Below, piece by piece: positions 1 to 64,000 of a DNA stretch of 64,000 nucleotides. Each line of letters begins with the position of its first letter. Positions within the stretch are counted from its first letter, which is position 1. The position numbers and the translations under genes were made by a program. Below the pieces are notes generated by a model. That model was not told the origin of the DNA, did no database searches, and saw only the letters and a program-made list of their open reading frames with translations. Source of the DNA: Cytobacillus pseudoceanisediminis (GTDB taxonomy: Bacteria > Bacillota > Bacilli > Bacillales > Cytobacillaceae); contig NZ_CP097349.1 in the NCBI RefSeq assembly GCF_023516215.1, positions 1,426,001-1,490,000 on the forward strand, in the 5' to 3' direction.

Positions 1-1
1 T

Positions 2-709
2 GGTTTGGGACAAATCTTATTGAATTTAAGTCCGCTTTTAATCTTTGTTGTCCTGATTGCACTGGGGTTATATTTCCTGCCGGATTTAATGATCAACGGG
101 TTCATGTGGTTTGGACGTATTTTAGATGCGGGAATTAAGCTGGTTTTGGTATTTTCCATCGTGGAAATTTTTACTGGATTATTCACAACAGTATTTGGAG
201 GATGGGGCTTCCACCCAATCATGGCGGATTCGGAGGATCAGTTCCGGGCGCTTGAGACTGCCGGCTATATTGGAATCATGCTTGCCGGTGCATTTCCGAT
301 GGTTTATCTTCTTCAAAAGTATGCCGGCGGCCCGCTGGAGGCACTTGGCAGTAAAGTGGGATTAAGCAAGGAAGGCAGTGCAGGGATAGTTGCCACAATC
401 GCGAACATCCTTGCGATGTTTAAATTGGTCAGAACAATGCCGCCTAAAGATAAAGTCATTAATATTTCCTTTGCAGTCTGTGCCGCCTTTTTACTTGGTG
501 ACCATTTATCCTTTACAGCAAATTTCCAGCCAACATTAATCCTTCCGATTATAGCCGGTAAAATTTCTGCTGGAATCATCGGAATTGGTTTAGCATACTG
601 GCTGTCTGTACCTAAGGCTTTGGAATTGGAGAAAAAAGACCGTGAATCTGGCATTATCGGAAAAGATGAATATTTAACGAAAGAAGAAAAGGTTAAAAAA
701 GCAATATAA
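2..709 (+). CDS. eutH: Ethanolamine permease-like protein EutH (5' end cut by window)
   Basis: The C-terminal 235 or so residues of EutH, the inner-membrane protein that facilitates ethanolamine entry when it is scarce. EutH is usually 370-410 aa, so roughly the first third lies upstream of the window and the true start is not visible. Several hydrophobic segments are seen. The conserved stretch around GWGFHPI, the motif LLGDHLSFTANFQP and a charged C-terminal tail fit the family well. It is followed after about 28 nt by eutS in the same orientation, with a GGGAGGG ribosome-binding site, so it is part of the eut operon. Family assignment is confident. The extent is limited only by the window edge. 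Confidence 0.93.
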   Translation, partial: GLGQILLNLSPLLIFVVLIALGLYFLPDLMINGFMWFGRILDAGIKLVLVFSIVEIFTGLFTTVFGGWGFHPIMADSEDQFRALETAGYIGIMLAGAFPMVYLLQKYAGGPLEALGSKVGLSKEGSAGIVATIANILAMFKLVRTMPPKDKVINISFAVCAAFLLGDHLSFTANFQPTLILPIIAGKISAGIIGIGLAYWLSVPKALELEKKDRESGIIGKDEYLTKEEKVKKAI

Positions 710-737
710 GCAGGAGTCACCTGGGAGGGCCTAAGCA

Positions 738-1078
738 ATGAATGAAGAAAAAAACGATTTATTCAAGAATTTGTGCCGGGAAAACAAGTAACACTCAGCC
801 ACTTAATCGCAAATCCCGATCCGGATATGTTTGAAAAACTGGGGATCCAGCAGGCAGGAGCGTTAGGTATTTTAACACTGACACCAAGTGAAACGGTTAT
901 CATTGCAGGAGATCTGGCGACCAAAGCGGCAGACGTGCAGATCGGTTTTCTGGACCGATTCACAGGCAGCCTTGTAATTGTAGGAACCGTGTCAGCTGTG
1001 CAAATGGCCATGGAGGAAATCAACCGCTTTTTATCTGAAACACTGAGGTACACTCCTTCGGAAATAACTAAATCATAA
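738..1078 (+). CDS. eutS: Microcompartment shell protein EutS (apparent frameshift)
   Basis: BMC-domain shell hexamer of the EutS/PduU type, which forms facets of the ethanolamine microcompartment. The ATG at 738 follows GGGAGGG. Translation from it fails after 17 codons, but one extra A in the A7 run at 748-754 gives a continuous protein of about 113 aa starting [17 protein letters not shown], the usual EutS N terminus. From [18 protein letters not shown] onward the frame is intact to the stop at 1078, including [19 protein letters not shown]. The frameshift is most likely a homopolymer error. Without it, only a GTG or TTG start near 773 would remain, with no ribosome-binding site. It lies between eutH and eutP in one operon. 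Confidence 0.9.
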
Positions 1079-1091
1079 GGAGCTGTATAGA

Positions 1092-1592
1092 ATGTCCAAA
1101 ATGAACAGAGCGATGCTGATCGGTTCCATCGGGGCTGGAAAGTCGACATTAACAAATGCTCTGCTTGGCCGCAAAGCGGAAGCGGTTAAAACACAGGCAT
1201 TGAACTATTATGACTGGATTGTGGATACACCGGGGGAATACACAGAGAATCCATTTTTCTATAAAAATATCATGGCTACGGCACTCGAAGTGACCCATGT
1301 ACTATATTTGCAGGATTCCACAAAGCGGAAAACCATTTTTCCGCCGGGTTTTAGCAATGGGTTTAATAAACTCCCCATTGGAGTCGTGACAAAAAGCGAT
1401 TCTGATCAAGCAGATGTAAACTCAGCAATCAGCCAGCTTAGAAATGCAGTTCCAAAAGGGCCTATTGTCATTACCTCCTCTATTTCCGGGAAAGGAATTG
1501 AAGAGATACGCTGCCTGGTGAAATGCCATTCCCTTCAGGAAATGAAGGATTATGCAGATTCATTGGCGGATGATGTCGTAATTTTCAGATGA
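1092..1592 (+). CDS. eutP: EutP/PduV-family small GTPase
   Basis: 166-aa P-loop protein of the EutP/PduV family. Visible motifs are the Walker A loop GSIGAGKST (residues 11-19), the G3-like DTPGEY and the G4 TKSD. Family members have been linked to acetate kinase activity or to microcompartment positioning in other bacteria; which applies here cannot be read from sequence. The ATG lies 13 nt after the eutS stop with AAGGAGC upstream. A strong hairpin follows the gene before eutA, so eutP may close the first transcriptional segment. Length and motifs match the family. Confidence 0.92.
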   Translation: MSKMNRAMLIGSIGAGKSTLTNALLGRKAEAVKTQALNYYDWIVDTPGEYTENPFFYKNIMATALEVTHVLYLQDSTKRKTIFPPGFSNGFNKLPIGVVTKSDSDQADVNSAISQLRNAVPKGPIVITSSISGKGIEEIRCLVKCHSLQEMKDYADSLADDVVIFR

Positions 1593-1649
1593 AACCCTTT
1601 ACAAAACGAAGATAATAGAATATATTTTAAATATACAAAAAAATAGATC

Positions 1650-1710
1650 AGGCAAAGGCGCCTTGTATGAACAACCAATTAATGGTTGCTCATATGGGGT
1701 GCCTTTTTTA
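1650..1710 (+). terminator. eutP-eutA intergenic terminator with possible ANTAR-type antiterminator
   Basis: AAAGGCGCC (1654-1662) pairs with GGTGCCTTT (1698-1706), extended inside by ATGA/TCAT and CAACCA/TGGTTG, followed by a T-rich tail: a strong intrinsic terminator inside the operon. A small alternative hairpin, AGGC-AAAGGC-GCCT (1650-1663), has a six-base loop with A at position 1 and G at position 4, the signature read by EutV ANTAR regulators in other Firmicutes. It overlaps the terminator's 5' arm, so the two are mutually exclusive. I do not see a clear second hexaloop hairpin. The terminator is solid; the antiterminator is a hypothesis. Confidence 0.75.
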
Positions 1711-1753
1711 TTTTCCTGAATAATAGTTAATTCGTTGCAGTAAGGCGGGGATC

Positions 1754-3202
1754 ATGTTGAAGCGTTACGATGCACAAAAAGAGAATATAATCAGCGCAGG
1801 AATCGACATCGGAACGAGTACGACCAAACTCGTCATCAGCAGATTTTCTCTCATGAATATGGCTGGCGGAACCCATATGCCGCGAATCGAAATTATCGAA
1901 AAGGAAGTGCTTTACCGGAGCCCGATTTACCGGACTCCTCTTCTAACCGCTTCATCTATAGATATTGAAGCTGTAGAGAGGCTTGTCAGAGAGGAGTATA
2001 CTACTGCGGGAATCCGGCCGGCTGATATTAAAACAGGGGCTGTCATTATTACAGGAGAAACGGCAACAAAACAGAATGCCGAAGAAATGGTCCATTACTT
2101 ATCTGACCATGCAGGAGATTTCCTAGTCGCCACTGCCGGTCCTGATTTAGAAGGAATCATTGCTGCAAAAGGTTCAGGAGCTTATGAATTATCCAAAAGG
2201 ACTGGAAAAACTGTGGCTAATATTGATATTGGCGGAGGCACTGCCAATGCTGCAGTTTATCGTTCAGGAAGGCTGTGCGGAACATGCACCCTGCATATCG
2301 GCGGCCGGCTGATTGAATTTACAGACGGCAAAATAAATAGTATTTCTCCTCCTGTTCAACAAATCCTTCGGCAATGGGGAGCTGATTTAAAAAGAGGGGA
2401 CAGCAGAAGTCACCCTATCATCGGAAAACTGACAGACTACATGGCAGAAGCAATTGCCCGAATGCTAAGGAAGGACCTTCTAAAGGCTGATTTGCCTTTG
2501 CTTCTGGGACATGATCCAAATTGGACAGAGGAGATAGATTACATCATGTTTTCAGGCGGGATCGGTGAATGCTTGTACCACTTTGAGAATGCTGATTCCT
2601 CTCCTGCTCAGTATAACGATATTGGAAAACAGCTGGCACAGTCATTGCAAAATTGCCGTGAGCTGGCCTCCTTTAAATGGGTGGAACCGGATGAAACGGT
2701 CAGGGCAACAGTTCTCGGGGCAGGTACACAAACGACAGAAATCAGCGGGGCAACCATCCATGCTGAAGGCCATGAACTGCCAATTCGCAATTTGCCCGTC
2801 TATCAGATCCGGTTTGATTACAATTTGGAAAAAGGTCTCCATCAGATTCAAGAGGCAGTAAAAAAGGCTGTGGAAATTTATGACCCTCAGAAGGAGGGAC
2901 AAAATTTCGCCCTGTATTTAACGGCTCTGCCATATTTGGGCTTTCGTGATATTCAGGAGTTATCTTCAGTCTTGCTGAAATCCTTAGAAGCAAAGCCGAT
3001 TCCGGAACAGCCGCTTGTTGTCGTATTAGAAAGCGACCATGCTAAAGTCCTTGGCCAGACGATTAAAGTTCAGGAAACAAAGCAAAGTATCGTATGCATC
3101 GACCAGATTAAGGTAGAGCATGGAGATTACATAGATATCGGCCACCTGCTTCAAACCAATGTAGTACCTGTTGTCATTAAAACATTGACATTCCATCGGT
3201 AA
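1754..3202 (+). CDS. eutA: Ethanolamine ammonia-lyase reactivating factor EutA
   Basis: 482-aa ASKHA-fold ATPase that replaces damaged adenosylcobalamin in EutBC. The N-terminal phosphate loop AGIDIGTSTTKLVISR and the second ATP-site motif NIDIGGGTANAAVYR are present, with a later FSGGIGECLY segment matching the family. The length is normal. The ATG at 1754 follows AAGGCGGGG. It lies directly upstream of its client genes eutB and eutC, 17 nt from eutB. Expression is probably controlled by the terminator/antiterminator structure just upstream. Confidence 0.95.
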   Translation: MLKRYDAQKENIISAGIDIGTSTTKLVISRFSLMNMAGGTHMPRIEIIEKEVLYRSPIYRTPLLTASSIDIEAVERLVREEYTTAGIRPADIKTGAVIITGETATKQNAEEMVHYLSDHAGDFLVATAGPDLEGIIAAKGSGAYELSKRTGKTVANIDIGGGTANAAVYRSGRLCGTCTLHIGGRLIEFTDGKINSISPPVQQILRQWGADLKRGDSRSHPIIGKLTDYMAEAIARMLRKDLLKADLPLLLGHDPNWTEEIDYIMFSGGIGECLYHFENADSSPAQYNDIGKQLAQSLQNCRELASFKWVEPDETVRATVLGAGTQTTEISGATIHAEGHELPIRNLPVYQIRFDYNLEKGLHQIQEAVKKAVEIYDPQKEGQNFALYLTALPYLGFRDIQELSSVLLKSLEAKPIPEQPLVVVLESDHAKVLGQTIKVQETKQSIVCIDQIKVEHGDYIDIGHLLQTNVVPVVIKTLTFHR

Positions 3203-3219
3203 GAAATGGGGGATTATTT

Positions 3220-4584
3220 ATGAAGCTGCAAACCAGTCATTTAGGAAATGTGTATCAATTCGAAAATCTAAAAGATCTATTTGCAAAAGCAAATGAAGAA
3301 AAATCAGGGGACCGCCTCGCGGGAATCGCAGCGGAAACCGTCCAGGAAAGAATCGCCGCCAAATTGGTTCTAAGTCATTTAACCCTATCTGATATCCGAG
3401 AAAATCCTATGCTTTCGCCTGAAGAGGATGAGGTTTCGAGAATTATAGAAAGCGGGATGAATGAACCCGTCTATCAGAGCATAAAAAATTGGTCAGTTGC
3501 TGAACTTCGTGAATATATCCTGGACGATGACACTACAGGAGAAGATTTAAAAAGAATCAGCAGGGGATTGAACAGTGAGATGATCGCCGCCGCCGCAAAA
3601 ATCATGTCTAATCTTGATCTTGTTCACGCGGCAAACAAAATCGAAATACTATCCAAATGCAATATAACGATTGGATATAAAGGAACATTGGCTTCCCGTC
3701 TGCAGCCTAATCATCCAACCGATAATGTGGATGGCATGATCGCATCCCTCAAAGAAGGTTTATCCTACGGCATAGGGGATGCAGTGATTGGAATTAATCC
3801 TGTGGATGATTCGGTTGAGAGTGTAAAAAGATTGCTCCATGCCACACATGCTTTTATCAAGGACTGGGGAATACCAACACAAAACTGTGTGCTTGCACAT
3901 GTAACAGCACAAATGAAGGCTATAGAACAGGGAGCACCTGCCGATATGATCTTCCAAAGCATAGCTGGAACAGAGGCTGCCAACCGATCATTCGGAATTA
4001 CTGCCTCACTTCTTGAGGAAGCAAATGACATGGCAAGAACTCTCGGCACCGGCACCGGGCCTCAGCGTTTATATTTTGAAACGGGCCAAGGTTCAGAGCT
4101 TTCCGCTGAAGCACATTTTGGAATGGATCAGATGACACTGGAATCGAGAAATTACGGCTTTGCCCGGCATTATGACCCTTACATCGTAAATACAGTGGTA
4201 GGTTTCATTGGGCCGGAGTATTTGTACAACAATAAGCAAGTCATCAGGGCCGGGCTCGAAGATCATTTTATGGGAAAAATGCATGGCATCCCTATGGGTG
4301 TTGATATCTGCTACACGAATCATATTAAGGCCGATCAAAACGATATCGAAGACCTTGGCGTTCTGCTGACAGCAGCTGGAGTGAATTTTATTATTGCTGC
4401 CCCAATGGGGGATGATTGCATGCTCAATTATCAATCCATGAGCTATCATGACGTTGCCACGCTTAGGCAGACGATGAATAAGCAGCCATCTCCAATATTC
4501 AGGGATTGGCTTGAGAAAATGGGAATCTTCGAAAATGGAAAGCTGAGCAAAATCGCAGGCGATCCAACCATTTTTTCACGATAG
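3220..4584 (+). CDS. eutB: Ethanolamine ammonia-lyase large subunit
   Basis: 454 aa, the standard length for EutB, the catalytic (beta/alpha)8-barrel subunit of adenosylcobalamin-dependent ethanolamine ammonia-lyase, which yields acetaldehyde and ammonia. Conserved stretches include GYKGTLASRLQPNHPTDN, LFKT-class barrel segments and GQGSELSAEAHFGMDQMT, which contributes substrate- and cobalamin-side residues. The ATG is preceded by AAATGGGGG. It is followed by eutC after 12 nt. No frame problems were seen. Confidence 0.97.
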   Translation: MKLQTSHLGNVYQFENLKDLFAKANEEKSGDRLAGIAAETVQERIAAKLVLSHLTLSDIRENPMLSPEEDEVSRIIESGMNEPVYQSIKNWSVAELREYILDDDTTGEDLKRISRGLNSEMIAAAAKIMSNLDLVHAANKIEILSKCNITIGYKGTLASRLQPNHPTDNVDGMIASLKEGLSYGIGDAVIGINPVDDSVESVKRLLHATHAFIKDWGIPTQNCVLAHVTAQMKAIEQGAPADMIFQSIAGTEAANRSFGITASLLEEANDMARTLGTGTGPQRLYFETGQGSELSAEAHFGMDQMTLESRNYGFARHYDPYIVNTVVGFIGPEYLYNNKQVIRAGLEDHFMGKMHGIPMGVDICYTNHIKADQNDIEDLGVLLTAAGVNFIIAAPMGDDCMLNYQSMSYHDVATLRQTMNKQPSPIFRDWLEKMGIFENGKLSKIAGDPTIFSR

Positions 4585-4596
4585 GAGTTGAAATGA

Positions 4597-5613
4597 ATGA
4601 ATCCTGAACTGATTGAAAAAGTAACACGCCTTGTAGTGGAAAAACTTCAATCGCAGCAAACCTCTGATGTGAAAGGGCAAGAAAGCAGCGCAGGAGTAAA
4701 ATTTTGGCAACATACATCAAACCCCAGCACACAACCATCCAAGATGGCAGTGGAGGTGATCAAGGCTGGAAAAGAGGATACAGACAGTCTAATAAAAATT
4801 AAAAGCTATCAGAATACAAATGCTCTTAAAATGACCTCAACAGTTAAAGCAAGTCATGATAAGAACGAAAATTATTCAAAAAAGGCAGGCATTGATCATC
4901 CGGCAGATCCAGTAGAGCTGGAGGCACTCAAGAGCAAAACACCTGCAAGAATCGGGGTGGGAAGAGCAGGAACAAGACCGAAGACAGACACATGGCTGAA
5001 ATTCCGCTTTGACCATGCAGCAGCAGTCGATGCTGTCTATGGAGATGTAAATGATGAGCTTATAAACCATCTTGGACTCTTTAAAGTCAATACGATGGTA
5101 AATGAAAAAGAAGTGTACATCCGAAGACCCGATTATGGCAGAAAGCTATCAGAAGAAGCCAAAAAAATCATTCTTGCTAAATGCCAAAAGGGACCGGCTG
5201 TTCAAATCATTCTGTCTGACGGGCTTAGCTCAAGTGCGATTGAAGAAAATGCAGAGGATGTATATCTATCCCTTCAGCAATCATTAAAAAGTTTAGGCCT
5301 CGATATGGGGACCCCTTTTTATATCGAAAAAGGCCGAGTGGCTGTTATGGATGAAGTAGGCGAGCTCCTGAAGCCCAAAGTAGTTGTTTTATTGATTGGC
5401 GAGCGTCCTGGTCTGGTCAGTGCAGAATCACTGAGTGCCTACCTTTGCTATGAACCCCGAAAAGGAACGATCGAAGCTGACCGGATGGTAATTTCCAATA
5501 TACATAAAGGCGGAATTCCTCCCGCAGAGGCTGGCGCCTATCTCGGGACGGTCATCCAAAAAGTTTTAAAGTATGAAGCAAGTGGTGTATCGCTCGTGAA
5601 AAAGGAAGGGTAG
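4597..5613 (+). CDS. eutC: Ethanolamine ammonia-lyase small subunit
   Basis: 338 aa. The C-terminal two-thirds (from about residue 107, ARIGVGRAGTRPKTDTWLKF) is the conserved EutC domain that, with EutB, holds adenosylcobalamin. The N-terminal segment of about 100 residues is a poorly conserved, polar linker. The first 17 residues (MNPELIEKVTRLVVEKL) form an amphipathic helix of the kind that targets EutC into the microcompartment in enterobacteria. It sits 12 nt after eutB, with AGGAG about 10 nt upstream of the start. The linker is longer than in E. coli EutC (about 295 aa in total), and the gene is otherwise ordinary. Confidence 0.95.
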   Translation: MNPELIEKVTRLVVEKLQSQQTSDVKGQESSAGVKFWQHTSNPSTQPSKMAVEVIKAGKEDTDSLIKIKSYQNTNALKMTSTVKASHDKNENYSKKAGIDHPADPVELEALKSKTPARIGVGRAGTRPKTDTWLKFRFDHAAAVDAVYGDVNDELINHLGLFKVNTMVNEKEVYIRRPDYGRKLSEEAKKIILAKCQKGPAVQIILSDGLSSSAIEENAEDVYLSLQQSLKSLGLDMGTPFYIEKGRVAVMDEVGELLKPKVVVLLIGERPGLVSAESLSAYLCYEPRKGTIEADRMVISNIHKGGIPPAEAGAYLGTVIQKVLKYEASGVSLVKKEG

Positions 5614-5625
5614 GAGGCAGAAAAA

Positions 5626-6279
5626 ATGGGATTAGAACGCATTCACGCTGATATATTGGCTGTTCGGGTGATTCCTAACGTGGACCAAGAGCTTGCAAAG
5701 CAGTTTCAGCTTAAGCCCCATCACCGAAGCCTGGCGATTTTCACCTCAACAGTCGATGACGTAGGCTATACCGCACTCGATGAAGCTACTAAAAGAGCTG
5801 ATGTCGAAGTGGTTTATGCCAGGTCCTTTTATGCGGGTGCTGCTCATGCTTCTGGGCCATTATCAGGTGAAATGATTGGAATTTTGGCAGGGCCGTCTCC
5901 TGATGAAGTCAAAAGCGGTATGGAGGCTGTCCTCCAGACAGCTGAATCCGATGCTTATTTTGAAGCGCTTGATGAGGAAAAAGCGCATGCCATTTATGCA
6001 CATGTTGTTTCCAGAACAGGGTCCTATCTGTCAAAGGAAGCAGGCATCAAAATCGGAGAGCCTATAGCGTATTTAATAGCCCCTCCTTTGGAAGCCGTTT
6101 ATGGACTTGACGCTGCTCTAAAGGCAGCGGATGTTGAAATGGTTAAATTTTTCGGGCCGCCTTCGGAAACCAACTTTGGCGGGGGACTGCTGACCGGCTC
6201 TCAATCAGCATGCCAGGCAGCAGCTGATGCTTTCCGGGATGCCATTATGGAAATTTCTCAGAACCCTATAAAATACTAA
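5626..6279 (+). CDS. eutL: Microcompartment shell protein EutL
   Basis: 217-aa tandem-BMC-domain shell trimer of the EutL type, which forms gated pores in the microcompartment facet. Recognisable family segments are LAVRVIPNVD near the N terminus, the mid-protein VVYARSFYAGAAHASGPLSGE and the C-terminal PPSETNFGGGLLTGSQ. Full family length. The ATG is preceded by GTAGGAGGCAG. It lies between the lyase subunits and the aldehyde dehydrogenase, as in other Firmicute eut operons. Confidence 0.96.
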   Translation: MGLERIHADILAVRVIPNVDQELAKQFQLKPHHRSLAIFTSTVDDVGYTALDEATKRADVEVVYARSFYAGAAHASGPLSGEMIGILAGPSPDEVKSGMEAVLQTAESDAYFEALDEEKAHAIYAHVVSRTGSYLSKEAGIKIGEPIAYLIAPPLEAVYGLDAALKAADVEMVKFFGPPSETNFGGGLLTGSQSACQAAADAFRDAIMEISQNPIKY

Positions 6280-6313
6280 TTCTTTCAAAATATCCTGAAA
6301 GGAGCGTGGAATC

Positions 6314-7843
6314 TTGCAATTTGATCATGATCTTCAATCCATGCAGGAAATGCGGGATGCGGTAAAGCGGGCCAAGGAAGCGCAGTTTAAGTATATGGCC
6401 TTTACGCAGGAGCAGGTTGACAAAATCGTCAAAAAAGCCGCTGATGCTGCTTATGCCAAGTCACTTTACCTTGCCCGGATGGCGGTAGAGGAAACAGGGA
6501 TGGGCATTGCCGAGCACAAAAAAATTAAAAACGAAGTCGGTTCCAAGGCTGTCTATGAGTCTATCAAAGATGAAAAGACAGTAGGCATCATACATGAGGA
6601 CCGGGTAAATAAAGTATCGGAAATAGCTTATCCTTACGGTGTCATTGCAGGCATCATTCCAACGACTAACCCTACTTCAACAGCCATTTTTAAAGCACTG
6701 ATTGCTCTAAAAACAAGAAATGCCATTGTCGTGAGCCCACATCCAAGGGCAGTGAAATGTACAGTTGAAGCTTTAAAAATTGTGAATGAAGCAGCCATAC
6801 AGGCAGGTGCACCCGAAGGATTGATTGGATGGATCTCAAAGCCTTCAATGAGTGCAACAAACGAATTAATGAAGCATCGCGACATCAATCTCATTTTAGC
6901 AACAGGAGGCGGCGGACTGGTCAGGGCTGCATATAGCTCAGGTAAGCCTGCCTATGGAGTAGGGCCTGGAAATGTGCCTTGCTATATTGAAAAAACCGCT
7001 AAGGTGGACCAGTCGGTGAGAATGATCATTGACAGTAAATCTTTTGATAATGGAACGATTTGCGCTACTGAACAATCGATTGTCGTCGATCGCAATATCA
7101 AAGAAATGACCATGAGAGAACTGAGAAATAATGGGGCTTATCTCTTAAATAACCATGAAAAAGCGGCGTTGGAAAAAGTCATTTCGCCTTCACCGGGAAA
7201 GCTGAATCCGGATATCGTCGGTCAAAGTGCTGTTAAAATCGCAGCCATGGCCAGTATCCAAGTCCCTGAAGAAACAAGAGTTTTAATTGCTGAAGAAACT
7301 GGAGTAGGCAAAGACATACCATTTTCAATTGAAAAACTATCTCCGGTTTTTGCCCTTTATACAGCGGAAAGCTGCCAGGAGGCAAAAGATATCTGCCTGC
7401 AGCTGCTCAATTTGGGCGGAAGAGGGCATAGCCTCTCAATTCATACGAATGACGATGCAGTGGCTAAGGATTTTGCTCTTGAAATGCCAGTTTCAAGAAT
7501 GATGGTCAACACGCTCTCGTCTATTGGGGCTGTTGGGGCGACAACCGGATTGATGCCTTCTCTGACTCTGGGATGCGGTTCATTCGGCGGCAACATTACC
7601 TCTGATAATGTAACAGCACGCCACCTGATCAATATTAAAAGAATGGCTTATGGTACGAAAGAAATCACCATCCCAAAACCGGCATCATCATCTTCTAAAG
7701 CTGAAAAAGAACTAGCCGGCAGCCCGGATGTTGATCATATTGTTAATCAAGTTCTCAAGCAAGTATCGCCAGATGGCGAAGTGGATGCAAAGATGATTGC
7801 CGACATGGTCAATCAAGTGATGAAAAAATATCAAACTAACTAA
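6314..7843 (+). CDS. eutE: CoA-acylating acetaldehyde dehydrogenase EutE
   Basis: 509 aa. Converts acetaldehyde, CoA and NAD+ to acetyl-CoA inside the microcompartment. The catalytic cysteine lies in FDNGTICATEQ. NPTSTAIFKALIALKTRN and GGGLVRAAYSSGKPAYGVGPGN are typical of the family. The start is TTG at 6314 behind AAAGGAGCG. The C-terminal tail (about residues 470-509) holds two short amphipathic helices, DHIVNQVLKQV and KMIADMVNQVMKKY, connected to the enzyme by a Ser/Ala/Lys linker. This resembles an encapsulation peptide placed at the C terminus. Confidence 0.95.
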   Translation: MQFDHDLQSMQEMRDAVKRAKEAQFKYMAFTQEQVDKIVKKAADAAYAKSLYLARMAVEETGMGIAEHKKIKNEVGSKAVYESIKDEKTVGIIHEDRVNKVSEIAYPYGVIAGIIPTTNPTSTAIFKALIALKTRNAIVVSPHPRAVKCTVEALKIVNEAAIQAGAPEGLIGWISKPSMSATNELMKHRDINLILATGGGGLVRAAYSSGKPAYGVGPGNVPCYIEKTAKVDQSVRMIIDSKSFDNGTICATEQSIVVDRNIKEMTMRELRNNGAYLLNNHEKAALEKVISPSPGKLNPDIVGQSAVKIAAMASIQVPEETRVLIAEETGVGKDIPFSIEKLSPVFALYTAESCQEAKDICLQLLNLGGRGHSLSIHTNDDAVAKDFALEMPVSRMMVNTLSSIGAVGATTGLMPSLTLGCGSFGGNITSDNVTARHLINIKRMAYGTKEITIPKPASSSSKAEKELAGSPDVDHIVNQVLKQVSPDGEVDAKMIADMVNQVMKKYQTN

Positions 7844-7859
7844 TTAGGAGGAAATAAAA

Positions 7860-8153
7860 ATGGCTAGAGAATTAACTGCATTAGGCATGATCGAAACTAA
7901 AGGGCTGGTTGCTTCAGTGGAAGCTGCAGATGCTATGGTGAAGGCTGCGAATGTTCATTTAGTTGGAAAGGTACATGTAGGGGGCGGTATTGTTACGGTG
8001 CTTGTGCGCGGTGATGTAGGTGCTGTCAAAGCGGCAACGGATGCGGGAGCTGCAGCAGCACAGCGTGTTGGAGAATTGAAATCTGTTCATGTCATTCCTC
8101 GTCCTCATAATGAATTGGAGAGCATTCTTCCAAAAATTGATGCTGAGCTTTAA
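7860..8153 (+). CDS. eutM: Microcompartment shell hexamer EutM
   Basis: 97-aa single-BMC-domain shell protein of the EutM/PduA type. [20 protein letters not shown] is the hallmark N-terminal strand-helix and VHVIPRPH the usual C-terminal strand. It is the presumed major facet protein. Strong AGGAGG ribosome-binding site 7 nt before the ATG. It is closely related to the second hexamer encoded at 9763 but lacks that protein's C-terminal tail. Confidence 0.96.
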
Positions 8154-8184
8154 TACAAGATTACTAAGTTAGGAGCTTAAATCC

Positions 8185-8837
8185 ATGAACGAGCAAGCCA
8201 TTCAATCGATTGTAGAGGAAATCGTCTCAAGGCTAAAAGATTCCTCAGGAAAAGATCATTCAATTCCAATGGCTGTCTCTGCCCGGCACTGTCATTTAAA
8301 TCAAAGAGATTTGGAGATTCTTTTTGGAACAGGCTATCAGCTTACCGAAAAAGCTGATTTATCTCAGCCTGGCCAATTTGCTGCTAACGAAACTATAACC
8401 ATCGCAGGACCAAGAGGAAGCCTTGAAAAGGTGCGCATTCTTGGTCCTGCCCGCAATATGACCCAGGTAGAGGTCAGCCGTACTGATTCGATCAAACTGG
8501 GGCTGAAACCCCGCTCCGCGAATCCGGGAAAATAGAAGGATCTTCACCTGTAACTCTGATAGGACCCAAGGGCAGCATTTATAAAAAAGAAGGTCTTATT
8601 ATCGCGCAGGCACACATTCATATGGCTCCGGAAGATGCTGAAACTTTCGGCGTGAAAAATGGGGAATACGTTAAAGTTGAGGCAGAGGGAGAACGTCCAA
8701 TATCCTTTGGAAATGTGTTAATTAGAATCTCACCCCGGTATAGACTTGAAATGCATATTGATACTGATGAAGCCAATGCAGGACTGATTACCGGTAAAAC
8801 AGCTGGCAGGTTAGTAAGGCAAGAGGAAAGATTATGA
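8185..8837 (+). CDS. pduL: Phosphate propanoyl/acetyltransferase PduL (apparent frameshift)
   Basis: PduL-type phosphotransacylase, which recycles CoA by converting acetyl-CoA to acetyl-phosphate within the shell and takes the place of EutD. The first part (to about residue 107) contains MAVSARHCHLNQRD with zinc-ligand histidines. The second part contains IIAQAHIHMAPEDAE, the second His pair, and ends LVRQEERL. The two halves are in different frames; one extra C in the C4 run at 8509-8512 joins them (GLKPPLRESGKIEG) to give about 217 aa, the normal size. The first 17 residues form an amphipathic helix (AIQSIVEEIVSRL) typical of an encapsulation peptide. Probably a sequencing error. Confidence 0.92.
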
Positions 8838-9507
8838 TTGACCGGCATTTAATTGAACAAATAGTTGAAGAAGTGGTAAAAAATTTATTTGGTGCCAAAT
8901 CTGCTCCAAATTCTAAATCTAAACATAATATCCTCGCAGTTGGAGATTTAGGGAAAGTCGATCCAAATATATTAGAAGTGTTAGAGGAAAACTGGAATGT
9001 CCTTCCTTATGACTTTAGCGAAGAAGCTGAGCTGCATAATGTTATGAGGGTTATTTTTCTTGATGCTTCCCAGGACTTGTTTGTGAAAGGGGCACTGGGC
9101 ATTTGCGATACACCGGAAAGCGAGCTTCTCTCAGCCTGTATTATTGACTATGTCCCTGTTACCTTAATTCCGAAAACAAAACTTTATAAAATCCTGAATG
9201 GAGAGAAAAAACAAACGGGGAGTATTCTTTAAGCTTAATGGAGTATAAGGAAAAGCTGTTAAAGTTCGGGGTTGAAATCAATAGCCTGGAAGATTTTGCA
9301 GCGCCAAAGCCTATCAGCGCAGATCAGCCTCTCTCAAAGAAGCTGATCACACAAAGAGATGTTCAAGAATGCAAAATGAATGAAATCCTCGCAGATAAAC
9401 AGACCATTATAACACCTTTAGCACGCGATACAGCACGGGAATTGGGAAAAAGCATCATTGTAATGGATACAAAAGGGGCTGAAAACACATGGAAATGGGA
9501 ACGGTAA
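8834..9507 (+). CDS. Unnamed microcompartment-locus protein with N-terminal targeting helix (apparent frameshift)
   Basis: Two adjacent reading frames, 8834-9232 and 9238-9507, join if one A is added to the A6 run at 9206-9211 (GEKKTNGEYSLSLMEYKEKL), giving one protein of about 224 aa. The start overlaps the pduL stop by 4 nt. Residues 1-18 (MIDRHLIEQIVEEVVKNL) closely resemble the PduL and EutC targeting helices, so import into the shell lumen is predicted. The middle looks like a Rossmann or flavoprotein-like alternation of strands and helices (VGDLGKVDPNILEVLE; VIFLDASQDLFVKGALGI). The C terminus has TIITPLARDTARELGKSI, a motif I know from proteins of unknown function in Firmicute microcompartment operons. 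No catalytic activity can be assigned. Confidence 0.6.
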
Positions 9508-9761
9508 TCGGCAATGTATGGGCCACAAGAAAAGAAGATAATTTAACGGGCCTGAAATTTTTGGTTGTCGAGCCTCATGGTCTTTCAGCAGCAAAATCAT
9601 TCGTTGCGGTTGACCGTATTGGGGCAGGAGTCGGTGATCAAGTTCTCGTTACGCGTGGAAGTTCGGCTTCAAATATGTCCGGAGATATAAGATTGCCAAT
9701 TGATGCATTGATTATTGGAATTATCGATTCTGTAGACGTTGAAAAGAAAGAGGTGAAATAG
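9489..9761 (+). CDS. eutN: Microcompartment vertex protein EutN
   Basis: 90-aa EutN/CcmL-family protein, whose pentamers close the corners of the shell. Conserved features are the N-terminal MGTVIGNVWATRK, VDRIGAGVGDQVLV and the C-terminal PIDALIIGIIDSV. ATG codons occur at 9489 and 9495; the family usually begins close to the second. The start overlaps the end of the preceding reading frame. A single bridging nucleotide separates it from the next BMC gene, so translation is probably coupled. Confidence 0.95.
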   Translation: MEMGTVIGNVWATRKEDNLTGLKFLVVEPHGLSAAKSFVAVDRIGAGVGDQVLVTRGSSASNMSGDIRLPIDALIIGIIDSVDVEKKEVK

Positions 9762-9762
9762 G

Positions 9763-10148
9763 ATGGCAAGAGCACTAGGCATGATTGAAACAAGAGGGCT
9801 TATTGGGTCCATTGAAGCAGCAGATGCCATGCTGAAAGCTGCTGATGTTACTTTGGTGAAGCAGGAAAAAGTGGACGCCGCTTTAGTAACGGTTTTGGTT
9901 CAGGGGGATGTAAGTGCTGTTCAGGCTGCTGTGGATGCAGGTAAGGAAGCAGCAGCCAGAGTGGGTGAACTCGTGTCAGCGCATGTTATACCTCATCCTG
10001 ATGAAGATATCAAAAAAGCTTTATTAGATGACAGGAAACCAAAGGAAATGAAACAAGAGCCAGCTCCTGAAGCACCCCCGTAAAAAAGGGAGCCAGCAAA
10101 AAGAAACAGATATCTGCGGCGGAACTGGATAGCGTTGAAGATAATTAA
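9763..10148 (+). CDS. Second BMC hexamer with basic C-terminal extension (apparent frameshift)
   Basis: Single-BMC-domain shell protein (residues 1-90, ALGMIETRGLIGSIEAADAM) related to EutM. As read, it stops at 10083 after a Glu/Pro-rich tail. Adding one C to the C5 run at 10075-10079 extends it in frame to TAA at 10148, adding a Lys-rich segment (VKKGASKKKQ) and ISAAELDSVEDN, for about 128 aa. The extension reads like real coding sequence and ends just before the next ribosome-binding site. EutK and PduK are other BMC proteins with C-terminal extensions, so a linker or nucleic-acid-binding role is possible but unproven. Confidence 0.8.
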
Positions 10149-10184
10149 AGTACTCCACTAGTACGATGAAATGGAGGAACAGCC

Positions 10185-11135
10185 ATGACTTTTAAGAGAA
10201 GAAAGATTGCCGTAATCGGGTCAGGCTTTACGGGTGCGACAGCAGCATTGATGCTGGCCCAAAAAGAATTGGGAGACATAATCTTAGTTGACATACCTTC
10301 ACAGACGAACCCAACAAAAGGCAAGGCCCTGGATATGCTTGAAGCTGGACCGATTCAGCGCTTCAATGCCAGCATAACCGGCACTTCAAGCTATGAAGAC
10401 ATTCAAGATGCCGATTTAGTATTGATTACTGCCGGAATGCCAAGAAAACCAGGAATGAGCCGGGACGATCTTGTCGCTGTAAATGAAAAGATTATGATCG
10501 AAGTTTCTCAAAATATAAAAACATACGCCCCGGAAAGCTATATTATTGTGTTAAGCAATCCTGTCGATGCAATGACCTTTGTCTGCTATAAAACTACTGG
10601 TTTTCCGAAAAATAGGGTAATCGGCCAATCGGGAGTATTAGATACAGCCCGATTTAATACGTTTGTGGCTCAAGAGCTGGGAGTTTCCATTGAAGATATT
10701 TCAGGTTTTGTCCTGGGCGGTCATGGAGATGATATGGTTCCGCTGGTCAGATATTCGTATGCTGGCGGCATTCCACTGGAGAAAATACTCCCTGCCGACC
10801 GAATCAAAGCGATTGTGGAAAGAACCAGAAAAGGCGGAGGAGAAATTGTAAATCTGCTTGGCCAGGGAAGTGCCTATTATGCTCCTGCAGCTTCAATGGT
10901 TGAAATGGCAGAATCGATTCTGAAAGATAAAAAACGAATCCTTCCTTCAATTGCCTATTTGGAAGGTGAGTATGGATACAGTAACATCTATCTGGGAGTG
11001 CCTACAATCCTGGGCGGAAATGGAATAGAAAGTGTCATTGAAATTCCATTGACTGCCGATGAGAAAAAAGCTCTTGATCAATCTGTTAAGTCAGTACAAA
11101 ATGTAATGAGCATACTTGAAACAGCCAAAGCGTAA
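10185..11135 (+). CDS. mdh: Malate dehydrogenase (LDH-like type), paralogue beside eut operon
   Basis: 316-aa NAD-dependent malate dehydrogenase. The N-terminal Rossmann motif is [10 protein letters not shown] (residues 12-21). The substrate-specificity loop reads [14 protein letters not shown], with the arginine typical of malate rather than lactate enzymes. NPVDAMT and the catalytic [14 protein letters not shown], with the active histidine, are intact. The family normally lives beside citZ-icd in Bacillus, so this copy 36 nt after the microcompartment operon is probably a paralogue. It could help balance NADH/NAD+ during ethanolamine growth (inference). It has its own AATGGAGG ribosome-binding site and a strong terminator. 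No targeting helix is seen. Confidence 0.9.
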
Positions 11136-11139
11136 GAGG

Positions 11140-11186
11140 GCTGACTTGTGAGGAAATTATTTTTTCTCACGAGTCAGCTTTTTTTA
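11140..11186 (+). terminator. Rho-independent terminator after mdh
   Basis: GCTGACTtGTGAG (11140-11152) pairs with CTCACgAGTCAGC (11166-11178) and is followed by a run of T. It closes the eut-mdh transcription unit. Confidence 0.93.
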
Positions 11187-11269
11187 TTTTGTTTAAACTG
11201 TTCACTAACCGGGTACATTGTATTTAACAAGCTTAGCAGCTGCTGACAAAATTTCCAGTAAATAATGAT

Positions 11270-11298
11270 TTGAATAATCTGAAAACTTCTGTTACAAT
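11270..11298 (+). promoter_or_regulatory. Sigma-A promoter for the IDEAL-domain gene
   Basis: TTGAAT (11270-11275), a 17-nt spacer, then TACAAT (11293-11298), 29 nt before the start codon at 11327. Good match to the vegetative consensus. Confidence 0.75.
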
Positions 11299-11326
11299 AG
11301 AAAAAAGGTCAAGGGGTTGATTTTAA

Positions 11327-11518
11327 ATGGAAAAACGTCTACTTAACTCGCCGCAACAGTCTGAGGAAAACGTGTCAGTGTTAGCAGAACAAGTCCTAAA
11401 TCAAGCTCTTAAGGAATACCGAAAAGAAAAGCTTCGCGAAAAAATTGATGAAGCATTGACTAGCCGAAACAAGGAAGAATTCATCCGCTTAACAGATGAA
11501 TTAAAGAAGATTTCTTAG
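11327..11518 (+). CDS. Small IDEAL-domain protein
   Basis: 63-aa protein. The C-terminal third, LREKIDEALTSRNKEEFIRLTDELKKI, is an IDEAL domain, a short helical module found in several Bacillus regulatory or adaptor proteins and in phage-related proteins. The N-terminal half is predicted helical (LAEQVLNQALKEYRKEKLRE). It is monocistronic, with its own sigma-A promoter and terminator and an AAGGGGTTG ribosome-binding site. The specific role is unknown. Confidence 0.85.
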   Translation: MEKRLLNSPQQSEENVSVLAEQVLNQALKEYRKEKLREKIDEALTSRNKEEFIRLTDELKKIS

Positions 11519-11542
11519 AAAGCCCACAATTAATAATGTTAA

Positions 11543-11582
11543 AAAGGCAGCCTGTTCGAAAGAATGGGGCTGCCTTTTGTTG
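11543..11582 (+). terminator. Rho-independent terminator after IDEAL gene
   Basis: AAAGGCAGCC (11543-11552) pairs with GGCTGCCTTT (11568-11577), then T-rich sequence. Confidence 0.9.
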
Positions 11583-11727
11583 TTTAATATATTTTAATGA
11601 ATGATTGAGAAAGCCCAATTTTAAACAATGAAAAGCTTCAGCATAATTGCTTGCAAAATCCAGAACAGGAAGGAACAATAGCAGTCAAAAACACTAACCA
11701 AGGCTTAAAAAAGAGCAGTAAAGAAAA

Positions 11728-12368
11728 ATGGTGGTTAATCTGATGGATTAAAGACGAAATTGAGTGGAGTAAGGCAAAATGGTAGTTAATCACATGGAAT
11801 AACGACGAAATTGAGTGCAGTAAAGCGAAAATGGTAGTTAATCGCGTGGATTTACGACGAAATTGAGTGGAGTAAGGCGAAAATGGTAGTTAATCACATG
11901 GAATAAAGACGAAATTGAGTGGAGTAAAGCGATATGGTAGTTAATCTGATGGAATAAAGACGAAATTGAGTGCAGTAAAGCGATATGGTAGTTAATCTGA
12001 TGGAATAAAGACGAAATTGAGTGCAGTAAAGCGATATGGTAGTTAATCGCGTGGATTTACGACGAAATTGAGTGGAGTAAGGCGAAAATGGTAGTTAATC
12101 ACATGGAATAACGACGAAATTGAGTGGAGTAAGGCGAAAATGGTAGTTAACCACATGGAATAACGACGAAATTGAGTGCAGTAAAGCGAAAATGGTAGTT
12201 AATCGCGTGGATTTACGACGAAATTGAGTGGAGTAAGGCGGAAATGGTAGTTAATCACATGGATTTACGACGAAATTGAGTGGAGAAAGGCGAAAATGCT
12301 AGTTAATCCAATGGATTTACGCCGAAAAAGAGAGTAGTAAAGCAAAAATGGTAGTTAATAGGTAATTC
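11728..12368. repeat. Tandem minisatellite, 12 copies of a 51/52-bp unit plus a partial copy
   Basis: Units begin ATGGTAGTTAATC and contain GACGAAATTGAGTG. Copies start at 11728, 11779, 11831, 11883, 11934, 11985, 12036, 12088, 12140, 12192, 12244 and 12296, with a partial copy at 12348. Units 5 and 6 are identical; the first and last units are the most diverged. Variation is in blocks: CTGATG, CACATG or CGCGTG after TTAATC; GGAATAAAG, GGAATAACG or GGATTTACG; and GTGCAGTAAAG or GTGGAGTAAGG. The mix of 51- and 52-bp units breaks any reading frame, so it is not a protein repeat. There are no unique spacers, so it is not CRISPR. Function unknown. Confidence 0.95.
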
Positions 12369-12404
12369 AACACCTAAATAGAATACAGATAAAAATCCAG
12401 TCGT

Positions 12405-12418
12405 TATAACCGCTGTCA
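12405..12418 (+). promoter_or_regulatory. Candidate CcpA cre site
   Basis: TATAACCGCTGTCA matches TGWAANCGNTNWCA at all but the second position. It lies about 190 bp upstream of the sigma-54 promoter of the aminotransferase operon. Confidence 0.4.
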
Positions 12419-12515
12419 ATAATCCGAAAATCAGGAACCCTCAAAAAATCATCGTCATAACGGTACCACCATCCCAAAAGAAGAACCCAATTCGAAAATT
12501 TCTAACACCACCAGC

Positions 12516-12563
12516 TGTTTCACCAAACTGTTCCACATCGTTCCAAAATGAAACGCTGAAACA
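12516..12563 (+). promoter_or_regulatory. Candidate upstream activating site of the sigma-54 regulator
   Basis: TGTTTCA (12516-12522), TGAAAC (12549-12554) and TGAAACA (12557-12563): inverted copies of one half-site 44-91 bp upstream of the -24 element. The same half-site recurs upstream of the second sigma-54 promoter near 19559. Confidence 0.55.
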
Positions 12564-12605
12564 CTCCTCTAACAAACAAACCTTTGTAAGAAAGACATTC
12601 AACCT

Positions 12606-12621
12606 TGGCACGGAAATTGCA
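12606..12621 (+). promoter_or_regulatory. Sigma-54 (SigL) promoter of the aminotransferase operon
   Basis: TGGCAC (12606-12611), 5 nt, then TTGCA (12617-12621), with GG and GC 12 nt apart: a near-perfect -24/-12 element. The predicted start is about 12632, 40 nt before the coding region. A sigma-54-dependent activator is encoded two genes downstream. Confidence 0.85.
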
Positions 12622-12671
12622 ACAATACTCATTAGCAAGATATAAATCAGAAACGATAAGGGGAGGAAGCT

Positions 12672-13837
12672 ATGTTTGAAGAGAAATTGGATTTAAGATT
12701 GCCGGGGCCGGTTCAGGTTCCGAAAGAAATACAGCGTGCCATGCTAAGAAGTTTCGATCACCCCATGATGGATTACCGGAATCCAGCCTTCCAGGATGTA
12801 CTTCAGGAAACGACTGAAAAGTCCAAAACGATATTCCAGACTGAAAACCTGGTGATTCCGCTTACCTCAAGCGGAGCTTCCGCCCTTGAAACAGCAATTA
12901 TTAATACGGTTGGCCCCAATGATACGATCATCCTTTGCGTTGTCGGCTATTTTGGTGAGTACCTTCAGGGAATTACAGACCACATTGGCTGCAAAACCGT
13001 CCGGGTCGATGCGGAATGGGGAAAAATTGTCGATCCTGAGGATGTGAGAAAAGCATTAAAGGAAAATCCTGAGGCAAGAGCTGTTTTTGCGACACATTGT
13101 GAAACATCCACCTCTGCAATCAACAACATAAAAGAGATTGCAGCAGTTGTAAAAGAAACAGATGCCATATTCCTCGTTGATGCGGTCAGCTCGATAGTCG
13201 GCACCCCCTATATATGGACGAATGGGGCATTGATATAGTGGCAACTGGAGGACAGAAAGCTTTAATGCTGCCTCCAGGACTTGCATTGATTACTTTGAGT
13301 GAAAAAGCATGGAATACTGTAAATGATCATCAGTGCCCATCCTTCTATTTTGACCTTAAACTTTATAAAAAAGGCCTGGAATCAGGAACTGGAACACCTT
13401 ATACCCCAAATATATCACTTGTATGCGGGCTGCTTGAGGCCTGCAATATGATAGAAAGAAACGGAGGAATAGAAGCTGAGTATAAAAGGCATGCAGCACT
13501 TCGGGATATGACAAGGGCAGGGGTAAGGGCTTTAGGTCTTGAATTGCTGGTGGATGACTCGGCTGCCAGTCCAACCCTGACAGCCGTAAAATTAAATAAT
13601 GCCGATGAATTCAGAAAGATGATGCGGGAAGATTTCCATATCGCATTGGGAGGCGGTCTTGGAAAGGTGAAGAATCAGATTTTGCGTCTCGGCCATATGG
13701 GATATACGGATGCGGCAGATATGCTGAAGATGTTTGCCGCAATGGAGCTTGCTTTATTGAAGACCGGATATGAAGTGGAGTTAGGTGCAGGAGTTTCCGC
13801 CGCACAGCGGCATTGGCTCGAAAATCCATACTGTTAA
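12672..13837 (+). CDS. Class V pyridoxal-phosphate aminotransferase, alanine/serine-glyoxylate type (apparent frameshift)
   Basis: Reconstructed protein of about 388 aa in the serine-pyruvate/alanine-glyoxylate aminotransferase family. The N terminus LRLPGPVQVPKEI fits the family's usual start. LTSSGASALETAI contacts cofactor, FLVDAVSSI carries the PLP-ring aspartate and ATGGQKAL carries the Schiff-base lysine. The frame breaks at VGTP; adding one C to the C5 run at 13204-13208 gives VGTPLYMDEWGID and restores the fold. In context (sigma-54 promoter upstream, glycolate oxidase genes downstream) it probably aminates glyoxylate to glycine. The exact amino donor cannot be told. AGGGGAGGAAGC precedes the ATG. 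Confidence 0.88.
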
Positions 13838-13866
13838 ATTTCTGGTCCTAAGGAGACGTGAGCCGG

Positions 13867-14563
13867 GTGAATATATTTGAAAAACGACTCGCTGAACTGG
13901 CAAATCTCCCATCAGTTACTCCAGGGGATCAGATCAATGTGATCCCAGATTTCCTATTCGTCAGCGGCAAAAATCCCCTTAATGTTATCAAAGGATTTAT
14001 CAGACAAGGGTACAAAAACGTTAAAAATCCGGCCAAGATTCTTTTTCTTATGGAGATGCGAAAGATGAAGCCATCCGTAAGTTCTGTTTAGGAAAAGGAA
14101 TAAGACTAATAGATTGCGATTTGGCCCAATATTTCCGTTCAGAAAATATTCCGCTGAATGGAATGCTTATTGCAGGAATAGATGAGGATATTAAGTGTCT
14201 TGGAGGAAGGGGGCCATTCCCATTGTTATCTCGCCGGATTCAATGGCGGCTTGCCTGGCATCCGGATCATTTAGTATGTTCATACCTGAAACGACTTATA
14301 TTGAAATCAACGGAGCCTTAACTGGAAAAGGAAACGGAAAAATGCTCTGCACCCATCTGCTGGACATTTTTGAGGACAGTTTAATAGGAAATGCAGTGAT
14401 TATAGGAGGTACGGTTTTTGAACAGCTGAATGATAAGGACCTTAAGGATCTCTCTTATTTTTTTCAGCTTTCCGGCACAGCAGCGGGGATGTGTTCACCA
14501 GATGGCCCGTTTGGCCAGGTTGAAGGCGTGATTAAAATAAAATCAGAAACTATTCTGATCTAA
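13867..14563 (+). CDS. Short aconitase/LeuC-like protein lacking iron-sulfur ligands (two apparent frameshifts)
   Basis: Adding one T at the T5 run 14042-14046 and one G at the G5 run 14209-14213 gives a continuous protein of about 232 aa from GTG 13867 (AAGGAG 10 nt upstream; GTG 13858 is also in frame). By eye it follows the first two domains of the isopropylmalate dehydratase/aconitase large subunit: SVTPGDQINVIPDFLF, NPAKILFSYGDAKDEAI, PLNGMLIAGIDED where LeuC has GDSHT, then FIPETTYIEINGALTGKG and a helix pair. The active-site GDSHT and all three cluster cysteines are absent, so a normal dehydratase is unlikely. It is co-transcribed with a glyoxylate aminotransferase. Function unknown; homology is from manual comparison only. 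Confidence 0.6.
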
Positions 14564-14685
14564 TTTATCAAACAAATAGACTGATTATTATGAAAACTTA
14601 CCGAAATTTTCCTTGGCATCTGATAAGATTAACTTAATATAATTATAAAACTTGTCCAAGAGAAAAAGGAAAATGAGGTGAAGCA

Positions 14686-16580
14686 ATGTCCGAAATTGCC
14701 ATTTTAACCCCAATTGACGCGCTTATACAGGTTTCAAAGGAAGCAGCGAAAAAAACAGGAGAAGATGTCGCGATAAGAAAGGTAAGCTTCCGGAATGCTA
14801 TTGCAGCTGCTAAAGAATTTGAAAAAGCCGGCACAGAAGTAATCATTAGCAGAGGAACCCTGGGATTAAAGCTCATTGAGTCCGATCTTGGCATACCCGT
14901 CGTGCAGATTCCCATAACCGGATATGATCTGCTTCGAACCATCAAAGAAGCGCAAAAGCTCGGACAGAAGATTGGAATAGCCGACACCCGGGATGTTTTG
15001 CAGGGGATCCAAACAATTGAATCCGTGCTGGGGTTATCGATTGAAAAGCATTGCGTAATTGTACCTGAGGAAGCTGAAGCAGCTGTCGAGGCTCTCAGCA
15101 AAAAAGAGATAGATGTCCTGATTGGGAAAAGTATTTTTACGAACAAAGTCAAAAATAATTCGATAAAAACAGTGATATTAACGTCTGGAGTGGAATCGGT
15201 CATCCAGGCCATTCATGAAGCAAGAAGCCTGATTGAAGTAAGGCGCACAGAATTGAAACGAACCAAGGAACTCCAGGCAATTCTTGATTTTATTGCTGAT
15301 GGTGTAATTGCTGTGGATGAAAAAGGGGTTATTACAGTATGCAATCCTTCCGTTTACAGTATCTTGAACCTGCCATATGATTCTGTAATCGGTAAGCAGA
15401 TTGATGATATCCTCGTTAATTCACAAATGAAAAAGTTCTTTCGACTGGTAAGGAAGAACTGAACCGCATTCAGGATGCCAATGGTGTAAAAGTGGTTGCA
15501 AATCGAATACCCATCAGGCACGAGCAAAAGGTGTTTGGAGCTGTCTGTACGTTTCAGGAGGTTCATAGACTTCAGCAGCAGGAGCAGGAAATCCGTAAAA
15601 AGCTCCTTCACCGCGGCCATGTCACAAAATACAGTCTAAATAATATTGTCGGGGAAAGTGAGATGTATCAGAAAGCGATCGAAAAGGTGAAGAAATATTC
15701 TCAGGTGGATTCTACTATTCTCCTGACGGGTGAAACAGGTGTGGGAAAAGAGGTATTCGCCCATTTAATCCATAGCTTCAGCAAGCGAACGGAAGGGCCA
15801 TTCGTTGCAGTGAATTGTGCGGCTATCCCTGAAAACCTGCTGGAAAGCGAATTATTCGGCTACGTCGAAGGAGCCTTTACGGGAGCGAAAAAGGAGGAAA
15901 AACCGGGTTATTTGAATTGGCTCATCAGGGAACCATCTTCCTTGATGAAATTGGCGAACTCGCTGAATCCCTCCAGGCCCAGCTCCTCAGGGTTTTGCAG
16001 GAAGGGGAAGTGATGCGGCTAGGGGATGAAAGAGTGATCCCCATTAATATTCGGGTAATCGCTGCCTCGAACCGTGATTTTGAGAAGATGGTCGAAGATG
16101 GGAGCTTCCGGGCTGATTTGTATTATCGCCTCAATATTCTTGATATCCCAATTCCGTCCTTGCGTGAAAGGATCCTTGATATTCCATTGTTATGCGATTT
16201 TTTCATAAAAGAATTGGAACCGGGCATTCGGAGAAATATTAAGGGCTTCACTGCTGAAGCTATGAAGATTATGCAAAGCTATCATTGGCCGGGTAATATA
16301 CGCCAGCTCAGGAACATTGTTGAAAGAGCGATGATTCTTTCCCCTGAGAAATTGATTGATTCAGAAACTGTTTTAGCTGCAGGCGGGAAAGACTTTTCCA
16401 AATTGCATGTGCTGAAACAACACAGCATTAATGAAGTAGATGAAGAAACGAAGCTTCAAAACTATGAGAAAGAGTATATACTGAACGTGCTGAAGCAGGT
16501 AAACGGCAATAAAACAGAAGCCGCAAAGATTCTGGGGATCGGCAGGACGACCCCTCTGGCGAAAAATAAATAGTTTGTAA
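14686..16580 (+). CDS. PrpR-type sigma-54-dependent transcriptional activator (three apparent indels)
   Basis: Reconstructed protein of about 631 aa. Domain order: PrpR_N ligand-sensing domain (residues 1-190, with IISRGTLGLKLIE and IPITGYDLLRTI), PAS domain (IADGVIAVDEKGVITVCN), sigma-54 AAA+ domain (LLTGETGVGKEVFA Walker A, ESELFGYVEGAFTGA with the sigma-54-binding loop, IFLDEIGEL Walker B, WPGNIRQLRN) and a Fis-type helix-turn-helix (NKTEAAKILGIGRTTLWRK). Indels: A5 at 15430-15434 (one A short), G3 at 15905-15907 or the next TT (one short), C4 at 16551-16554 (one too many, moving the stop to 16580). Probably activates the sigma-54 promoters at 12606 and 19558 in response to a small organic acid. 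Confidence 0.88.
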
Positions 16581-16592
16581 GGAGGAGAAAGA

Positions 16593-18029
16593 ATGAATGA
16601 AACAATGACACCGCCTCCGCTGGATGAAAACGTGATATCCCGATTAAGAAATATCTTCGGAGACGACCGGCTATTAACCAATTGCACTGATATGATGACC
16701 TACTCCTATGATGCATCCTTTGAAACACAGCTCCGTCCGAAACTGCCTCAAGTGGCCGTTATTGCTCTGTCAACTGAAGAGGTCAGTGAATGTGTCCGGC
16801 TGGCCAACGAATTTAAAATACCGTTATACCCGAGAGGGGCAGCCACCGGGCAAACAGGCGGAGCCGTCCCGGTTAAAGGCGGCATTATGCTGGATTTATC
16901 GAAAATGAACCGAATCCTGGAGATTGATCACAGGAATATGCAGGCAGTGATTGAGCCGGGAGTCATCCAAAATGATTTAAATGAGGCTTTGAAGTCTTAT
17001 GGACTAAGATTCCCTCCTGACCCGGGAAGCGCAAATATGTGCACAGTGGGAGGAATGGTTTCCAACAATTCAAGCGGGCTGAGGGCAGTCAAATACGGTG
17101 TTACCCGCCATTATGTCCTGGGAATGGAAGTCGTACTGCCCACCGGTGACATCATTGTGACTGGCGGAGCAAAATCGAAGGCGCTTAAATCGGTCTCCGG
17201 CTACGACCTTGCCCATTTAATGATTGGTTCAGAAGGCACTCTTGGAATTGTAACGCGCCTTCGTCTGAAATTATTGCCGCTCCCTGTCACACGAGGTATT
17301 GTTTTATGCTCATTTGAAAGATTGGAAGATGCGGGAGAGGCGGTTAACGCTGTTTTTTCTTCAGGCCTGCAGCCATCAGCCATCGAAATCATGGACTTCA
17401 ATTGTACGAAGGCTGTCAACATGATGAAGCCTGAGCTGAATCTTCCCCTGGATAATGAAGCTATTCTTGTTTTTGAAGTGGATGGTGCCAAAGAGGAGGT
17501 AACCTCCCAGGTGAACCGGCTCAGGAAGGTAGTCGAAAAATTTACGAATTATATAAAGTTCAGCGATGAGCCGGATGAGTGTGAAAAGCTCTGGCAGGCA
17601 AGGAAGCTTGTTGGTGCTGCGGTTGGACTTTTAAAGCCGGGCGGTTTCCGGGTGTATGGCGGCGAAGACATCTGTGTGCCAATTTCGAGACTCCCTGAAA
17701 CACTCCGGGAGATTCATAATATCGCAGAACGATATGGCATCATCTGCGGAATATACGGTCATGTTGGTGATGGAAATATGCATACCGGACCGGTAGTGAA
17801 CATGAATAATGAAATTGAAATGGAAAATGTGCAGAAACTGATCGACGATATTCATGAACTGGCAATCAAAATGGAAGGAACGACGACAGCCGAGCATGGA
17901 GTTGGAATTGTCCGTGCCAAATATATGGATGTAGAGCATGGTCCTGCCATGGAAGTGATGCGGGCCATTAAAAGGACGCTTGATCCAAATAATATTTTAA
18001 ATCCAGGCAAGATGGCATTGCCTAACTAG
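16593..18029 (+). CDS. glcD: Glycolate oxidase FAD-binding subunit GlcD
   Basis: 478-aa FAD-linked oxidase. The PCMH-type FAD domain has PLYPRGAATGQTGGAVPV and GYDLAHLMIGSEGTLGIV. The C-terminal FAD-oxidase domain has IYGHVGDGNMHTGPV and TAEHGVGIVRAKY. It oxidises glycolate (or a related 2-hydroxy acid such as D-lactate) to the 2-oxo acid and passes electrons to the GlcF iron-sulfur protein. It starts 12 nt after the activator gene with AAGGAGGAG, and glcF follows. No frame problem. The substrate is assigned from context (glyoxylate aminotransferase nearby). Confidence 0.92.
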   Translation: MNETMTPPPLDENVISRLRNIFGDDRLLTNCTDMMTYSYDASFETQLRPKLPQVAVIALSTEEVSECVRLANEFKIPLYPRGAATGQTGGAVPVKGGIMLDLSKMNRILEIDHRNMQAVIEPGVIQNDLNEALKSYGLRFPPDPGSANMCTVGGMVSNNSSGLRAVKYGVTRHYVLGMEVVLPTGDIIVTGGAKSKALKSVSGYDLAHLMIGSEGTLGIVTRLRLKLLPLPVTRGIVLCSFERLEDAGEAVNAVFSSGLQPSAIEIMDFNCTKAVNMMKPELNLPLDNEAILVFEVDGAKEEVTSQVNRLRKVVEKFTNYIKFSDEPDECEKLWQARKLVGAAVGLLKPGGFRVYGGEDICVPISRLPETLREIHNIAERYGIICGIYGHVGDGNMHTGPVVNMNNEIEMENVQKLIDDIHELAIKMEGTTTAEHGVGIVRAKYMDVEHGPAMEVMRAIKRTLDPNNILNPGKMALPN

Positions 18030-18045
18030 GTTGGAGGTGAATGTA

Positions 18046-19377
18046 ATGAAATTGCTGACGGCGAAGGAATCCATGCAAACATGCGTGCGCTGCGGTGCCT
18101 GCCGCAATGTTTGTCCTACCTTAGATATCACAGGCAGGGAAGCTGATGGTCCCAGGGGCAGAGTATTGATGGCAAGAAGTCTGATTGAGGGCAATATCCC
18201 CGTAAATCAGGAAATCAAAGATCAGCTTGATCGCTGCCTGCTTTGCTCAGCCTGTGTGGATGCATGCCCTATTGATGTTCAGGTCCCTGATATCGTCATG
18301 CTCGCCAAGGAGCGAATAGCAGCAGCCGCTGAAGCACCTGTACAAACAGATATTAAAAAACCTGCATATCCGGTAAGGACTTTTAAAGATTACTTCTTTG
18401 ACCATGTTCTTGCCAACCAAAAAAGGCTTAATACTGTTGGCAATCTTCTGTGGTTTTATCAAAAAAGCGGGCTTCAGTATATAACTAGAGGACTGGGCAT
18501 TTTGAAATTCTTCCCAGAGCAGATGAGGCAAATGGAAAGAATCACGCCTTCCATTTTACCGCCTTCAGGGAGGAAACATCATGCTGAGTTTACTCCGAGG
18601 GCTGATGAAGAAAAGGCAGCAAGGGGCCGGGTAGCCTTTTTCCATGGCTGCATCATGGATGTCATGTTCAGAGAAACAAACGATAATTCCATTAAACTGC
18701 TGTCGAAGACTGGATTTGATGTGGTAACCCCTAAAGCGCAGATGTGCTGTGGAGCACTCCACCATCATAGCGGAAAAAGACAGGGCCATTGAAATGGCCA
18801 AAGCGAATATTCAGGCTTTTGAAAAAGCAAATGTGGATTATATTATTACCAATGCCGGAGGATGCGGTGCTGCACTTGCGGAATATGCAGATTTATTCAG
18901 GGGGATCAACATTGGCTGGAGAGGGCTAAAGTATTTTCTGCCAAAATAAGGGATATCAGTGAGATCATATATGAAAAAGGAGAAATGCCTGAAACTGCCG
19001 GCAGAGGTGAAAGAGTAACCTATCAGCCTTCCTGCCATCTGCAATATGTAATGAAGGTGAAGGATGCTCCAGCTAAATTGGTGAAGGAAATTCCAAACTC
19101 GGAATATGTGGATCTCCCTGAAAAGAAATATTGCTGCGGGTCTGCCGGAATTTATAATTTATTGCAGCCAAAACTTGCGAATGAAATACTGGATAAGAAA
19201 ATGTCCAGAGTCAAAGAAACTGAATCAGCTGTTCTAATAACAGCCAATCCAGGCTGTTTCCTCCAAATGAAACTGGGGGTTCATCGTGAAGGAATGGAGG
19301 ATCAGATTGAAACAAAGCATGTTGCCGACTATCTGATGGAGTCAATTGAAAGGGCAGAATCTGCAGGAAAACAATAA
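18046..19377 (+). CDS. glcF: Glycolate oxidase iron-sulfur subunit GlcF (two apparent frameshifts)
   Basis: About 443 aa after correction. Two 4Fe-4S motifs, CVRCGACRNVCP and CLLCSACVDACP, are followed by the paired CCG domains that hold a heterodisulfide-reductase-like cluster (AQMCCGALHHH; KKYCCGSAGIYN). It transfers electrons from GlcD to the respiratory chain. Two breaks are seen: the A5 run 18774-18778 reads correctly with one A fewer (SGKDRAIEMAK), and the G5 run 18900-18904 with one G more (LFRGDQHWLERA). The start is ATG 18046 with GGAGGTG at 18033-18039, not the upstream TTG. It ends the glcDF unit. Confidence 0.9.
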
Positions 19378-19379
19378 AA

Positions 19380-19417
19380 GTTTCAAATTGAAACAGAAGA
19401 GTGGACAATTTGTTTCA
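19380..19417 (+). promoter_or_regulatory. Candidate operator for the PrpR-type activator
   Basis: Perfect 15-bp palindrome GTTTCAAATTGAAAC (19380-19394) and a further TGTTTCA at 19411-19417, about 140-180 bp upstream of the -24 element at 19559. It has the same half-site as upstream of the aminotransferase promoter. Confidence 0.6.
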
Positions 19418-19500
19418 AAAGAGAACAAAAATGATTGATAAGTGTATTGGAAGGAATTCAGAATTTAAATTCATTAAAAGTGTGAATGTCCCATTTAATT

Positions 19501-19514
19501 TGAAACCGCTTACG
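19501..19514 (+). promoter_or_regulatory. Candidate CcpA cre site
   Basis: TGAAACCGCTTACG fits TGWAANCGNTNWCA at 13 of 14 positions. It sits between the candidate activator sites and the sigma-54 promoter, so catabolite repression of the transporter gene is likely. Confidence 0.6.
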
Positions 19515-19557
19515 ATTTTGGTTCCCGGTAAAAAAGTTAATCGAGTTATTTGCTTTT

Positions 19558-19573
19558 CGGCACAAAAATTGCA
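19558..19573 (+). promoter_or_regulatory. Sigma-54 (SigL) promoter of the tctC-like gene
   Basis: CGGCAC (19558-19563), AAAAA, TTGCA (19569-19573): -24 GG and -12 GC with correct spacing. The predicted start near 19584 leaves a leader of about 150 nt before the ATG at 19738. I saw no other gene in the 360-bp gap. Confidence 0.75.
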
Positions 19574-19737
19574 TTGAAGTTTAATGAAACATGACATAAA
19601 CAGGGAGGTGACGATCCAGATCGAGGAATAGGTCCATGTCTGATTAAGTAATCTTCATTCTAAGTTGTTTTATAGGAAATAATACGCTTTTAATTTACAG
19701 AAATTTAAAACTTTTCTTAATATGGGGGAAAATTAAC

Positions 19738-20727
19738 ATGAAATTAAAGAGGATTTCGTTTTTGTCTCTGGCAATTGCATTGGTATTCTTTTTGCAGGCA
19801 TGTAATTCTTCACCTCAGGGAGCAAGCTCGGAGGAAAAGAAAAGCAGCGGCAACTTTCCCGAGCGGCAGATTGAAATTATTGTTGGCTTTGGCGCGGGCG
19901 GCGGGAGTGACAATTTTGCCAGGGCCATTGCAAAAGAACTTAAAGATATTCTTGGTGTAAACATAAATGTTGTGAATATGCCTGGTGCGGCGGGGATTAA
20001 TTCGGCTGACCATGTGGCAAGGCAGCCGGCTGATGGTTATACCATCTGGTCTGCAACATCCAATCATCCCGTAAATATTGCAGCAGGAGTGGAAAAAAAT
20101 GATTTGAGCAAATTAACTTCTGTCGGAAGGGTCCAAAATGATACCATGACCCTCCAAGTAAAAAGCGATGGCAAGTTCAAGGATATTGATGATCTTATCG
20201 CAAAGGCAAAGGAAAAACCTGGTGAGATCACAATTGGCGGTACAGGTTCAGCCGGCTTTGATGAACTGGTAGTCAAACAGTTTGAAAAAGCCACTGGAAC
20301 AAAGTTTAATTATATCTCATTTGAAGGTTCTGGAGAGATGACAGCAGCACTGCTCGGGGGACATATCGATGTCATTGCAGAGGAGCCTGGACCATCGATT
20401 GCGCAGCTGGAAAGCGGAGATATTAAGATGCTGATTGCCTTTACTGAAGAGAAAATGGAAGGTTTTGAGGACGTTCCGATATCAACTGAAATGGGGATAG
20501 ATGTAACAGACGGCCAGGGCAGAGGCTTCATGGTCCATAAGGATACGCCGCCTGAAATCATTTCAGCGCTTGAAAAAGCCCTTGAGGAAGCGAAAAATCG
20601 CCCGGACTATAAAGAGTATGAAAAAGCCAATTACTTGCACCTTCGGGATGGCTGGCTAAATTCAGAAGAGTATAATGCCGAATTTGAAAAGCTAATCGAC
20701 ACTTACGGTTCTCTATTAAAAGAATGA
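19738..20727 (+). CDS. Tripartite tricarboxylate transporter substrate-binding lipoprotein (TctC family)
   Basis: 329-aa lipoprotein. Signal peptide with lipobox LQAC (cysteine at residue 22), a Ser/Glu/Lys linker, then a Bug/TctC domain beginning FPERQIEIIVGFGAGGGSDN, with MPGAAGINSADHVARQPADGYT forming the ligand pocket rim. It captures a carboxylic acid outside the cell and delivers it to a TctA/TctB permease; those partners are encoded at 23949-25996 beyond a GntR gene. It has its own sigma-54 promoter, cre site and terminator, so it is controlled apart from the permease genes. Substrate unknown; the glycolate context and the activator suggest a small hydroxy acid or dicarboxylate. Confidence 0.9.
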   Translation: MKLKRISFLSLAIALVFFLQACNSSPQGASSEEKKSSGNFPERQIEIIVGFGAGGGSDNFARAIAKELKDILGVNINVVNMPGAAGINSADHVARQPADGYTIWSATSNHPVNIAAGVEKNDLSKLTSVGRVQNDTMTLQVKSDGKFKDIDDLIAKAKEKPGEITIGGTGSAGFDELVVKQFEKATGTKFNYISFEGSGEMTAALLGGHIDVIAEEPGPSIAQLESGDIKMLIAFTEEKMEGFEDVPISTEMGIDVTDGQGRGFMVHKDTPPEIISALEKALEEAKNRPDYKEYEKANYLHLRDGWLNSEEYNAEFEKLIDTYGSLLKE

Positions 20728-20743
20728 TTGAATAAAATTGCCG

Positions 20744-20766
20744 AAAGGCAGAATATCTGCCTTTTT
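20744..20766 (+). terminator. Rho-independent terminator after tctC-like gene
   Basis: AAAGGCAG-AATAT-CTGCCTTT followed by T residues. Confidence 0.92.
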
Positions 20767-20918
20767 GCCTCCTGCAAGCTTCATGATAGATTTTCATAGA
20801 TTTGCTCGATAGGCTGCTGAAGATTTTTGTCGAAGTAAAACTAGTTTTATATAATCTTGAGAGATTTTGTTCAGGTTATTGACTGCCATTCCGACTGGCA
20901 GATATGATCGCCCTTGAA

Positions 20919-20949
20919 GCTGTATCCAGGATACAGCACACAGTATACA
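20919..20949 (+). promoter_or_regulatory. Candidate GntR operators
   Basis: Perfect palindrome GCTGTATCC-A-GGATACAGC (20919-20937) followed by AGTATACA-type symmetry at 20942-20949, about 45-70 bp before the GntR start. GTATAC-containing palindromes are typical for FadR-subfamily GntR proteins, so autoregulation is likely. Confidence 0.6.
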
Positions 20950-20991
20950 GCAACAGGCAGAGATAATTCATTTAAAGGAGGATAGGCAAAG

Positions 20992-21645
20992 ATGGTGCAG
21001 GGCCTGAAATTTACGCAGCCGCTTTATCAGCAAATCTATGACATTATAAAAAAATCCATTTTGTCAGGACAATTAAAGCCTGGTGAGAAGGTCAATGTTT
21101 CCCATCTGGCGGAAAAATATAATATAAGCCGGACCCCGTTAAGAGAAGCACTGCGCCAGCTGCAAATAGAAGGACTGCTGGTTCAGGATCAGCTGGGGCT
21201 ATCTATTGTAATACTGGATGAAACTGATTTTAAGGATTTATATGAAACTCGCATTATGCTGGAACCTCAAATAATGGGACTTGTTTTGAAAGCGATTACA
21301 GAAGAGCAGCTGAATTGCATTGAAGAAATTCTTGAAAGAGCTGAAGATGCCTTTTTGGAAGGAAACCATCTACTTTTACTTGAATGGAATGCTAAGTTTC
21401 ATGATCGGCTCTTGGATGCAAGCCCAAACAGGCGGGCAGTGCACTTGCTTAAGCAAGTACGTTCATTTCTTTTGCTATACCGGGCCAATATCCTAAAAAA
21501 CAACGAGCATAATAGAGAAATTCTTAAGGAACATAGCCAAATCCTTCATGCTCTTAAAGCCCGGGACGAGATAGCTGTCTACCAATCTGCAGCGAATCAT
21601 CTGCGCAACGATCTGGAACGCGGAATGAATATGATCTGCGAATAA
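20992..21645 (+). CDS. GntR-family regulator, FCD (FadR-like) subfamily
   Basis: 217 aa. Residues 10-75 form the winged helix (LYQQIYDIIKKSILSGQLKPGEKV, then ISRTPLREALRQLQIEGLL). The C-terminal two-thirds is an all-helical FCD ligand domain with the metal/ligand residues of WNAKFHDRLL and a late histidine (ANHLRND). It probably represses the adjacent CoA-transferase/hydratase/TctBA genes and itself through the palindromes just upstream. AAAGGAGGA ribosome-binding site. The effector is probably the acid imported by the TTT system or its CoA ester (inference). Confidence 0.9.
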   Translation: MVQGLKFTQPLYQQIYDIIKKSILSGQLKPGEKVNVSHLAEKYNISRTPLREALRQLQIEGLLVQDQLGLSIVILDETDFKDLYETRIMLEPQIMGLVLKAITEEQLNCIEEILERAEDAFLEGNHLLLLEWNAKFHDRLLDASPNRRAVHLLKQVRSFLLLYRANILKNNEHNREILKEHSQILHALKARDEIAVYQSAANHLRNDLERGMNMICE

Positions 21646-21802
21646 AAAAAGAGCATCTCCACTCGCCAAAATAGAAATGCTCCATTCTCATGAAAATCGA
21701 TTTTATTATAACATGCACAGATTATGAATGTATAGAAATGAACAGCTGCCGGTCACATCGGGCTCACTTCTGAGACAATATTTTCAAAATGGGGTGTTCT
21801 GA

Positions 21803-23023
21803 GTGGGACCATTACAAGGAATGAAAGTCCTTGATGCATCGCAAATCATGGCTGGTCCGTATTGCACTATGGTCCTTGCGGATCTCGGTGCGGAAGTCAT
21901 GAAAGTGGAGAAAGTGAATGGCGGAGACGATTCCCGCCAAATGGGCCCTTATGTAAACGGGGAATCTACCTGCTTTTTTCAGATAAACCGAAATAAAAAA
22001 AGCATAGCATTAAACCTTAAAACAAATGAAGGAAAAGAAATTTTCTATCAATTGGCTAAAGAAGCAGATGTTGTTGTTGAAAATTACCGCCCGGGAGTAA
22101 CAAAATCACTTGGCATTGACTTTGAAAGCCTAAAGAAGATTAATCCTGGGCTAGTCTACTGTTCTATTTCAGGTTATGGCCAGACTGGCCCTTATTCCCA
22201 TAAGGGCGGGTTCGATCTGGTAGCCCAGGGGATGACAGGGCTTATGAGCATGACCGGAGAAAAAGGAATGCGGCCAATGAAATCAGGCATCGCCGTTTAT
22301 GATATCGGGGCAGGCATAACTGCAGCCTATTCGATATTGGCAGCTTTTATCCATAAGATGAAGACAGGGGAAGGACAGCATGTGGATATTGCCCTGGCTG
22401 AGATCGGGCTTCCATGGTTTACGTGGGAGGCAGGGGCCTATTTTGCAGAAGGAACGATACCGGAAGCAACCGGCTGGAGGCACCGTGTGTCTGCTCCATA
22501 CCAGGCGGTTAAAACAAAATCGGGTTATATGATGCTTGGATGTGCCAATCAAAGGACATGGGAAAGATTTTGCGAAGATGTTGCCGAAAAGCCTGAATGG
22601 CTGACAGATCCGCGCTATAAAACCAATTTATTGAGAAACAAACATGTGAGTGAACTGGAAGAAGATATTGAGGCTGTATTAATGCATCAAGATACCAGAC
22701 ATTGGATTGATCTCTGTGAAAAAGCAGGGGTGCCTGCGGGACCAATCAACAACTTTGCAGAGGCGGTTCAGGATCCGCATTATGAAGCAAGAGGCATGAT
22801 TCAGGAAGTGGAGCATCCATTAATCGGAAAAATGAAGATGATTGGCATTCCCGCAAAATTTTCAAAAACTCCAGGTGAGGTGAAAACCCCCTCTCCTCTC
22901 TTCGGACAGGACACGATTGAAGTGTTGAATGGTTTGGGCTATGACGAAGATTCCATAAGAAATTTAACAAAATCAGGAGCTGTGAAGACCTTGGAAGAAA
23001 AGCCCATCCTGAATAAAAAATAA
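21803..23023 (+). CDS. CaiB/BaiF-family (class III) CoA-transferase
   Basis: 406 aa, family-typical length. Motifs: MKVLDASQIMAGPYCTMVLADLGAEVMKVE at the N terminus, RNKKSIALNLK, VVVENYRPG, and GQHVDIALAE, which carries the catalytic aspartate that forms the acyl-CoA anhydride. It moves CoA from a donor thioester to a free carboxylate. The start is GTG at 21803, preceded by GGGGTG. It is followed after 19 nt by an enoyl-CoA hydratase, so it likely activates the imported acid for hydration. The specific acid is unknown. Confidence 0.9.
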   Translation: MGPLQGMKVLDASQIMAGPYCTMVLADLGAEVMKVEKVNGGDDSRQMGPYVNGESTCFFQINRNKKSIALNLKTNEGKEIFYQLAKEADVVVENYRPGVTKSLGIDFESLKKINPGLVYCSISGYGQTGPYSHKGGFDLVAQGMTGLMSMTGEKGMRPMKSGIAVYDIGAGITAAYSILAAFIHKMKTGEGQHVDIALAEIGLPWFTWEAGAYFAEGTIPEATGWRHRVSAPYQAVKTKSGYMMLGCANQRTWERFCEDVAEKPEWLTDPRYKTNLLRNKHVSELEEDIEAVLMHQDTRHWIDLCEKAGVPAGPINNFAEAVQDPHYEARGMIQEVEHPLIGKMKMIGIPAKFSKTPGEVKTPSPLFGQDTIEVLNGLGYDEDSIRNLTKSGAVKTLEEKPILNKK

Positions 23024-23042
23024 CAGAAAGGTCGTTAGTGAT

Positions 23043-23863
23043 ATGTCTAAGAATCTGGAAGCATTCAGCAGGGAGAAGACGTACAGTGAACCGGTTTATC
23101 TTCAGGTTGAAGGAGAAATTGCATTCATATGCTTCAACCGGCCGGATAAAAGGAATGCCCTCAGTTATGAAATCTGGTTAAGGATTCCGCAGCTTATTGA
23201 GGAATGCGAAAATGATGCCAATGTAAAAGTAATCATTTTTAAAGGGACTGGATCTGCTGCTTTTTCGGCAGGCGCAGATATCAGCGAATTTAAGACATTA
23301 AGGTATACAGCAGAAGGCGCTGAAAAGTATAACAAGGCTACGATGATAGCAGAAAAGTCAATCATGAATGCATCTAAGCCAACGATTGCCATGATACAGG
23401 GCTTTTGTGTTGGCGGCGGATGTGAAATTGCGGTTGCCTGTGATTTTAGATTCTCTGATGAACAGGGCAATTTCGGCATTACTCCAGCAAAGCTTGGCCT
23501 AGTATACAATACACCGGGAACCAAAAATGTTGTAGATCTTGTCGGCCCGGCGAAAGCCAAGGACATTCTTTACACAGGAAGGCTCCTGGATGCCCGGGAA
23601 GCGTATCAGATTGGTCTCATCGATCGGATATATCCTGCAGAAGCCATTAAAGAGGAAACGGTCAGATATGCAGAGTTAATTTGCAGAAATGCTCAGCTGT
23701 CAGTCAGGGGTTCAAAAAAATCATTAATGAAGTGCTTGCCGGGGCCATTGAAGATTCACCTGAAACAGCCGAGCTTGTGATTGAATCGTTTCTTTCAGAG
23801 GATTATCGGGAAGGCGTGCGTTCATTTTTGGAAAAACGGAAGCCTGACTTTAAATATTCTTAA
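23043..23863 (+). CDS. Enoyl-CoA hydratase/isomerase family protein (apparent frameshift)
   Basis: About 273 aa after adding one A to the A7 run at 23714-23720 (RGSKKIINEVLAG). Crotonase fold: FNRPDKRNALSYE, the oxyanion segments AFSAGADISEF and IQGFCVGGGCEIAVACDFRF, then FGITPAKLGLVYNTPG and a C-terminal helix ending FLEKRKPDFKY. The position of the second general-acid glutamate appears to be occupied by other residues (TPAKLGL), so hydratase, isomerase or another crotonase reaction are all possible. It lies in an operon with the CoA-transferase and the TctBA permease. Confidence 0.88.
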
Positions 23864-23948
23864 GTGGATAGGAAATAAAGTGTGATTAAAATGGCAGGGA
23901 GGCTCACAGCCTCCTCCAATTAACTTACTGAATTTTGGGGGCTAAGAG

Positions 23949-24455
23949 ATGCAGCTGGAACGAAATCTTTCGATTATCATGATAGTCTTTTCGTCTTTTT
24001 TTCTGGTTATGTCACTCCAGGTGGAAAATAGGACAGGGAATTTCATTTCTGCAGGAACATGGCCGGCAGCTTTAATGATCCTGATGCTAATTCTATCAGT
24101 TATCCTGCTGATGAGGGCTCTAAAGGTGAAAAATGTTGAGAATATAAAGGGAGATGACATTGATTCAGCAGATGCAGATAATGAGGAGCAGCTCGTTCAT
24201 CCGAAAAAGTTCTTCCTCTTGTTTGCAGTTCTTGCCACCTATATTTTTATTCTTGGCTATGTTGGTTTTATTGCTGCAACGATTCTGGGGATTTTTGTGA
24301 TGGCGCTTTTGTTCGGTATGAAAAGCTATATTCGGGCTCTGCTGACAGGTATTCTGGCAACTGCCGGTTCTATCGTGCTGTTTCCCATTTTATTGAATCT
24401 GCCTTTCCCGCGGGGAACAGGGATTTTTTATTCACTTAGCTTGCTGTTTTATTAA
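23949..24455 (+). CDS. Tripartite tricarboxylate transporter small membrane subunit (TctB)
   Basis: 168 aa with four hydrophobic segments (residues about 10-28, 36-54, 86-108 and 115-160, the last likely double). DUF1468/TctB family. It pairs with TctA to form the permease of a solute-binding-protein-dependent secondary transporter. A charged loop (DDIDSADADNEEQLVHPKK) separates the two halves. It is directly upstream of tctA with a 30-nt gap. Confidence 0.88.
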   Translation: MQLERNLSIIMIVFSSFFLVMSLQVENRTGNFISAGTWPAALMILMLILSVILLMRALKVKNVENIKGDDIDSADADNEEQLVHPKKFFLLFAVLATYIFILGYVGFIAATILGIFVMALLFGMKSYIRALLTGILATAGSIVLFPILLNLPFPRGTGIFYSLSLLFY

Positions 24456-24485
24456 TAGCCAACTTTAATAAAAGAGGTGAACTTA

Positions 24486-25996
24486 ATGATAGAAGGACTT
24501 TTAGGCGGTTTTGGGAATCTTTTTCAGCCTTTTAATTTTTTCATTCTTATGGTCGGTGTCCTGCTTGGTTTCATTGGAGGAGGGATACCGGGTATAAGCG
24601 GAACCATGCTGGTCATTATTCTTCTTCCTGTCAGTTATGCAATGGATCCGGCTGCAGCATTTTTGCTGCTGACCTCCATTTATGCCACATCTGTTTTTTC
24701 AGGGTCTATAAGCGCTATTCTGTTTAGAACCCCAGGCACACCTGAAGCGGTAGCAACCGTTTTCGACGGGTATCCCATGGCGAAGAAGGGTGAAGGGGGA
24801 AAGCCCTCGGCATTTCCATCTTCAGTTCCGCCACAGGGGGTGTTTTTGGAACGCTGGTATTAATCTTTTTGACGCCGCTTCTCGCCTCTTTTGCGCTTAG
24901 ATTTTCGTCCCCGGAGTATTTTGCGCTTGCTCTAATGGGTCTGACGGTAGTAGCTTCCTTGAGTGCAGGCAACCTGGTTAAAGGATTCATTGGTGTTTCC
25001 TTCGGTTTGTTTATTGCCACTATTGGCATCGATACAATGACTGGTGTGCCAAGATTTACATTCGGTTCAGGCCAGTTAATGTCGGGTATTGACTTCATTC
25101 CTGTTCTGATTGGATTATTCGCTATATCAGAGGTGCTGAGAAGAGTTCAGCAGGTCCACAAGGTGAATGCAAAGCAAAAAGTGAGTTCCGAACTTCCAAA
25201 CTGGAATGTCATGAAACGAATTTCTGGGGTCATTGGACGTTCCTCCTTATTAGGTGTATTTATTGGAATCCTTCCGGGAATAGGTGCAACTACTGCAGCC
25301 ATGCTCAGCTACAGTGAAGCTGCCAGGTGGTCAAAAAGATCAAAGGAATTTGGAACTGGAATTCCAGAAGGGGTAGCTGCACCAGAGTCTGCCAATAATG
25401 CAGCAGCAATGGGTGCCATGGTTCCTTTGCTTTCCCTGGGAATTCCGGGAAGCGCCACAACCGCCATACTGCTTGGCGCCTTTATTCTGCATGGAATCCA
25501 GCCGGGGCCTTTGATGTTTACCACACAGGGTTCGCTCATTTATACCATCCTGATGGGTCTTCTTGTTGCCAACTTGCTGATTTTAGTCATTGCCAAGCCG
25601 TTTATTTCGGTATTCTCTAAAATTTTGCAAGTGCCCTACACAATCATTGGACCACTTATCGTTCTCTTTTGTATTGTTGGCACTTTCGCAGTCAGGAATT
25701 CGATTTTTGATGTGGCTATGATGCTGGTATTCGGAATTATCGGCTACTATCTGGAAAATGCCAAATTTCCGCTGGCACCTATCGTGCTTGGCGTTGTGCT
25801 CGGTCCCATTGCTGAAGAACAGTTCAGAAGGGCCATGCAGATGTCGAACAATGATATTTCCATCTTCTTCACAAGGCCGATTGCCTTAACCTTCATTGTA
25901 TTATCCATCATCAGTATATTGTATCCATTCATTAATAAGTGGATTAAGAAGCGCAAAAACAATGCGAGCGATTCAGATCAAACTGTAGCTTCATAA
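24486..25996 (+). CDS. Tripartite tricarboxylate transporter large permease (TctA) (apparent frameshift)
   Basis: About 503 aa after correction, the standard TctA size, with 10-12 membrane segments. Conserved motifs: GFIGGGIPGISGTM near the N terminus, LFRTPGTPEAVATVFDGYPMA, and the repeat-related GILPGIGATTAAMLSY and GIPGSATTAILLGAF. The frame breaks at 24795-24802 (G5 then A3); one extra G or A gives GEGGKALGISIFSSATGGVFG. The start is ATG 24486 behind AAGAGGTG. It works with TctB and a TctC-type lipoprotein, probably the one at 19738. Confidence 0.9.
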
Positions 25997-26014
25997 GAAG
26001 GAGGCGTTCCGGAA

Positions 26015-26557
26015 TTGATCTTAGATTTTGAAGGACTGAAGCCAGACGTTCATGAAACCGTCTATTTGGCACCTAACACCTATATTATCGGCAATGTAAA
26101 ACTGGAGGCTGATGTGTCCGTTTGGTTCAATTCTGTCCTGCGCGGGGACAATGATTCCATCAGAATCGGAAGGGGCACCAATATTCAGGAGGGAACGATG
26201 ATTCATGTCGATGAAGGTTACCCTGTGAGCATTGGACAGAATGTCACAATCGGCCATAATTGTGTGATTCATGGATGTACCATTGAAGATGGTGCCCTGA
26301 TCGGCATGGGAGCGATTATACTTAACGGTGCCATCATTAAGAATGGTGCAGTCATTGCGGCAGGAGCAGTAGTAGGGGAAAATAAAGTGATTGAGAAAAA
26401 CATCCTTGCAGCAGGTGTTCCTGCGAAAGCCTTAAAGCCGGTGAAGGAGGAACTGCAGGAGCGTATCATAGCAGGGGCAGAATTTTATCAAAAAAACGCT
26501 GTAAAGTTTCGCCGGGCTGGTATTGCTTCCGGGATGATTGATGCAGAAAATAAGTAA
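26015..26557 (+). CDS. Gamma-carbonic-anhydrase-like hexapeptide-repeat protein (CaiE/PaaY family)
   Basis: 180 aa, left-handed beta-helix trimer family. Hexapeptide repeats run from VKLEADVSVWFNSVLRG to IEKNILAAGVPAKALKPV. Metal-site histidines are visible in MIHVDEGY and IGHNCVIHGC. Relatives are gamma carbonic anhydrases or, in carnitine and phenylacetate pathways, thioesterase-like helper proteins. The start is TTG at 26015 with AAGGAGG 11 nt upstream. It sits last in the CoA-transferase/hydratase/TTT operon, a placement reminiscent of caiE after caiB and caiD. Confidence 0.87.
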   Translation: MILDFEGLKPDVHETVYLAPNTYIIGNVKLEADVSVWFNSVLRGDNDSIRIGRGTNIQEGTMIHVDEGYPVSIGQNVTIGHNCVIHGCTIEDGALIGMGAIILNGAIIKNGAVIAAGAVVGENKVIEKNILAAGVPAKALKPVKEELQERIIAGAEFYQKNAVKFRRAGIASGMIDAENK

Positions 26558-26678
26558 TTTTTAAAAGGATGAGCTGAGACACAGGATTTCCAGCAGGTGC
26601 TATGGAAGTCTTTACTGTCTTCAGCTCTATTTAGTTTTAAGGTTTTTGGGCCGTTATAAAAGGATAAGGAGGATATGA

Positions 26679-27512
26679 ATGAGTTATGTGAAGAGCAGCA
26701 ATATTATTTCACTGGATGAGATAAGCTGGAAAAGAAACGGAAAGCAGATACTGAACAAAGTTTCATGGCATGTCAGAAAAGGAGAACATTGGGCCTTATT
26801 AGGCTTGAATGGATCAGGGAAAACAACGATTCTGAAGATGATTACCGGCTATCTGTGGCCAAATGGCGGGCAAGTTTCAGTATTAGGAAATCTTTATGGC
26901 AAGACAAATATACCGGAGCTTAGAAAATCCATCGGCTGGGTTAGCACATCCCTGGACGATAAATTTCAATTCCGTCCATCAGAAACTGCCCTGGAAATTG
27001 TCTTGAGCGGGAGATTTGCCTCTATAGGCCTTTATCAAGAAATAACACTGCAGGACCTGGAAAAAGCAAAGGACTTAATGCATCAGTTCAATATTAGCCA
27101 TGTCCAGGATCAAAACCTCACATCCCTCTCACAGGGTGAAAAACGAAAAGCCATGATTGCAAGAGCCTTAATGGCTTCACCAAGGCTGCTTATTCTCGAT
27201 GAACCATGCAATGGGCTTGATATCTATTCGCAGGAAGAATTGCTTCGCTCGATTGAGAAAATGGCTGCTCATCAAGATGGTCCCACAATAATTTATGTTA
27301 CCCATCATATCGAGGAAATTGTTCCTTCGATAACCCATGCCATGCTGCTGAAGAAAGGAAACGTCATTTCACAAGGCAAAAAAAGAGACACGCTGACAGA
27401 TTCGCTCCTTGAAGAAACATTCCGTGTACCAATAACAGTAGATTGGGAAAATGGGCGTCCTTGGGTACGGGTAAAAGCCGCATCCCAGTTTACCGAGGCT
27501 GGACACCGATGA
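26679..27512 (+). CDS. ABC transporter ATP-binding protein, YlmA-like
   Basis: 277 aa. Walker A GLNGSGKTT, signature LSQGEKRKAMIARAL, Walker B LLILDEPCNGLD and an H-loop in YVTHHIEEI are all present. It most resembles the stand-alone ATPase YlmA of Bacillus, for which no permease partner is encoded nearby; none is seen here either. AAGGAGGAT ribosome-binding site. The preceding 120-bp gap shows a weak GAGCTGA/TCAGCTC inverted repeat but no gene. Confidence 0.85.
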   Translation: MSYVKSSNIISLDEISWKRNGKQILNKVSWHVRKGEHWALLGLNGSGKTTILKMITGYLWPNGGQVSVLGNLYGKTNIPELRKSIGWVSTSLDDKFQFRPSETALEIVLSGRFASIGLYQEITLQDLEKAKDLMHQFNISHVQDQNLTSLSQGEKRKAMIARALMASPRLLILDEPCNGLDIYSQEELLRSIEKMAAHQDGPTIIYVTHHIEEIVPSITHAMLLKKGNVISQGKKRDTLTDSLLEETFRVPITVDWENGRPWVRVKAASQFTEAGHR

Positions 27513-27608
27513 AAACTATTTGCCTGGAAGAATGGCAAACCGTTGATTTTTAGCAAATTGTCCTTCATTATATGAAGATATCTTATACAAAAAAATGGAG
27601 GAATAGAA

Positions 27609-28595
27609 TTGGTTCGTTTCGGTATAGTAGGCACTAATTGGATTACAGAAAGATTTTTAAAAGCGGCACTGCAGGTTGAAGATTTTCAGCTGACAGCTGT
27701 TTATTCACGAACAGAAGAGAAAGCAAAAGAATTTGCAGCCAAGTACGGTGTGGAGAGGACTTTTACTGATTTAAAGACGATGGCCGCAAGCGGCGAAATC
27801 GACGCGGTCTATATTGCGAGCCCGAATTCCCTGCATGCTGAGCAGTCCATCCTATTTATGAAAAATAATGTTCATGTCTTATGCGAAAAGCCGGTTGCTT
27901 CAAATACAAAGGAACTTAAATCTATGATAGCTGCTGCCAGGGAAAACAATGTTCTTCTCATGGAAGCCCTAAAGTCTGCCTTTATGCCTAATTTTTTGGC
28001 TGTAAAAGAAAATCTTCATAAAATCGGACAGGTGCGCAGGTATTTTGCAAGCTATTGCCAATACTCTTCACGTTATGATGCATACAGGCAGGGAACTGTG
28101 CTGAATGCATTCAATCCGGATTTTTCTAATGGTTCACTAATGGACATCGGGATTTACTGTGTGTATCCGCTTGTAGCTTTATTCGGTAAACCTGTGGAGA
28201 TTAAAGCAGCAGGCTATGTGCTGGAATCTGGAGTCGACGGGGAAGGAAGCATGGTCCTTAAATACCCTGACATGGATGCGGTCATCATGTACAGTAAAAT
28301 AACCGATTCCAGTCTGCCTGCAGAAATTCAAGGGGAAGAGGGAAATATCGTTATAGATAGAATAAGTTCACCTGAAAAGGTTGAATTGCATTATCGGAAT
28401 GGAGAGAGGGAGGACCTCACTCAGGACCAATTAAGTGATTCTATGTATTACGAAACTAAGGAATTCATCCGTTTGGTTCAGGCTGGAAAGACTGAATCTG
28501 ATATCAACTCCTACGCTAACTCGATGATAACAATGGAGGTTATTGAAGAAGCTCGGAGGCAAATTGGTGTAGTCTACCCGGCAGACCTGAATTAG
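27609..28595 (+). CDS. Gfo/Idh/MocA-family NAD(P)-dependent oxidoreductase
   Basis: 328 aa. N-terminal Rossmann domain begins VRFGIVGTNWITERF; the EKP motif is in VLCEKPVASN; the C-terminal alpha/beta domain has GSLMDIGIYCVYPL, with the usual catalytic aspartate and tyrosine area. The substrate is probably a sugar, polyol or its derivative but cannot be predicted. The start is TTG at 27609 behind AATGGAGGAAT. It is followed by its own terminator. Confidence 0.88.
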   Translation: MVRFGIVGTNWITERFLKAALQVEDFQLTAVYSRTEEKAKEFAAKYGVERTFTDLKTMAASGEIDAVYIASPNSLHAEQSILFMKNNVHVLCEKPVASNTKELKSMIAAARENNVLLMEALKSAFMPNFLAVKENLHKIGQVRRYFASYCQYSSRYDAYRQGTVLNAFNPDFSNGSLMDIGIYCVYPLVALFGKPVEIKAAGYVLESGVDGEGSMVLKYPDMDAVIMYSKITDSSLPAEIQGEEGNIVIDRISSPEKVELHYRNGEREDLTQDQLSDSMYYETKEFIRLVQAGKTESDINSYANSMITMEVIEEARRQIGVVYPADLN

Positions 28596-28599
28596 AACG

Positions 28600-28632
28600 A
28601 AGGATCGGACATTTTATGTTCGGTCCTTTTTA
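28600..28632 (+). terminator. Rho-independent terminator after Gfo/Idh gene
   Basis: AAGGATCGGAC pairs with GTTCGGTCCTT, followed by T-rich sequence. Confidence 0.85.
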
Positions 28633-28856
28633 GTTCTTTTTACACCTGGAAAAAAGGGATTTTTTGTAATCTAGTCTCTCAAGTGGTAATTTTGGATTAA
28701 TTTTACACGATAATTTGTTAGTAAACTCCTCATTTTATACTTATTTCGGAATGCGAAATTTGTCAAAAGAATAGGCATCATACTCTATTATCACTCTTAA
28801 ATTAGTTCACTAGAATTAATAGTGAAAGATAACTATTAATTTGGGGGTATGTATTT

Positions 28857-29920
28857 ATGACTTTGAAGAAAAAGTTCTTTCTGTATCACTATCCGGTTTA
28901 ATGGCTTTAGGTGCAGTTACAGCAGTGGGGATGCCTGCAGGTGCCGTTGGAAATGGTCCAGGCGCAGGCAATGGATCCATTCAGACTTCCATTCTGCATA
29001 CATATGATAGTTTAACAGAATATTTGAAGACGCAGGATGCCAAGCAGGAGGCCATGCAGCTTGAAGTAATCGGCCAGACAGTAAAGGGCCGTGATATTTA
29101 CATGGCAAAATACATATCCAATCCTGAAAATCCGACCATTCTATTTCTGACTCAGCAGCACGGGAATGAGCAGCTGACAACTGAAGGAGCGTTGGAGTTT
29201 ATTAAGCACCTTGGCACCGGCAAGTCAGGCGGAGTCCTTAAAGATGTCAATATTCTTGTGATACCTATGCTGAACGCGGATGGAGCAATGGGAGATGTGA
29301 ACTTCTCACTTGACGATTATCTTGCCGATGGCGATCGCCATTTAACCCGCTATAATGCAAATCGTGTGGACTTGAACCGGGAACATGATAAAGAGACAAG
29401 CGAAATGGAGCCTGAGGCACGTGTACTCCATGAAAACGTGTTCCAAAAATACAAAATTGATTACATGATCGATCTTCATCATCAGGGTACCTTAAGTGAA
29501 ACAGAAGGAAAGCTGGTATCGGGATCCATTCTTTATCCAACTAACAGCAACGTAAAACCTGAGGTTCTTGAAAAATCCAAAAAGCTGGGTTCAGTAGTGT
29601 TTAATGCACTTCACCATACAGGCTGGGGCCATATTGGAAAATATGTCGGCGGAACAGGTGAAAACATTGGCCGAAACGGGGCTGCTGTCCGTTACGACAT
29701 TTCTACCCTGCTTTTTGAAATGCGCGGAATGTCCGACCACAACTATGAGCCTTATGCCCTTGGACAAAAGAGCAACGGTTATCTCATCAAGCAAACAATC
29801 ACGACACTCGATGCGGCAGTAAAAGCCATAGCAGATGGTTCAATCAATTCTGCTGACACAAGCTTCTGGGATACTTTGCCTGAACAGACAACAAGACAAA
29901 GTGAAGAAGCTGATGAGTAA
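28857..29920 (+). CDS. Secreted M14-family zinc carboxypeptidase (apparent frameshift in signal peptide)
   Basis: From ATG 28857, adding one A to the A5 run at 28869-28873 gives MTLKKKVLSVSLSGLMALGA, a proper signal peptide, and about 354 aa in all. As deposited only a TTG at 28841 opens the frame. The M14 domain shows the zinc ligands in LTQQHGNEQL (HxxE) and the third ligand in MIDLHHQG; NRVDLNREH carries the substrate-binding Asn/Arg pair, and a late EMRG glutamate is plausible as the general base. It probably trims peptides or cell-wall fragments outside the cell. It is monocistronic; an inverted repeat TTCACT/AGTGAA (28806-28826) lies in the leader. Confidence 0.85.
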
Positions 29921-29928
29921 AAGTGATT

Positions 29929-29958
29929 CACCTCCGGCCATTGCCGGGGGTGTTTTTT
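29929..29958 (+). terminator. Rho-independent terminator after M14 gene
   Basis: CACCtCCGGC-CATT-GCCGGgGGTG with a T6 tail. Confidence 0.92.
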
Positions 29959-30143
29959 ATGCAAAAACCAGCCTAAGGGAAGCCTTAATGAGCTGAATGG
30001 CGTATCTCTGGTTAAAGCAATAGCAACCAGCGTCAACCTAAAGCATCTTTATCAAAAGTAAAAAATATGCGTCAACCCTCAGGATATACAAAACATTTTG
30101 GACAAAGTCCAAAAGAAACTGGGTCAATCTTCAAGTTATAGCC

Positions 30144-30324
30144 GCTTCTCCAGTAAAAGTTATAAAATGATGCACCATCCCCATAATAGATATCACATCT
30201 CAAACAAGAACCAAAATAACTAGCGTCAATCGCTAAGTTCGATGCAGCTTCTCCAGCAAAAGTTCAAAGAAACTGCATCAATCCCCATAATAGATACTAC
30301 ATCTCAAACAAGAACCAAAAGATC
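30144..30324. repeat. Two diverged direct repeats, period about 103 bp
   Basis: CTTCTCCAG(T/C)AAAAGTT and CCCCATAATAGATA followed by CATCTCAAACAAGAACCAAA occur in the copies starting near 30145 and 30248. The rest of the 670-bp gap between the M14 gene and yezD (29961-30490) shows no gene that I can support. Confidence 0.8.
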
Positions 30325-30492
30325 CTGCATAATAGCCATTTCAAAACGAATATCTCAAATAACCAAGGGTGATTCAGCGTGGATAGTTCCATAAAGACCT
30401 GGTACTTTACCAAAAAATCAAGTAAGTTTAACAGTTTTCAGTGAAGAAAAGCCCATTTATCAGATTTTTATAATTTTATTTAAATAAGTTGT

Positions 30493-30520
30493 TGACAATT
30501 CCTATGGGTATGGTAGGATT
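30493..30520 (+). promoter_or_regulatory. Probable sigma-A promoter of the sulfate-assimilation operon
   Basis: TTGACA at about 30493, 16 nt, then TAGGAT: a consensus -35 with a fair -10, about 75 nt before yezD. I found no S-box (SAM riboswitch) elements in the leader. Confidence 0.65.
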
Positions 30521-30591
30521 AATCTCAACATCACCAAAAATAAACTAATAAACTTATAATTTCCTAGACTAAATAAAGGAGGCGAGCCTCA

Positions 30592-30750
30592 CTGAAACAG
30601 GCTGACTGGGAAGAGTTATCTGCTCACTTGAAGCAGATGCTAGGGAGCATTAAATTCGGATCGATCACATTGGTCGTCCAGGATGGCAAAGTCATACAAC
30701 TTGAGAAGAACGAAAAGGTTCGTCTTCAACCAAATAAGCGCGCTGACTAG
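30592..30750 (+). CDS. yezD: YezD-family small protein (DUF2292) with CTG start
   Basis: 52 codons, too short for most ORF callers. The sequence ELSAHLKQMLGSIKFGSITL then VVQDGKVIQLEKNEKVRLQP matches the YezD/DUF2292 family, which precedes sulfur-assimilation genes in Bacillus. The only sensible start is CTG at 30592: AAAGGAGG ends 9 nt upstream, and an in-frame TAA lies at 30574, so no ATG, GTG or TTG is available. Role unknown. A hairpin terminator separates it from cysH. Confidence 0.8.
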   Translation: MKQADWEELSAHLKQMLGSIKFGSITLVVQDGKVIQLEKNEKVRLQPNKRAD

Positions 30751-30759
30751 ACAAACTAG

Positions 30760-30811
30760 AGGCTGTTTTTCCTCCTGAAGGATTTTTTCAGGCGGGAAGA
30801 CTGCCTTTTTT
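30760..30811 (+). terminator. Terminator or attenuator between yezD and cysH
   Basis: AGGCtG...CCTGAA pairs with TTCAGG...CtGCCT, then T6. Because cysH follows in the same orientation with no obvious second promoter, it may set the ratio of yezD to the downstream operon. Confidence 0.8.
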
Positions 30812-30854
30812 GGTTGAGAAAAAATTTTCAAGAAAGTGAAAGGAGTACTGCAAG

Positions 30855-31571
30855 ATGAGCACTGCAGTGACATATGAAAATTGGAATCAGATCTCTGATG
30901 CATTCCGAATTGATGATAAATCAAAAGGCGCCCGAGATGTATTGGAATGGGCCTATAAAAATTATCCTGACGACAAGATTGTCTATGCATCGAGTTTCGG
31001 GGCAGAAGCCATTGTGCTGATTGACTTAATACACGAAATCAAACCTGATGCACATATTGTCTTTTTGGATACAGGGCTCCACTTCCTTGAAACCTATGAA
31101 GTCATTGATAAAATCGAGGCCCGTTTCCCAACGCTTCGGATTGAGCGGAAAGAGCCCAAGCTGACACTGGACCAGCAGGCTGCAGAATATGGTTCAGCCC
31201 TTTGGAAAAGGGAGCCCAATTCATGCTGCCAGATCCGCAAAGTGATTCCATTAAGAGAAGCATTAACACCAAAGCAGGCCTGGATTTCTGGCCTTCGGAG
31301 GGAGCAGTCGCCGACAAGAGCGAATACTCAATTCCTTAACAGGGATGAAAAGTTCAAGAATATCAAAATCTGCCCGCTGATTCACTGGACATGGGATGAA
31401 GTTTGGGGCTATATCAGGGAAAAAAACCTGCCATACAACACCCTGCATGACAATGGATATCCAAGCATCGGTTGTTTTCCCTGTACACAGGCAGTCGATG
31501 AAAATGGCGATTCCCGTGCCGGACGATGGTCCGGGACTGGCAAAACGGAATGTGGCCTTCACACGAGCTAG
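30855..31571 (+). CDS. cysH: Phosphoadenylyl/adenylyl-sulfate reductase CysH
   Basis: 238 aa. Reduces activated sulfate to sulfite with thioredoxin. SSFGAEAIVLIDL is the nucleotide-binding PP-loop region. Cysteine pairs in NSCCQIRK and GCFPCTQ hold a 4Fe-4S cluster, which marks the APS-reductase-like subgroup. The C-terminal ECGLH carries the catalytic cysteine. AAAGGAG ribosome-binding site. It heads the cysH-cysP-sat-cysC cluster. Confidence 0.95.
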   Translation: MSTAVTYENWNQISDAFRIDDKSKGARDVLEWAYKNYPDDKIVYASSFGAEAIVLIDLIHEIKPDAHIVFLDTGLHFLETYEVIDKIEARFPTLRIERKEPKLTLDQQAAEYGSALWKREPNSCCQIRKVIPLREALTPKQAWISGLRREQSPTRANTQFLNRDEKFKNIKICPLIHWTWDEVWGYIREKNLPYNTLHDNGYPSIGCFPCTQAVDENGDSRAGRWSGTGKTECGLHTS

Positions 31572-31586
31572 AGGGAGGATGATACC

Positions 31587-32723
31587 ATGCTTACGATTAT
31601 AGCGGTCACAGTCGGTTTATTTTTCGCCATGAATATCGGGGCAAGCGGAGCAGCAGCATCCATGGGGATCGCGTATGGTTCAGGTGTCCTAAAAAACCGC
31701 ATTTTAGCTCTTGTTCTTTGCGGATTGGCCGTTTTCTTCGGAGCATGGCTTGGCGGAGGAGAAGTGGTAAAAACAATGGGAAGCGGTATTGTCCCTAAAG
31801 AAACCTTCACAGTTGCCATCGCGCTGATTGTGATTGCATCTGCCGCATTATCGCTGTTTCTTGCAAATGTTTTCGGCATCCCGCTGTCTACCAGTGAGGT
31901 GACAGTCGGTTCTGTTGTTGGTGCTGGAATCGTCTACCAATCCGTATTTGCCGGAAAGCTTGCCTGGATCGTCATGTTCTGGCTGATTACTCCATTTGCT
32001 GCTTTTTTAATTGCCATAGCGGCAGCCGCATTTTTAAAGAGAAACTTTGTACAGAACCTGATTAAAAAGCCTAAGGCTGCTCCGATTTTAGCCATGCTCG
32101 TCATTTTTATGGGCGTGTTTGAAGCATTCTCGGCAGGCATGAATAATGTTGCCAATGCAGTCGGCCCGCTTGTTGGTGCAGGCATTATGAGCACTGGCAG
32201 CGGAATCTTCTGGGGAGGGCTGTTTGTTGCTTTAGGAGCCATTTTACTGGGGAAAAATGTCCTCGAAACAAATGGCAAAAAAATTACAAAAATCCGTCTT
32301 GAAGAAGGCTGCGTCATTTCAGGAACAGGAGCAGGAATTGTTACGATCGCTTCCGTTTTTGGAATCCCTGTCCCTTTAACGCAAATCACCACTTCCTCCA
32401 TCATCGGAATTGGATTTGTAAAGCAGGGAAGATCAGTCTTCAAGAAGGACATCGTCATTCAGCTATTAGTTGTATGGGTTGTTTCACCGGTATTATCGAT
32501 GGTCCTATCCTATACGCTCATCCAGCTGCTCATTGAACAAAATGTATATCCGGTGATTGCTATGGCCGGTGTTCTAATCTCCGTATTCGGAGTGAAATTC
32601 TTAATGAATCAGGCACCAGCTGCTGCAAGTCCGATTACTGAAAAAAGTAAATCCGAAAAAGAAAGGTTGATGAAGAATGGCTCTGCCGAAACCTCATGGA
32701 GGAAAATTAATTCAAAACTATAA
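31587..32723 (+). CDS. cysP: Sulfate permease CysP (PiT family)
   Basis: 378-aa membrane protein of the inorganic phosphate transporter family that in Bacillus acts as the sulfate importer. The duplicated PiT signatures are visible: [19 protein letters not shown] near the N terminus and [20 protein letters not shown] in the second half. About 10 hydrophobic segments. The last 15 codons overlap sat by 47 nt in another frame; one A fewer in the A5 run near 32654 would end the protein at 32668, just before the sat ribosome-binding site, so the C terminus may be an artefact. AGGGAGGAT precedes the ATG. Confidence 0.92.
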
Positions 32724-33822
32724 TCCAAATTATGACCTGACAGGAATTGAAAAAGAAATTTTAATAGACGCCATAGCACTGAGTGATCTGGAACTTATAG
32801 GTGTTGGCTTATTCAGTCCTCTGACAGGTTTCCTTGGAAAAGCAGACTATGAATCTGTTGTTGAAAAAATGAGATTAGCAGACGGAACCATTTGGTCCAT
32901 TCCGGTTACACTGCCGGTTTCAGCGGAAAAAGCCAAAGAGCTCACAGCCGGTGAAAAGTTTAAGCTGGTAAACGAAGGTGAAGTGTACGGAGTCATCACT
33001 GTATCAGAATGGTATGAGCCTGACTTAACCAAGGAAGCGAGCGAAGTCTACAAGACGGAAGAGCTGGCACACCCAGGAGTGAAAAGGCTTTTTGAACGCG
33101 GTCCGGTTTATGCTGCAGGCGAGGTAACGCTGATTAAAAAACCTGGTAAAGGCGTAGCGGAGGATGTATGGTTTGAGCCTAAAGAAACAAGGGCACTATT
33201 TGAAGAAAAAGGCTGGAAAACAGTGGTTGGCTTCCAGACAAGGAACCCTGTACACCGGGCACACGAATACATCCAAAAAGCTGCTTTGGAAACGGTGGAT
33301 GGACTGTTTTTGAACCCGCTTGTAGGGGAAACAAAATCAGATGATATCCCTGCTGATGTCCGTCTTAAGAGCTACCGGGTCCTATTGGAAAATTACTATC
33401 CAAAAGAGCGCACCCAGCTGGCTGTCTATCCCGCAGCAATGAGATATGCGGGGCCGCGTGAAGCAATCTTCCATGCCATTGCAAGGAAAAACTTCGGCTG
33501 CACACACTTCATCGTCGGCAGAGACCATGCCGGTGTCGGCAATTATTATGGCACATATGAAGCGCAGCATATTTTCAGCCATTTTACAGAAGAGGAGCTT
33601 GGCATCAAACCGCTGTTCTTTGAGCACAGCTTTTACTGCAATAAGTGCGAAGGCATGGCATCTGATAAAACCTGCCCTCACAGCAAAGAAGACCGTGTCA
33701 TTCTATCCGGCACAAAGGTAAGGGAAATGCTCCGGAACGGGGAGCTGCCGCCTTCCACTTTCAGCCGCAAAGAGGTAGTCGAAGTATTAATTGAAGGCAT
33801 GAGAGAAAAAGAAACGGTATAA
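32677..33822 (+). CDS. sat: Sulfate adenylyltransferase (ATP sulfurylase)
   Basis: 381 aa. Makes adenosine 5'-phosphosulfate from ATP and sulfate. The signature [14 protein letters not shown] holds the HxxH-like motif and [12 protein letters not shown] the second ATP site. It ends with a zinc-type cysteine cluster ([15 protein letters not shown]) typical of bacterial/archaeal single-domain enzymes. It overlaps the annotated end of cysP and precedes cysC by 12 nt. Confidence 0.95.
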
Positions 33823-33834
33823 GGGGCGGATATA

Positions 33835-34434
33835 ATGACAAAGGCAACAAACATCACCTGGCATGACTCTGCGATTACGAAGGAAGACAGGCGGGCTCAG
33901 AACGGCCATGGAAGTGTGGTCCTGTGGTTTACCGGGCTATCAGGCTCAGGCAAATCAACAATTGCAAATGCTGTATCCCACGAACTGTTTCGCCAGGGAA
34001 TCAATGAATATGTACTGGATGGCGACAATGTCAGACACGGCTTAAATAAAGATCTTGGCTTTTCAGAAGCCGACAGAAATGAAAATATCAGGCGTATTGG
34101 GGAAGTCGCGAAGCTGTTTGTGGACAGCGGCAAGATCGTCACAACTGCCTTTATCTCTCCATTCCGTTCGGACAGAGAAACGGTTAGGGCGCTGTTTGAA
34201 GAAGGAGAATTTATTGAAGTCTTCATCGACTGTCCGCTCGAAGAATGTGAACGGCGGGACCCAAAGAAATTATATGCCAAAGCACGGCGCGGGGAAATAA
34301 AGAATTTTACAGGAATCGATTCCCCGTATGAAGCACCTGAAAACCCTGAAATCACGGTCCGATCTGACCAGTACACAGTAGAAGAAGCAGTCGGGCAGAT
34401 ATTAACACATTTGCGTGAGAAGAATATCCTATAA
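33835..34434 (+). CDS. cysC: Adenylyl-sulfate kinase CysC
   Basis: 199 aa. Phosphorylates APS to PAPS. Walker [30 protein letters not shown] (APS-binding), [15 protein letters not shown] and [20 protein letters not shown] are all family-typical. Its ribosome-binding site is GGGGCGG. Last gene before a strong terminator; the siroheme genes follow as a separate unit. Confidence 0.96.
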
Positions 34435-34439
34435 AAACC

Positions 34440-34470
34440 GGGAGTCTCTTTTTAATAGGAGACTCCTTTT
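34440..34470 (+). terminator. Rho-independent terminator after cysC
   Basis: GGAGTCTC pairs with GGAGACTCC, then TTTT. Confidence 0.93.
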
Positions 34471-34596
34471 CTGAAAAAATAATTCCTACTATTTCACCCC
34501 GAAAAATGGTATTATAGAAAACAACTAGATTATTAGCTTAGGAAAAGCATTAAAAGGCATATATTATAAGATATTACAGAAAGGGCGGTCATGAGA

Positions 34597-35373
34597 ATGA
34601 CGGGAAAAGTTTTTTTAGTAGGTGCCGGCCCGGGAGATCCGGAACTTATGACTGTTAAGGGAATGCGCTGCCTGCAGGAGGCAGATGTCATTCTATATGA
34701 TCGTCTAGTGAACCGGGAGCTGTTAAATCATGCAAAAAAAGAAGCGCAGCTCGTTTATTGCGGCAAGCTTCCCAATCATCACGTCATGAAGCAGGAAACC
34801 ATCAATCACTTGCTTGTTAAATATGCAAAAAAAGGTTTGCTGGTTTGCCGGCTAAAAGGCGGTGATCCATTTGTTTTCGGCAGGGGCGGGGAAGAGGCAG
34901 AAGAGTGTGCCAATAATGATGTGCCATTTGAAATTGTACCTGGAGTGACTGCAGGAATCGCGGCATCTGCTTATGCGGGAATTCCTGTAACACACCGTAC
35001 CTTAAGCAAAAGTTTCGCTTTTGTCACCGGACATCAGGCCGGAAACGAAGAAGCTGAACACCAGTGGGCCCACCTGGCACATGCAGTTGACACGATTTGT
35101 GTGTATATGGGTGTTTCCCACTTGCCTAATATTGTTAAAAATCTCATTCAAAACGGAAAATCCACTCAAACACCAATTGCACTCGTACACTGGGGAACTC
35201 TTTCAAATCAGCGGACAGTTACGGGCACGCTTGCCAATATCGAGAGCAAAATAAAAGAAGCAAAAATTTCGAATCCAAGCATGATTGTCATTGGGGAAGT
35301 TGTAAAAATGCATCATAAAATTAATTGGTTCGAAGAGGAAATTGCGCCTCATCTGCCTGTGGTGCATGGATAG
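34597..35373 (+). CDS. sumT: Uroporphyrinogen-III C-methyltransferase (SUMT)
   Basis: About 258 aa. Methylates uroporphyrinogen III twice to precorrin-2, the first step to siroheme for sulfite reductase. Motifs: VGAGPGDPELMTVKG, DVILYDRLV, LKGGDPFVFGRGGEE, PGVTAGIAA and GIPVTHR. The start ATG 34597 is 8 nt after AAGGGCGG; ATG 34591 is also in frame but too close. It corresponds to ylnD of B. subtilis and precedes sirB and sirC. Confidence 0.95.
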   Translation: MTGKVFLVGAGPGDPELMTVKGMRCLQEADVILYDRLVNRELLNHAKKEAQLVYCGKLPNHHVMKQETINHLLVKYAKKGLLVCRLKGGDPFVFGRGGEEAEECANNDVPFEIVPGVTAGIAASAYAGIPVTHRTLSKSFAFVTGHQAGNEEAEHQWAHLAHAVDTICVYMGVSHLPNIVKNLIQNGKSTQTPIALVHWGTLSNQRTVTGTLANIESKIKEAKISNPSMIVIGEVVKMHHKINWFEEEIAPHLPVVHG

Positions 35374-35423
35374 GTTACGATTAAGCAGTATGAAGAAAGT
35401 CCATCAAGGAAAGGAGGCGCCAA

Positions 35424-36176
35424 ATGAAAGCTGTCCTATACATCGGCCATGGCACACGTTCTAAAAAAGGCGCTGCCGAAGCATCTCTTTTTATCAGGAG
35501 TGTCATGAAAAAGGTAGACGCTCCTATACAAAAGCTTTGTTTCCTTGAATTAACAGAGCCAGACATTGAGGCTGGATTTGAATACTGTGTCCATGAGGGC
35601 GCGGAAGAAATTGTGATTGTGCCTCTATTTTTGCTGGCTGCGGGTCATATTAAGCAGGATATCCCTGAAGCGGTTGCCCCTTTAATAAAAAAGCATCCGG
35701 CCATAACTGTAAGGATGGCGGATCCGTTTGGAGTCCGGGACAGCATTCTTGACGCAATTGCAGAACTTGCGGCAGATGAAGCACAGCCAATCCGTTCTAA
35801 TGATTCGCTTTTAATTGTAGGGAGAGGAAGCAGTGACCCTTCAATTCTTAAATCCTTTGACTCAATCAAAAGGGGAATCAGCCAGCGGCTTGGTATAAGG
35901 AATGTGCAAGTCTGCTATTTGGCAGCTGCTGCGCCGTCCTTCAAGGATGGACTTGATTCCATTTGCAATGAGGCCAGAGGGAGGATCATCGTCATTCCTT
36001 ATCTATTATTCTCGGGGCTTTTATTAAGTGAGGTAGTAAGAGAGGTCAATAAGAAAATAAAAGCAGGATCCTCTGTGAACCTTACTGATACTTTAGGAAA
36101 ACATGTGGCCATCCAGAATCTAGTCGCTGAAAAAGCGAATGGAGAGGTGAATGTGAATGCAGCCGTTATTCATTAA
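35424..36176 (+). CDS. sirB: Sirohydrochlorin ferrochelatase SirB
   Basis: 250 aa, two CbiX-like halves. It inserts iron into sirohydrochlorin. YIGHGTRSKKG carries the N-terminal metal-binding histidine; VPLFLLAAGHIKQDIP has the second. The C-terminal half has VGRGSSDPS and VIPYLLFSGLLL. AAAGGAGGC ribosome-binding site. The end overlaps sirC by 20 nt. Confidence 0.92.
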   Translation: MKAVLYIGHGTRSKKGAAEASLFIRSVMKKVDAPIQKLCFLELTEPDIEAGFEYCVHEGAEEIVIVPLFLLAAGHIKQDIPEAVAPLIKKHPAITVRMADPFGVRDSILDAIAELAADEAQPIRSNDSLLIVGRGSSDPSILKSFDSIKRGISQRLGIRNVQVCYLAAAAPSFKDGLDSICNEARGRIIVIPYLLFSGLLLSEVVREVNKKIKAGSSVNLTDTLGKHVAIQNLVAEKANGEVNVNAAVIH

Positions 36177-36765
36177 TTTAACCAACAAGAAGATCGTTAT
36201 TGCAGGCGGCGGCAGAATTGCCTTTCGAAAAGCGAAAACACTTGATGGAGAACGGGCCAATATCACTTTTGTTGCTCCTGATTTTACCGACGATATCATT
36301 TGTCTTGCCCATCAAAGAGGGTATGAGCTCATTCAGCGGGAGGCGCATCCTGAAGATTTTAAAGATGCTTTTTTATCGATTCTGGCCACAAATATTCGTG
36401 AAACCAACCAGCAGCTGGCGAGGTCGCTTGATTTATATCAGCTTGTCTGTGTTGTCGATGAAGCAGGAGAAGGAAATGCAATCTTTCCGGCAGCTGTAAG
36501 GCGCGGTCCGCTGCAAATCGCAGTCACCTCGAATGGCGCAAGCCCCAAGCTGACCCGGATGCTAAAAAAACAGCTGGATGAACAATTTGATGAAAGCTGG
36601 ACGGGATATTCAGAATTTCTGGCAAAATGCCGTGAACATATTAAAAAACTTTCTATTCATTCAGCTGAGAAAAATGAGCTTCTCGCCGAATTGCTGGATG
36701 ACCGCTATCGCCTGTCGGAGGATGAGCGGGAAAGTAAATGGGCATATCTGTCCTCATTAAAATAA
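36157..36765 (+). CDS. sirC: Precorrin-2 dehydrogenase SirC
   Basis: 202 aa. NAD-dependent oxidation of precorrin-2 to sirohydrochlorin. The N-terminal Rossmann motif is IVIAGGGRIAFRKAK. AIFPAAVRRGPLQIAVTSNGASPKL is the conserved siroheme-synthase middle/dimerisation segment. The ATG at 36157 is preceded by GGAGAGGTG inside sirB, so the two are translationally coupled. Confidence 0.93.
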   Translation: MQPLFINLTNKKIVIAGGGRIAFRKAKTLDGERANITFVAPDFTDDIICLAHQRGYELIQREAHPEDFKDAFLSILATNIRETNQQLARSLDLYQLVCVVDEAGEGNAIFPAAVRRGPLQIAVTSNGASPKLTRMLKKQLDEQFDESWTGYSEFLAKCREHIKKLSIHSAEKNELLAELLDDRYRLSEDERESKWAYLSSLK

Positions 36766-36775
36766 TCAACTCCTC

Positions 36776-36803
36776 AACCGTGTCCTGACACACGGTTTTT
36801 TTA
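36776..36803 (+). terminator. Rho-independent terminator after sirC
   Basis: AACCGTGT-CCTGAC-ACACGGTT with a T7 tail. Confidence 0.92.
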
Positions 36804-36812
36804 TTTTGTTTT

Positions 36813-36820
36813 ATTGTGCA
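36813..36820 (+). promoter_or_regulatory. Half-site of the candidate CdaR operator
   Basis: ATTGTGCA, about 50 bp before the cdaR start, repeats one arm of the full palindrome at 37966-37989. Confidence 0.35.
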
Positions 36821-36870
36821 AATCTACTATGGTACATTGATAGTAACGAAGCAGGAAGGCGGCGGGGAAT

Positions 36871-37969
36871 GTGCATTTTTTATCTTATGAACTCGCTCAG
36901 GGAATAGTGGAGCGGACTATGAAAATTCTGAAAAAAACATAAATGTTATGAATGAAGAAGGGGTTATTATCGGTTCTGGTGAAAAGGAAAGGATCAATCA
37001 GGTTCATGATGGAGCTCTGCTGGTCCTAAAAAAGGGGAAAGTGTGGAGATTGATGAAAGAAGTGCCGCCGAGCTTAAGGGGGCCAAGCCTGGAATCAATC
37101 TGCCGATCCGTTTTCATAATCAAATTATTGGTGTTGTCGGTATAACGGGGGAACCTGAGCAAATCAGGAATTTCGCAGAGCTTGTTAAAATGGCAGCAGA
37201 ACTGGTTTTGGAGCAATCGTTTCTTTTGGAGAGAGTACAATGGAAGCAGCGGCTCCAAAGTGAGATAGTGAACCTCCTTATTTCTGAAGAACCATTGAAT
37301 GAAGCGTGGTTAGAAGAGAGGGCCGGCTTCCTGGGATATGACCTGAAAATCCCGAGAACCGTGATTGTGCTCAAGCTGCACGAAGACCTTGGAACCATGA
37401 ATCAAAAGCTGATCACTGACATCCTTTTTGAATTGGGAAAACAGGATTTAACAGGGGTTACGTTCAATAATGAAATTGTCATATTGAAAGCAGGGGAGCC
37501 CACGGAACAAATCGCTGCTTTAAAGAGGATCGCCGGCCTTTCAAAGAGGAAGGCGGCAGTTGCTATTGGAAACACATCGGAGAACATAAGCGGATTGAAG
37601 TCCTCCTATCGGCATGCGCAGCAGCTGACTGTCCTTGGTCCAAAGATTCATCGTGACGCCGATTATTACAGTTATGAAACGTACTGGCTGGATATTAAGC
37701 TATCCATGCTCGCCCAAAAGGAAGAACATACATTTTCTTTCTATGACCGGCTCCTTGCTCAGGATAAAAAAGGGGAACTGGCACATACGCTTGATGTTTT
37801 CATAAAAGAAGGAGGCGATCTTGGCAAAATAGCGGATCACTTATTTATCCACCGCAACACCCTGAGATACCGTCTGGATAAGATAACAGAACTTACGGGA
37901 AAAGACCCGCGTAATGTAAAGATGCTATTCGAACTTTATGTGGCAAAATTAGTAAACGACTTAAATTAA
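36871..37969 (+). CDS. cdaR: CdaR/SdaR-family sugar-diacid regulator (two apparent frameshifts)
   Basis: About 366 aa after correction. N-terminal diacid-recognition domain (HFLSYELAQGIVERTMKILK; PIRFHNQIIGVVGITGEP), a GGDEF-like middle, and a C-terminal PucR-type helix-turn-helix (LGKIADHLFIHRNTLRYRLDKI). Breaks: the A7 run 36931-36937 needs one more A (KKNINVMNEEG), and 37034-37040 (G4 then A3) one more base (KGKSVEIDERS). The start is GTG 36871 behind GGCGGCGGGG. It activates the neighbouring gntP-glxK genes in other bacteria in response to glycerate, glucarate or galactarate. Confidence 0.88.
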
Positions 37970-37989
37970 TTGTGCGATTGCACAATTAA
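37966..37989 (+). promoter_or_regulatory. Candidate CdaR operator (palindrome)
   Basis: TTAATTGTGC-GATT-GCACAATTAA, a perfect dyad spanning the cdaR stop codon, about 100 bp upstream of gntP. A half-site lies before cdaR itself. Confidence 0.55.
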
Positions 37990-38039
37990 TAGAGAAATCT
38001 ATCCGTTTTTTTCATCATCATTCACGATGTAATAGAAAA

Positions 38040-38115
38040 GGCAAACGCTTACAATAGATTTATAAGCTAATCATCATGGGAGGGCTAAATGTGGATGTAA
38101 CTGTAAGCGCTTTAG
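38040..38115 (+). promoter_or_regulatory. Two candidate CcpA cre sites at gntP
   Basis: On the minus strand, TGTAAGCGTTTGCC (38053-38040); on the plus strand, TGTAAGCGCTTTAG (38102-38115) just inside the gene. Each is close to TGWAANCGNTNWCA, so carbon catabolite repression of glycerate uptake is likely. Confidence 0.5.
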
Positions 38116-39358
38116 GAGCAATAACTGCCTTAGTCATTGCCATACTATTAATCTTGAAAAAGTTCCGCCTGCTTATGGAATGGTTGCAGGTGCTTTAATA
38201 GGCGGTTTAGTCGGCGGAGCAGATATTGCAAGCACTGTTAATTTAATGATGGAAGGAGCAAAAGGCATCATACCGGCGGTGCTCAGAATCCTGGCTGCGG
38301 GTATATTGGCAGGAGTACTGATAGAATCTGGCGCAGCTTCCTCGATTGCCGAAACAATAGTTAAAAAATTGGGAGAAACCCGAGCGCTGCTAGCCTTAGC
38401 AGTGGCAACAATGATCCTGACAACGGTCGGTGTATTTGTTGATGTGGCAGTCATTACCGTATCACCTATTGCCTTAGCTATCGCGAAACGGGCAAAACTT
38501 TCCAAAACAGCCATTTTGCTGGCGATGATTGGTGGAGGGAAAGCAGGGAACATCATGTCACCCAACCCAAATGCCATTGCAGCTTCAGACGCATTCGGTG
38601 TTCCGCTTACTTCGGTTATGGCTGCTGGAATCATCCCGGCCATATTCGGACTTGCTGTTACGTATTTCATTGCAAAGAAACTTGTAAATAAGGGTTCAGC
38701 TATCTCAGATGGGGAAGTGGAAGTGAACAGTAATACAAAGCTTCCATTATTTATCACTGCCATGATTGCGCCGCTGGTTACGATTGTTTTGTTGGCGCTT
38801 CGCCCATTATTTGATATCAATATTGATCCGATGGTGGCACTTCCAGCCGGGGGAATTATCGGAGCCATTGCGATGAAGAAGACAAGAAAAATCAATGAGT
38901 ATGCTATTTCAGGTTTAAACAAGATGTCAGGCGTTGCCATTATGCTTCTTGGAACAGGAACCCTGGCTGGAATCATAGCAAACTCAAGCTTAAAAGATGT
39001 GATCATTAATGGATTAACCTCTTCAGGTCTTCCAGCCTATCTGCTGGCGCCTGTCTCTGGTATTTTCATGTCAGCTGCTACAGCATCCACAACTGCAGGT
39101 ACAGCAGTGGCAAGCGGTGTGTTTGGCAGTACCATTTTAGGATTGGGAGTATCAGCGCTTGCAGGCGCTGCCATGATCCATGCAGGTGCAACCGTACTGG
39201 ATCATTTGCCGCACGGAAGCTTTTTCCACGCAACGGCAGGAAGTGTCAATATGGATATTAAAGAACGCCTGAAGCTGATGCCATATGAATCGCTTATCGG
39301 TTTAACTCTTGCAGTCATTTCTACACTTATATTTGGAGTCTTTAAGCTTTTTGGCTAA
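38091..39358 (+). CDS. gntP: GntP-family gluconate/glycerate permease (apparent frameshift)
   Basis: About 422 aa. Start GTG 38091 behind GGGAGGGC; one extra A in the A5 run 38157-38161 joins the first membrane helix (LGAITALVIAILLILKK) to VPPAYGMVAGALIGGLVGG and the rest. Typical GntP features: GGGKAGNIMSPNPNAIA, a dozen membrane segments and HAGATVLDHLPHGSFFH near the C terminus. Genetic linkage to cdaR and glycerate kinase points to D-glycerate as substrate, though gluconate-like acids cannot be excluded. Confidence 0.9.
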
Positions 39359-39379
39359 TAGAAAGGGAGAGGATCAAAT

Positions 39380-40519
39380 ATGAAAATCGTGATTGCCCCG
39401 GATTCATTTAAGGAAAGTTTATCGGCACTTGAGGCTGCGAATGCCATTGAAAGAGGTTTTAAATTCATATTTCCCGAAGCTGATTATAAAAAAATGCCGA
39501 TGGCTGACGGCGGAGAAGGAACAGTCCAATCGCTTGTTGATGCAACGGAAGGTTCGATCATAGAGCGAACTGTTACAGGACCTCTCGGGGAACCTGTTAA
39601 AGCATTCTTTGGATTAATGGGGGATGGAAAGACAGCAGTCATTGAAATGGCAGCTGCGTCAGGCTTGCATTTGGTTCCTTCAGAAAAACGGAACCCCTTA
39701 ATTACTTCAACCAGGGGAACAGGAGAGTTAATCACAGCTGCATTGGACTTAGGAGTTCAGCACATTATTATTGGAATTGGCGGTAGTGCTACCAATGATG
39801 CAGGAGCTGGAATGATTCAAGCCTTAGGCGGTAAACTCCTTGACAAAACCGGCAGTGAAATCGGACAAGGCGGAGGGTCGCTTGTGCAGCTGGAAGCAAT
39901 AGACATGTCAGGCCTTGATTCAAGGATCCGAGATGTCCATTTCAAAGTGGCCTGTGACGTTGATAACCCTTTAACCGGTCCAAGAGGTGCCTCGGCTATC
40001 TTTGGCCCTCAAAAAGGAGCGACACCTGAGATGGTCGAGCTGCTGGATCAGAATTTAGGGCATTTCGCAGATGTGGTCGAAAACACCCTCGGCAAATCAT
40101 TTCGCCATATTGAGGGAGCAGGCGCTGCCGGAGGAATAGGCGGAAGTTTGCTTGCCCTTTTAAATGCAGACTTAAAAAAAGGGATTGAAATCGTCCTTCA
40201 TGCCGTAGACTTTGAAAATGAGGTAAAGGATGCGGACCTTGTCATTACTGGAGAAGGAAAAATTGACAGCCAAACCATATATGGAAAAACGCCAATCGGT
40301 GTGGCTAGAGCGGCAAAGAAACATGGGATACCGGTAATCGGTCTTGCAGGTTCTTTATCTGACGACAGCGATATTGTTCATGAACACGGAATCGATGCTC
40401 TATTCAGCATTGTTCCAGGTGTTGTAACCCTTCCTGAAGCTTTGGAAAAGGCAGCAATATATATGGAAAGAACAGCGAGAAACATAGCTGCCAGTATGAA
40501 AATGAATGGGTCATTATAA
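39380..40519 (+). CDS. glxK: Glycerate kinase (GlxK/GarK family)
   Basis: 379 aa. Phosphorylates D-glycerate (usually to 2-phosphoglycerate in this family), feeding lower glycolysis. Family motifs: IAPDSFKESLSALEAA, MADGGEGTVQSLVDA, IGIGGSATNDAGAGM and ITGEGKIDSQT. It is 21 nt after gntP with AAAGGGAGAGG and closes the operon before a terminator. Confidence 0.94.
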   Translation: MKIVIAPDSFKESLSALEAANAIERGFKFIFPEADYKKMPMADGGEGTVQSLVDATEGSIIERTVTGPLGEPVKAFFGLMGDGKTAVIEMAAASGLHLVPSEKRNPLITSTRGTGELITAALDLGVQHIIIGIGGSATNDAGAGMIQALGGKLLDKTGSEIGQGGGSLVQLEAIDMSGLDSRIRDVHFKVACDVDNPLTGPRGASAIFGPQKGATPEMVELLDQNLGHFADVVENTLGKSFRHIEGAGAAGGIGGSLLALLNADLKKGIEIVLHAVDFENEVKDADLVITGEGKIDSQTIYGKTPIGVARAAKKHGIPVIGLAGSLSDDSDIVHEHGIDALFSIVPGVVTLPEALEKAAIYMERTARNIAASMKMNGSL

Positions 40520-40521
40520 TG

Positions 40522-40550
40522 AGAGGCTGCGAAATGCAGCTTCTTTTTTA
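40522..40550 (+). terminator. Rho-independent terminator after glxK
   Basis: AGGCTGC-GAAAT-GCAGCtT followed by T6. Confidence 0.88.
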
Positions 40551-40645
40551 TAGCCTTAATTCGAGTAGTCAGATTTAGCAAAAAGAGGCTTATTCTTCGC
40601 AAATATCGAATATGTTAAAGGATTACATAAATGGAGGCCAATCAT

Positions 40646-41623
40646 ATGAAAGCAATTGCAGTCACACAATACGGTAGTCCGGACGTACTAATTTACACAG
40701 AAATGGAAATTCCAAAAATAAAGCGGGATCAAGTATTGATTAAAGTGGAAAATGCAAGCGTCAATTTTGCGGATGTGAAAGCGAGAATTGGGCAGGGAGG
40801 AACTGGCCGATTTCCGTTTATTCCCGGCCTTGATGCAGCAGGGGTAGTAGTGGAAATAGGGAGTGAAATTACAAAATTCAAAATTGGAGATCGCGTCGCA
40901 GCGTTCCCTTCTGAAGGATCTTATGGTGAGTACGCTGCAGCTGAAGAAAACCTGACGTTTGCAGTGCCGGATGAAGTAGCGTTGGATAAGGCTGCAGCAT
41001 CCCTGACTGTTTCTTTCTTATCTTATAAATTGCTTGCAGATATTGCAAGAATCCAAAATGGGGAAACCGTTCTGGTTCATTCAGCAGCAGGTGGGGTAGG
41101 CACTACTGCAATCCAAATGGCAAAGATATTAGGAGCAGATCTGGTTATCGGAACTGTTGGCAATGAAACGAAAGTGCCTGCTGCTGTGGAAGCAGGTTCA
41201 GATCATGTCATTGTATACGAAGAGATTGATTTTGCAAAAAGGGTAATTGAAATAACCGGTGGAAAAGGTGCGGATATTATCCTGGATTCCCTTGCCGGCA
41301 GCATAACGCAGAAAAGTTTCAGTTGTCTGGCTGAATATGGCCGACTTATCCAATTCGGCAATTCGAGCGGCAAACCAGGGATCATAAACACGAATGACCT
41401 GCATAAGAGCTGCCGTTCTGCCTTGGGCTACAGCCTCGGGACAACAAGAAAGAAGCGTCCGGAATCACTCAGGGAAACAGCACAAAAAGTCATGCAGTTT
41501 TTAAAAGAAGAGAGACTGAATATTAGAATTGGGAACAGGTTTCCTTTGGAAGAAGCAGCTGAAGCCCATAAACTGATCGAAAGCCGAATGAGTACCGGAA
41601 AAATATTGTTGGATATACAATAA
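40646..41623 (+). CDS. Zinc-free medium-chain alcohol dehydrogenase, quinone oxidoreductase type
   Basis: About 325 aa. MDR-family NADPH:quinone or enone reductase. The GroES-like N-terminal domain lacks the catalytic zinc cysteines. AAGGVGTTAIQMAK is the NADPH-binding glycine motif, and FIPGLDAAGVVVEIG is typical of the family. The start is ATG 40646, 8 nt after GGAGG; the ATG at 40631 overlaps that ribosome-binding site. Physiological substrate unknown. It converges with the DUF1646 gene. Confidence 0.88.
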   Translation: MKAIAVTQYGSPDVLIYTEMEIPKIKRDQVLIKVENASVNFADVKARIGQGGTGRFPFIPGLDAAGVVVEIGSEITKFKIGDRVAAFPSEGSYGEYAAAEENLTFAVPDEVALDKAAASLTVSFLSYKLLADIARIQNGETVLVHSAAGGVGTTAIQMAKILGADLVIGTVGNETKVPAAVEAGSDHVIVYEEIDFAKRVIEITGGKGADIILDSLAGSITQKSFSCLAEYGRLIQFGNSSGKPGIINTNDLHKSCRSALGYSLGTTRKKRPESLRETAQKVMQFLKEERLNIRIGNRFPLEEAAEAHKLIESRMSTGKILLDIQ

Positions 41624-41648
41624 TAATATTATGTGAACAAGATTGAAA

Positions 41649-41688
41649 GGGAAATTGAAACGGGCCGCCAATCCCCTTTCAATTTCCC
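41649..41688. terminator. Bidirectional terminator
   Basis: GGGAAATTGAAA (41649-41660) pairs with TTTCAATTTCCC (41677-41688). The 3' arm overlaps the last codons of the converging DUF1646 gene. There is no long T tail, but the dyad is perfect. Confidence 0.65.
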
Positions 41689-42701
41689 GTGACCAATATA
41701 AGCACAAAATACCCAATCATCGTGACCAACCCAAAAGGAACACCAAATACTGCCCACTCTTTACTCGTAATCTGCAGTTTACCCGCAGCAATAATATTGG
41801 GAATATTGCCTGGAATAAGCATTCCTCCGCTGATCAGCAGTCCAAGGAGGATGGATTGAACCGTAAAATGGTCCATTGATGGGCTAATTTCAGCAGCTGC
41901 AAGTGTTGCATTATCCAGTACGGCAGAGATCATATTGATCCAATATAATAAAAGCGGATTTAAACCTATTAAAAAGTGATTGATTAACGGTTCAAACCCG
42001 GCCCCAAGCATTGTCAGGCCCATGACAAAGAAATATATTTTCAAAGCCCTGACAAAGATTTCTTCATAGTTTTCACTAGCAGGCTTTTTAGTAAAGGACG
42101 CTTTCCCTGAAATAGGCGGCTTAACAGCAAGTGCGGCCATAATTCCGAAAAATAGGAGGGCAACGGTAATTTGCGGTCCAACCAATTCCATCAAAAAGAA
42201 GAAGTCTTCTTTCATTTTACTGATTGCAATGGTGGAAAGCGGCTCGCCAATCGGCGTCAAGGCTGCACCCAGGCCAATCGAAAAACAGGCGAGTACGGTC
42301 AGCCTGATTTCAGAGCTTCTTTCCAGCCGAAGCGCACTGACGATTAATACAAGAACTAACGCAGCGATAATAGCTGTAATAACACTTGAAATTAACCCAA
42401 GAAAAATCACAGTCAAAGCTGCAAATAATCGAAAAGGCATAATCCGGCTTACGGATAGGATGCTTCTTTCCAAATTTGCCTGAAACCATTTAAACAGCAG
42501 ACCTGCAATAAAGACAGCAAGCGTAATTTTTACTGGTTCCTGTGCTGCTTTTACAAAAAGTCCGCTATTTAGAACTCCGCTTGCCAGTGCAGCTGAAAGC
42601 CCCATCACAAACAAAAACATCTCCAGATTTTTTTCCACGAACTCAGAAAGAAAAGGCATGACAAGAACAATAATGAAAATAACCACTAACAAATAAATCA
42701 T
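41679..42701 (-). CDS. DUF1646 membrane protein (ion-transporter superfamily)
   Basis: 340 aa with 10 or more hydrophobic segments. The GAALTPIGEPLSTIA motif and the second AVLDNATLAAAEISPSM segment, in inverted halves, recall the ArsB/NhaD ion-transporter superfamily, to which DUF1646 proteins belong. The transported ion is unknown; sodium/proton exchange is the usual guess. It is monocistronic on the minus strand with the start at 42701. Confidence 0.85.
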   Translation of the reverse strand: MIYLLVVIFIIVLVMPFLSEFVEKNLEMFLFVMGLSAALASGVLNSGLFVKAAQEPVKITLAVFIAGLLFKWFQANLERSILSVSRIMPFRLFAALTVIFLGLISSVITAIIAALVLVLIVSALRLERSSEIRLTVLACFSIGLGAALTPIGEPLSTIAISKMKEDFFFLMELVGPQITVALLFFGIMAALAVKPPISGKASFTKKPASENYEEIFVRALKIYFFVMGLTMLGAGFEPLINHFLIGLNPLLLYWINMISAVLDNATLAAAEISPSMDHFTVQSILLGLLISGGMLIPGNIPNIIAAGKLQITSKEWAVFGVPFGLVTMIGYFVLILVTGN

Positions 42702-42775
42702 AAATCCTGCTCCATTTGGTTATTTTCCAAGTTAAACACAAGGAATACTACATGCATATGCTGCGAATCGGACAA

Positions 42776-42966
42776 ACTTGCCAAAAGAAAAGCGGAAGCG
42801 CCTTGCCCACGAAGGAACGCAGTCTAAGAACGCCGCGTCCTGTGGCAACGTCTGCATGACCCCCATCCTCCCAAAAGCTGCCGCTTTTGGTCGTGCGATG
42901 ATTATGCTGACGAAGCCTTCCTTGTCCTGGGGGCATCACCTCGAGGGGGTAGGCTGCTTGCGCTAG
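42776..42966. repeat. Probable dispersed intergenic repeat element
   Basis: GC-richer than its surroundings and with imperfect inverted ends (AGCGGAAGCGCC...TTGCGCT). It contains internal hairpins, CCAAAAGC-TGCC-GCTTTTGG and GCGTCCTGTGGC. The AAAAGCGGAAGCGCCTTG start is a block I recognise from repeated intergenic elements of Bacillus-type genomes. An open frame across it (42778-42966) has no family or ribosome-binding site. Copy number cannot be checked from one window. Confidence 0.6.
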
Positions 42967-42988
42967 ACAGTTATCAAAGTACAAAAAT

Positions 42989-43019
42989 AAATCCCTGCAG
43001 GAGACCCGCAGGGATTTTC
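42989..43019. terminator. Hairpin terminator, probably for the minus-strand small gene
   Basis: AAATCCCTGC-AGGAGACC-CGCAGGGATTT, with A-rich 5' and T-rich 3' flanks. It can act on either strand and lies just past the stop at 43022. Confidence 0.8.
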
Positions 43020-43021
43020 AC

Positions 43022-43186
43022 TTAGTTATAGTCATTTAATACTGTTCCGGAAAGATCAAATTCAGGTTCGATGCTTTTTATGGTATTTGTGTCAGCAGGA
43101 GTTGTACCGGCAGGCTGTATTTCGTCAACAGCAGATGATACTAGAGGGGATAAACTGCGCTCTTTCTTTGCTTGATTGTCCAACAA
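43022..43186 (-). CDS. Predicted 54-aa protein of unknown function
   Basis: Open frame on the minus strand with AAAGGAG 9 nt before TTG at 43186, beginning LDNQAKKERSLSPLVSSA and ending DLSGTVLNDYN. Hydrophilic and rich in Ser/Thr/Asp, with no membrane segment. Ribosome-binding site, coherent composition and a terminator directly downstream support a real gene. I do not recognise the family. It is divergent from the MFS gene at 43432. Confidence 0.55.
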   Translation of the reverse strand: MLDNQAKKERSLSPLVSSAVDEIQPAGTTPADTNTIKSIEPEFDLSGTVLNDYN

Positions 43187-43431
43187 ATGAATCAACTCCT
43201 TTACAGTATTTGTTATTTACATTCCTATTTAATTGTTATATTCAAACATGTAATTTATGGAAGTTGTTTTAGTAAGGTATTTATATTTTATCCCAATAAA
43301 GAAAATATATTTACAAAGCAGCATTTATTATTTTTAGATTATTCTATCCTTTGAGCTTAATCTATTTGGTATGTTAAGATGTTATTTTATTAAAATTTTT
43401 GAACAGCTTGATACTAGAGAGGAAGTTCAGC

Positions 43432-44591
43432 TTGGATAAACGCATCTATTTATTAGCAATCATATCGTTTGTTGTTGGAATGGTGGAATTGATTATAGGC
43501 GGGCTGCTGGATCTTGTAGCATCAGATCTGGGTGTCAGTTTGGGCAGGCAGGTCTGTTAATTACTGTATTCTCGCTCGCCTTTGCCATCGCTGCGCCCGT
43601 CCTGCTTACGATTACGGTTAAAATGGAACGCAGCCGTTTAATGATGATATCATTGGCTGTATTTTTGGCCGGTAATATTGTTGCCGTACTTAGCCCCTTT
43701 TACAGTGTATTATTAATTGGCCGGGTTTTAGCGGCAGCAAGCGGCTCACTGCTTATCGCATTATGTATGACAATGGCTTCCTACATCGTCACAGAAGAAT
43801 ATCGTGCACGTGCCATCGGCATCGTCTTTATGGGAATCAGTGCATCCCTTGTGCTGGGTGTGCCCATTGGCTTGATGCTTGGAAATGTTTTTGGCTGGCG
43901 CGCTCCGTTTGTTCTCATATCTGCACTGACAGTCATATCAATGGCAGGCGTTCATTTCTTTATGGGCAAAGTTGCTCCAAAGCCCGCTGTTCCAATAGGC
44001 AACCAGCTTAAAACCCTGAAAAGCCGCAAAATCGCTCTAACACAGATAACATCGTTCCTGTTAATGACTGGCCATTTAACTTTTTACGGTTACCTTACTC
44101 CATTCCTGAAGATGAAAATGGAGCTTGACGGCAATTGGGTCAGCATTGTTTACCTGATTTTCGGAATTGCGGCTGTCATCGGAGGAGGAATCGGCGGCCT
44201 CCTGGCAGACCGTTTTGGTGCAAAATCTGTCATTTTGACGCTTCTTGCCATGTTTGGCATTACCCTTTTCTCATTGCCGTTTGCCGCTTTTTCTCTGCCC
44301 GTTTTCCTGATTACGGTAGTCATTTGGAGTATGCTCAGCTGGGCGGTCACACCGGCCATACACAGCTATTTAATTGAAGTGACACCCGAAACTTCTGATA
44401 TCCAGCAAACATTGAACAACTCCGCAGTTCATATGGGAATGGCATTCGGAAGCATGATCGGCGGCATCATGATCGAGACAACCTCAGTAGAATATAATGC
44501 GGCTGCAGGCAGTATTTTTATTATTATTGCTCTTGGCACTGCAGTTCTTTCCATGGCTAAAAAAGAGAGAAGGACTGCTGCAGCTGAATAG
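43432..44591 (+). CDS. MFS transporter, DHA1-type (apparent frameshift)
   Basis: About 386 aa after adding one G to the G3 run at 43542-43544 (VSLGQAGLLITVFSLAFA). Twelve-helix major facilitator with the family loop GRVLAAASGSLLIALC and the second-half LLADRFGAK. Resembles the AraJ/YtbD-type drug or sugar effluxers. The start is TTG 43432 behind AGAGGAAG. The substrate is not predictable. Confidence 0.85.
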
Positions 44592-44600
44592 ATATGAGTA

Positions 44601-44634
44601 AAATGCCAGCTTCTTGGAAGGCTGGCATTTCTAT
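44601..44634 (+). terminator. Rho-independent terminator after MFS gene
   Basis: AAATGCCAGC-N10-GCTGGCATTT. Confidence 0.88.
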
Positions 44635-44811
44635 TTGCGGAAAACTGACGAACTATTTCAATTATTTTAAAAATAATCTTTCGAAATATATTGATATATT
44701 TTCCTTTCATCCACTATAATCAAATTGTCAGATGGTAAAAGAAGATAGTTGAGGAGGAATTTGTAAATCATTTTTTTATAATAATAAATGATAGAAAAAG
44801 GGGTCCGTTTC

Positions 44812-46065
44812 ATGAGTCAACTAAGCTATATGCTCCGTACTTTAATCGTTATTATCCCGACTGTATTGATCATAAGCGTTGCAGTATGCGTTGGTAATGG
44901 ATTGAAAGGCAATGCGTTTTGGATTACCATTGCTTTTATTATGATTCTCGGTTCGCTTGCTGGAATATTATCCGCATTTATGAACTACCGAAAGTTTATT
45001 GCACCCATCAGCAAAATTAATGCCTTTATCGATGAACTTGCAGATGGAAATATGTCCACAAGACTTGACGAAAAATCAGTGGGACAGCTTGGATCGATTG
45101 CTTCAGCTTTGAATCATACTGCAGCTGCCTGGCAGGAAGTGCTGAATAAAGTGGTTATAGCTTCTAACGAAGTCACACAATATGCACAGCAGCTATCATC
45201 AGGTGCCCAGCAGACAAATATGGCAACAAGCCACATAGCTGAGGTCATTGAAGAAGTAGCAGCAGGTGCCGATAATCAGGTCAAGGGGGTCGGAACTGCT
45301 TCCCATGTCATCATGCAGATGTCCGAAAGCCTGACACAGGTTGCGGCAAATTCAGAACAGGTTACAGAGCAAATCAACGATTCACTGGAAAAGGCAAATC
45401 ATGGTTCTGCATCCATTTCAACAGCAGCATGCCAAATGAACTCCATTCATGTAAATGTACAGGATTTATCCAAAGTAGTAAAAGGCCTTGGCCAGCGGTC
45501 ACAGGAGATCGGAAAGATTATCGAAGTGATTACAGGCATTGCCGCTCAAACAAATCTTCTGGCTTTAAATGCTGCTATTGAAGCGGCCCGCGCAGGAGAG
45601 CAGGGAAAAGGCTTTGCCGTTGTAGCAAACGAGGTTAGAAACCTCGCTGAAAAGTCTGCAGAATCCACCCTGCAAATCAGCCAGCTGATATCAAAAATCC
45701 AGGAAGAAACCAATCAGGTTGTCCAGACAATGGACTTGGTTAATCATGAAGTAACTGAAGGAATGGAAGTCATGAAGGATGCAGGTGATTCTTTCGCACA
45801 AATCCAGCAGTCAGTCAGCACGGTGACGAATCAAATGGAGGAAGTCGCTTCAGCCATTCAGCAAATGTCTGTCGGTTCGCAGAAAATGGTTCAGTCCATG
45901 GACGAAATTTCCCATGTGGCAAATGAATCAGCCATGGCCACACAAAGTGTACTTGCTTCAACGGAAGAACAGGCTGCATCAATGGAGGAAATTTCACTCT
46001 CTGCTGACCAGCTTACGAGCATGGCGGAGGATTTGAAAGGGTTGATCAGCAGATTTAAGTTATAG
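44812..46065 (+). CDS. Methyl-accepting chemotaxis protein without an extracellular sensor domain
   Basis: About 417 aa. Two adjacent membrane segments (about residues 8-28 and 32-54) are joined by only a few residues, followed by a HAMP-like linker and the signalling domain with the hairpin tip [45 protein letters not shown]. Glutamine/glutamate methylation helices flank it. With no ectodomain it must sense the membrane, the cytoplasm or another protein. The start is ATG 44812, 8 nt after AAGGGG; ATG 44788 is also in frame but lacks a ribosome-binding site. Confidence 0.9.
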
Positions 46066-46095
46066 AGTTTAGGTCAAAAACCTAAACTCTTTTTA
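46065..46095 (+). terminator. Rho-independent terminator after MCP gene
   Basis: GAGTTTAGG-TCAAAAA-CCTAAACTC with T-rich tail. Confidence 0.92.
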
Positions 46096-46123
46096 TTATT
46101 ATTGTGTATAGGAGAAGTTTTAT

Positions 46124-47077
46124 TTGATCGAAAAAGAAAGGAGGGTACCAGAAATCATTATGCAGCTTCATGCACTTTTAAGGCGTATTCCAGAAATGGA
46201 ACATGGGAGGGAGAAAGCTGCATCTGAATTAAACAAGCGCAAAGCTGGATTTATAGGTGAACAAAAGCTGGATTATTATTTAGATTTTCTGGATGAAAAG
46301 AAATATAGAATCTTTCATGGGCTGCGTCTTTCAAATAGAAAACAATTTTTTCATATGGATACTTTACTCCTTACAAAAAGATTTGCCATGATCCTTAAGG
46401 TAAAAAACTGGAACGGAACCTTCATCCTTGAACCCAATTTCCACCAGCTCATCCGAATCCATAACGAAAAGGAGGAAGCTTTCCACGACCCGATTTCCAA
46501 AGCTGAACACCAAAGCCGGCAATTAAAAAAGAGGCTGGCTGCAAATGGTTTCCCGGATATCCCGATAGAATTTGACGTCTTTATCAGCAGTCCTTCCACC
46601 ATCAAAAAATCACCTTCTAAACAAACCTCCAGTAAAGTTCTTCATGCACACCGACTATTAAGTAAACTGACCTCTATTGAAAAATCATATTCTATTGAGA
46701 GATTAAATGAAAAACAAATAAAAAAATTAGCCATACACTATTGAAAAAACATGTCAGAGCATGAAATGGATGTAATGAAATTTATAAAAATAAATCCAGA
46801 TACAATTCTTACTGGTGTGCACTGTCCTCAATGTGGCTCACTGCCAATGATTTATCATTGGGGATTGTGGAGATGTCCAGTATGTAAAACCACTTCCGAT
46901 ACGGCACATCATCAAGCTGTAGAGGATTATATTTATCTGATTAAACCGTCAATTACAAATGCTGAATTTCGCAAGTTTCCCCATTTAACATCTGTTTTTT
47001 CTGCACCAAGACTACTTGGCCAGATGAATCTTCAGCATGGCGGTGAAAAGAAGAATAGGTATTATATAAAACCTTGA
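46124..47077 (+). pseudogene. NERD-domain protein interrupted by an in-frame TGA
   Basis: The first open part (46124-46744; TTG start behind GGAGAAG) carries a NERD nuclease-related domain (GEQKLDYYLDFL, HMDTLLLTKRFAMILKVKNW). The second part (46751-47077) is in the same frame after TGA-AAA-AAC and holds the C-terminal zinc ribbon (CPQCGSLPMIYHW...CPVCKTTS) and the tail found in full-length Bacillus NERD proteins of about 315 aa. Joined, the two parts align along the whole family. This break is a stop codon, not a homopolymer shift. Either the gene is broken or the halves are made separately; an internal ATG at 46751 has no good ribosome-binding site. Confidence 0.8.
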
Positions 47078-47100
47078 TTGGAGACCTCTAATTGTGAACT

Positions 47101-47214
47101 TTGCAAATAAAAACCTTAAACTTGCAAATAAATTTAAAAATTTGCAAATAAAAACACCAAACTAACAAACAAACCTAAAATTCAGCAAACAAATCAGTAA
47201 AACTTGCAAACAAA
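47101..47214. repeat. A-rich repeat with 20-21-bp period
   Basis: TTGCAAATAAA at 47101, 47122 and 47142, with diverged copies near 47163 and 47183 (AACAAACAAA, AGCAAACAAA) and TTGCAAACAAA at 47204. It fills most of the gap between the NERD and mvaB-like genes. Confidence 0.75.
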
Positions 47215-47235
47215 ACTTTCAGCCGCCATCTCAGA

Positions 47236-47264
47236 CCCAAAAAAGCCACCCGCAAAGATGGCTT
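47236..47264 (-). terminator. Rho-independent terminator of the mvaB-like gene (minus strand)
   Basis: On the minus strand AAGCCA-tctttgcggg-TGGCTT is followed by T-rich sequence (read from 47264 down to 47236). Confidence 0.85.
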
Positions 47265-47273
47265 TTCCTGCAA

Positions 47274-48158
47274 TTAAGCTATTCCCGCCTTCATCAACAT
47301 CCCATCAAGCGGCCGTTCCATCACTGTTTCCATCCACTTTGCTGTTTCCAGTACTGAAGGAAGGTCTGTCCCTGTATTAACACCCATTCCGTGGAACATA
47401 TTGATCATATCTTCTGTACAAACATTTCCGACTGCTTTTGGGGCAAATGGACATCCGCCAAGCCCGGCAATGGAGGAATCAAAGCGGCGGACACCTGCCT
47501 GATATCCCGCCAAAACATTTGCCAGTCCCAAACCGCGTGTATTATGGAAATGGAGGCCAAGCGAAAGGTCCTTTCCAAAGGCATCAAAAAATGACTCTGC
47601 TATTTTTTGGACCTGGATGGGATAAGCCATACCCGTTGTATCAGCGAGGGTGATTTCCGTACAGCCGGCTTCTATAAATCTCTCTGCCACTTTCAGGACG
47701 TTTTCCAAAGGTACATCACCTTCAAAAGGGCAGCCGAATGCCGTTCCCAACACCCCTGCCACACCCTTTCCTGATGCAGCTCCTTCCTTAATCACTAAAG
47801 AGAGTTCTCCAACAGCCTGCTCAACAGTCCTTTTCACATTCCGTAAATTGAATGAATCACTTGTTGTTGTAACAACATGAAGAAAATCCACATCGGTCTT
47901 GAGTGCCCGTTCAAGACCAGAGCGGCTTAAAACCAGGCCGCCGAACCGGACGCCATTTCTTTTAGGAAGCGATTTCAAAACTTCCTCTGCATCAGCCATG
48001 GGAGGAACAACCTTCGGATTGACAAAAGAAACAGCTTCTATATTGCGGATGCCGGAATCAATTAATCTTGTAATCAAATCAACTTTTGTTTCCGTTGGAA
48101 CAATTTTGCACTCATTTTGCAATCCATCGCGCGGACCAACTTCACAAATTTCAATCAT
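47274..48158 (-). CDS. HMG-CoA lyase-family protein (possible citramalyl-CoA lyase)
   Basis: 294-aa TIM-barrel lyase. EVGPRDGLQNE carries the catalytic arginine-aspartate pair, LHFHNTRGLGLAN the metal histidines, and AGLGGCPFAPKAVGNVCTED the catalytic cysteine loop. Relatives cleave 3-hydroxy-3-methylglutaryl-CoA to acetyl-CoA and acetoacetate, or related acyl-CoAs. With a CoA-transferase and LeuCD-like genes divergently encoded, cleavage of citramalyl-CoA to acetyl-CoA and pyruvate is a plausible alternative. It overlaps the GntR stop by 4 nt, so the two are co-transcribed. Confidence 0.88.
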   Translation of the reverse strand: MIEICEVGPRDGLQNECKIVPTETKVDLITRLIDSGIRNIEAVSFVNPKVVPPMADAEEVLKSLPKRNGVRFGGLVLSRSGLERALKTDVDFLHVVTTTSDSFNLRNVKRTVEQAVGELSLVIKEGAASGKGVAGVLGTAFGCPFEGDVPLENVLKVAERFIEAGCTEITLADTTGMAYPIQVQKIAESFFDAFGKDLSLGLHFHNTRGLGLANVLAGYQAGVRRFDSSIAGLGGCPFAPKAVGNVCTEDMINMFHGMGVNTGTDLPSVLETAKWMETVMERPLDGMLMKAGIA

Positions 48159-48826
48159 TTTACTTCCTCCTTTAGCAGATGAATGTTTTTAATTTGTTCC
48201 AGGTGCTTCAAAACATGATCACGGCCTTGATAAATATGCTCATGCATGGCAATGCGGGCACGCTCGGGTTCCCGATTTTTGATTGCTTCCAAAATGGTTT
48301 TATGTACCTCTAGGGATTGTTTAAGCTGAAAGCTGTTATACCAATAGAAGGATCTGAACACGATTGGAACCACGACAACCTTTGAAATATGGAAATGTAT
48401 ATGCTCATTTTTTGAAGCAGCCACTATCGTTTCATGAAACTTCTGGTTTACCTGAACAATATCTTTCAGGCTGTCCATATCAGATTCCACATATCGGCTA
48501 ATGGCTTCTTCATATAAAATATTAGCTCTTTCCATTTCCAGCAGATCATTTTCTGTCCGGTGTATCGCCGCCTGACTGGCAGCGTACCCTTCCAGAAGAG
48601 TGCGCAGGTCATAGATTTGCCGGATATCATCTTTTGTAAAATGCCTTACGCTGACACCGCGCTTTAATGGAATGACGAGGCCTTCTGCTTCAAGCTGCTT
48701 AATAGCCTCTCTAATAGGAGTGCGGCTAAGATTCATTTCTTTAGCCAATGATTCCTCAGCAAGCCGCATGCCAGGGACAAATTTCCCTTCAATAATGGCA
48801 TCTCTAATAAATTCGTATGCATCCAT
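48155..48826 (-). CDS. GntR-family regulator, FCD subfamily
   Basis: 223 aa. Winged helix at residues 1-70 (MDAYEFIRDAIIEGKFVPGMRL; LSRTPIREAIKQLEAEGLV), then a helical FCD domain with the ligand residues in QKFHETIVAASKN and a late histidine (AMHEHIYQ). Three copies of TTGTATACAA occur between this gene and the divergent CoA-transferase, two of them over that promoter, which strongly suggests repression of both directions. The effector is probably the pathway acid or its CoA ester. Confidence 0.9.
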   Translation of the reverse strand: MDAYEFIRDAIIEGKFVPGMRLAEESLAKEMNLSRTPIREAIKQLEAEGLVIPLKRGVSVRHFTKDDIRQIYDLRTLLEGYAASQAAIHRTENDLLEMERANILYEEAISRYVESDMDSLKDIVQVNQKFHETIVAASKNEHIHFHISKVVVVPIVFRSFYWYNSFQLKQSLEVHKTILEAIKNREPERARIAMHEHIYQGRDHVLKHLEQIKNIHLLKEEVK

Positions 48827-48844
48827 ATCAACACCTCAATTGTA

Positions 48845-48854
48845 TTGTATACAA
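48845..48854. promoter_or_regulatory. GntR operator copy 1
   Basis: TTGTATACAA, perfect palindrome 19 bp upstream of the GntR start: autoregulation site. Confidence 0.75.
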
Positions 48855-48952
48855 ACAGAAGTATTATTACAACAAATATTCTGAATATTTATTATAAAAC
48901 ATGATTATATAAGGCTTTTTAATGAAATTTCAGAAAAATAATAAAATTTACA

Positions 48953-48990
48953 TTGACTTATTGTATACAAACAATTAAATTTGTATACAA
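48953..48990 (+). promoter_or_regulatory. Promoter with two GntR operators before the CoA-transferase operon
   Basis: TTGACT (48953-48958), 17 nt, TAAATT (48976-48981). TTGTATACAA occurs at 48961-48970, in the spacer, and at 48981-48990, just after the -10, exactly 20 bp apart, so two dimers could bind the same DNA face and block the polymerase. Confidence 0.75.
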
Positions 48991-49046
48991 GATTAAGAAA
49001 ATTAAAACTTAACAGTGCATTCAAGAAATATCAGGGAGGGAAATCC

Positions 49047-50249
49047 ATGTCAGAAAAACAGCTTCCACTGGAAGATATCAGAGTCATCGAGCTGGGCACG
49101 CTTTTAGCAGGACCATTCTCCGGACGGCTTCTAGGTGACTTCGGTGCTGAAATTATTAAAGTCGAGCCTCCGGGTAAATCAGATCCCATGAGAAATTGGG
49201 GAAAATCAAAAGATGGAATAGGGCTTTGGTGGCCTATTCAATCGCGGAATAAAAAATCGATTTCGTTAAATCTCAGGGAGGAAGAAGGACAGCAGGTTTT
49301 AAGGGAGCTTATTAAAGAAGCCGATGTTGTCATTGAGAATTTCCGCCCGGGGACAATGGAAAAATGGAATCTATCCTATGAAGCACTTTCCGAAATCAAC
49401 CCTAAATTAATCATGGTACGGACTTCGGGCTATGGACAGACAGGACCCTATAAGCATCGAGCAGGATTTGGCAGCGTCGGTGAAGCAATGGGCGGGCTCA
49501 GAAATGTAACCGGTTTCCCTGACAGGCCGCCATCAAGAATTGGTGTATCAATGGGTGATACGCTGGCTGCACTTTTTGCTACAATTGGCTGTCTTGTTGC
49601 ATTACACGAGAGGGAGCGCTCCGGAAAGGGACAGGTTGTCGATACGGCCCTCTATGAATCTGTATTCTCCGTAATGGAAAGCATTATTCCGGATTATCTT
49701 TTAGCAGGATACATAAGGGAAAGGATGGGCAATATCCTGCCAGGTGTAGCTCCCTCCAACATTTACTTCACGCAGGACAAAACTTACATCGTTATAGGAG
49801 CCAATGCAGATGGAGTGTTCCGCAGGTTATGCGAGGCCATGGAGCAGCCGGAATTGGCAGATGACACAAGATTCGCGACCCACCATGCAAGAGGAGAAAA
49901 CATGAAGCTTCTTGATTCCATGATCGAGGAATGGACAAAGACTCTCCCTGCTAAAGAAGCGCTTAAAATTCTTGAAGATAAGGGCGTTCCATCAGGGCTC
50001 ATTTATACAGCTAAAGATATTCTGGAAGATCCGCATTATAAGGAACGCGACATGATTATTAAAGTAGATCATCCGCAGCTGGGAGAATTCCCGATGCCTG
50101 GCATTGTGCCAAAATTAAGCAGGACACCAGGGGAAGTGAAGCATGCCGGCCCGGAAGAAATGGGCAAGCATAATCATGAAATATACACTGGCCTTCTTGG
50201 GTTCGATGAAGAGAGATTAGAAGAATTGAAGAAAAATAATATCATTTAG
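49047..50249 (+). CDS. CaiB/BaiF-family CoA-transferase (possible succinyl-CoA:citramalate CoA-transferase)
   Basis: 400 aa. Motifs: IRVIELGTLLAGPFSGRLLGDFGAEIIKVEPP, VVIENFRPGTMEKW, RTSGYGQTGPY and GQVVDTALYES, with the catalytic aspartate. This pattern is close to the class III transferases acting on C4/C5 hydroxy-diacids (malate, citramalate, itaconate). The start is ATG 49047 after AGGGAGGG, not the upstream TTG frame. Operon with leuCD-like genes 12 nt downstream. Confidence 0.9.
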   Translation: MSEKQLPLEDIRVIELGTLLAGPFSGRLLGDFGAEIIKVEPPGKSDPMRNWGKSKDGIGLWWPIQSRNKKSISLNLREEEGQQVLRELIKEADVVIENFRPGTMEKWNLSYEALSEINPKLIMVRTSGYGQTGPYKHRAGFGSVGEAMGGLRNVTGFPDRPPSRIGVSMGDTLAALFATIGCLVALHERERSGKGQVVDTALYESVFSVMESIIPDYLLAGYIRERMGNILPGVAPSNIYFTQDKTYIVIGANADGVFRRLCEAMEQPELADDTRFATHHARGENMKLLDSMIEEWTKTLPAKEALKILEDKGVPSGLIYTAKDILEDPHYKERDMIIKVDHPQLGEFPMPGIVPKLSRTPGEVKHAGPEEMGKHNHEIYTGLLGFDEERLEELKKNNII

Positions 50250-50261
50250 GAGGGCTTCAAA

Positions 50262-51689
50262 ATGGGGCGGACCTTATATGAGAAAATCTGGGAAAAACAT
50301 GTAGTCGTGGATGAACAGGATCAGCCTTCCCTTTTGTACATTGATCTTCATTTAGTGCATGAGGTCACATCACCACAGGCATTTGAAGGCTTAAGAATTA
50401 AGAATCGCAAAGTGAGAAGGCCGGATCTGACTGTGGCTACCATGGATCACAGCATCCCAACAACCGACCGTTCTCTTCCTTTTAAAGACCAAATCGCCAA
50501 AAAGCAAGTTGACGCTCTGGCAAACAACTGCAGGGAGTTTGGCATACAGCTTTTTGACCTGGATAGCCGAAATCAGGGTATTGTACACGTCATTGCCCCG
50601 GAGCTTGGCTTAACACAGCCCGGGATGACCATTGTCTGCGGTGACAGCCATACCTCTACACATGGAGCTTTCGGGGCACTTGCCTTTGGCATTGGCACAA
50701 GTGAAGTAGAACATGTCCTTGCCACTCAGACATTAAAGCAATTTAAATCCAAAACATTAGCAATTAATATACATGGCACTTTGCCGCAAGGAACTACTGC
50801 CAAAGATCTTATACTTTCAATCATTGGAAATTATGGCCACGATTTTGCTACTGGCTATGTTGTGGAGTATCGCGGTGAAGCGATTCGTAATTTAACAATG
50901 GAAGAGCGAATGACCATTTGCAATATGAGCATTGAAATGGGAGCAAGGGCAGGACTGATTCAGCCTGACGAAAAAACCTTCAATTATTTGAAAGGGAAAC
51001 AAGCATTTCCTGATGGAATGGAGTGGGAAGAGGCTCTTGCAGAATGGAAGAAATATTATACTGACGAAGATGCCGAATTTGATCTGACTGCTGACTTTAA
51101 TGCAGATGAAATAATCCCGCAGGTTACCTGGGGGACAAATCCAGGCCAGGTGGCAGGTATTACAGAAGTTATACCGCTAATGGAAGATCTGCCTGCAGAT
51201 CAAATAGGACCAGCTAAAAAAGCATTAAAGTACATGGGCCTTCAGCCAGGAACACCCATTACAGAAATAGGAATCAATAAAGTCTTTATCGGCTCCTGTA
51301 CAAACAGCCGAATAGAAGATCTTCGAAAAGCGGCAAAAATCGTAAACGGTTACAAAGTTGCTGAACAGGTGGAAGCGCTAGTTGTTCCTGGTTCACAGCT
51401 TGTAAAAATGCAGGCAGAAGCTGAAGGTCTAGATCAAATTTTTATCAGCGCCGGTTTTCAATGGAGAGAAGCAGGATGCAGCATGTGCCTCGGTATGAAT
51501 GAGGATTTGGTTCTTCCGGAAGAACGCTGTGCATCGACCTCCAACCGGAATTTTGAAGGCAGGCAGGGAAGAAATGCGAGGACCCATTTGGTCAGTCCTG
51601 AAATGGCTGCTGCTGCAGCGATTGCCGGCCGGTTTATAGATGTAAGGGAGTGGCCTGTTAAATATAGCAAGGAGGTCAGTGTACAATGA
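50262..51689 (+). CDS. 3-isopropylmalate dehydratase-family large subunit (LeuC-like)
   Basis: 475 aa, full-length. Active-site signature [20 protein letters not shown] and 4Fe-4S cysteines in [14 protein letters not shown] and GCSMCLGMN are intact. Sequence is very close to leucine-pathway LeuC, yet the gene lies in a catabolic operon with a CoA-transferase and transporters rather than with leuA/leuB. Hydration of citraconate or mesaconate to citramalate is therefore as likely as a leucine role. It overlaps the small subunit by 4 nt. AGGAGGGC ribosome-binding site. Confidence 0.9.
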
Positions 51690-52291
51690 AGTCTTTTACC
51701 AGATCTACAGGCATAGTTGCTCCACTTGATGCTGCAAATGTTGATACAGATGCCATCATTCCAAAACAGTTTTTAAAAAGAATTGAAAGAACTGGGTTTG
51801 GCGAATTCCTCTTCTACGAATGGCGATACGAAGATGGCAGGGAAAAACCGGATTTCATTCTAAATCGGGAACCTTACCGGAATGCACCGATTCTGCTGGC
51901 AAGGAAAAACTTTGGCTGCGGCTCATCCAGAGAGCACGCACCCTGGGCGATTGCAGAATATGGGATTAGAGTGATCCTGGCATCATCATTCGCAGATATT
52001 TTCTATAATAATTGTTTTAAAAATGGCATCCTGCCAATAGTCTTGCCTGAAAAGGATATTGAAGTTTTGTTTCAAAAAAGCAATGAATCACCTGGTTATC
52101 AGCTGAGCGTAGATTTAGAGAATCAAAGAATTGAGGACTCCTTCGGGTACATGGTCGAATTCGATATCGTTTCTTATCGAAAAGATCAGCTGTTAAAGGG
52201 GCTGGACGAAATCGGGGCCACGCTTCAATCAGCTGAATTAATTGACTCCTATGAATCGGCACATAAGATTTTCTATAAGCTGGAGGTTTAA
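51686..52291 (+). CDS. 3-isopropylmalate dehydratase-family small subunit (LeuD-like)
   Basis: 201-aa swivelling domain. [21 protein letters not shown] and the hallmark [18 protein letters not shown] are present. It pairs with the LeuC-like subunit translated just upstream (ATGA-type overlap). The 26-nt gap to the next gene has AAAGGGAGG. Confidence 0.92.
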
Positions 52292-52317
52292 AATTTCAGC
52301 AAAAGGGAGGAAGCCAT

Positions 52318-52578
52318 ATGGAAAACAGAACGATAAAAGAACCTATTCGAAAAAAATGGATTTGGATAGTCCTCGCCATCATTACACTTGGAGTAGTACC
52401 CTGGTATTTTCCGGATGCAGCAGCTGAGCCCTATATTCTAGGGTTTCCGTTATGGGCATTTATTTCGACAGCTTTTTCCATTATCATGTGCGGATATTTA
52501 AGCTGGCTTTGTGTGAATGAGTGGAATATCGTAGAGGAACAGGAAGAAGCCGAAAAAGCAAAGGGGGATAAATCATGA
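52318..52578 (+). CDS. DUF3311 small membrane protein
   Basis: 86 aa, two hydrophobic helices (about residues 13-32 and 38-62) with charged ends. DUF3311 proteins are encoded directly before sodium:solute symporters and are thought to be accessory subunits. Here it overlaps the symporter start by 4 nt, so translation is coupled. Confidence 0.85.
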   Translation: MENRTIKEPIRKKWIWIVLAIITLGVVPWYFPDAAAEPYILGFPLWAFISTAFSIIMCGYLSWLCVNEWNIVEEQEEAEKAKGDKS

Positions 52579-54083
52579 ATGATTTAGCTTTTGCAGGCAC
52601 AGATGGGATCATTATTTTATCAGCCTTTGCCATAATCATGCTGTTAATTGGATACTTATCGGGCAGAGGTGAGAAGAACCTTCATCACAGTCTTTCAGGG
52701 TACTATCTTGCCGGAAGGAATCTCGGTTTTATCGCACTCTTTTTCACCTTATATGCGACGCAATATAGCGGGAATACCATTGTCGGATATGCCCCAACAG
52801 CATATAGGACAGGTTTCTCGTGGATTCAGTCCATTTCATTTATGACAATCATTATCGGAATCTATTTACTGTTTGCACCAAGATTATATGTCATTGCAAA
52901 GAAAAGAAACTTTGTTACACCTACTGACTGGATCGATCACCGCTTCAAATCGAAAGCAGTCACATTGCTTAGTATTTTTCTTATGCTTTGGGGGCTTGGA
53001 AACTATCTTTTAGAACAGCTTGTAGCAATCGGCCAGGCTGTATCAGGGATGACAGGCGGAACAATCCCATACCAAATAGCTGTTATCGTCTTTGTAGCTG
53101 TTATGCTTGCCTATGAGTGGATGGGCGGAATGAAGGCAGTTGCTTTTACGGATGTTATGCAGGGTATTGTTCTTATGATCGGAATCATTGTCTTCCTCAT
53201 CGGCGGCTTGTATCTCGTCGGAGGCAATTTTTCTGATGTTACAAGGTATGTAGCAGATCTGGAGCCTGCAAAAACGGCAGTCCCTCCAATGGAAGTGAAT
53301 ATCAACTGGCTGAGTATGCTCCTGCTTGTTGGACTGGGAGCAAGTATTTATCCGCATGCTGTTCAAAGAATATATTCTGCGCAAAGCGAGAAAACCCTGA
53401 AGAAATCATTTGCCCGCATGGCATGGATGCCGCCAATTACAACTGGGCTTGTATTTATGGTAGGCATTATTGGAATTATGCTTTTTCCTGGACTGGATAA
53501 GACTGGGTCTGAACAGCTCGTAGGACTGATGGCCAATGAGATCGCTGCCATTAATCCATTTTATTACTGGATTATGATCATCTTCTTTGGCGGGATTGTT
53601 GCTGCCATTATTTCTACAGCCGACTCAGTTTTGCTCAGCTTTTCATCCATGCTCTCAAATGACGTATATGGAAAATTCATCAATCCTAAAGCAACTGAAC
53701 ATAAGAAGGTCATGGTCGGAAAAGTGTGCGGAATCATTGCCATCATCTTTCTTCTGTGGATTGCCTGGAATCCACCGGGAACGCTATATGAAATTTTCGT
53801 CCTAAAATTCGAATTGCTTGTTCAGGTTTTCCCGGCTTTTGTACTGGGCTTATATTGGCAGCGTTTATCAGGAAAGGCTGTCTTCTGGGGGATGCTGGCA
53901 GGCGCTATATTAGCAGGATTGCTTACTCTTACAGGCTATAAAACCATCTATGGAATTCACGGCGGCGTCATTGGATTAGGATTGAACTTCTTTATCTGTA
54001 TTGCAGGTTCTCTATTAGGTCCTGCTGTTTCAAAGAGCAAAGTTCTGGAGGAAGATTTGTCTGCACTCAATTTAAAGGCATAA
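52575..54083 (+). CDS. Sodium:solute symporter (SSS family)
   Basis: 502 aa, about 13 membrane segments, typical for SSS. LAGRNLGFIALFFTLYATQYSGNTIVGYAPTAY forms the first substrate/Na+ helices, and GGIVAAIISTADSVLLSFSSML, in helix 8, carries the conserved Na2-site serines. Substrate unknown; the operon suggests a C5 dicarboxylate or a related short acid. Confidence 0.9.
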   Translation: MNDLAFAGTDGIIILSAFAIIMLLIGYLSGRGEKNLHHSLSGYYLAGRNLGFIALFFTLYATQYSGNTIVGYAPTAYRTGFSWIQSISFMTIIIGIYLLFAPRLYVIAKKRNFVTPTDWIDHRFKSKAVTLLSIFLMLWGLGNYLLEQLVAIGQAVSGMTGGTIPYQIAVIVFVAVMLAYEWMGGMKAVAFTDVMQGIVLMIGIIVFLIGGLYLVGGNFSDVTRYVADLEPAKTAVPPMEVNINWLSMLLLVGLGASIYPHAVQRIYSAQSEKTLKKSFARMAWMPPITTGLVFMVGIIGIMLFPGLDKTGSEQLVGLMANEIAAINPFYYWIMIIFFGGIVAAIISTADSVLLSFSSMLSNDVYGKFINPKATEHKKVMVGKVCGIIAIIFLLWIAWNPPGTLYEIFVLKFELLVQVFPAFVLGLYWQRLSGKAVFWGMLAGAILAGLLTLTGYKTIYGIHGGVIGLGLNFFICIAGSLLGPAVSKSKVLEEDLSALNLKA

Positions 54084-54107
54084 AAGCCAAAAAAGAGATG
54101 ATAAATT

Positions 54108-55354
54108 ATGAGTAATTCACTGGCAGAAAAGCAATTTGCCAGCAATGAAAATCCATGGAAAATGCTATTATTTCTTCTGCTGGCACAGCTGATGGTAGCA
54201 TTTGTTGGCAGAAGCATTGGACCCTTGGGAGTTTTAATCGGGGAGGATCTTTCCCTGACCAAGTCGCAAATCGGCATGCTCCCGGCGGCTCTCTTTTGGG
54301 CCAGGCGATCATTTCAGTTCCAGCCGGCTTTCTGACTGACCTTGCAGGATCCCGTAAATTATTGGTCCTGGCGTCGGCCTTAATGGGGTTAGGCTTTCTG
54401 TTCATGACATTGCTTCATGATTTCTGGCTTGTCCTGTTATTAATTGTTATCGGCGGAATTGGGTATGGATCCATGCACCCGATCACAAATAGAGGCATCA
54501 TTTATTGGTTCCCGCTCAAACAGCGGGGCACAGCAATGGGAATAAAACAAACTGGCATCACAGCAGGATCAGCTCTGGCCAGTTTGATACTGCTTCCGCT
54601 TAGTGTAACTTTTGGCTGGAGATTTGTACTTCTTACGGCTTGCCTTCTATTATTGGCGGGCGGCTTCGTCTCCTATCATTTTTACCGGGATCCGCCTGAA
54701 TTGGAGCAAGCGAAAGGCAGCAGCATGAGTTTGCTCCAATTTTACAAATCAATGTTTAAAATGTTTAAAAATAAAGCTTTGATGCTGATAAGCTTTAGTG
54801 CTCTCGGTTTGAATGGCACACAAATGTGCTTAAATACGTATATTGTTTTATTTGCCTATGAACAGCTGAATATTTCCATCTTTTTATCAGGTATTCTCCT
54901 GGTTATATCTGAAATATCCGGAACTATTGGCAGGGTTGCCTGGGGAATCATTAGCGACAGGCTATTTGAAGGAAAGCGTGTTGTGATCCTAATGATCATT
55001 ACCATAATGACCGCTTTGGCCAGTACGTCAGCTGCGGTCATTACTTCAGCCCCTTTTTGGGTAATGGCTCCCATTACAGCTCTCTTTGGATTTGCAGCTT
55101 CAGGCTTCAATGGAATCTGGATGAATCTTGCAAGTGAATTGGTGCCGAAAGAACAAGCTGGCATCTCAAGCGGGATCAGTATCACTCTAGGGTCAGCCGG
55201 GGCCATTATCATTCCGCCATTATTTGGTTTAATCGTGGATCAGACGGGGCAATTTTCTTCCGGGTGGTTTTTAATCACAGGTATGATGTTTATAGTTTTT
55301 ACTTTACTGACAACATTAATGATTATGAATAAAAAGAATAACTTTGTTATTTAA
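54108..55354 (+). CDS. MFS transporter (apparent frameshift)
   Basis: About 415 aa when one T is added to the T4 run at 54294-54297 (PAALFLGQAIISVPAGFLTD). Twelve membrane segments; VAFVGRSIGPLGVLIGEDLSLTKSQIG and GTAMGIKQTGITAGSAL resemble the anion/organic-acid MFS carriers (ACS/OxlT-like). It is the second transporter in this operon. The break is at a homopolymer, so the gene is probably intact. Confidence 0.86.
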
Positions 55355-55374
55355 AAATGGAAGGAGTGATCCGA

Positions 55375-55971
55375 ATGGAATTTAATCCCTCGGAACTTGG
55401 AGAAAAAGAAGTGTACAAATTATTAACCGGATCTGTCGTCCCAAGGCCGATTGCCTGGGTTTCCACAGTATCTGAGGATGGCAGCCAGAATCTCGCACCT
55501 TTCAGTTTTTTCAGTGTTGCTTCAAGAAATCCTCCTATGCTCTGTTTTTCTATTGGTCCCGGGGTTGGCGAGAGGGAAGGTACAGAAAAAGATACATTGG
55601 TCAATATCCGGGCGACAAAAGAGTTTGTCATCAATGTAGTTCCCGCGCCATTAGGAAACCAAATGCAAAAAAGTGCAGAGAATCTCCCGAGTAATGCTGA
55701 TGAGTTTGAAACAGCAGGGCTTTCCGCTGCTGAAAGTCATTTAGTCGCCCCTAAGAGGGTAAAAGAAGCACCAATCCATATGGAATGCAAACTCGAACAA
55801 ATTATTAAGCTGGGAAGCGATCACCTTATTATTGGGAGAATGGTACATTATCATATTGACGATGATTACTACCTCGGTAATTATAAAGTGAATTTAGAAA
55901 AACTGCAGCCTCTTGGAAGGCTGGCAGGAAACTATAGTGAAAGCAGTGAATTCTTCAAGCTGCCGAGATAA
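55375..55971 (+). CDS. Flavin reductase-like FMN-binding split-barrel protein
   Basis: About 198 aa, flavin-reductase/NTAB-like family. LTGSVVPRPIAWVSTVSEDG and NLAPFSFFSVASRNPPML, which bind FMN, are conserved. ATG 55375 follows GGAAGGAGTG; an upstream in-frame ATG at 55357 overlaps that site. Probably the last gene of the operon, before a terminator. The link to acid catabolism is unclear. Confidence 0.87.
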   Translation: MEFNPSELGEKEVYKLLTGSVVPRPIAWVSTVSEDGSQNLAPFSFFSVASRNPPMLCFSIGPGVGEREGTEKDTLVNIRATKEFVINVVPAPLGNQMQKSAENLPSNADEFETAGLSAAESHLVAPKRVKEAPIHMECKLEQIIKLGSDHLIIGRMVHYHIDDDYYLGNYKVNLEKLQPLGRLAGNYSESSEFFKLPR

Positions 55972-55981
55972 ATTTTCAAAA

Positions 55982-56009
55982 GCCGGACCTTATGGCCGGC
56001 ATTTTTTTT
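55982..56009 (+). terminator. Rho-independent terminator after flavin reductase-like gene
   Basis: GCCGG-accttatg-GCCGGC-type stem followed by T8. Confidence 0.92.
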
Positions 56010-56094
56010 GCAATGGGAGTATACCTATTTATGTATTTCCTCCAGCCAAGATGATAATATAACCTTAAAACATAGCCCCATCTGGAGGTATTCC

Positions 56095-57465
56095 ATGGAA
56101 AACTACGCGGATCTCATTCAAAAACAAAGAAATTTCTTCACCCAGGGTAAAACAAAGGATGTCACATTCCGAATGGAAGCGCTCGGCAAGCTTCGTTCGG
56201 TCATTAAGCAGCATGAGCAGGAATTGATGGATGCGTTAAAGGCGGATCTCAATAAAAGTGAGTTCGATGCGTACTTGACTGAGATTGGAATCCTCCTGGA
56301 GGAAATCCGTTTTACCTTGAAACATTTAAAAAAATGGGCCAAACCCAGAAAAGTGAAGTCATCGATTGCACAATTCGGTTCGAAAAGCTGCATATATCCT
56401 GAACCATATGGAGTTGCGCTAATCATAGCTCCTTGGAATTATCCTTTCCAGCTGGCGATTGCACCCCTGATCGGAGCGATAGCCGCAGGGAATTGCGCCA
56501 TCCTGAAGCCATCGGAATTGACCCCGCAGACTTCGGCATTGCTTTCAAAAATGATCAGCAATCATTTCCCTCAAGAATTTATTTCAGTTGTTGAAGGCGG
56601 CGCAGCAACAAGCACAGCCCTATTAAATGAAAAGGTCGATTATATTTTCTTCACAGGCAGTGTCCCTGTCGGAAAAATCATCATGGAAGCAGCATCCAGG
56701 CACCTTACTCCTGTTACCCTTGAATTGGGAGGGAAGAGCCCGTGCATCGTGCATGAAGATGCCAACTTGAAACTTGCTGCGAAGAGAATTGCCTGGGGAA
56801 AATATATTAATGCCGGCCAAACTTGTGTGGCTCCGGATTATATTTATGTTCACAGCAGAATTAAAGATGAATTCCTGAAAGAATTAAAACAATCTATTCA
56901 GGAGTTTTATGGAAAGAACCCGATTGCATCCGGCCAATTCACGAGAATCGTCAGTGAGAAGCACTTCAGCCGTCTCACCAAATTTTTAACCGATGGCACC
57001 ACTGTTCACGGGGGAAGGCATGATTGGTGCTCTCTCACCATAGAACCAACTGTACTTGGGGATATTACATGGGCTGATGAGGTCATGCAGGATGAAATAT
57101 TTGGACCAATTCTGCCGGTGCTGGAATATGATGACTTGTCCGGAATGATTTCAGAGGTTACAGCACGCCCGAAACCTTTAGCGCTATATATCTTCACTGA
57201 AAGTGAGGATGTCCAAAACCAGATTCTAAGCAGCATTTCCTTTGGAGGGGGATGCATTAATGATACCGTTTATCATCTTAGTTCACCGTATCTGCCTTTC
57301 GGGGGAGTAGGGGAGAGCGGGATTGGAGCTTATCATGGCAAGGGAAGCTTTGATGTGTTCTCACATGAAAAAAGCATACTGAAGCAAACCACCAAATTCG
57401 ATTTGCCATTCCGATATCCGACTACAAAAGATGCATTGAAAAAAGTGAAGCTTTTTATAAAATAA
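56095..57465 (+). CDS. Aldehyde dehydrogenase, YwdH/class-3 type
   Basis: 456 aa from ATG 56095 (GGAGG 7 nt upstream); an upstream in-frame start at 56008 has no ribosome-binding site and overlaps the terminator. IAPWNYPFQLAIAPLIGAIAAGN, FTGSVPVGK, the general-base glutamate in TLELGGKSP and the catalytic cysteine in NAGQTCVAPDY are all present. The short N-terminal arm and KHLKKWAKPRKVKS mark the class-3-like family acting on medium/long-chain or aromatic aldehydes. Monocistronic. Confidence 0.93.
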   Translation: MENYADLIQKQRNFFTQGKTKDVTFRMEALGKLRSVIKQHEQELMDALKADLNKSEFDAYLTEIGILLEEIRFTLKHLKKWAKPRKVKSSIAQFGSKSCIYPEPYGVALIIAPWNYPFQLAIAPLIGAIAAGNCAILKPSELTPQTSALLSKMISNHFPQEFISVVEGGAATSTALLNEKVDYIFFTGSVPVGKIIMEAASRHLTPVTLELGGKSPCIVHEDANLKLAAKRIAWGKYINAGQTCVAPDYIYVHSRIKDEFLKELKQSIQEFYGKNPIASGQFTRIVSEKHFSRLTKFLTDGTTVHGGRHDWCSLTIEPTVLGDITWADEVMQDEIFGPILPVLEYDDLSGMISEVTARPKPLALYIFTESEDVQNQILSSISFGGGCINDTVYHLSSPYLPFGGVGESGIGAYHGKGSFDVFSHEKSILKQTTKFDLPFRYPTTKDALKKVKLFIK

Positions 57466-57494
57466 CCGTCTTATTTTGCAAGGCGGTTTTTTTA
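57464..57494 (+). terminator. Rho-independent terminator after aldehyde dehydrogenase
   Basis: AACCG-tcttattttgcaagg-CGGTT with T7 tail. Confidence 0.9.
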
Positions 57495-57522
57495 TGCATT
57501 ATTTTTCGGAGGTTTGAGCCCC

Positions 57523-57690
57523 TTGTTTAAATCCTGTATGGCGGCCTCTGTTTTTTTTGAGAGGTTTTTGGTATATGGCGAAACCGAGAATGTGGGGAAG
57601 TTAATATTTTTCACTTTCTTGGTCAGTTTTTTCATTGGAATCAGCCCTTTTTATCTTTATTATATGTCCCCTTCAATTGAACATGAATAG
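57523..57690 (+). CDS. Predicted 55-aa single-pass membrane protein
   Basis: TTG at 57523 with CGGAGG 10 nt upstream. Encodes FKSCMAASVFFERFLVYGET, then a hydrophobic helix LIFFTFLVSFFIGISPFYLY. I do not recognise the family. An imperfect GGCGcGGAAG/CTTCCaCGCC inverted repeat follows the stop. It converges on the minus-strand spoIIS genes. Confidence 0.5.
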   Translation: MFKSCMAASVFFERFLVYGETENVGKLIFFTFLVSFFIGISPFYLYYMSPSIEHE

Positions 57691-57728
57691 GGCGCGGAAG
57701 AAATTTCCTTCCACGCCATATAGTATGC

Positions 57729-57906
57729 TCAAGCCTTTGTTTTGGTATAAACGCTTATTAATCTTTTGTTCTTTTTTAATATCCGTTCGGTGTGGGGACT
57801 TACTTCAAATCCCGGCAGGCTGATCCGGGATTTTTTTGAGCGTTTTCATAGTGTTTTTAGAATGTATCTCATGATTCTCCGTTTTTTTATCCGCTGGATC
57901 CTTCAT
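57729..57906 (-). CDS. spoIISB: SpoIISB-like antitoxin (apparent one-base indel)
   Basis: On the minus strand, ATG at 57906 lies inside the end of spoIISA. The frame runs MKDPADKKTENHEIHSKN... to QPAGI; with one base fewer in the triplet run at 57807-57809 it continues EVSPHTERILKKNKRLISVY to TGA at 57731-57729, about 58 aa. The second half closely resembles B. subtilis SpoIISB (VSPHTARIFKENERLIDEY, from memory), the 56-aa antitoxin. Position directly after spoIISA and size match. The overlap implies translational coupling. Confidence 0.72.
57809..57835 (+). terminator. Hairpin with T tail (plus strand) inside spoIISB
   Basis: AATCCCGG-CAGGCTGAT-CCGGGATT then T5. It may terminate plus-strand transcription from the small gene at 57523 while lying within the minus-strand antitoxin coding region. 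Confidence 0.6.
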
Positions 57907-58669
57907 GGTCTTCGTCCTCCTGTTCGGCAGGGAGCATTAGATCGTATATTGAAATGAGTGAAGTGAAAAGCAAGTAGTCGAATTCTGTAACAAATTGATC
58001 GGAGGTAAGTTTAATTACATAGTCATCTTCAAGAATGGAAAAAGGAATCAGCGCCAGCTTTTCTTCAGCATCATAATACACTTCTCTGCGGTCCAGACGG
58101 CTATGAATCAAAGCTTTTTCGGTGTAGTGCTCAAGCAGATAGTCCTTTTCTTCCTCTGTTGTGTATTTGCATAAGGATATCTTCATATCCACTTTTTCCG
58201 CAAAGTCTGCCAGAAGTTTTTCAATGCCGGCGAGATATGCTTCCTTGTTTCCATAATAAATCTCAATGGGCTCATTTTTCAATAAATACTGAAACGATTT
58301 AAGCTTATTCATGTGTGAATTCAGCAAATCACTGTTTTCTTCGAGCAATTCCCTTGTGTCAGTAGCCAACTCGTTATTTCCAACTCTTTTCAGATAGGAA
58401 CCCAGAAAAACAAAGGCATCAACCAGAGCAAATATAACCGCGACAATGAGGTAGTTCTGCCAATCAGTAAAAATGGAATCTGGTTTGTTCGTCCAATAAA
58501 CAACTGCACCAAGTACATAAATGATATACCAGGTTTTCCGAATGACGGGCATTCTTTCTTTTACTTTCTTTTCCCACAACCAGACAGAAATAACATAAAA
58601 ACCGAGACAAGCGACAATAATCCAAACTGCAACCTTGAAGAATATCAGCAAAAAAATCGCCTCGTCCAC
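57887..58669 (-). CDS. spoIISA: Stage II sporulation toxin SpoIISA
   Basis: 260 aa. Three N-terminal membrane segments (about residues 5-28, 46-60 and 70-90) and a cytoplasmic GAF-like domain. RKTWYIIYVLGAVVYWT, LIVAVIFALVDAFVFL, YQYLLKNEPIEIYYG and LTSDQFVTEFDYLLFTSL match B. subtilis SpoIISA closely. The toxin damages the membrane unless bound by SpoIISB. The start is GTG at 58669. The antitoxin gene overlaps the 3' end. Confidence 0.93.
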   Translation of the reverse strand: MDEAIFLLIFFKVAVWIIVACLGFYVISVWLWEKKVKERMPVIRKTWYIIYVLGAVVYWTNKPDSIFTDWQNYLIVAVIFALVDAFVFLGSYLKRVGNNELATDTRELLEENSDLLNSHMNKLKSFQYLLKNEPIEIYYGNKEAYLAGIEKLLADFAEKVDMKISLCKYTTEEEKDYLLEHYTEKALIHSRLDRREVYYDAEEKLALIPFSILEDDYVIKLTSDQFVTEFDYLLFTSLISIYDLMLPAEQEDEDHEGSSG

Positions 58670-59044
58670 TCAATATTTAGTTAGAATATTCGCATATTTA
58701 TTCTTGAATCCATTATACCAGAAAATATGCCAATAATTTGAATTTAAAACAAGGAATAAGAAAAAACATGATAAAATACCTAACTGGCGTCAGGCGAGAT
58801 TGCATTAGTGCAGGTATAACTTCTTTTATTTGGAGAATATGATCTTTAATTACGAAAAGTAATCTTCTCCGCATTTGCTTATTTTTTTATAGAACGACAA
58901 ATTGATTAATTATCCTACTATACTTGTCCATTCCAAGTCATCACTCATACATATATATATAGTAAGTCAAATGAAAGCAGACTTATGGAATCATTTAAAG
59001 CTTGTTTGTATTTGGCTGAATAATCTTTATAAGGAGTGTAAAAT
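58670..59044 (+). promoter_or_regulatory. Leader of the first CsxC-like gene; duplicated promoter region
   Basis: About 58855-58975 is clearly related to 60275-60400 upstream of the second paralogue: CTTCTCCGCAT, ACTTGTCCATTC and ACATATATA...AGTAAGTC are shared. The ACATATATA block is CATA-like, as in sigma-K -10 elements, and late-sporulation control would fit, but I cannot fix the exact promoter. No gene is seen in this gap. Confidence 0.5.
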
Positions 59045-59749
59045 ATGAGAAAAAACCATGGTTGTAGCAGTGGCAAAGGCCATTCTTCAAGAAAATGTCC
59101 ACCAATGCCAGCATGCGATACAGCTAAATCACATGATCATTTTTGCGAAGTTTCAGGTGACGTAGTAGCAGGTACTGAAGTAGATGTTGTTATCGGACAA
59201 GTCCCTATTCAAGCTCTTACTGAATCGGAAATTCATCTTCCTGATTATGCCTCAGATATTAAAGTAATCAGAAAAAACATCTTTCTTACTCAATGCGAAG
59301 CGATTCCTTTTCGCCCTGTAGAGGGTACAACAACAACTGACGTAAAATTGTTTGTAGAAGGATATATTCATAAAAATATCCAATATGTTGAAGACTGTGA
59401 CGGATATGTTAAAGACTATATGGTAAATGTTCCATTCAAGTGCTTTACACGAGTTACTTTGCCAACTCCAATCGCAATCCCAGCTTTTAGCTCTAAGAAT
59501 AGTGATGCTCGTGAAATCAGAGAATTGGCCAAAGACGGTATGGGCGCTGACCGCTGTACTTTTGGTTCCAATACTTTTGAATTCTTGAATGAGCCTATTC
59601 GCTGTAAATTGGTAAGCTGGAATTTAACTGAAGCTAACTTTTTAAGTAACTTTGATAAATGGGGAAGATTCAACAAAATTACTGAAAAAGATGATATTAA
59701 TCTTGTACTCAGATTATCGCAGACTCAATTTACTGCAAATGGGGCTTAA
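59045..59749 (+). CDS. CsxC-like spore-surface protein, SPOCS/DUF3794-type domain (copy 1)
   Basis: 234 aa. A Cys/His/Lys-rich N terminus (NHGCSSGKGHSSRKCPPMP) precedes CDTAKSHDHFCEVSG, then a SPOCS-like domain (VVIGQVPIQALTESEIHLP; IKVIRKNIFLTQCEAIP; KLFVEGYIHKNIQYV; VNVPFKCFTRVTLP) and a C-terminal domain ending LRLSQTQFTANGA. The family occurs in exosporium/spore-coat proteins of clostridia and bacilli. The ribosome-binding site is AAGGAGTG. A terminator follows. About 85-90% identical by eye to the copy at 60462. Confidence 0.78.
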   Translation: MRKNHGCSSGKGHSSRKCPPMPACDTAKSHDHFCEVSGDVVAGTEVDVVIGQVPIQALTESEIHLPDYASDIKVIRKNIFLTQCEAIPFRPVEGTTTTDVKLFVEGYIHKNIQYVEDCDGYVKDYMVNVPFKCFTRVTLPTPIAIPAFSSKNSDAREIRELAKDGMGADRCTFGSNTFEFLNEPIRCKLVSWNLTEANFLSNFDKWGRFNKITEKDDINLVLRLSQTQFTANGA

Positions 59750-59780
59750 TTGCAGAGGTTGGTCATAAACTTATAAAGAA

Positions 59781-59808
59781 AAAGGCACCGATTTCCGGTG
59801 TCTTTTTC
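59781..59808 (+). terminator. Rho-independent terminator after CsxC-like copy 1
   Basis: AAAGGCACCG-ATTTC-CGGTGtCTTT and T tail. Confidence 0.88.
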
Positions 59809-59896
59809 TTTGAAGGACTGCGGGATATATCTGGTAATTGCTAACTAATGATTAGCTAAAAAAAGGGAAACGGTCTTTTTTGGAGTTACCCCCATT

Positions 59897-60200
59897 TTAA
59901 ATAGCTTCCGGTGATAATCAACTGTTAAGTCAGCTTTCCACAATTATTCTCAAGCCCTCATCTTTCGATAAATCTCCATACCTGAGTAACCAGGATCGTT
60001 TTCAATTTACAAGTAATATCATACAAAGGTTGTTGATAGTATTCTATACCTAATCGAGTTATTTTCACATAATGGAAGCGGCAATTCAGGGTCACAAATC
60101 GCATCCAGCTTGATGGACTCTCTATTTAAGATTGCTCTTCTAATGCTTTACGCCGTTTATCCTCATGGAACATAATATTAATAGAGAAGGGAAGGAGAAA
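59897..60200 (-). pseudogene. Decayed C-terminal remnant of a BC_2427-like gene
   Basis: Base-by-base resemblance to the 3' end of the intact minus-strand gene at 61315-61640. Shared blocks include TCCAGCTTGATGGA, GGAAGCGG(C/T)AATTC, AGTA(C/T)TCTATA and GAACATAATAT, in the same order. Frames are destroyed and the upstream 85% of the gene is missing. It lies between the two CsxC-like paralogues, as expected if a unit of CsxC-like gene plus convergent gene was duplicated. Confidence 0.8.
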
Positions 60201-60461
60201 GATATGGCGGCGTGTGTGGAAATGGACATATGTTTGACGCTCGATTGTTAGGAGTGAAATAAGATGTGAAAAATCAGCCTTCTCCGCATATGCTGTTTTT
60301 ATTGCAAAAATGATAAATTGATTATTTGACCTAATGAACTTGTCCATTCAAATCCATTACTCCTTACATATATAAGTAGTAAGTCAGAAGATATTAAGCT
60401 TTCTGAAACAGAACAGAGCTTAATTGAATTTGACTAAATAAAATGATAAGGAGTTTATAAT

Positions 60462-61182
60462 ATGAAAAAATAATAGTTGCGGCTGTGGCAAAGGGCATTC
60501 TCATGGTAAATGTCCAGATATGCCAGTTTGCGATACAGCTAAATCACATGATCACTTTTGCGAAGTTTCAGGTGCGGTAGTAGCAGGTACAGAAGTAGAT
60601 GTTGTAATCGGACAAGTCCCTATTCAAGCTCTTACTGAATCCGATATTCATCTTCCGGATTATGCATCAGAGATTAAAGTGATCAGAAAAAATATTTTCC
60701 TTACTCAATGTGAAGCCATTCCTCTTCGCCCTGCAGAGGGTACAACAACAACTGACGTAAAATTGTTTATAGAAGGATATATTCATAAAAATATCCAATA
60801 TGTTGAAGACTGTGACGGATATGTTAAAGACTATATGGTAAATGTTCCATTCAAGTGTTTCACTCGTGTAACTTTGCCTGTTGCTATTCCGATTCCTGCT
60901 TTAAGTTCAAAGAATAGTGATGCCAGAGAAATCAGGGAACTTGCAAAAGATGGTATGGGAGCTGACAGATGCACCTTTGGTTCCAATACGTTTGAGTTCC
61001 TGAATGAACCAATTCGCTGCAAATTAGTCAGCTGGAATTTAACAGAAGGCAACTTCTTAGCGAACTTTGATAAATGGGGTAAATTTAACAAATTTACTGA
61101 AAAAGATGACATTAACCTTGTAATCAGATTATCGCAGACTCAATTCACTGCAGCTCCCGCCCCAGTTACAGAGGAAGAGTAA
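60462..61182 (+). CDS. CsxC-like spore-surface protein (copy 2, apparent frameshift at start codon)
   Basis: About 239 aa. ATG 60462 sits behind AAGGAG, but the next codons read AAA AAA TAA. One A fewer in the A6 run 60465-60470 gives MKNNSCGCGKGHSHGKCPDM, parallel to copy 1, and the frame then runs to 61182. Same domains as copy 1; the C terminus differs (AAPAPVTEEE). The CGCGKGH Cys-rich head could cross-link in the coat. Probably a sequencing error rather than loss of the start. Confidence 0.78.
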
Positions 61183-61196
61183 TAACTTAAAAGGAG

Positions 61197-61226
61197 AAAA
61201 GGTACCGATTACAGGTGCCTTTTTTC
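61197..61226 (+). terminator. Rho-independent terminator after CsxC-like copy 2
   Basis: AAAGGTACC-GATTACA-GGTGCCTTT with T tail (one G-U pair). Confidence 0.85.
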
Positions 61227-61279
61227 TATGAAAAGCAGACAGGGTAATCAGTTAACATGAATTGCTAAGAATGAGGCTG

Positions 61280-61314
61280 AAAAAAGGAAAGGGTCTCTTT
61301 TGAGATACCCTCTT
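61280..61314 (-). terminator. Hairpin after the BC_2427-like gene (minus strand)
   Basis: GGGTCTC-TTTT-GAGATACCC directly after the stop on the minus strand, followed by T-rich sequence on that strand. A related hairpin-like segment precedes the decayed copy at 59858-59893. Confidence 0.6.
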
Positions 61315-63379
61315 TTAAATTTGTATAAATTGCTTCTGAAAAAAATCGACTGATAAAATAGCTTTACCCAGTATTTCTATACCCGCATCTCCCGATATAT
61401 CTCCGTGCCAGAGAATATGGATTTTATTCAGGTTACATGTGATTTCCTCGGAAAATTGCTGAAAGTACTCTATATGGTAATCGTGTGCATTTCCATGTTG
61501 AAATATGAACTCATTTATACGCGAAGGAAGCGGTAATTCTGGAGTGCAAATCCAATCCAGCTTGATGGATTCATCTATTGAGAGTGGTATCCTGATGCTT
61601 TTCAACTGTTTATCAGCAGCGAACATAATATCAGCTATGAGTATCCCTTTAACAAAAACCGTTTGTGAGGGAAGAAGAACCTTACAGCTCAATGATTCTA
61701 CTGACCATTCCATTTTAGTTATATGCTTTGCATGTATGTTCATTGGAAAGCAATCAAAGATTTGAACCTCCATATCTGTTTTGCCAATTAAAACAGGAAG
61801 TTTAACAATAACCCCTTTCCGGAAAGATTCTTTAGTAGATCGCGTGTTTTCTTCTATAATGCTGCTGGAAGAGGACTCCTCCAAATGATCATAGAGCGCA
61901 TCACTGAGTCGATTTGTACTTTCGCATTCGGCTGAAAATTCATTTTTGCTTACTTCTTCACTCCCAGATTCTGATGGGAGTGAAGTGGGTTCGGCCTTTT
62001 CAGAATTGGGAATTTCATTTGAAATAACATCTTGAAGCATAGCCGAAAAGTGTTCAAGCAAAGATGATACTTTATTATATTTCACTTCCTCTCTGTCATA
62101 AGGTGATTCGGATTCTCCGCATTCACTGGATGAGAAAAACTCCTCATTTAATAATTCAAGAAACTTATGATTACTATCAGATGACTCCTCCAATAAAGCC
62201 AAAAACCTCTCCTGTAGTGGTATTGTGTCTGCGCACTTCTCATCAAGTAAGCTACAGGCTTTTTTCAGAAGGAGGGAGAATTCTCCTTCATAACTGGATG
62301 ACTCTTCACTGAAATTTCCTTGCCATTTAGGGTTAAGTGAATCTTCTAAAGTTGGATGTGAATCATCTGGTTCAAGTGAATCAACTTCAATTTTATGGCG
62401 GTCATAGTCCATGTTTTTATGATTATAGGAGGAAGATTCGCTATGGTTATAAGAGGCATCTAAAAGCAGCGCAAATGCTTCATCTTGACGGTAAGGAATG
62501 TTAACTGACTCATTATCCGAAGAAGAAGACTCTTCCAGCATCGCTGCAAAGTCCTCCTCAAAGAAATTCGCGGGTTCTGATAAAATATTGCCGTTTTTAG
62601 CAAGAGTACTTACTTCAAGTTTCCCATCTTCTGATTTAAATTTTTCCATTTCAAAGCCGAATGAGAGATCATCCGTGGATTCAGCTTTCTGGAGAGTCTC
62701 TGAGGATTCTAGCATACTGATAAATTCCTGAGTCAGGTCCGTGTCTTCTATTAGAGCATTCTCATTTGTTAAATTTTCATGGTTTAATGATGATTTGCTT
62801 TCGTTTTCAGATTGTATCAATTCCTGATGAAAACGCATGATTGTTTCTTCAGCTTGAACTGCCTCAGCAGATGATATATTACCTTTTCTTTGAGTGGATT
62901 TTGTATCGTTAAGAAAAATATTATGGTTAGTATACGTACTTGGTAAAGAAGGGGTCCAGCTCAGCATAGGTGAAAAGGGCGTCAGCATTTCATTTAGGTA
63001 TTTAGGCAGTTTTAATTTTTTTCTTGGCCATCCTTGCTTCTTCTTTAGCAGGTACAATATTCTTCCCTACATTACCCTTATCGGATGTTTTTTCAGGCAG
63101 TATATTAGTTTGGCTTATTTGGCGGGCTTCCACTGCAGGAGGCGGTAAAATTAATGGAAATGATTTTGGTTTTTTTTCGGAAATAGACGTACCATATCCT
63201 TTTTGGTTTTCTTCAAAGTCCATTTCTTTTATAGGTTTTTCTAAATTTGGGCTTTTTGATTTATTCCTTGAAAGAAAGATTAACTGCTGATCCGACAAAT
63301 TTTCTGATTCTGTATCAATACGAAAAATTCGGTTATATGCACTTCTCATATCACTCATCTTCTTAGGAAGGTGCTGCAA
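61315..63379 (-). CDS. BC_2427-family protein: acidic serine-rich repeats plus SPOCS-like C-terminal domain (apparent frameshift)
   Basis: Two overlapping frames join if one base is removed from the 7-base run at 63016-63022 (A7 on the coding strand; RMAKKKLKLPKYLNEML), giving about 687 aa. Residues 1-125 are basic/polar. Residues about 180-530 are Ser/Glu/Asp-rich with repeats of the type (E/D)xFxxLLEESS, for example EEDFAAMLEESSSS and QERFLALLEESSDS. The last 150 residues (VIVKLPVLIGKTDMEVQIFD to DFFQKQFIQI) resemble the SPOCS-like domain of Bacillus BC_2427 proteins. TTG 63379 is the taken start; ATG 63355 is also possible. Likely a spore-surface or morphogenetic protein (inference). Confidence 0.7.
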
Positions 63380-63570
63380 ATTAAGAGCATCCTCACCAGT
63401 CCCCTCCTTACCATGAATCTAGAAAGCTTTATCAATTTTAATTAGGTTTATCAGTATACACTTATGGGCAGATGTCCGGGAGTCTTGTTAACACTGAGAG
63501 ATTGTGGTTCTCCCGCGACGTTTTTAGAAATTAATGGCTGCTTCATGGGATTAACCGTACTAATATATTT

Positions 63571-64000
63571 TTAATCGCAGTCGTAACAGTCATCGTGATC
63601 ATTCGTAGTTGAAGAAACTCGTATTTGCTGTTTTTGAAGGACTTTTATGACTAATTCTAAAACCATTTTTTCTTCCAATTTTGTGAAGACACCTTCACCA
63701 ATCGGTGAGCAGTTAGGCAGAGGACGGCGATCTATCGCCTCATCCCATTCAATTATTCTGCTTGAAATCAGTTCACAGAAGGGCAATTTGTTGTAGTGCT
63801 GCATGCTCTCCTGATGAAATTTGGAAAGGTCATTCGATTGAAGCTCATCTTTTTCAGGAAACCCGCAGTGCATTGGCTTTGATACATGAAAATCGAAATT
63901 GTATCGCTTGTTTATTTCCGGCATGATTGGGCAGGTAAGGAATTTCTTTATTTCAGTAACGCATTGAAAAGGCACATCGACTGTATAAGAATGTATATCA
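63571..64000 (-). CDS. CsxC-family spore protein, C-terminal part (N terminus beyond window)
   Basis: Minus-strand frame open to the right edge. VDVPFQCVTEI corresponds to the VNVPFKCFT segment of the CsxC-like paralogues. YNKLPFCELISSRIIEWDE and FTKLEEKMVLELVIKVLQKQQIRV match the C-terminal strands of CsxC-family proteins. It ends with an Asp/Cys-rich tail (NDHDDCYDCD). It is more distant from the two complete paralogues than they are from each other. The 190-bp gap to the next gene holds a long-loop CGGGAG/CTCCCG inverted repeat only. Confidence 0.65.
   Translation of the reverse strand, partial: DIHSYTVDVPFQCVTEIKKFLTCPIMPEINKRYNFDFHVSKPMHCGFPEKDELQSNDLSKFHQESMQHYNKLPFCELISSRIIEWDEAIDRRPLPNCSPIGEGVFTKLEEKMVLELVIKVLQKQQIRVSSTTNDHDDCYDCD

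Follow-up and report, generated by a model that had tools for sequence, protein, structure and literature searches.

A divergent LeuCD, CoA-transferase and HMG-CoA-lyase-family gene cluster in Cytobacillus as a candidate route for the breakdown of citraconate and (R)-citramalate

Among the closest described systems is the itaconate pathway of Pseudomonas and Burkholderia (Ict, Ich and the CitE-type Ccl; mesaconase), in which activation by a CoA-transferase leads to citramalyl-CoA and then to acetyl-CoA and pyruvate, as in the pathway that we propose here. When P. putida carried the itaconate cluster of P. aeruginosa, it metabolised neither (R)-citramalate nor citraconate (PMC9875883); the same paper ascribes antibacterial and immunomodulatory activity to mesaconate, citraconate and itaconate. 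The itaconate pathway is (S)-specific, whereas the cluster described below is predicted to be R-specific and has a lyase and a hydratase of unrelated families.

The two reactions that we predict for the cluster are known from Chloroflexus, where they are carried out by succinyl-CoA:D-citramalate CoA-transferase and (R)-citramalyl-CoA lyase, a likeness of predicted function. This lyase is said to belong to the HMG-CoA lyase family (HMGL), and to our knowledge the Chloroflexus system has no LeuCD partner. The cloning of the Chloroflexus enzyme is mentioned in PMC3572532, and PMC8307300 lists (R)-citramalyl-CoA lyase as EC 4.1.3.46 (K18314) and its CoA-transferase as EC 2.8.3.20 (K18313). That an HMGL-type citramalyl-CoA lyase, which the initial annotation had counted as part of a new arrangement, would be new in itself is therefore not supported. 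Regarding the hydratase, the isopropylmalate isomerase LeuCD has a known side reaction from citramalate to citraconate, described for the E. coli enzyme in PMC6561320, which resembles the chemistry proposed for the cluster. Judged by titles and abstract openings, none of the open-access papers listed in our searches showed a citraconate operon combining LeuCD, a CoA-transferase and an HMGL-type lyase.

In the window, that is, the whole 64-kb stretch of DNA analysed, all seven genes that the initial annotation had named between 47274 and 55354 are present. Together with a further, flavin-reductase-like gene they form two divergent arms (Table 1), with the lyase and the FCD-GntR regulator on one side and the class III CoA-transferase, LeuC, LeuD, the SSS (SSF) symporter, the MFS carrier and this additional gene on the other. 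The gene content was thus borne out, with corrections to the start of the CoA-transferase, the extent of the MFS gene and the end of the unit.

Table 1. Features of the divergent cluster (positions within the window)
Feature	Position	Strand	Evidence
Candidate (R)-citramalyl-CoA lyase of the HMG-CoA lyase family (DRE-TIM)	47274..48158	-	NCBIfam PRK05692, Pfam HMGL-like
FCD-family GntR regulator, 4 bp overlap with lyase gene	48155..48826	-	Pfam FCD and GntR
Operator-like palindrome TTGTATACAA, copy 1, GntR side	48845..48854	.	sequence repeat, conservation
Promoter-like TTGACT-17-TAAATT ahead of CoA-transferase	48953..48981	+	consensus match alone
Operator-like palindrome TTGTATACAA, copy 2, within spacer of promoter-like site	48961..48970	.	
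Operator-like palindrome TTGTATACAA, copy 3, abutting end of -10-like hexamer	48981..48990	.	
Candidate (R)-citramalate CoA-transferase of class III (CaiB/BaiF, Frc-type)	49047..50249	+	Pfam CoA_transf_3
LeuC-type hydratase large subunit	50262..51689	+	leuC model, Fe-S ligand motifs
LeuD-type small subunit, 4 bp overlap with leuC	51686..52291	+	leuD model; GSSRE at residue 79
SSS-family Na+/solute symporter, proposed dicarboxylate uptake	52575..54083	+	TIGR00813 185 bits, cut-off 184
MFS carrier, two frames in this assembly	54109..55354	+	ORF comparison, G048
Flavin-reductase-like protein (PF01613), probably closing the unit	55357..55971	+	profile match
Aldehyde dehydrogenase, doubtful member of unit	56095..57465	+	profile match

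We propose, with a probability of roughly 0.57, that this operon is an inducible catabolic route for R-series branched C5 dicarboxylates, from citraconate and (R)-citramalate to acetyl-CoA and pyruvate. We infer substrate, enantiomer, CoA donor, direction of transport and repression as follows. The SSS symporter, the MFS carrier or both would take up citraconate and/or (R)-citramalate, and the LeuCD paralogue would hydrate citraconate to (R)-citramalate. The CoA-transferase would then place CoA on the C4 carboxylate, with succinyl-CoA or acetyl-CoA as donor, and the lyase would split (R)-citramalyl-CoA into acetyl-CoA and pyruvate. Such a route would mirror the (S)-specific itaconate pathway. 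The order citraconate, citramalate, citramalyl-CoA had been suggested before and is still the best fit, now narrowed to the (R) form. Mesaconate and itaconate, the former also named in that suggestion, are less supported as substrates, because no Ich-type hydratase or fumarase was found among the nine scanned proteins of the locus.

The most likely start of the CoA-transferase is the ATG at 49047 (MSEKQ...), judged by a GGGAGGG-like ribosome site in front of it; the mechanical TTG start at 48981 coincides with an operator palindrome. The MFS gene opens at an ATG but then changes frame, which leaves the open reading frame at 54155-55354 without the true N-terminus; the gene is intact as a single 415-aa ORF in another genome of the same species (G048). 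Elsewhere in the assembly leuB (L001) looks split in a similar way and so do, by eye, the pairs 12672/13214, 15492/15917 and 18031/18862; since all these genes look split alike, indels in this assembly are likely. The flavin-reductase-like gene starts 2 bp past the MFS stop, and the unit probably reaches to it. The proposed scheme holds no step for this gene or for the aldehyde dehydrogenase.

Scanned from two codons upstream of the ATG, the CoA-transferase scored 427.8 bits against CoA_transf_3, and its D171, which we take to be catalytic, aligns with an Asp of the human SUGCT and formyl-CoA transferase chains; domain and conserved Asp together place it in class III. It is about equally close to SUGCT, which acts on hydroxymethylglutarate, and to YfdE or 4ed9. 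The lyase scored 308.1 bits against PRK05692 (cut-off 246), an HMG-CoA lyase subfamily model which does not by itself prove the activity. Its R10/D11, E41, D173, H203/H205 and C236, presumably catalytic, are identical to those of human HMGL in the alignment, as is expected of the (R)-citramalyl-CoA lyase family. Family and catalytic residues are also shared with the HMG-CoA lyase YngG/LiuE. Unlike YngG/LiuE, the cluster lyase has a CoA-transferase neighbour, is about 40% identical to the second HMGL of the genome and carries HFHNT in place of the HxHDT found in human HMGL, B. subtilis HMGL and this second copy. The latter is located at 190 kb, next to a gene that by eye resembles a thiolase, and therefore we rejected the cluster lyase as the sole HMG-CoA lyase of the genome.

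The breakdown of 3-hydroxy-3-methylglutarate, or of 3-methylglutaconate, to acetoacetate by a SUGCT-like CoA-transferase and a true HMG-CoA lyase would agree with the resemblance to SUGCT and with the name that the NCBI model gives to a lyase above its cut-off. Nevertheless, we regard it as very improbable: the genome has another HMG-CoA lyase, HFHNT replaces HxHDT, the nine scanned proteins include no acetoacetate enzyme, and in aconitase-type chemistry the Fe-S cluster must bind an alpha-hydroxy acid of the malate type, a class to which HMG does not belong.

Among 32 hand-tallied lyase rows (loci L069-L074 and L220-L244, hand-picked and not random places, not chosen by the LHFHNTRG pattern), a CoA-transferase lay within 2.5 kb in 10 of the rows with HxHN and was absent from that distance in 4; for HxHD the corresponding counts were 5 and 13. 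The full motif count is biased, as the lyase rows below 60% identity came mostly from a search with LHFHNTRG among its patterns. No HpcH/HpaI lyase (CitE-type, PF03328), the (S)-citramalyl-CoA lyase of the Ict-Ich-Ccl pathway, exceeded the cut-off in the genome (best 22.6 against 25 bits), and neither did a citramalate synthase (best 225.8 against 450 bits). Regarding stereochemistry, PMC6689899 describes TIM-barrel HMG-CoA lyases as (S)-specific and S in citramalyl-CoA as corresponding to R in HMG-CoA; (S)-HMG-CoA would thus correspond to (R)-citramalyl-CoA, and the predicted stereochemistry of the lyase fits the R series.

LeuC and LeuD pass the leuC and leuD models, and LeuC carries the Fe-S ligand motifs, cysteines 346, 406 and 409 being candidate ligands, a role that we assume. 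With isopropylmalate isomerase the pair shares the family, these candidate ligands and a 12-residue substrate-loop stretch; it differs in its place in the LeuC tree, its catabolic-type operon and its FCD-GntR neighbour. That it is a second leucine-biosynthesis LeuCD, beside the other genes by accident, is hardly credible in spite of these model matches, and we rejected a leucine role. The separate leu operon that the initial annotation had proposed to look for exists, as leuB-leuC-leuD at 5.22 Mb, and its LeuC is 63% identical to that of the cluster. In the genus, canonical LeuC occurs in 36/36 genomes, and a second LeuC (79-100% identical) in 15 of the 17 genomes with a lyase orthologue (at least 80% identity) versus none of the 19 without. 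The draft genomes of Alkalibacillus salilacus, Piscibacillus halophilus and Planomicrobium okeanokoites have the cluster copy as their single LeuC match and no LeuA over the cut-off (best 68, 61 and 65 bits against 598.7). The recruitment of LeuC/LeuD relatives into catabolism, as first suggested, is supported by these results. The MAG G202, which may be incomplete, counts the other way, with LeuA present and the cluster LeuC alone.

In a LeuC tree of 62 rows, 2 label changes suffice for the 31 cluster rows, compared with 20.8 in shuffles. These rows include L065, L191, L199, L200 and L217, but neither L193, a leu-type copy of Evansella, nor L063_16279, a remote aconitase-like row. They are not one clean clade, and they fall inside a group of 33 rows (support 80/100), with an inner group of 28 (98/98). 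The larger group also includes L192 (Melghirimyces), an unassigned row, and L201, a LeuC of Pseudalkalibacillus caeni that stands beside a HyuB-like end and not beside the lyase. At 85%, the cluster copies can be distinguished from the leu-operon copies at only 4 positions of LeuC and 2 of LeuD, too few for the sequence to tell citraconate from maleate or isopropylmaleate. This similarity, and the membership of the lyase in the LeuA/HMGL superfamily, would suit a catabolism of 2-/3-isopropylmalate, in which LeuCD keeps its classical reaction and 2-isopropylmalate is activated and split into acetyl-CoA and 2-oxoisovalerate. We consider this distinctly unlikely, as the genes of amidase, hydantoinase and maleate-isomerase type that neighbour the cluster in relatives indirectly favour small maleate-type acids.

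The grouping of the genes is conserved in other genera, and chance is therefore ruled out. CoA-transferase and lyase are the usual core (41/44 related loci), with relatives of the GntR in 39, of the MFS carrier in 31, of the flavin-reductase-like gene in 25 and of the aldehyde dehydrogenase in 13, all of these 13 in the window's own genus. The SSS symporter also has relatives in 31, both with and without LeuCD. Among the 39 loci keeping lyase, GntR and CoA-transferase, LeuC is found in 27 and absent from 12, so LeuCD is an optional front end of the pathway, as expected if the LeuC product is the substrate of the CoA-transferase.

The neighbours in relatives hint at a substrate rather than prove one. 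In L057, which shares its contig with L083, and in L058, a homologue of maleate cis-trans isomerase (PDB 4fq7; E 1.7e-85) is encoded downstream of LeuCD, and the amidase modules of relatives could supply maleate. LeuCD might then turn maleate into D-malate, the CoA-transferase would make D-malyl-CoA and the lyase acetyl-CoA and glyoxylate. This is unlikely, because D-malate, being a secondary alcohol, is open to oxidation by a dehydrogenase, which makes CoA activation needless, because HMG-CoA lyases take a tertiary 3-hydroxyacyl-CoA, and because no glyoxylate-using gene is among the nine scanned proteins. On the side of maleate, the known CoA-transferase is listed in PMC8307300 for both (R)-malate and (R)-citramalate.

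A few relatives carry homologues of hydantoin/creatinine-type modules (HyuAB, N-carbamoylsarcosine amidohydrolase) and of NicF/NicE-type genes next to the same core, unlike the window, where they had no match. Hydantoinase-type and amidase genes (L066, L095, L136) and an HpaB-type monooxygenase (L065) could also point to dialkylmaleates such as 2,3-dimethylmaleate or methylethylmaleate, arising as imides of pyrrole or tetrapyrrole origin and converted into a longer acyl-CoA plus pyruvate. However, the amidase occurs in only 4/44 and HyuA in 3/44 related loci, tblastn matched neither of them in the window, and we judge such substrates quite improbable. Amidase and hydantoinase-type enzyme in these few relatives suggest imide or half-amide precursors. 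Returning to citraconate and (R)-citramalate, we tentatively, and with low probability, extend the proposal to a complete R-specific counterpart of the itaconate pathway, governed by a single FCD-GntR operator code. In it, some species might open cyclic methylmaleate imides or the half-amides (citraconimide, citraconamate) with an ATP-dependent HyuAB-type enzyme and an N-carbamoylsarcosine-amidase-like hydrolase, followed by the re-purposed LeuCD, the class III CoA-transferase and the HMGL-type lyase.

Regarding regulation, the palindrome TTGTATACAA occurs seven times in the genome, three of them between the two arms of the cluster, and at least one copy lies between the arms in 39/39 non-redundant related loci. 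The region holds 8 promoter-like matches, against a mean of 2.1 in shuffles. A conserved palindrome beside its own gene and a divergent promoter-like site suggest that the FCD-GntR protein is a local regulator. It would repress both arms through these candidate sites and be released by the substrate or a CoA ester.

Thus, the operon is a candidate for the breakdown of (R)-citramalate and citraconate, which the Pseudomonas system leaves out. A biosynthetic Fe-S hydratase has apparently been reused in catabolism and retained even where leucine synthesis seems to have been lost. The GntR regulator and its palindrome could serve as a biosensor. If the R-specific, imide-fed pathway is true, it would provide the catabolic route for citraconate and (R)-citramalate that has so far been lacking.

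Regarding the gene layout, the window occupies C1:1426001-1490000 of a genome of 5.69 Mb, assembled as two contigs, and the genes of the operon are listed in the table below. The nearest named relatives of its lyase belong to Bacillus sp. NTK034 (95%) and Cytobacillus (89-93%), and the operon enzymes keep the residues aligned with catalytic residues of solved homologues. Scans showed neither a promoter-like nor a terminator-like site in the LeuD-SSF gap (52250-52620), and no terminator-like site after FlavR, the flavin-reductase-like gene, or after the lyase. The MFS gene and the leuB of the leu operon (L001) are split, and several genes at 12672-19377 apparently so, which suggests that the assembly carries indel errors.

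Features of the operon and of the rest of the window
Feature	Position	Strand	Remark
HMG-CoA-lyase-family protein	47274-48158	-	
FCD-GntR	48155-48826	-	
Class III CoA-transferase	49047-50249	+	
LeuC	50262-51689	+	
LeuD	51686-52291	+	
SSF symporter	52575-54083	+	
MFS carrier	from 54109	+	gene split in this assembly
Flavin-reductase-like protein (FlavR)	55357-55971	+	
Aldehyde dehydrogenase (ALDH)	after FlavR	+	
TctC-like binding protein, GntR-type regulator, TctA-like permease	in 19738-26557		second carboxylic-acid cluster; by eye
Class III CoA-transferase, another copy	21803-23023		same cluster; family search
Enoyl-CoA hydratase-like gene, gamma-carbonic-anhydrase/CaiE-like protein	in 19738-26557		same cluster; by eye
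Aminotransferase-, sigma-54-activator-, glycolate-oxidase-like genes	12672-19377		by eye; several apparently split between frames
Ethanolamine-utilisation-like genes	1754-7843		by eye
Bacillaceae-1 RNA (RF01690)	42808-42869		54.3 bits; sole Rfam match over gathering score in window

The substrate predicted from the sequence is (R)-citramalate/citraconate. LeuCD acts on malate-type alpha-hydroxy acids by the aconitase mechanism, therefore the product of the cluster LeuCD should be a malate derivative. Placing CoA on C4 would leave the hydroxyl beta to the thioester, and retro-Claisen cleavage of the CoA ester would then give acetyl-CoA and a 2-oxo acid. In the methyl case both products would be central metabolites, so that no additional enzymes would be needed. 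Citramalate is a tertiary alcohol, which no dehydrogenase can oxidise, and therefore a lyase would be required. In the loci without LeuCD, citramalate itself may be imported.

The citramalate formed by CimA is the R form. LeuCD of E. coli converts citramalate from CimA into citraconate (PMC6561320), and TIM-barrel HMG-CoA lyases are described as specific for (S)-HMG-CoA (PMC6689899), which we infer to correspond to (R)-citramalyl-CoA. Thus, the stereochemistry expected of LeuCD and of an HMG-CoA-lyase-type (HMGL) enzyme agrees with the R series. The (R)-citramalyl-CoA lyase of Chloroflexus is also a member of the HMGL family. An R-side lyase gene of Chloroflexus has been cloned (PMC3572532), and its R-side CoA-transferase and lyase catalyse the same two reactions that we predict for the operon.

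Nevertheless, an HMG pathway would be named equally by the annotation, because the NCBI model calls the lyase an HMG-CoA lyase and the CoA-transferase is SUGCT-like. Counted against the citramalate scheme are also FlavR, which has no place in it, the split MFS gene and the lack of LeuC in 12/39 loci. LeuCD specificity cannot be read from the sequence, since only 4 positions in LeuC and 2 in LeuD separate the cluster from the leu-operon groups. An isopropylmalate route is an unlikely rival, but it became slightly more probable, and the citramalate reading slightly less so, when one objection to it failed. We rejected the operon lyase as the only HMG-CoA lyase of the genome because there is a second HMGL at 190 kb, scoring 352.8 bits against the same model. 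In a quick tree of 125 rows, where a 99% identical same-species copy represented the window's lyase, the window-type lyases formed a side of 51 rows (support 94), with the second HMGL on the other side. The window-type lyases read HFHNT, against HxHDT in classic HMG-CoA lyases, in a sample biased by the many rows found by the LHFHNTRG pattern. Of the 193 genomes of the family, 30 have a lyase orthologue of at least 65%, a figure that includes the genome of the window.

A role of the cluster LeuCD in leucine synthesis was rejected given the separate leu genes, the lyase-linked occurrence and the tree placement. The separate leu operon that the initial annotation proposed to look for is present, specifically leuB-leuC-leuD with a LeuA-type gene just upstream. 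The canonical LeuC was found in 36/36 genomes of the genus, with 61-64% identity to the cluster LeuC. A lyase orthologue of at least 80% is carried by 17 of the 36, and 15 of these 17, but none of the others, have a second LeuC. In the remaining 2 of the 17, the lyase stands without the rest of the core (G037, L052) or LeuC is broken into fragments (G059, L046). Among the 15 genomes of named loci, the single LeuC match of Alkalibacillus (G194), Piscibacillus (G195) and Planomicrobium okeanokoites (G196) is the cluster copy, and a LeuA search of 12 of those genomes gave nothing over cut-off in these three, which are possibly incomplete drafts, and a LeuA in the other 9. The MAG G202, possibly incomplete, has LeuA and the cluster copy as sole LeuC, which runs counter to a leucine-free role. 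In a LeuC tree of 62 rows, 2 label changes suffice for the 31 cluster rows, compared with 20.8 in shuffles. However, these rows do not form a single clean clade, since the third LeuC of Pseudalkalibacillus caeni falls among them and a Melghirimyces copy beside them. This third LeuC is accompanied by a LeuD, and its neighbours are a HyuB-like end and a gene resembling enoyl-CoA hydratase (L201, G199:C4, 4404 bases; by eye). Downstream of the operon in L063 (14614-17547) there are separate aconitase-family genes of another subfamily (LeuC 30-35%, LeuD 46% identity).

Regarding regulation, the palindrome TTGTATACAA has 7 copies in the genome (6 for the pattern read backwards), and a stretch of 146 bp between GntR and the CoA-transferase holds 3 of the 7. 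One sits 18 bp above the GntR start, the second inside the spacer of a promoter-like TTGACT-17-TAAATT and the third at its -10-like end. At least one exact TTGTATACAA lies between these genes in 39/39 related loci (duplicates removed; lyase >58%, GntR >40%, CoA-transferase >60% identity). The 16,387 bases compared contain 85 exact copies and include 60 bases of each gene and 4,948 bases of L095, where amidase and hydantoinase genes intervene. Five further loci with such a lyase were left out because they had no GntR or no CoA-transferase above the thresholds. Of the 4 other genomic copies, one (L247, position 2593) is found 18 bp above a different FCD-GntR gene whose neighbour resembles gluconate kinase (names by eye), therefore the motif may be common to related regulators. 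The amidase/HpaB block of L065 is preceded by a TGTATACA site, a placement which suggests common control with the operon.

An N-carbamoylsarcosine-amidase-like hydrolase and HyuA stand with the CoA-transferase and LeuCD in L095, apparently as one operon, in L066 (same contig as L096; closest solved chain to its hydrolase 26st, E 1.2e-62) and in L136; L095 and L136 also have a HyuB-like gene (by eye). In L121 and L122, from proteobacterial MAGs, CoA-transferase, lyase, amidase and HyuA are together, and LeuCD had no match within the short stretches examined. A maleate-isomerase homologue is found in L057, which also has an SsuA-like ABC system, and L058. A tblastn search of the 64-kb window gave no match for amidase, HyuA, HpaB or maleate isomerase.

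We counted relatives (minimum ORF length 110 aa, fixed identity thresholds) in 44 loci whose lyase exceeds 57%, 15 of them named and some cut by contig ends, leaving out 11 named duplicates (L076-L085, L096) and the window itself: CoA-transferase 41, GntR 39, SSF 31, MFS 31, LeuC 28, LeuD 28, FlavR 25, ALDH 13, amidase 4 and HyuA 3. Where lyase, GntR and CoA-transferase occur together, LeuC is present in 27/39; among the loci missing it, L087 is cut by the contig, and L046 and L090 retain LeuC or LeuD remnants. Therefore, the usual core is CoA-transferase plus lyase, with LeuCD apparently serving as an optional feeder.

The S-specific route of the itaconate type is described in PMC9875883 and PMC12290011. 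P. putida equipped with it metabolised itaconate, (S)-citramalate, mesaconate and methylsuccinate, and (R)-citramalate and citraconate were unused (PMC9875883). In contrast, the operon in the window is predicted to take both of the latter. The initial annotation considered that the arrangement would be new. For an HMGL-type citramalyl-CoA lyase in itself this is not supported, and the R-side CoA-transferase and lyase already carry EC and KEGG numbers (PMC8307300). As far as we searched the open-access literature, LeuCD as a dedicated front end is new, as are the conservation of the palindrome and the extension by amidase and hydantoinase genes.
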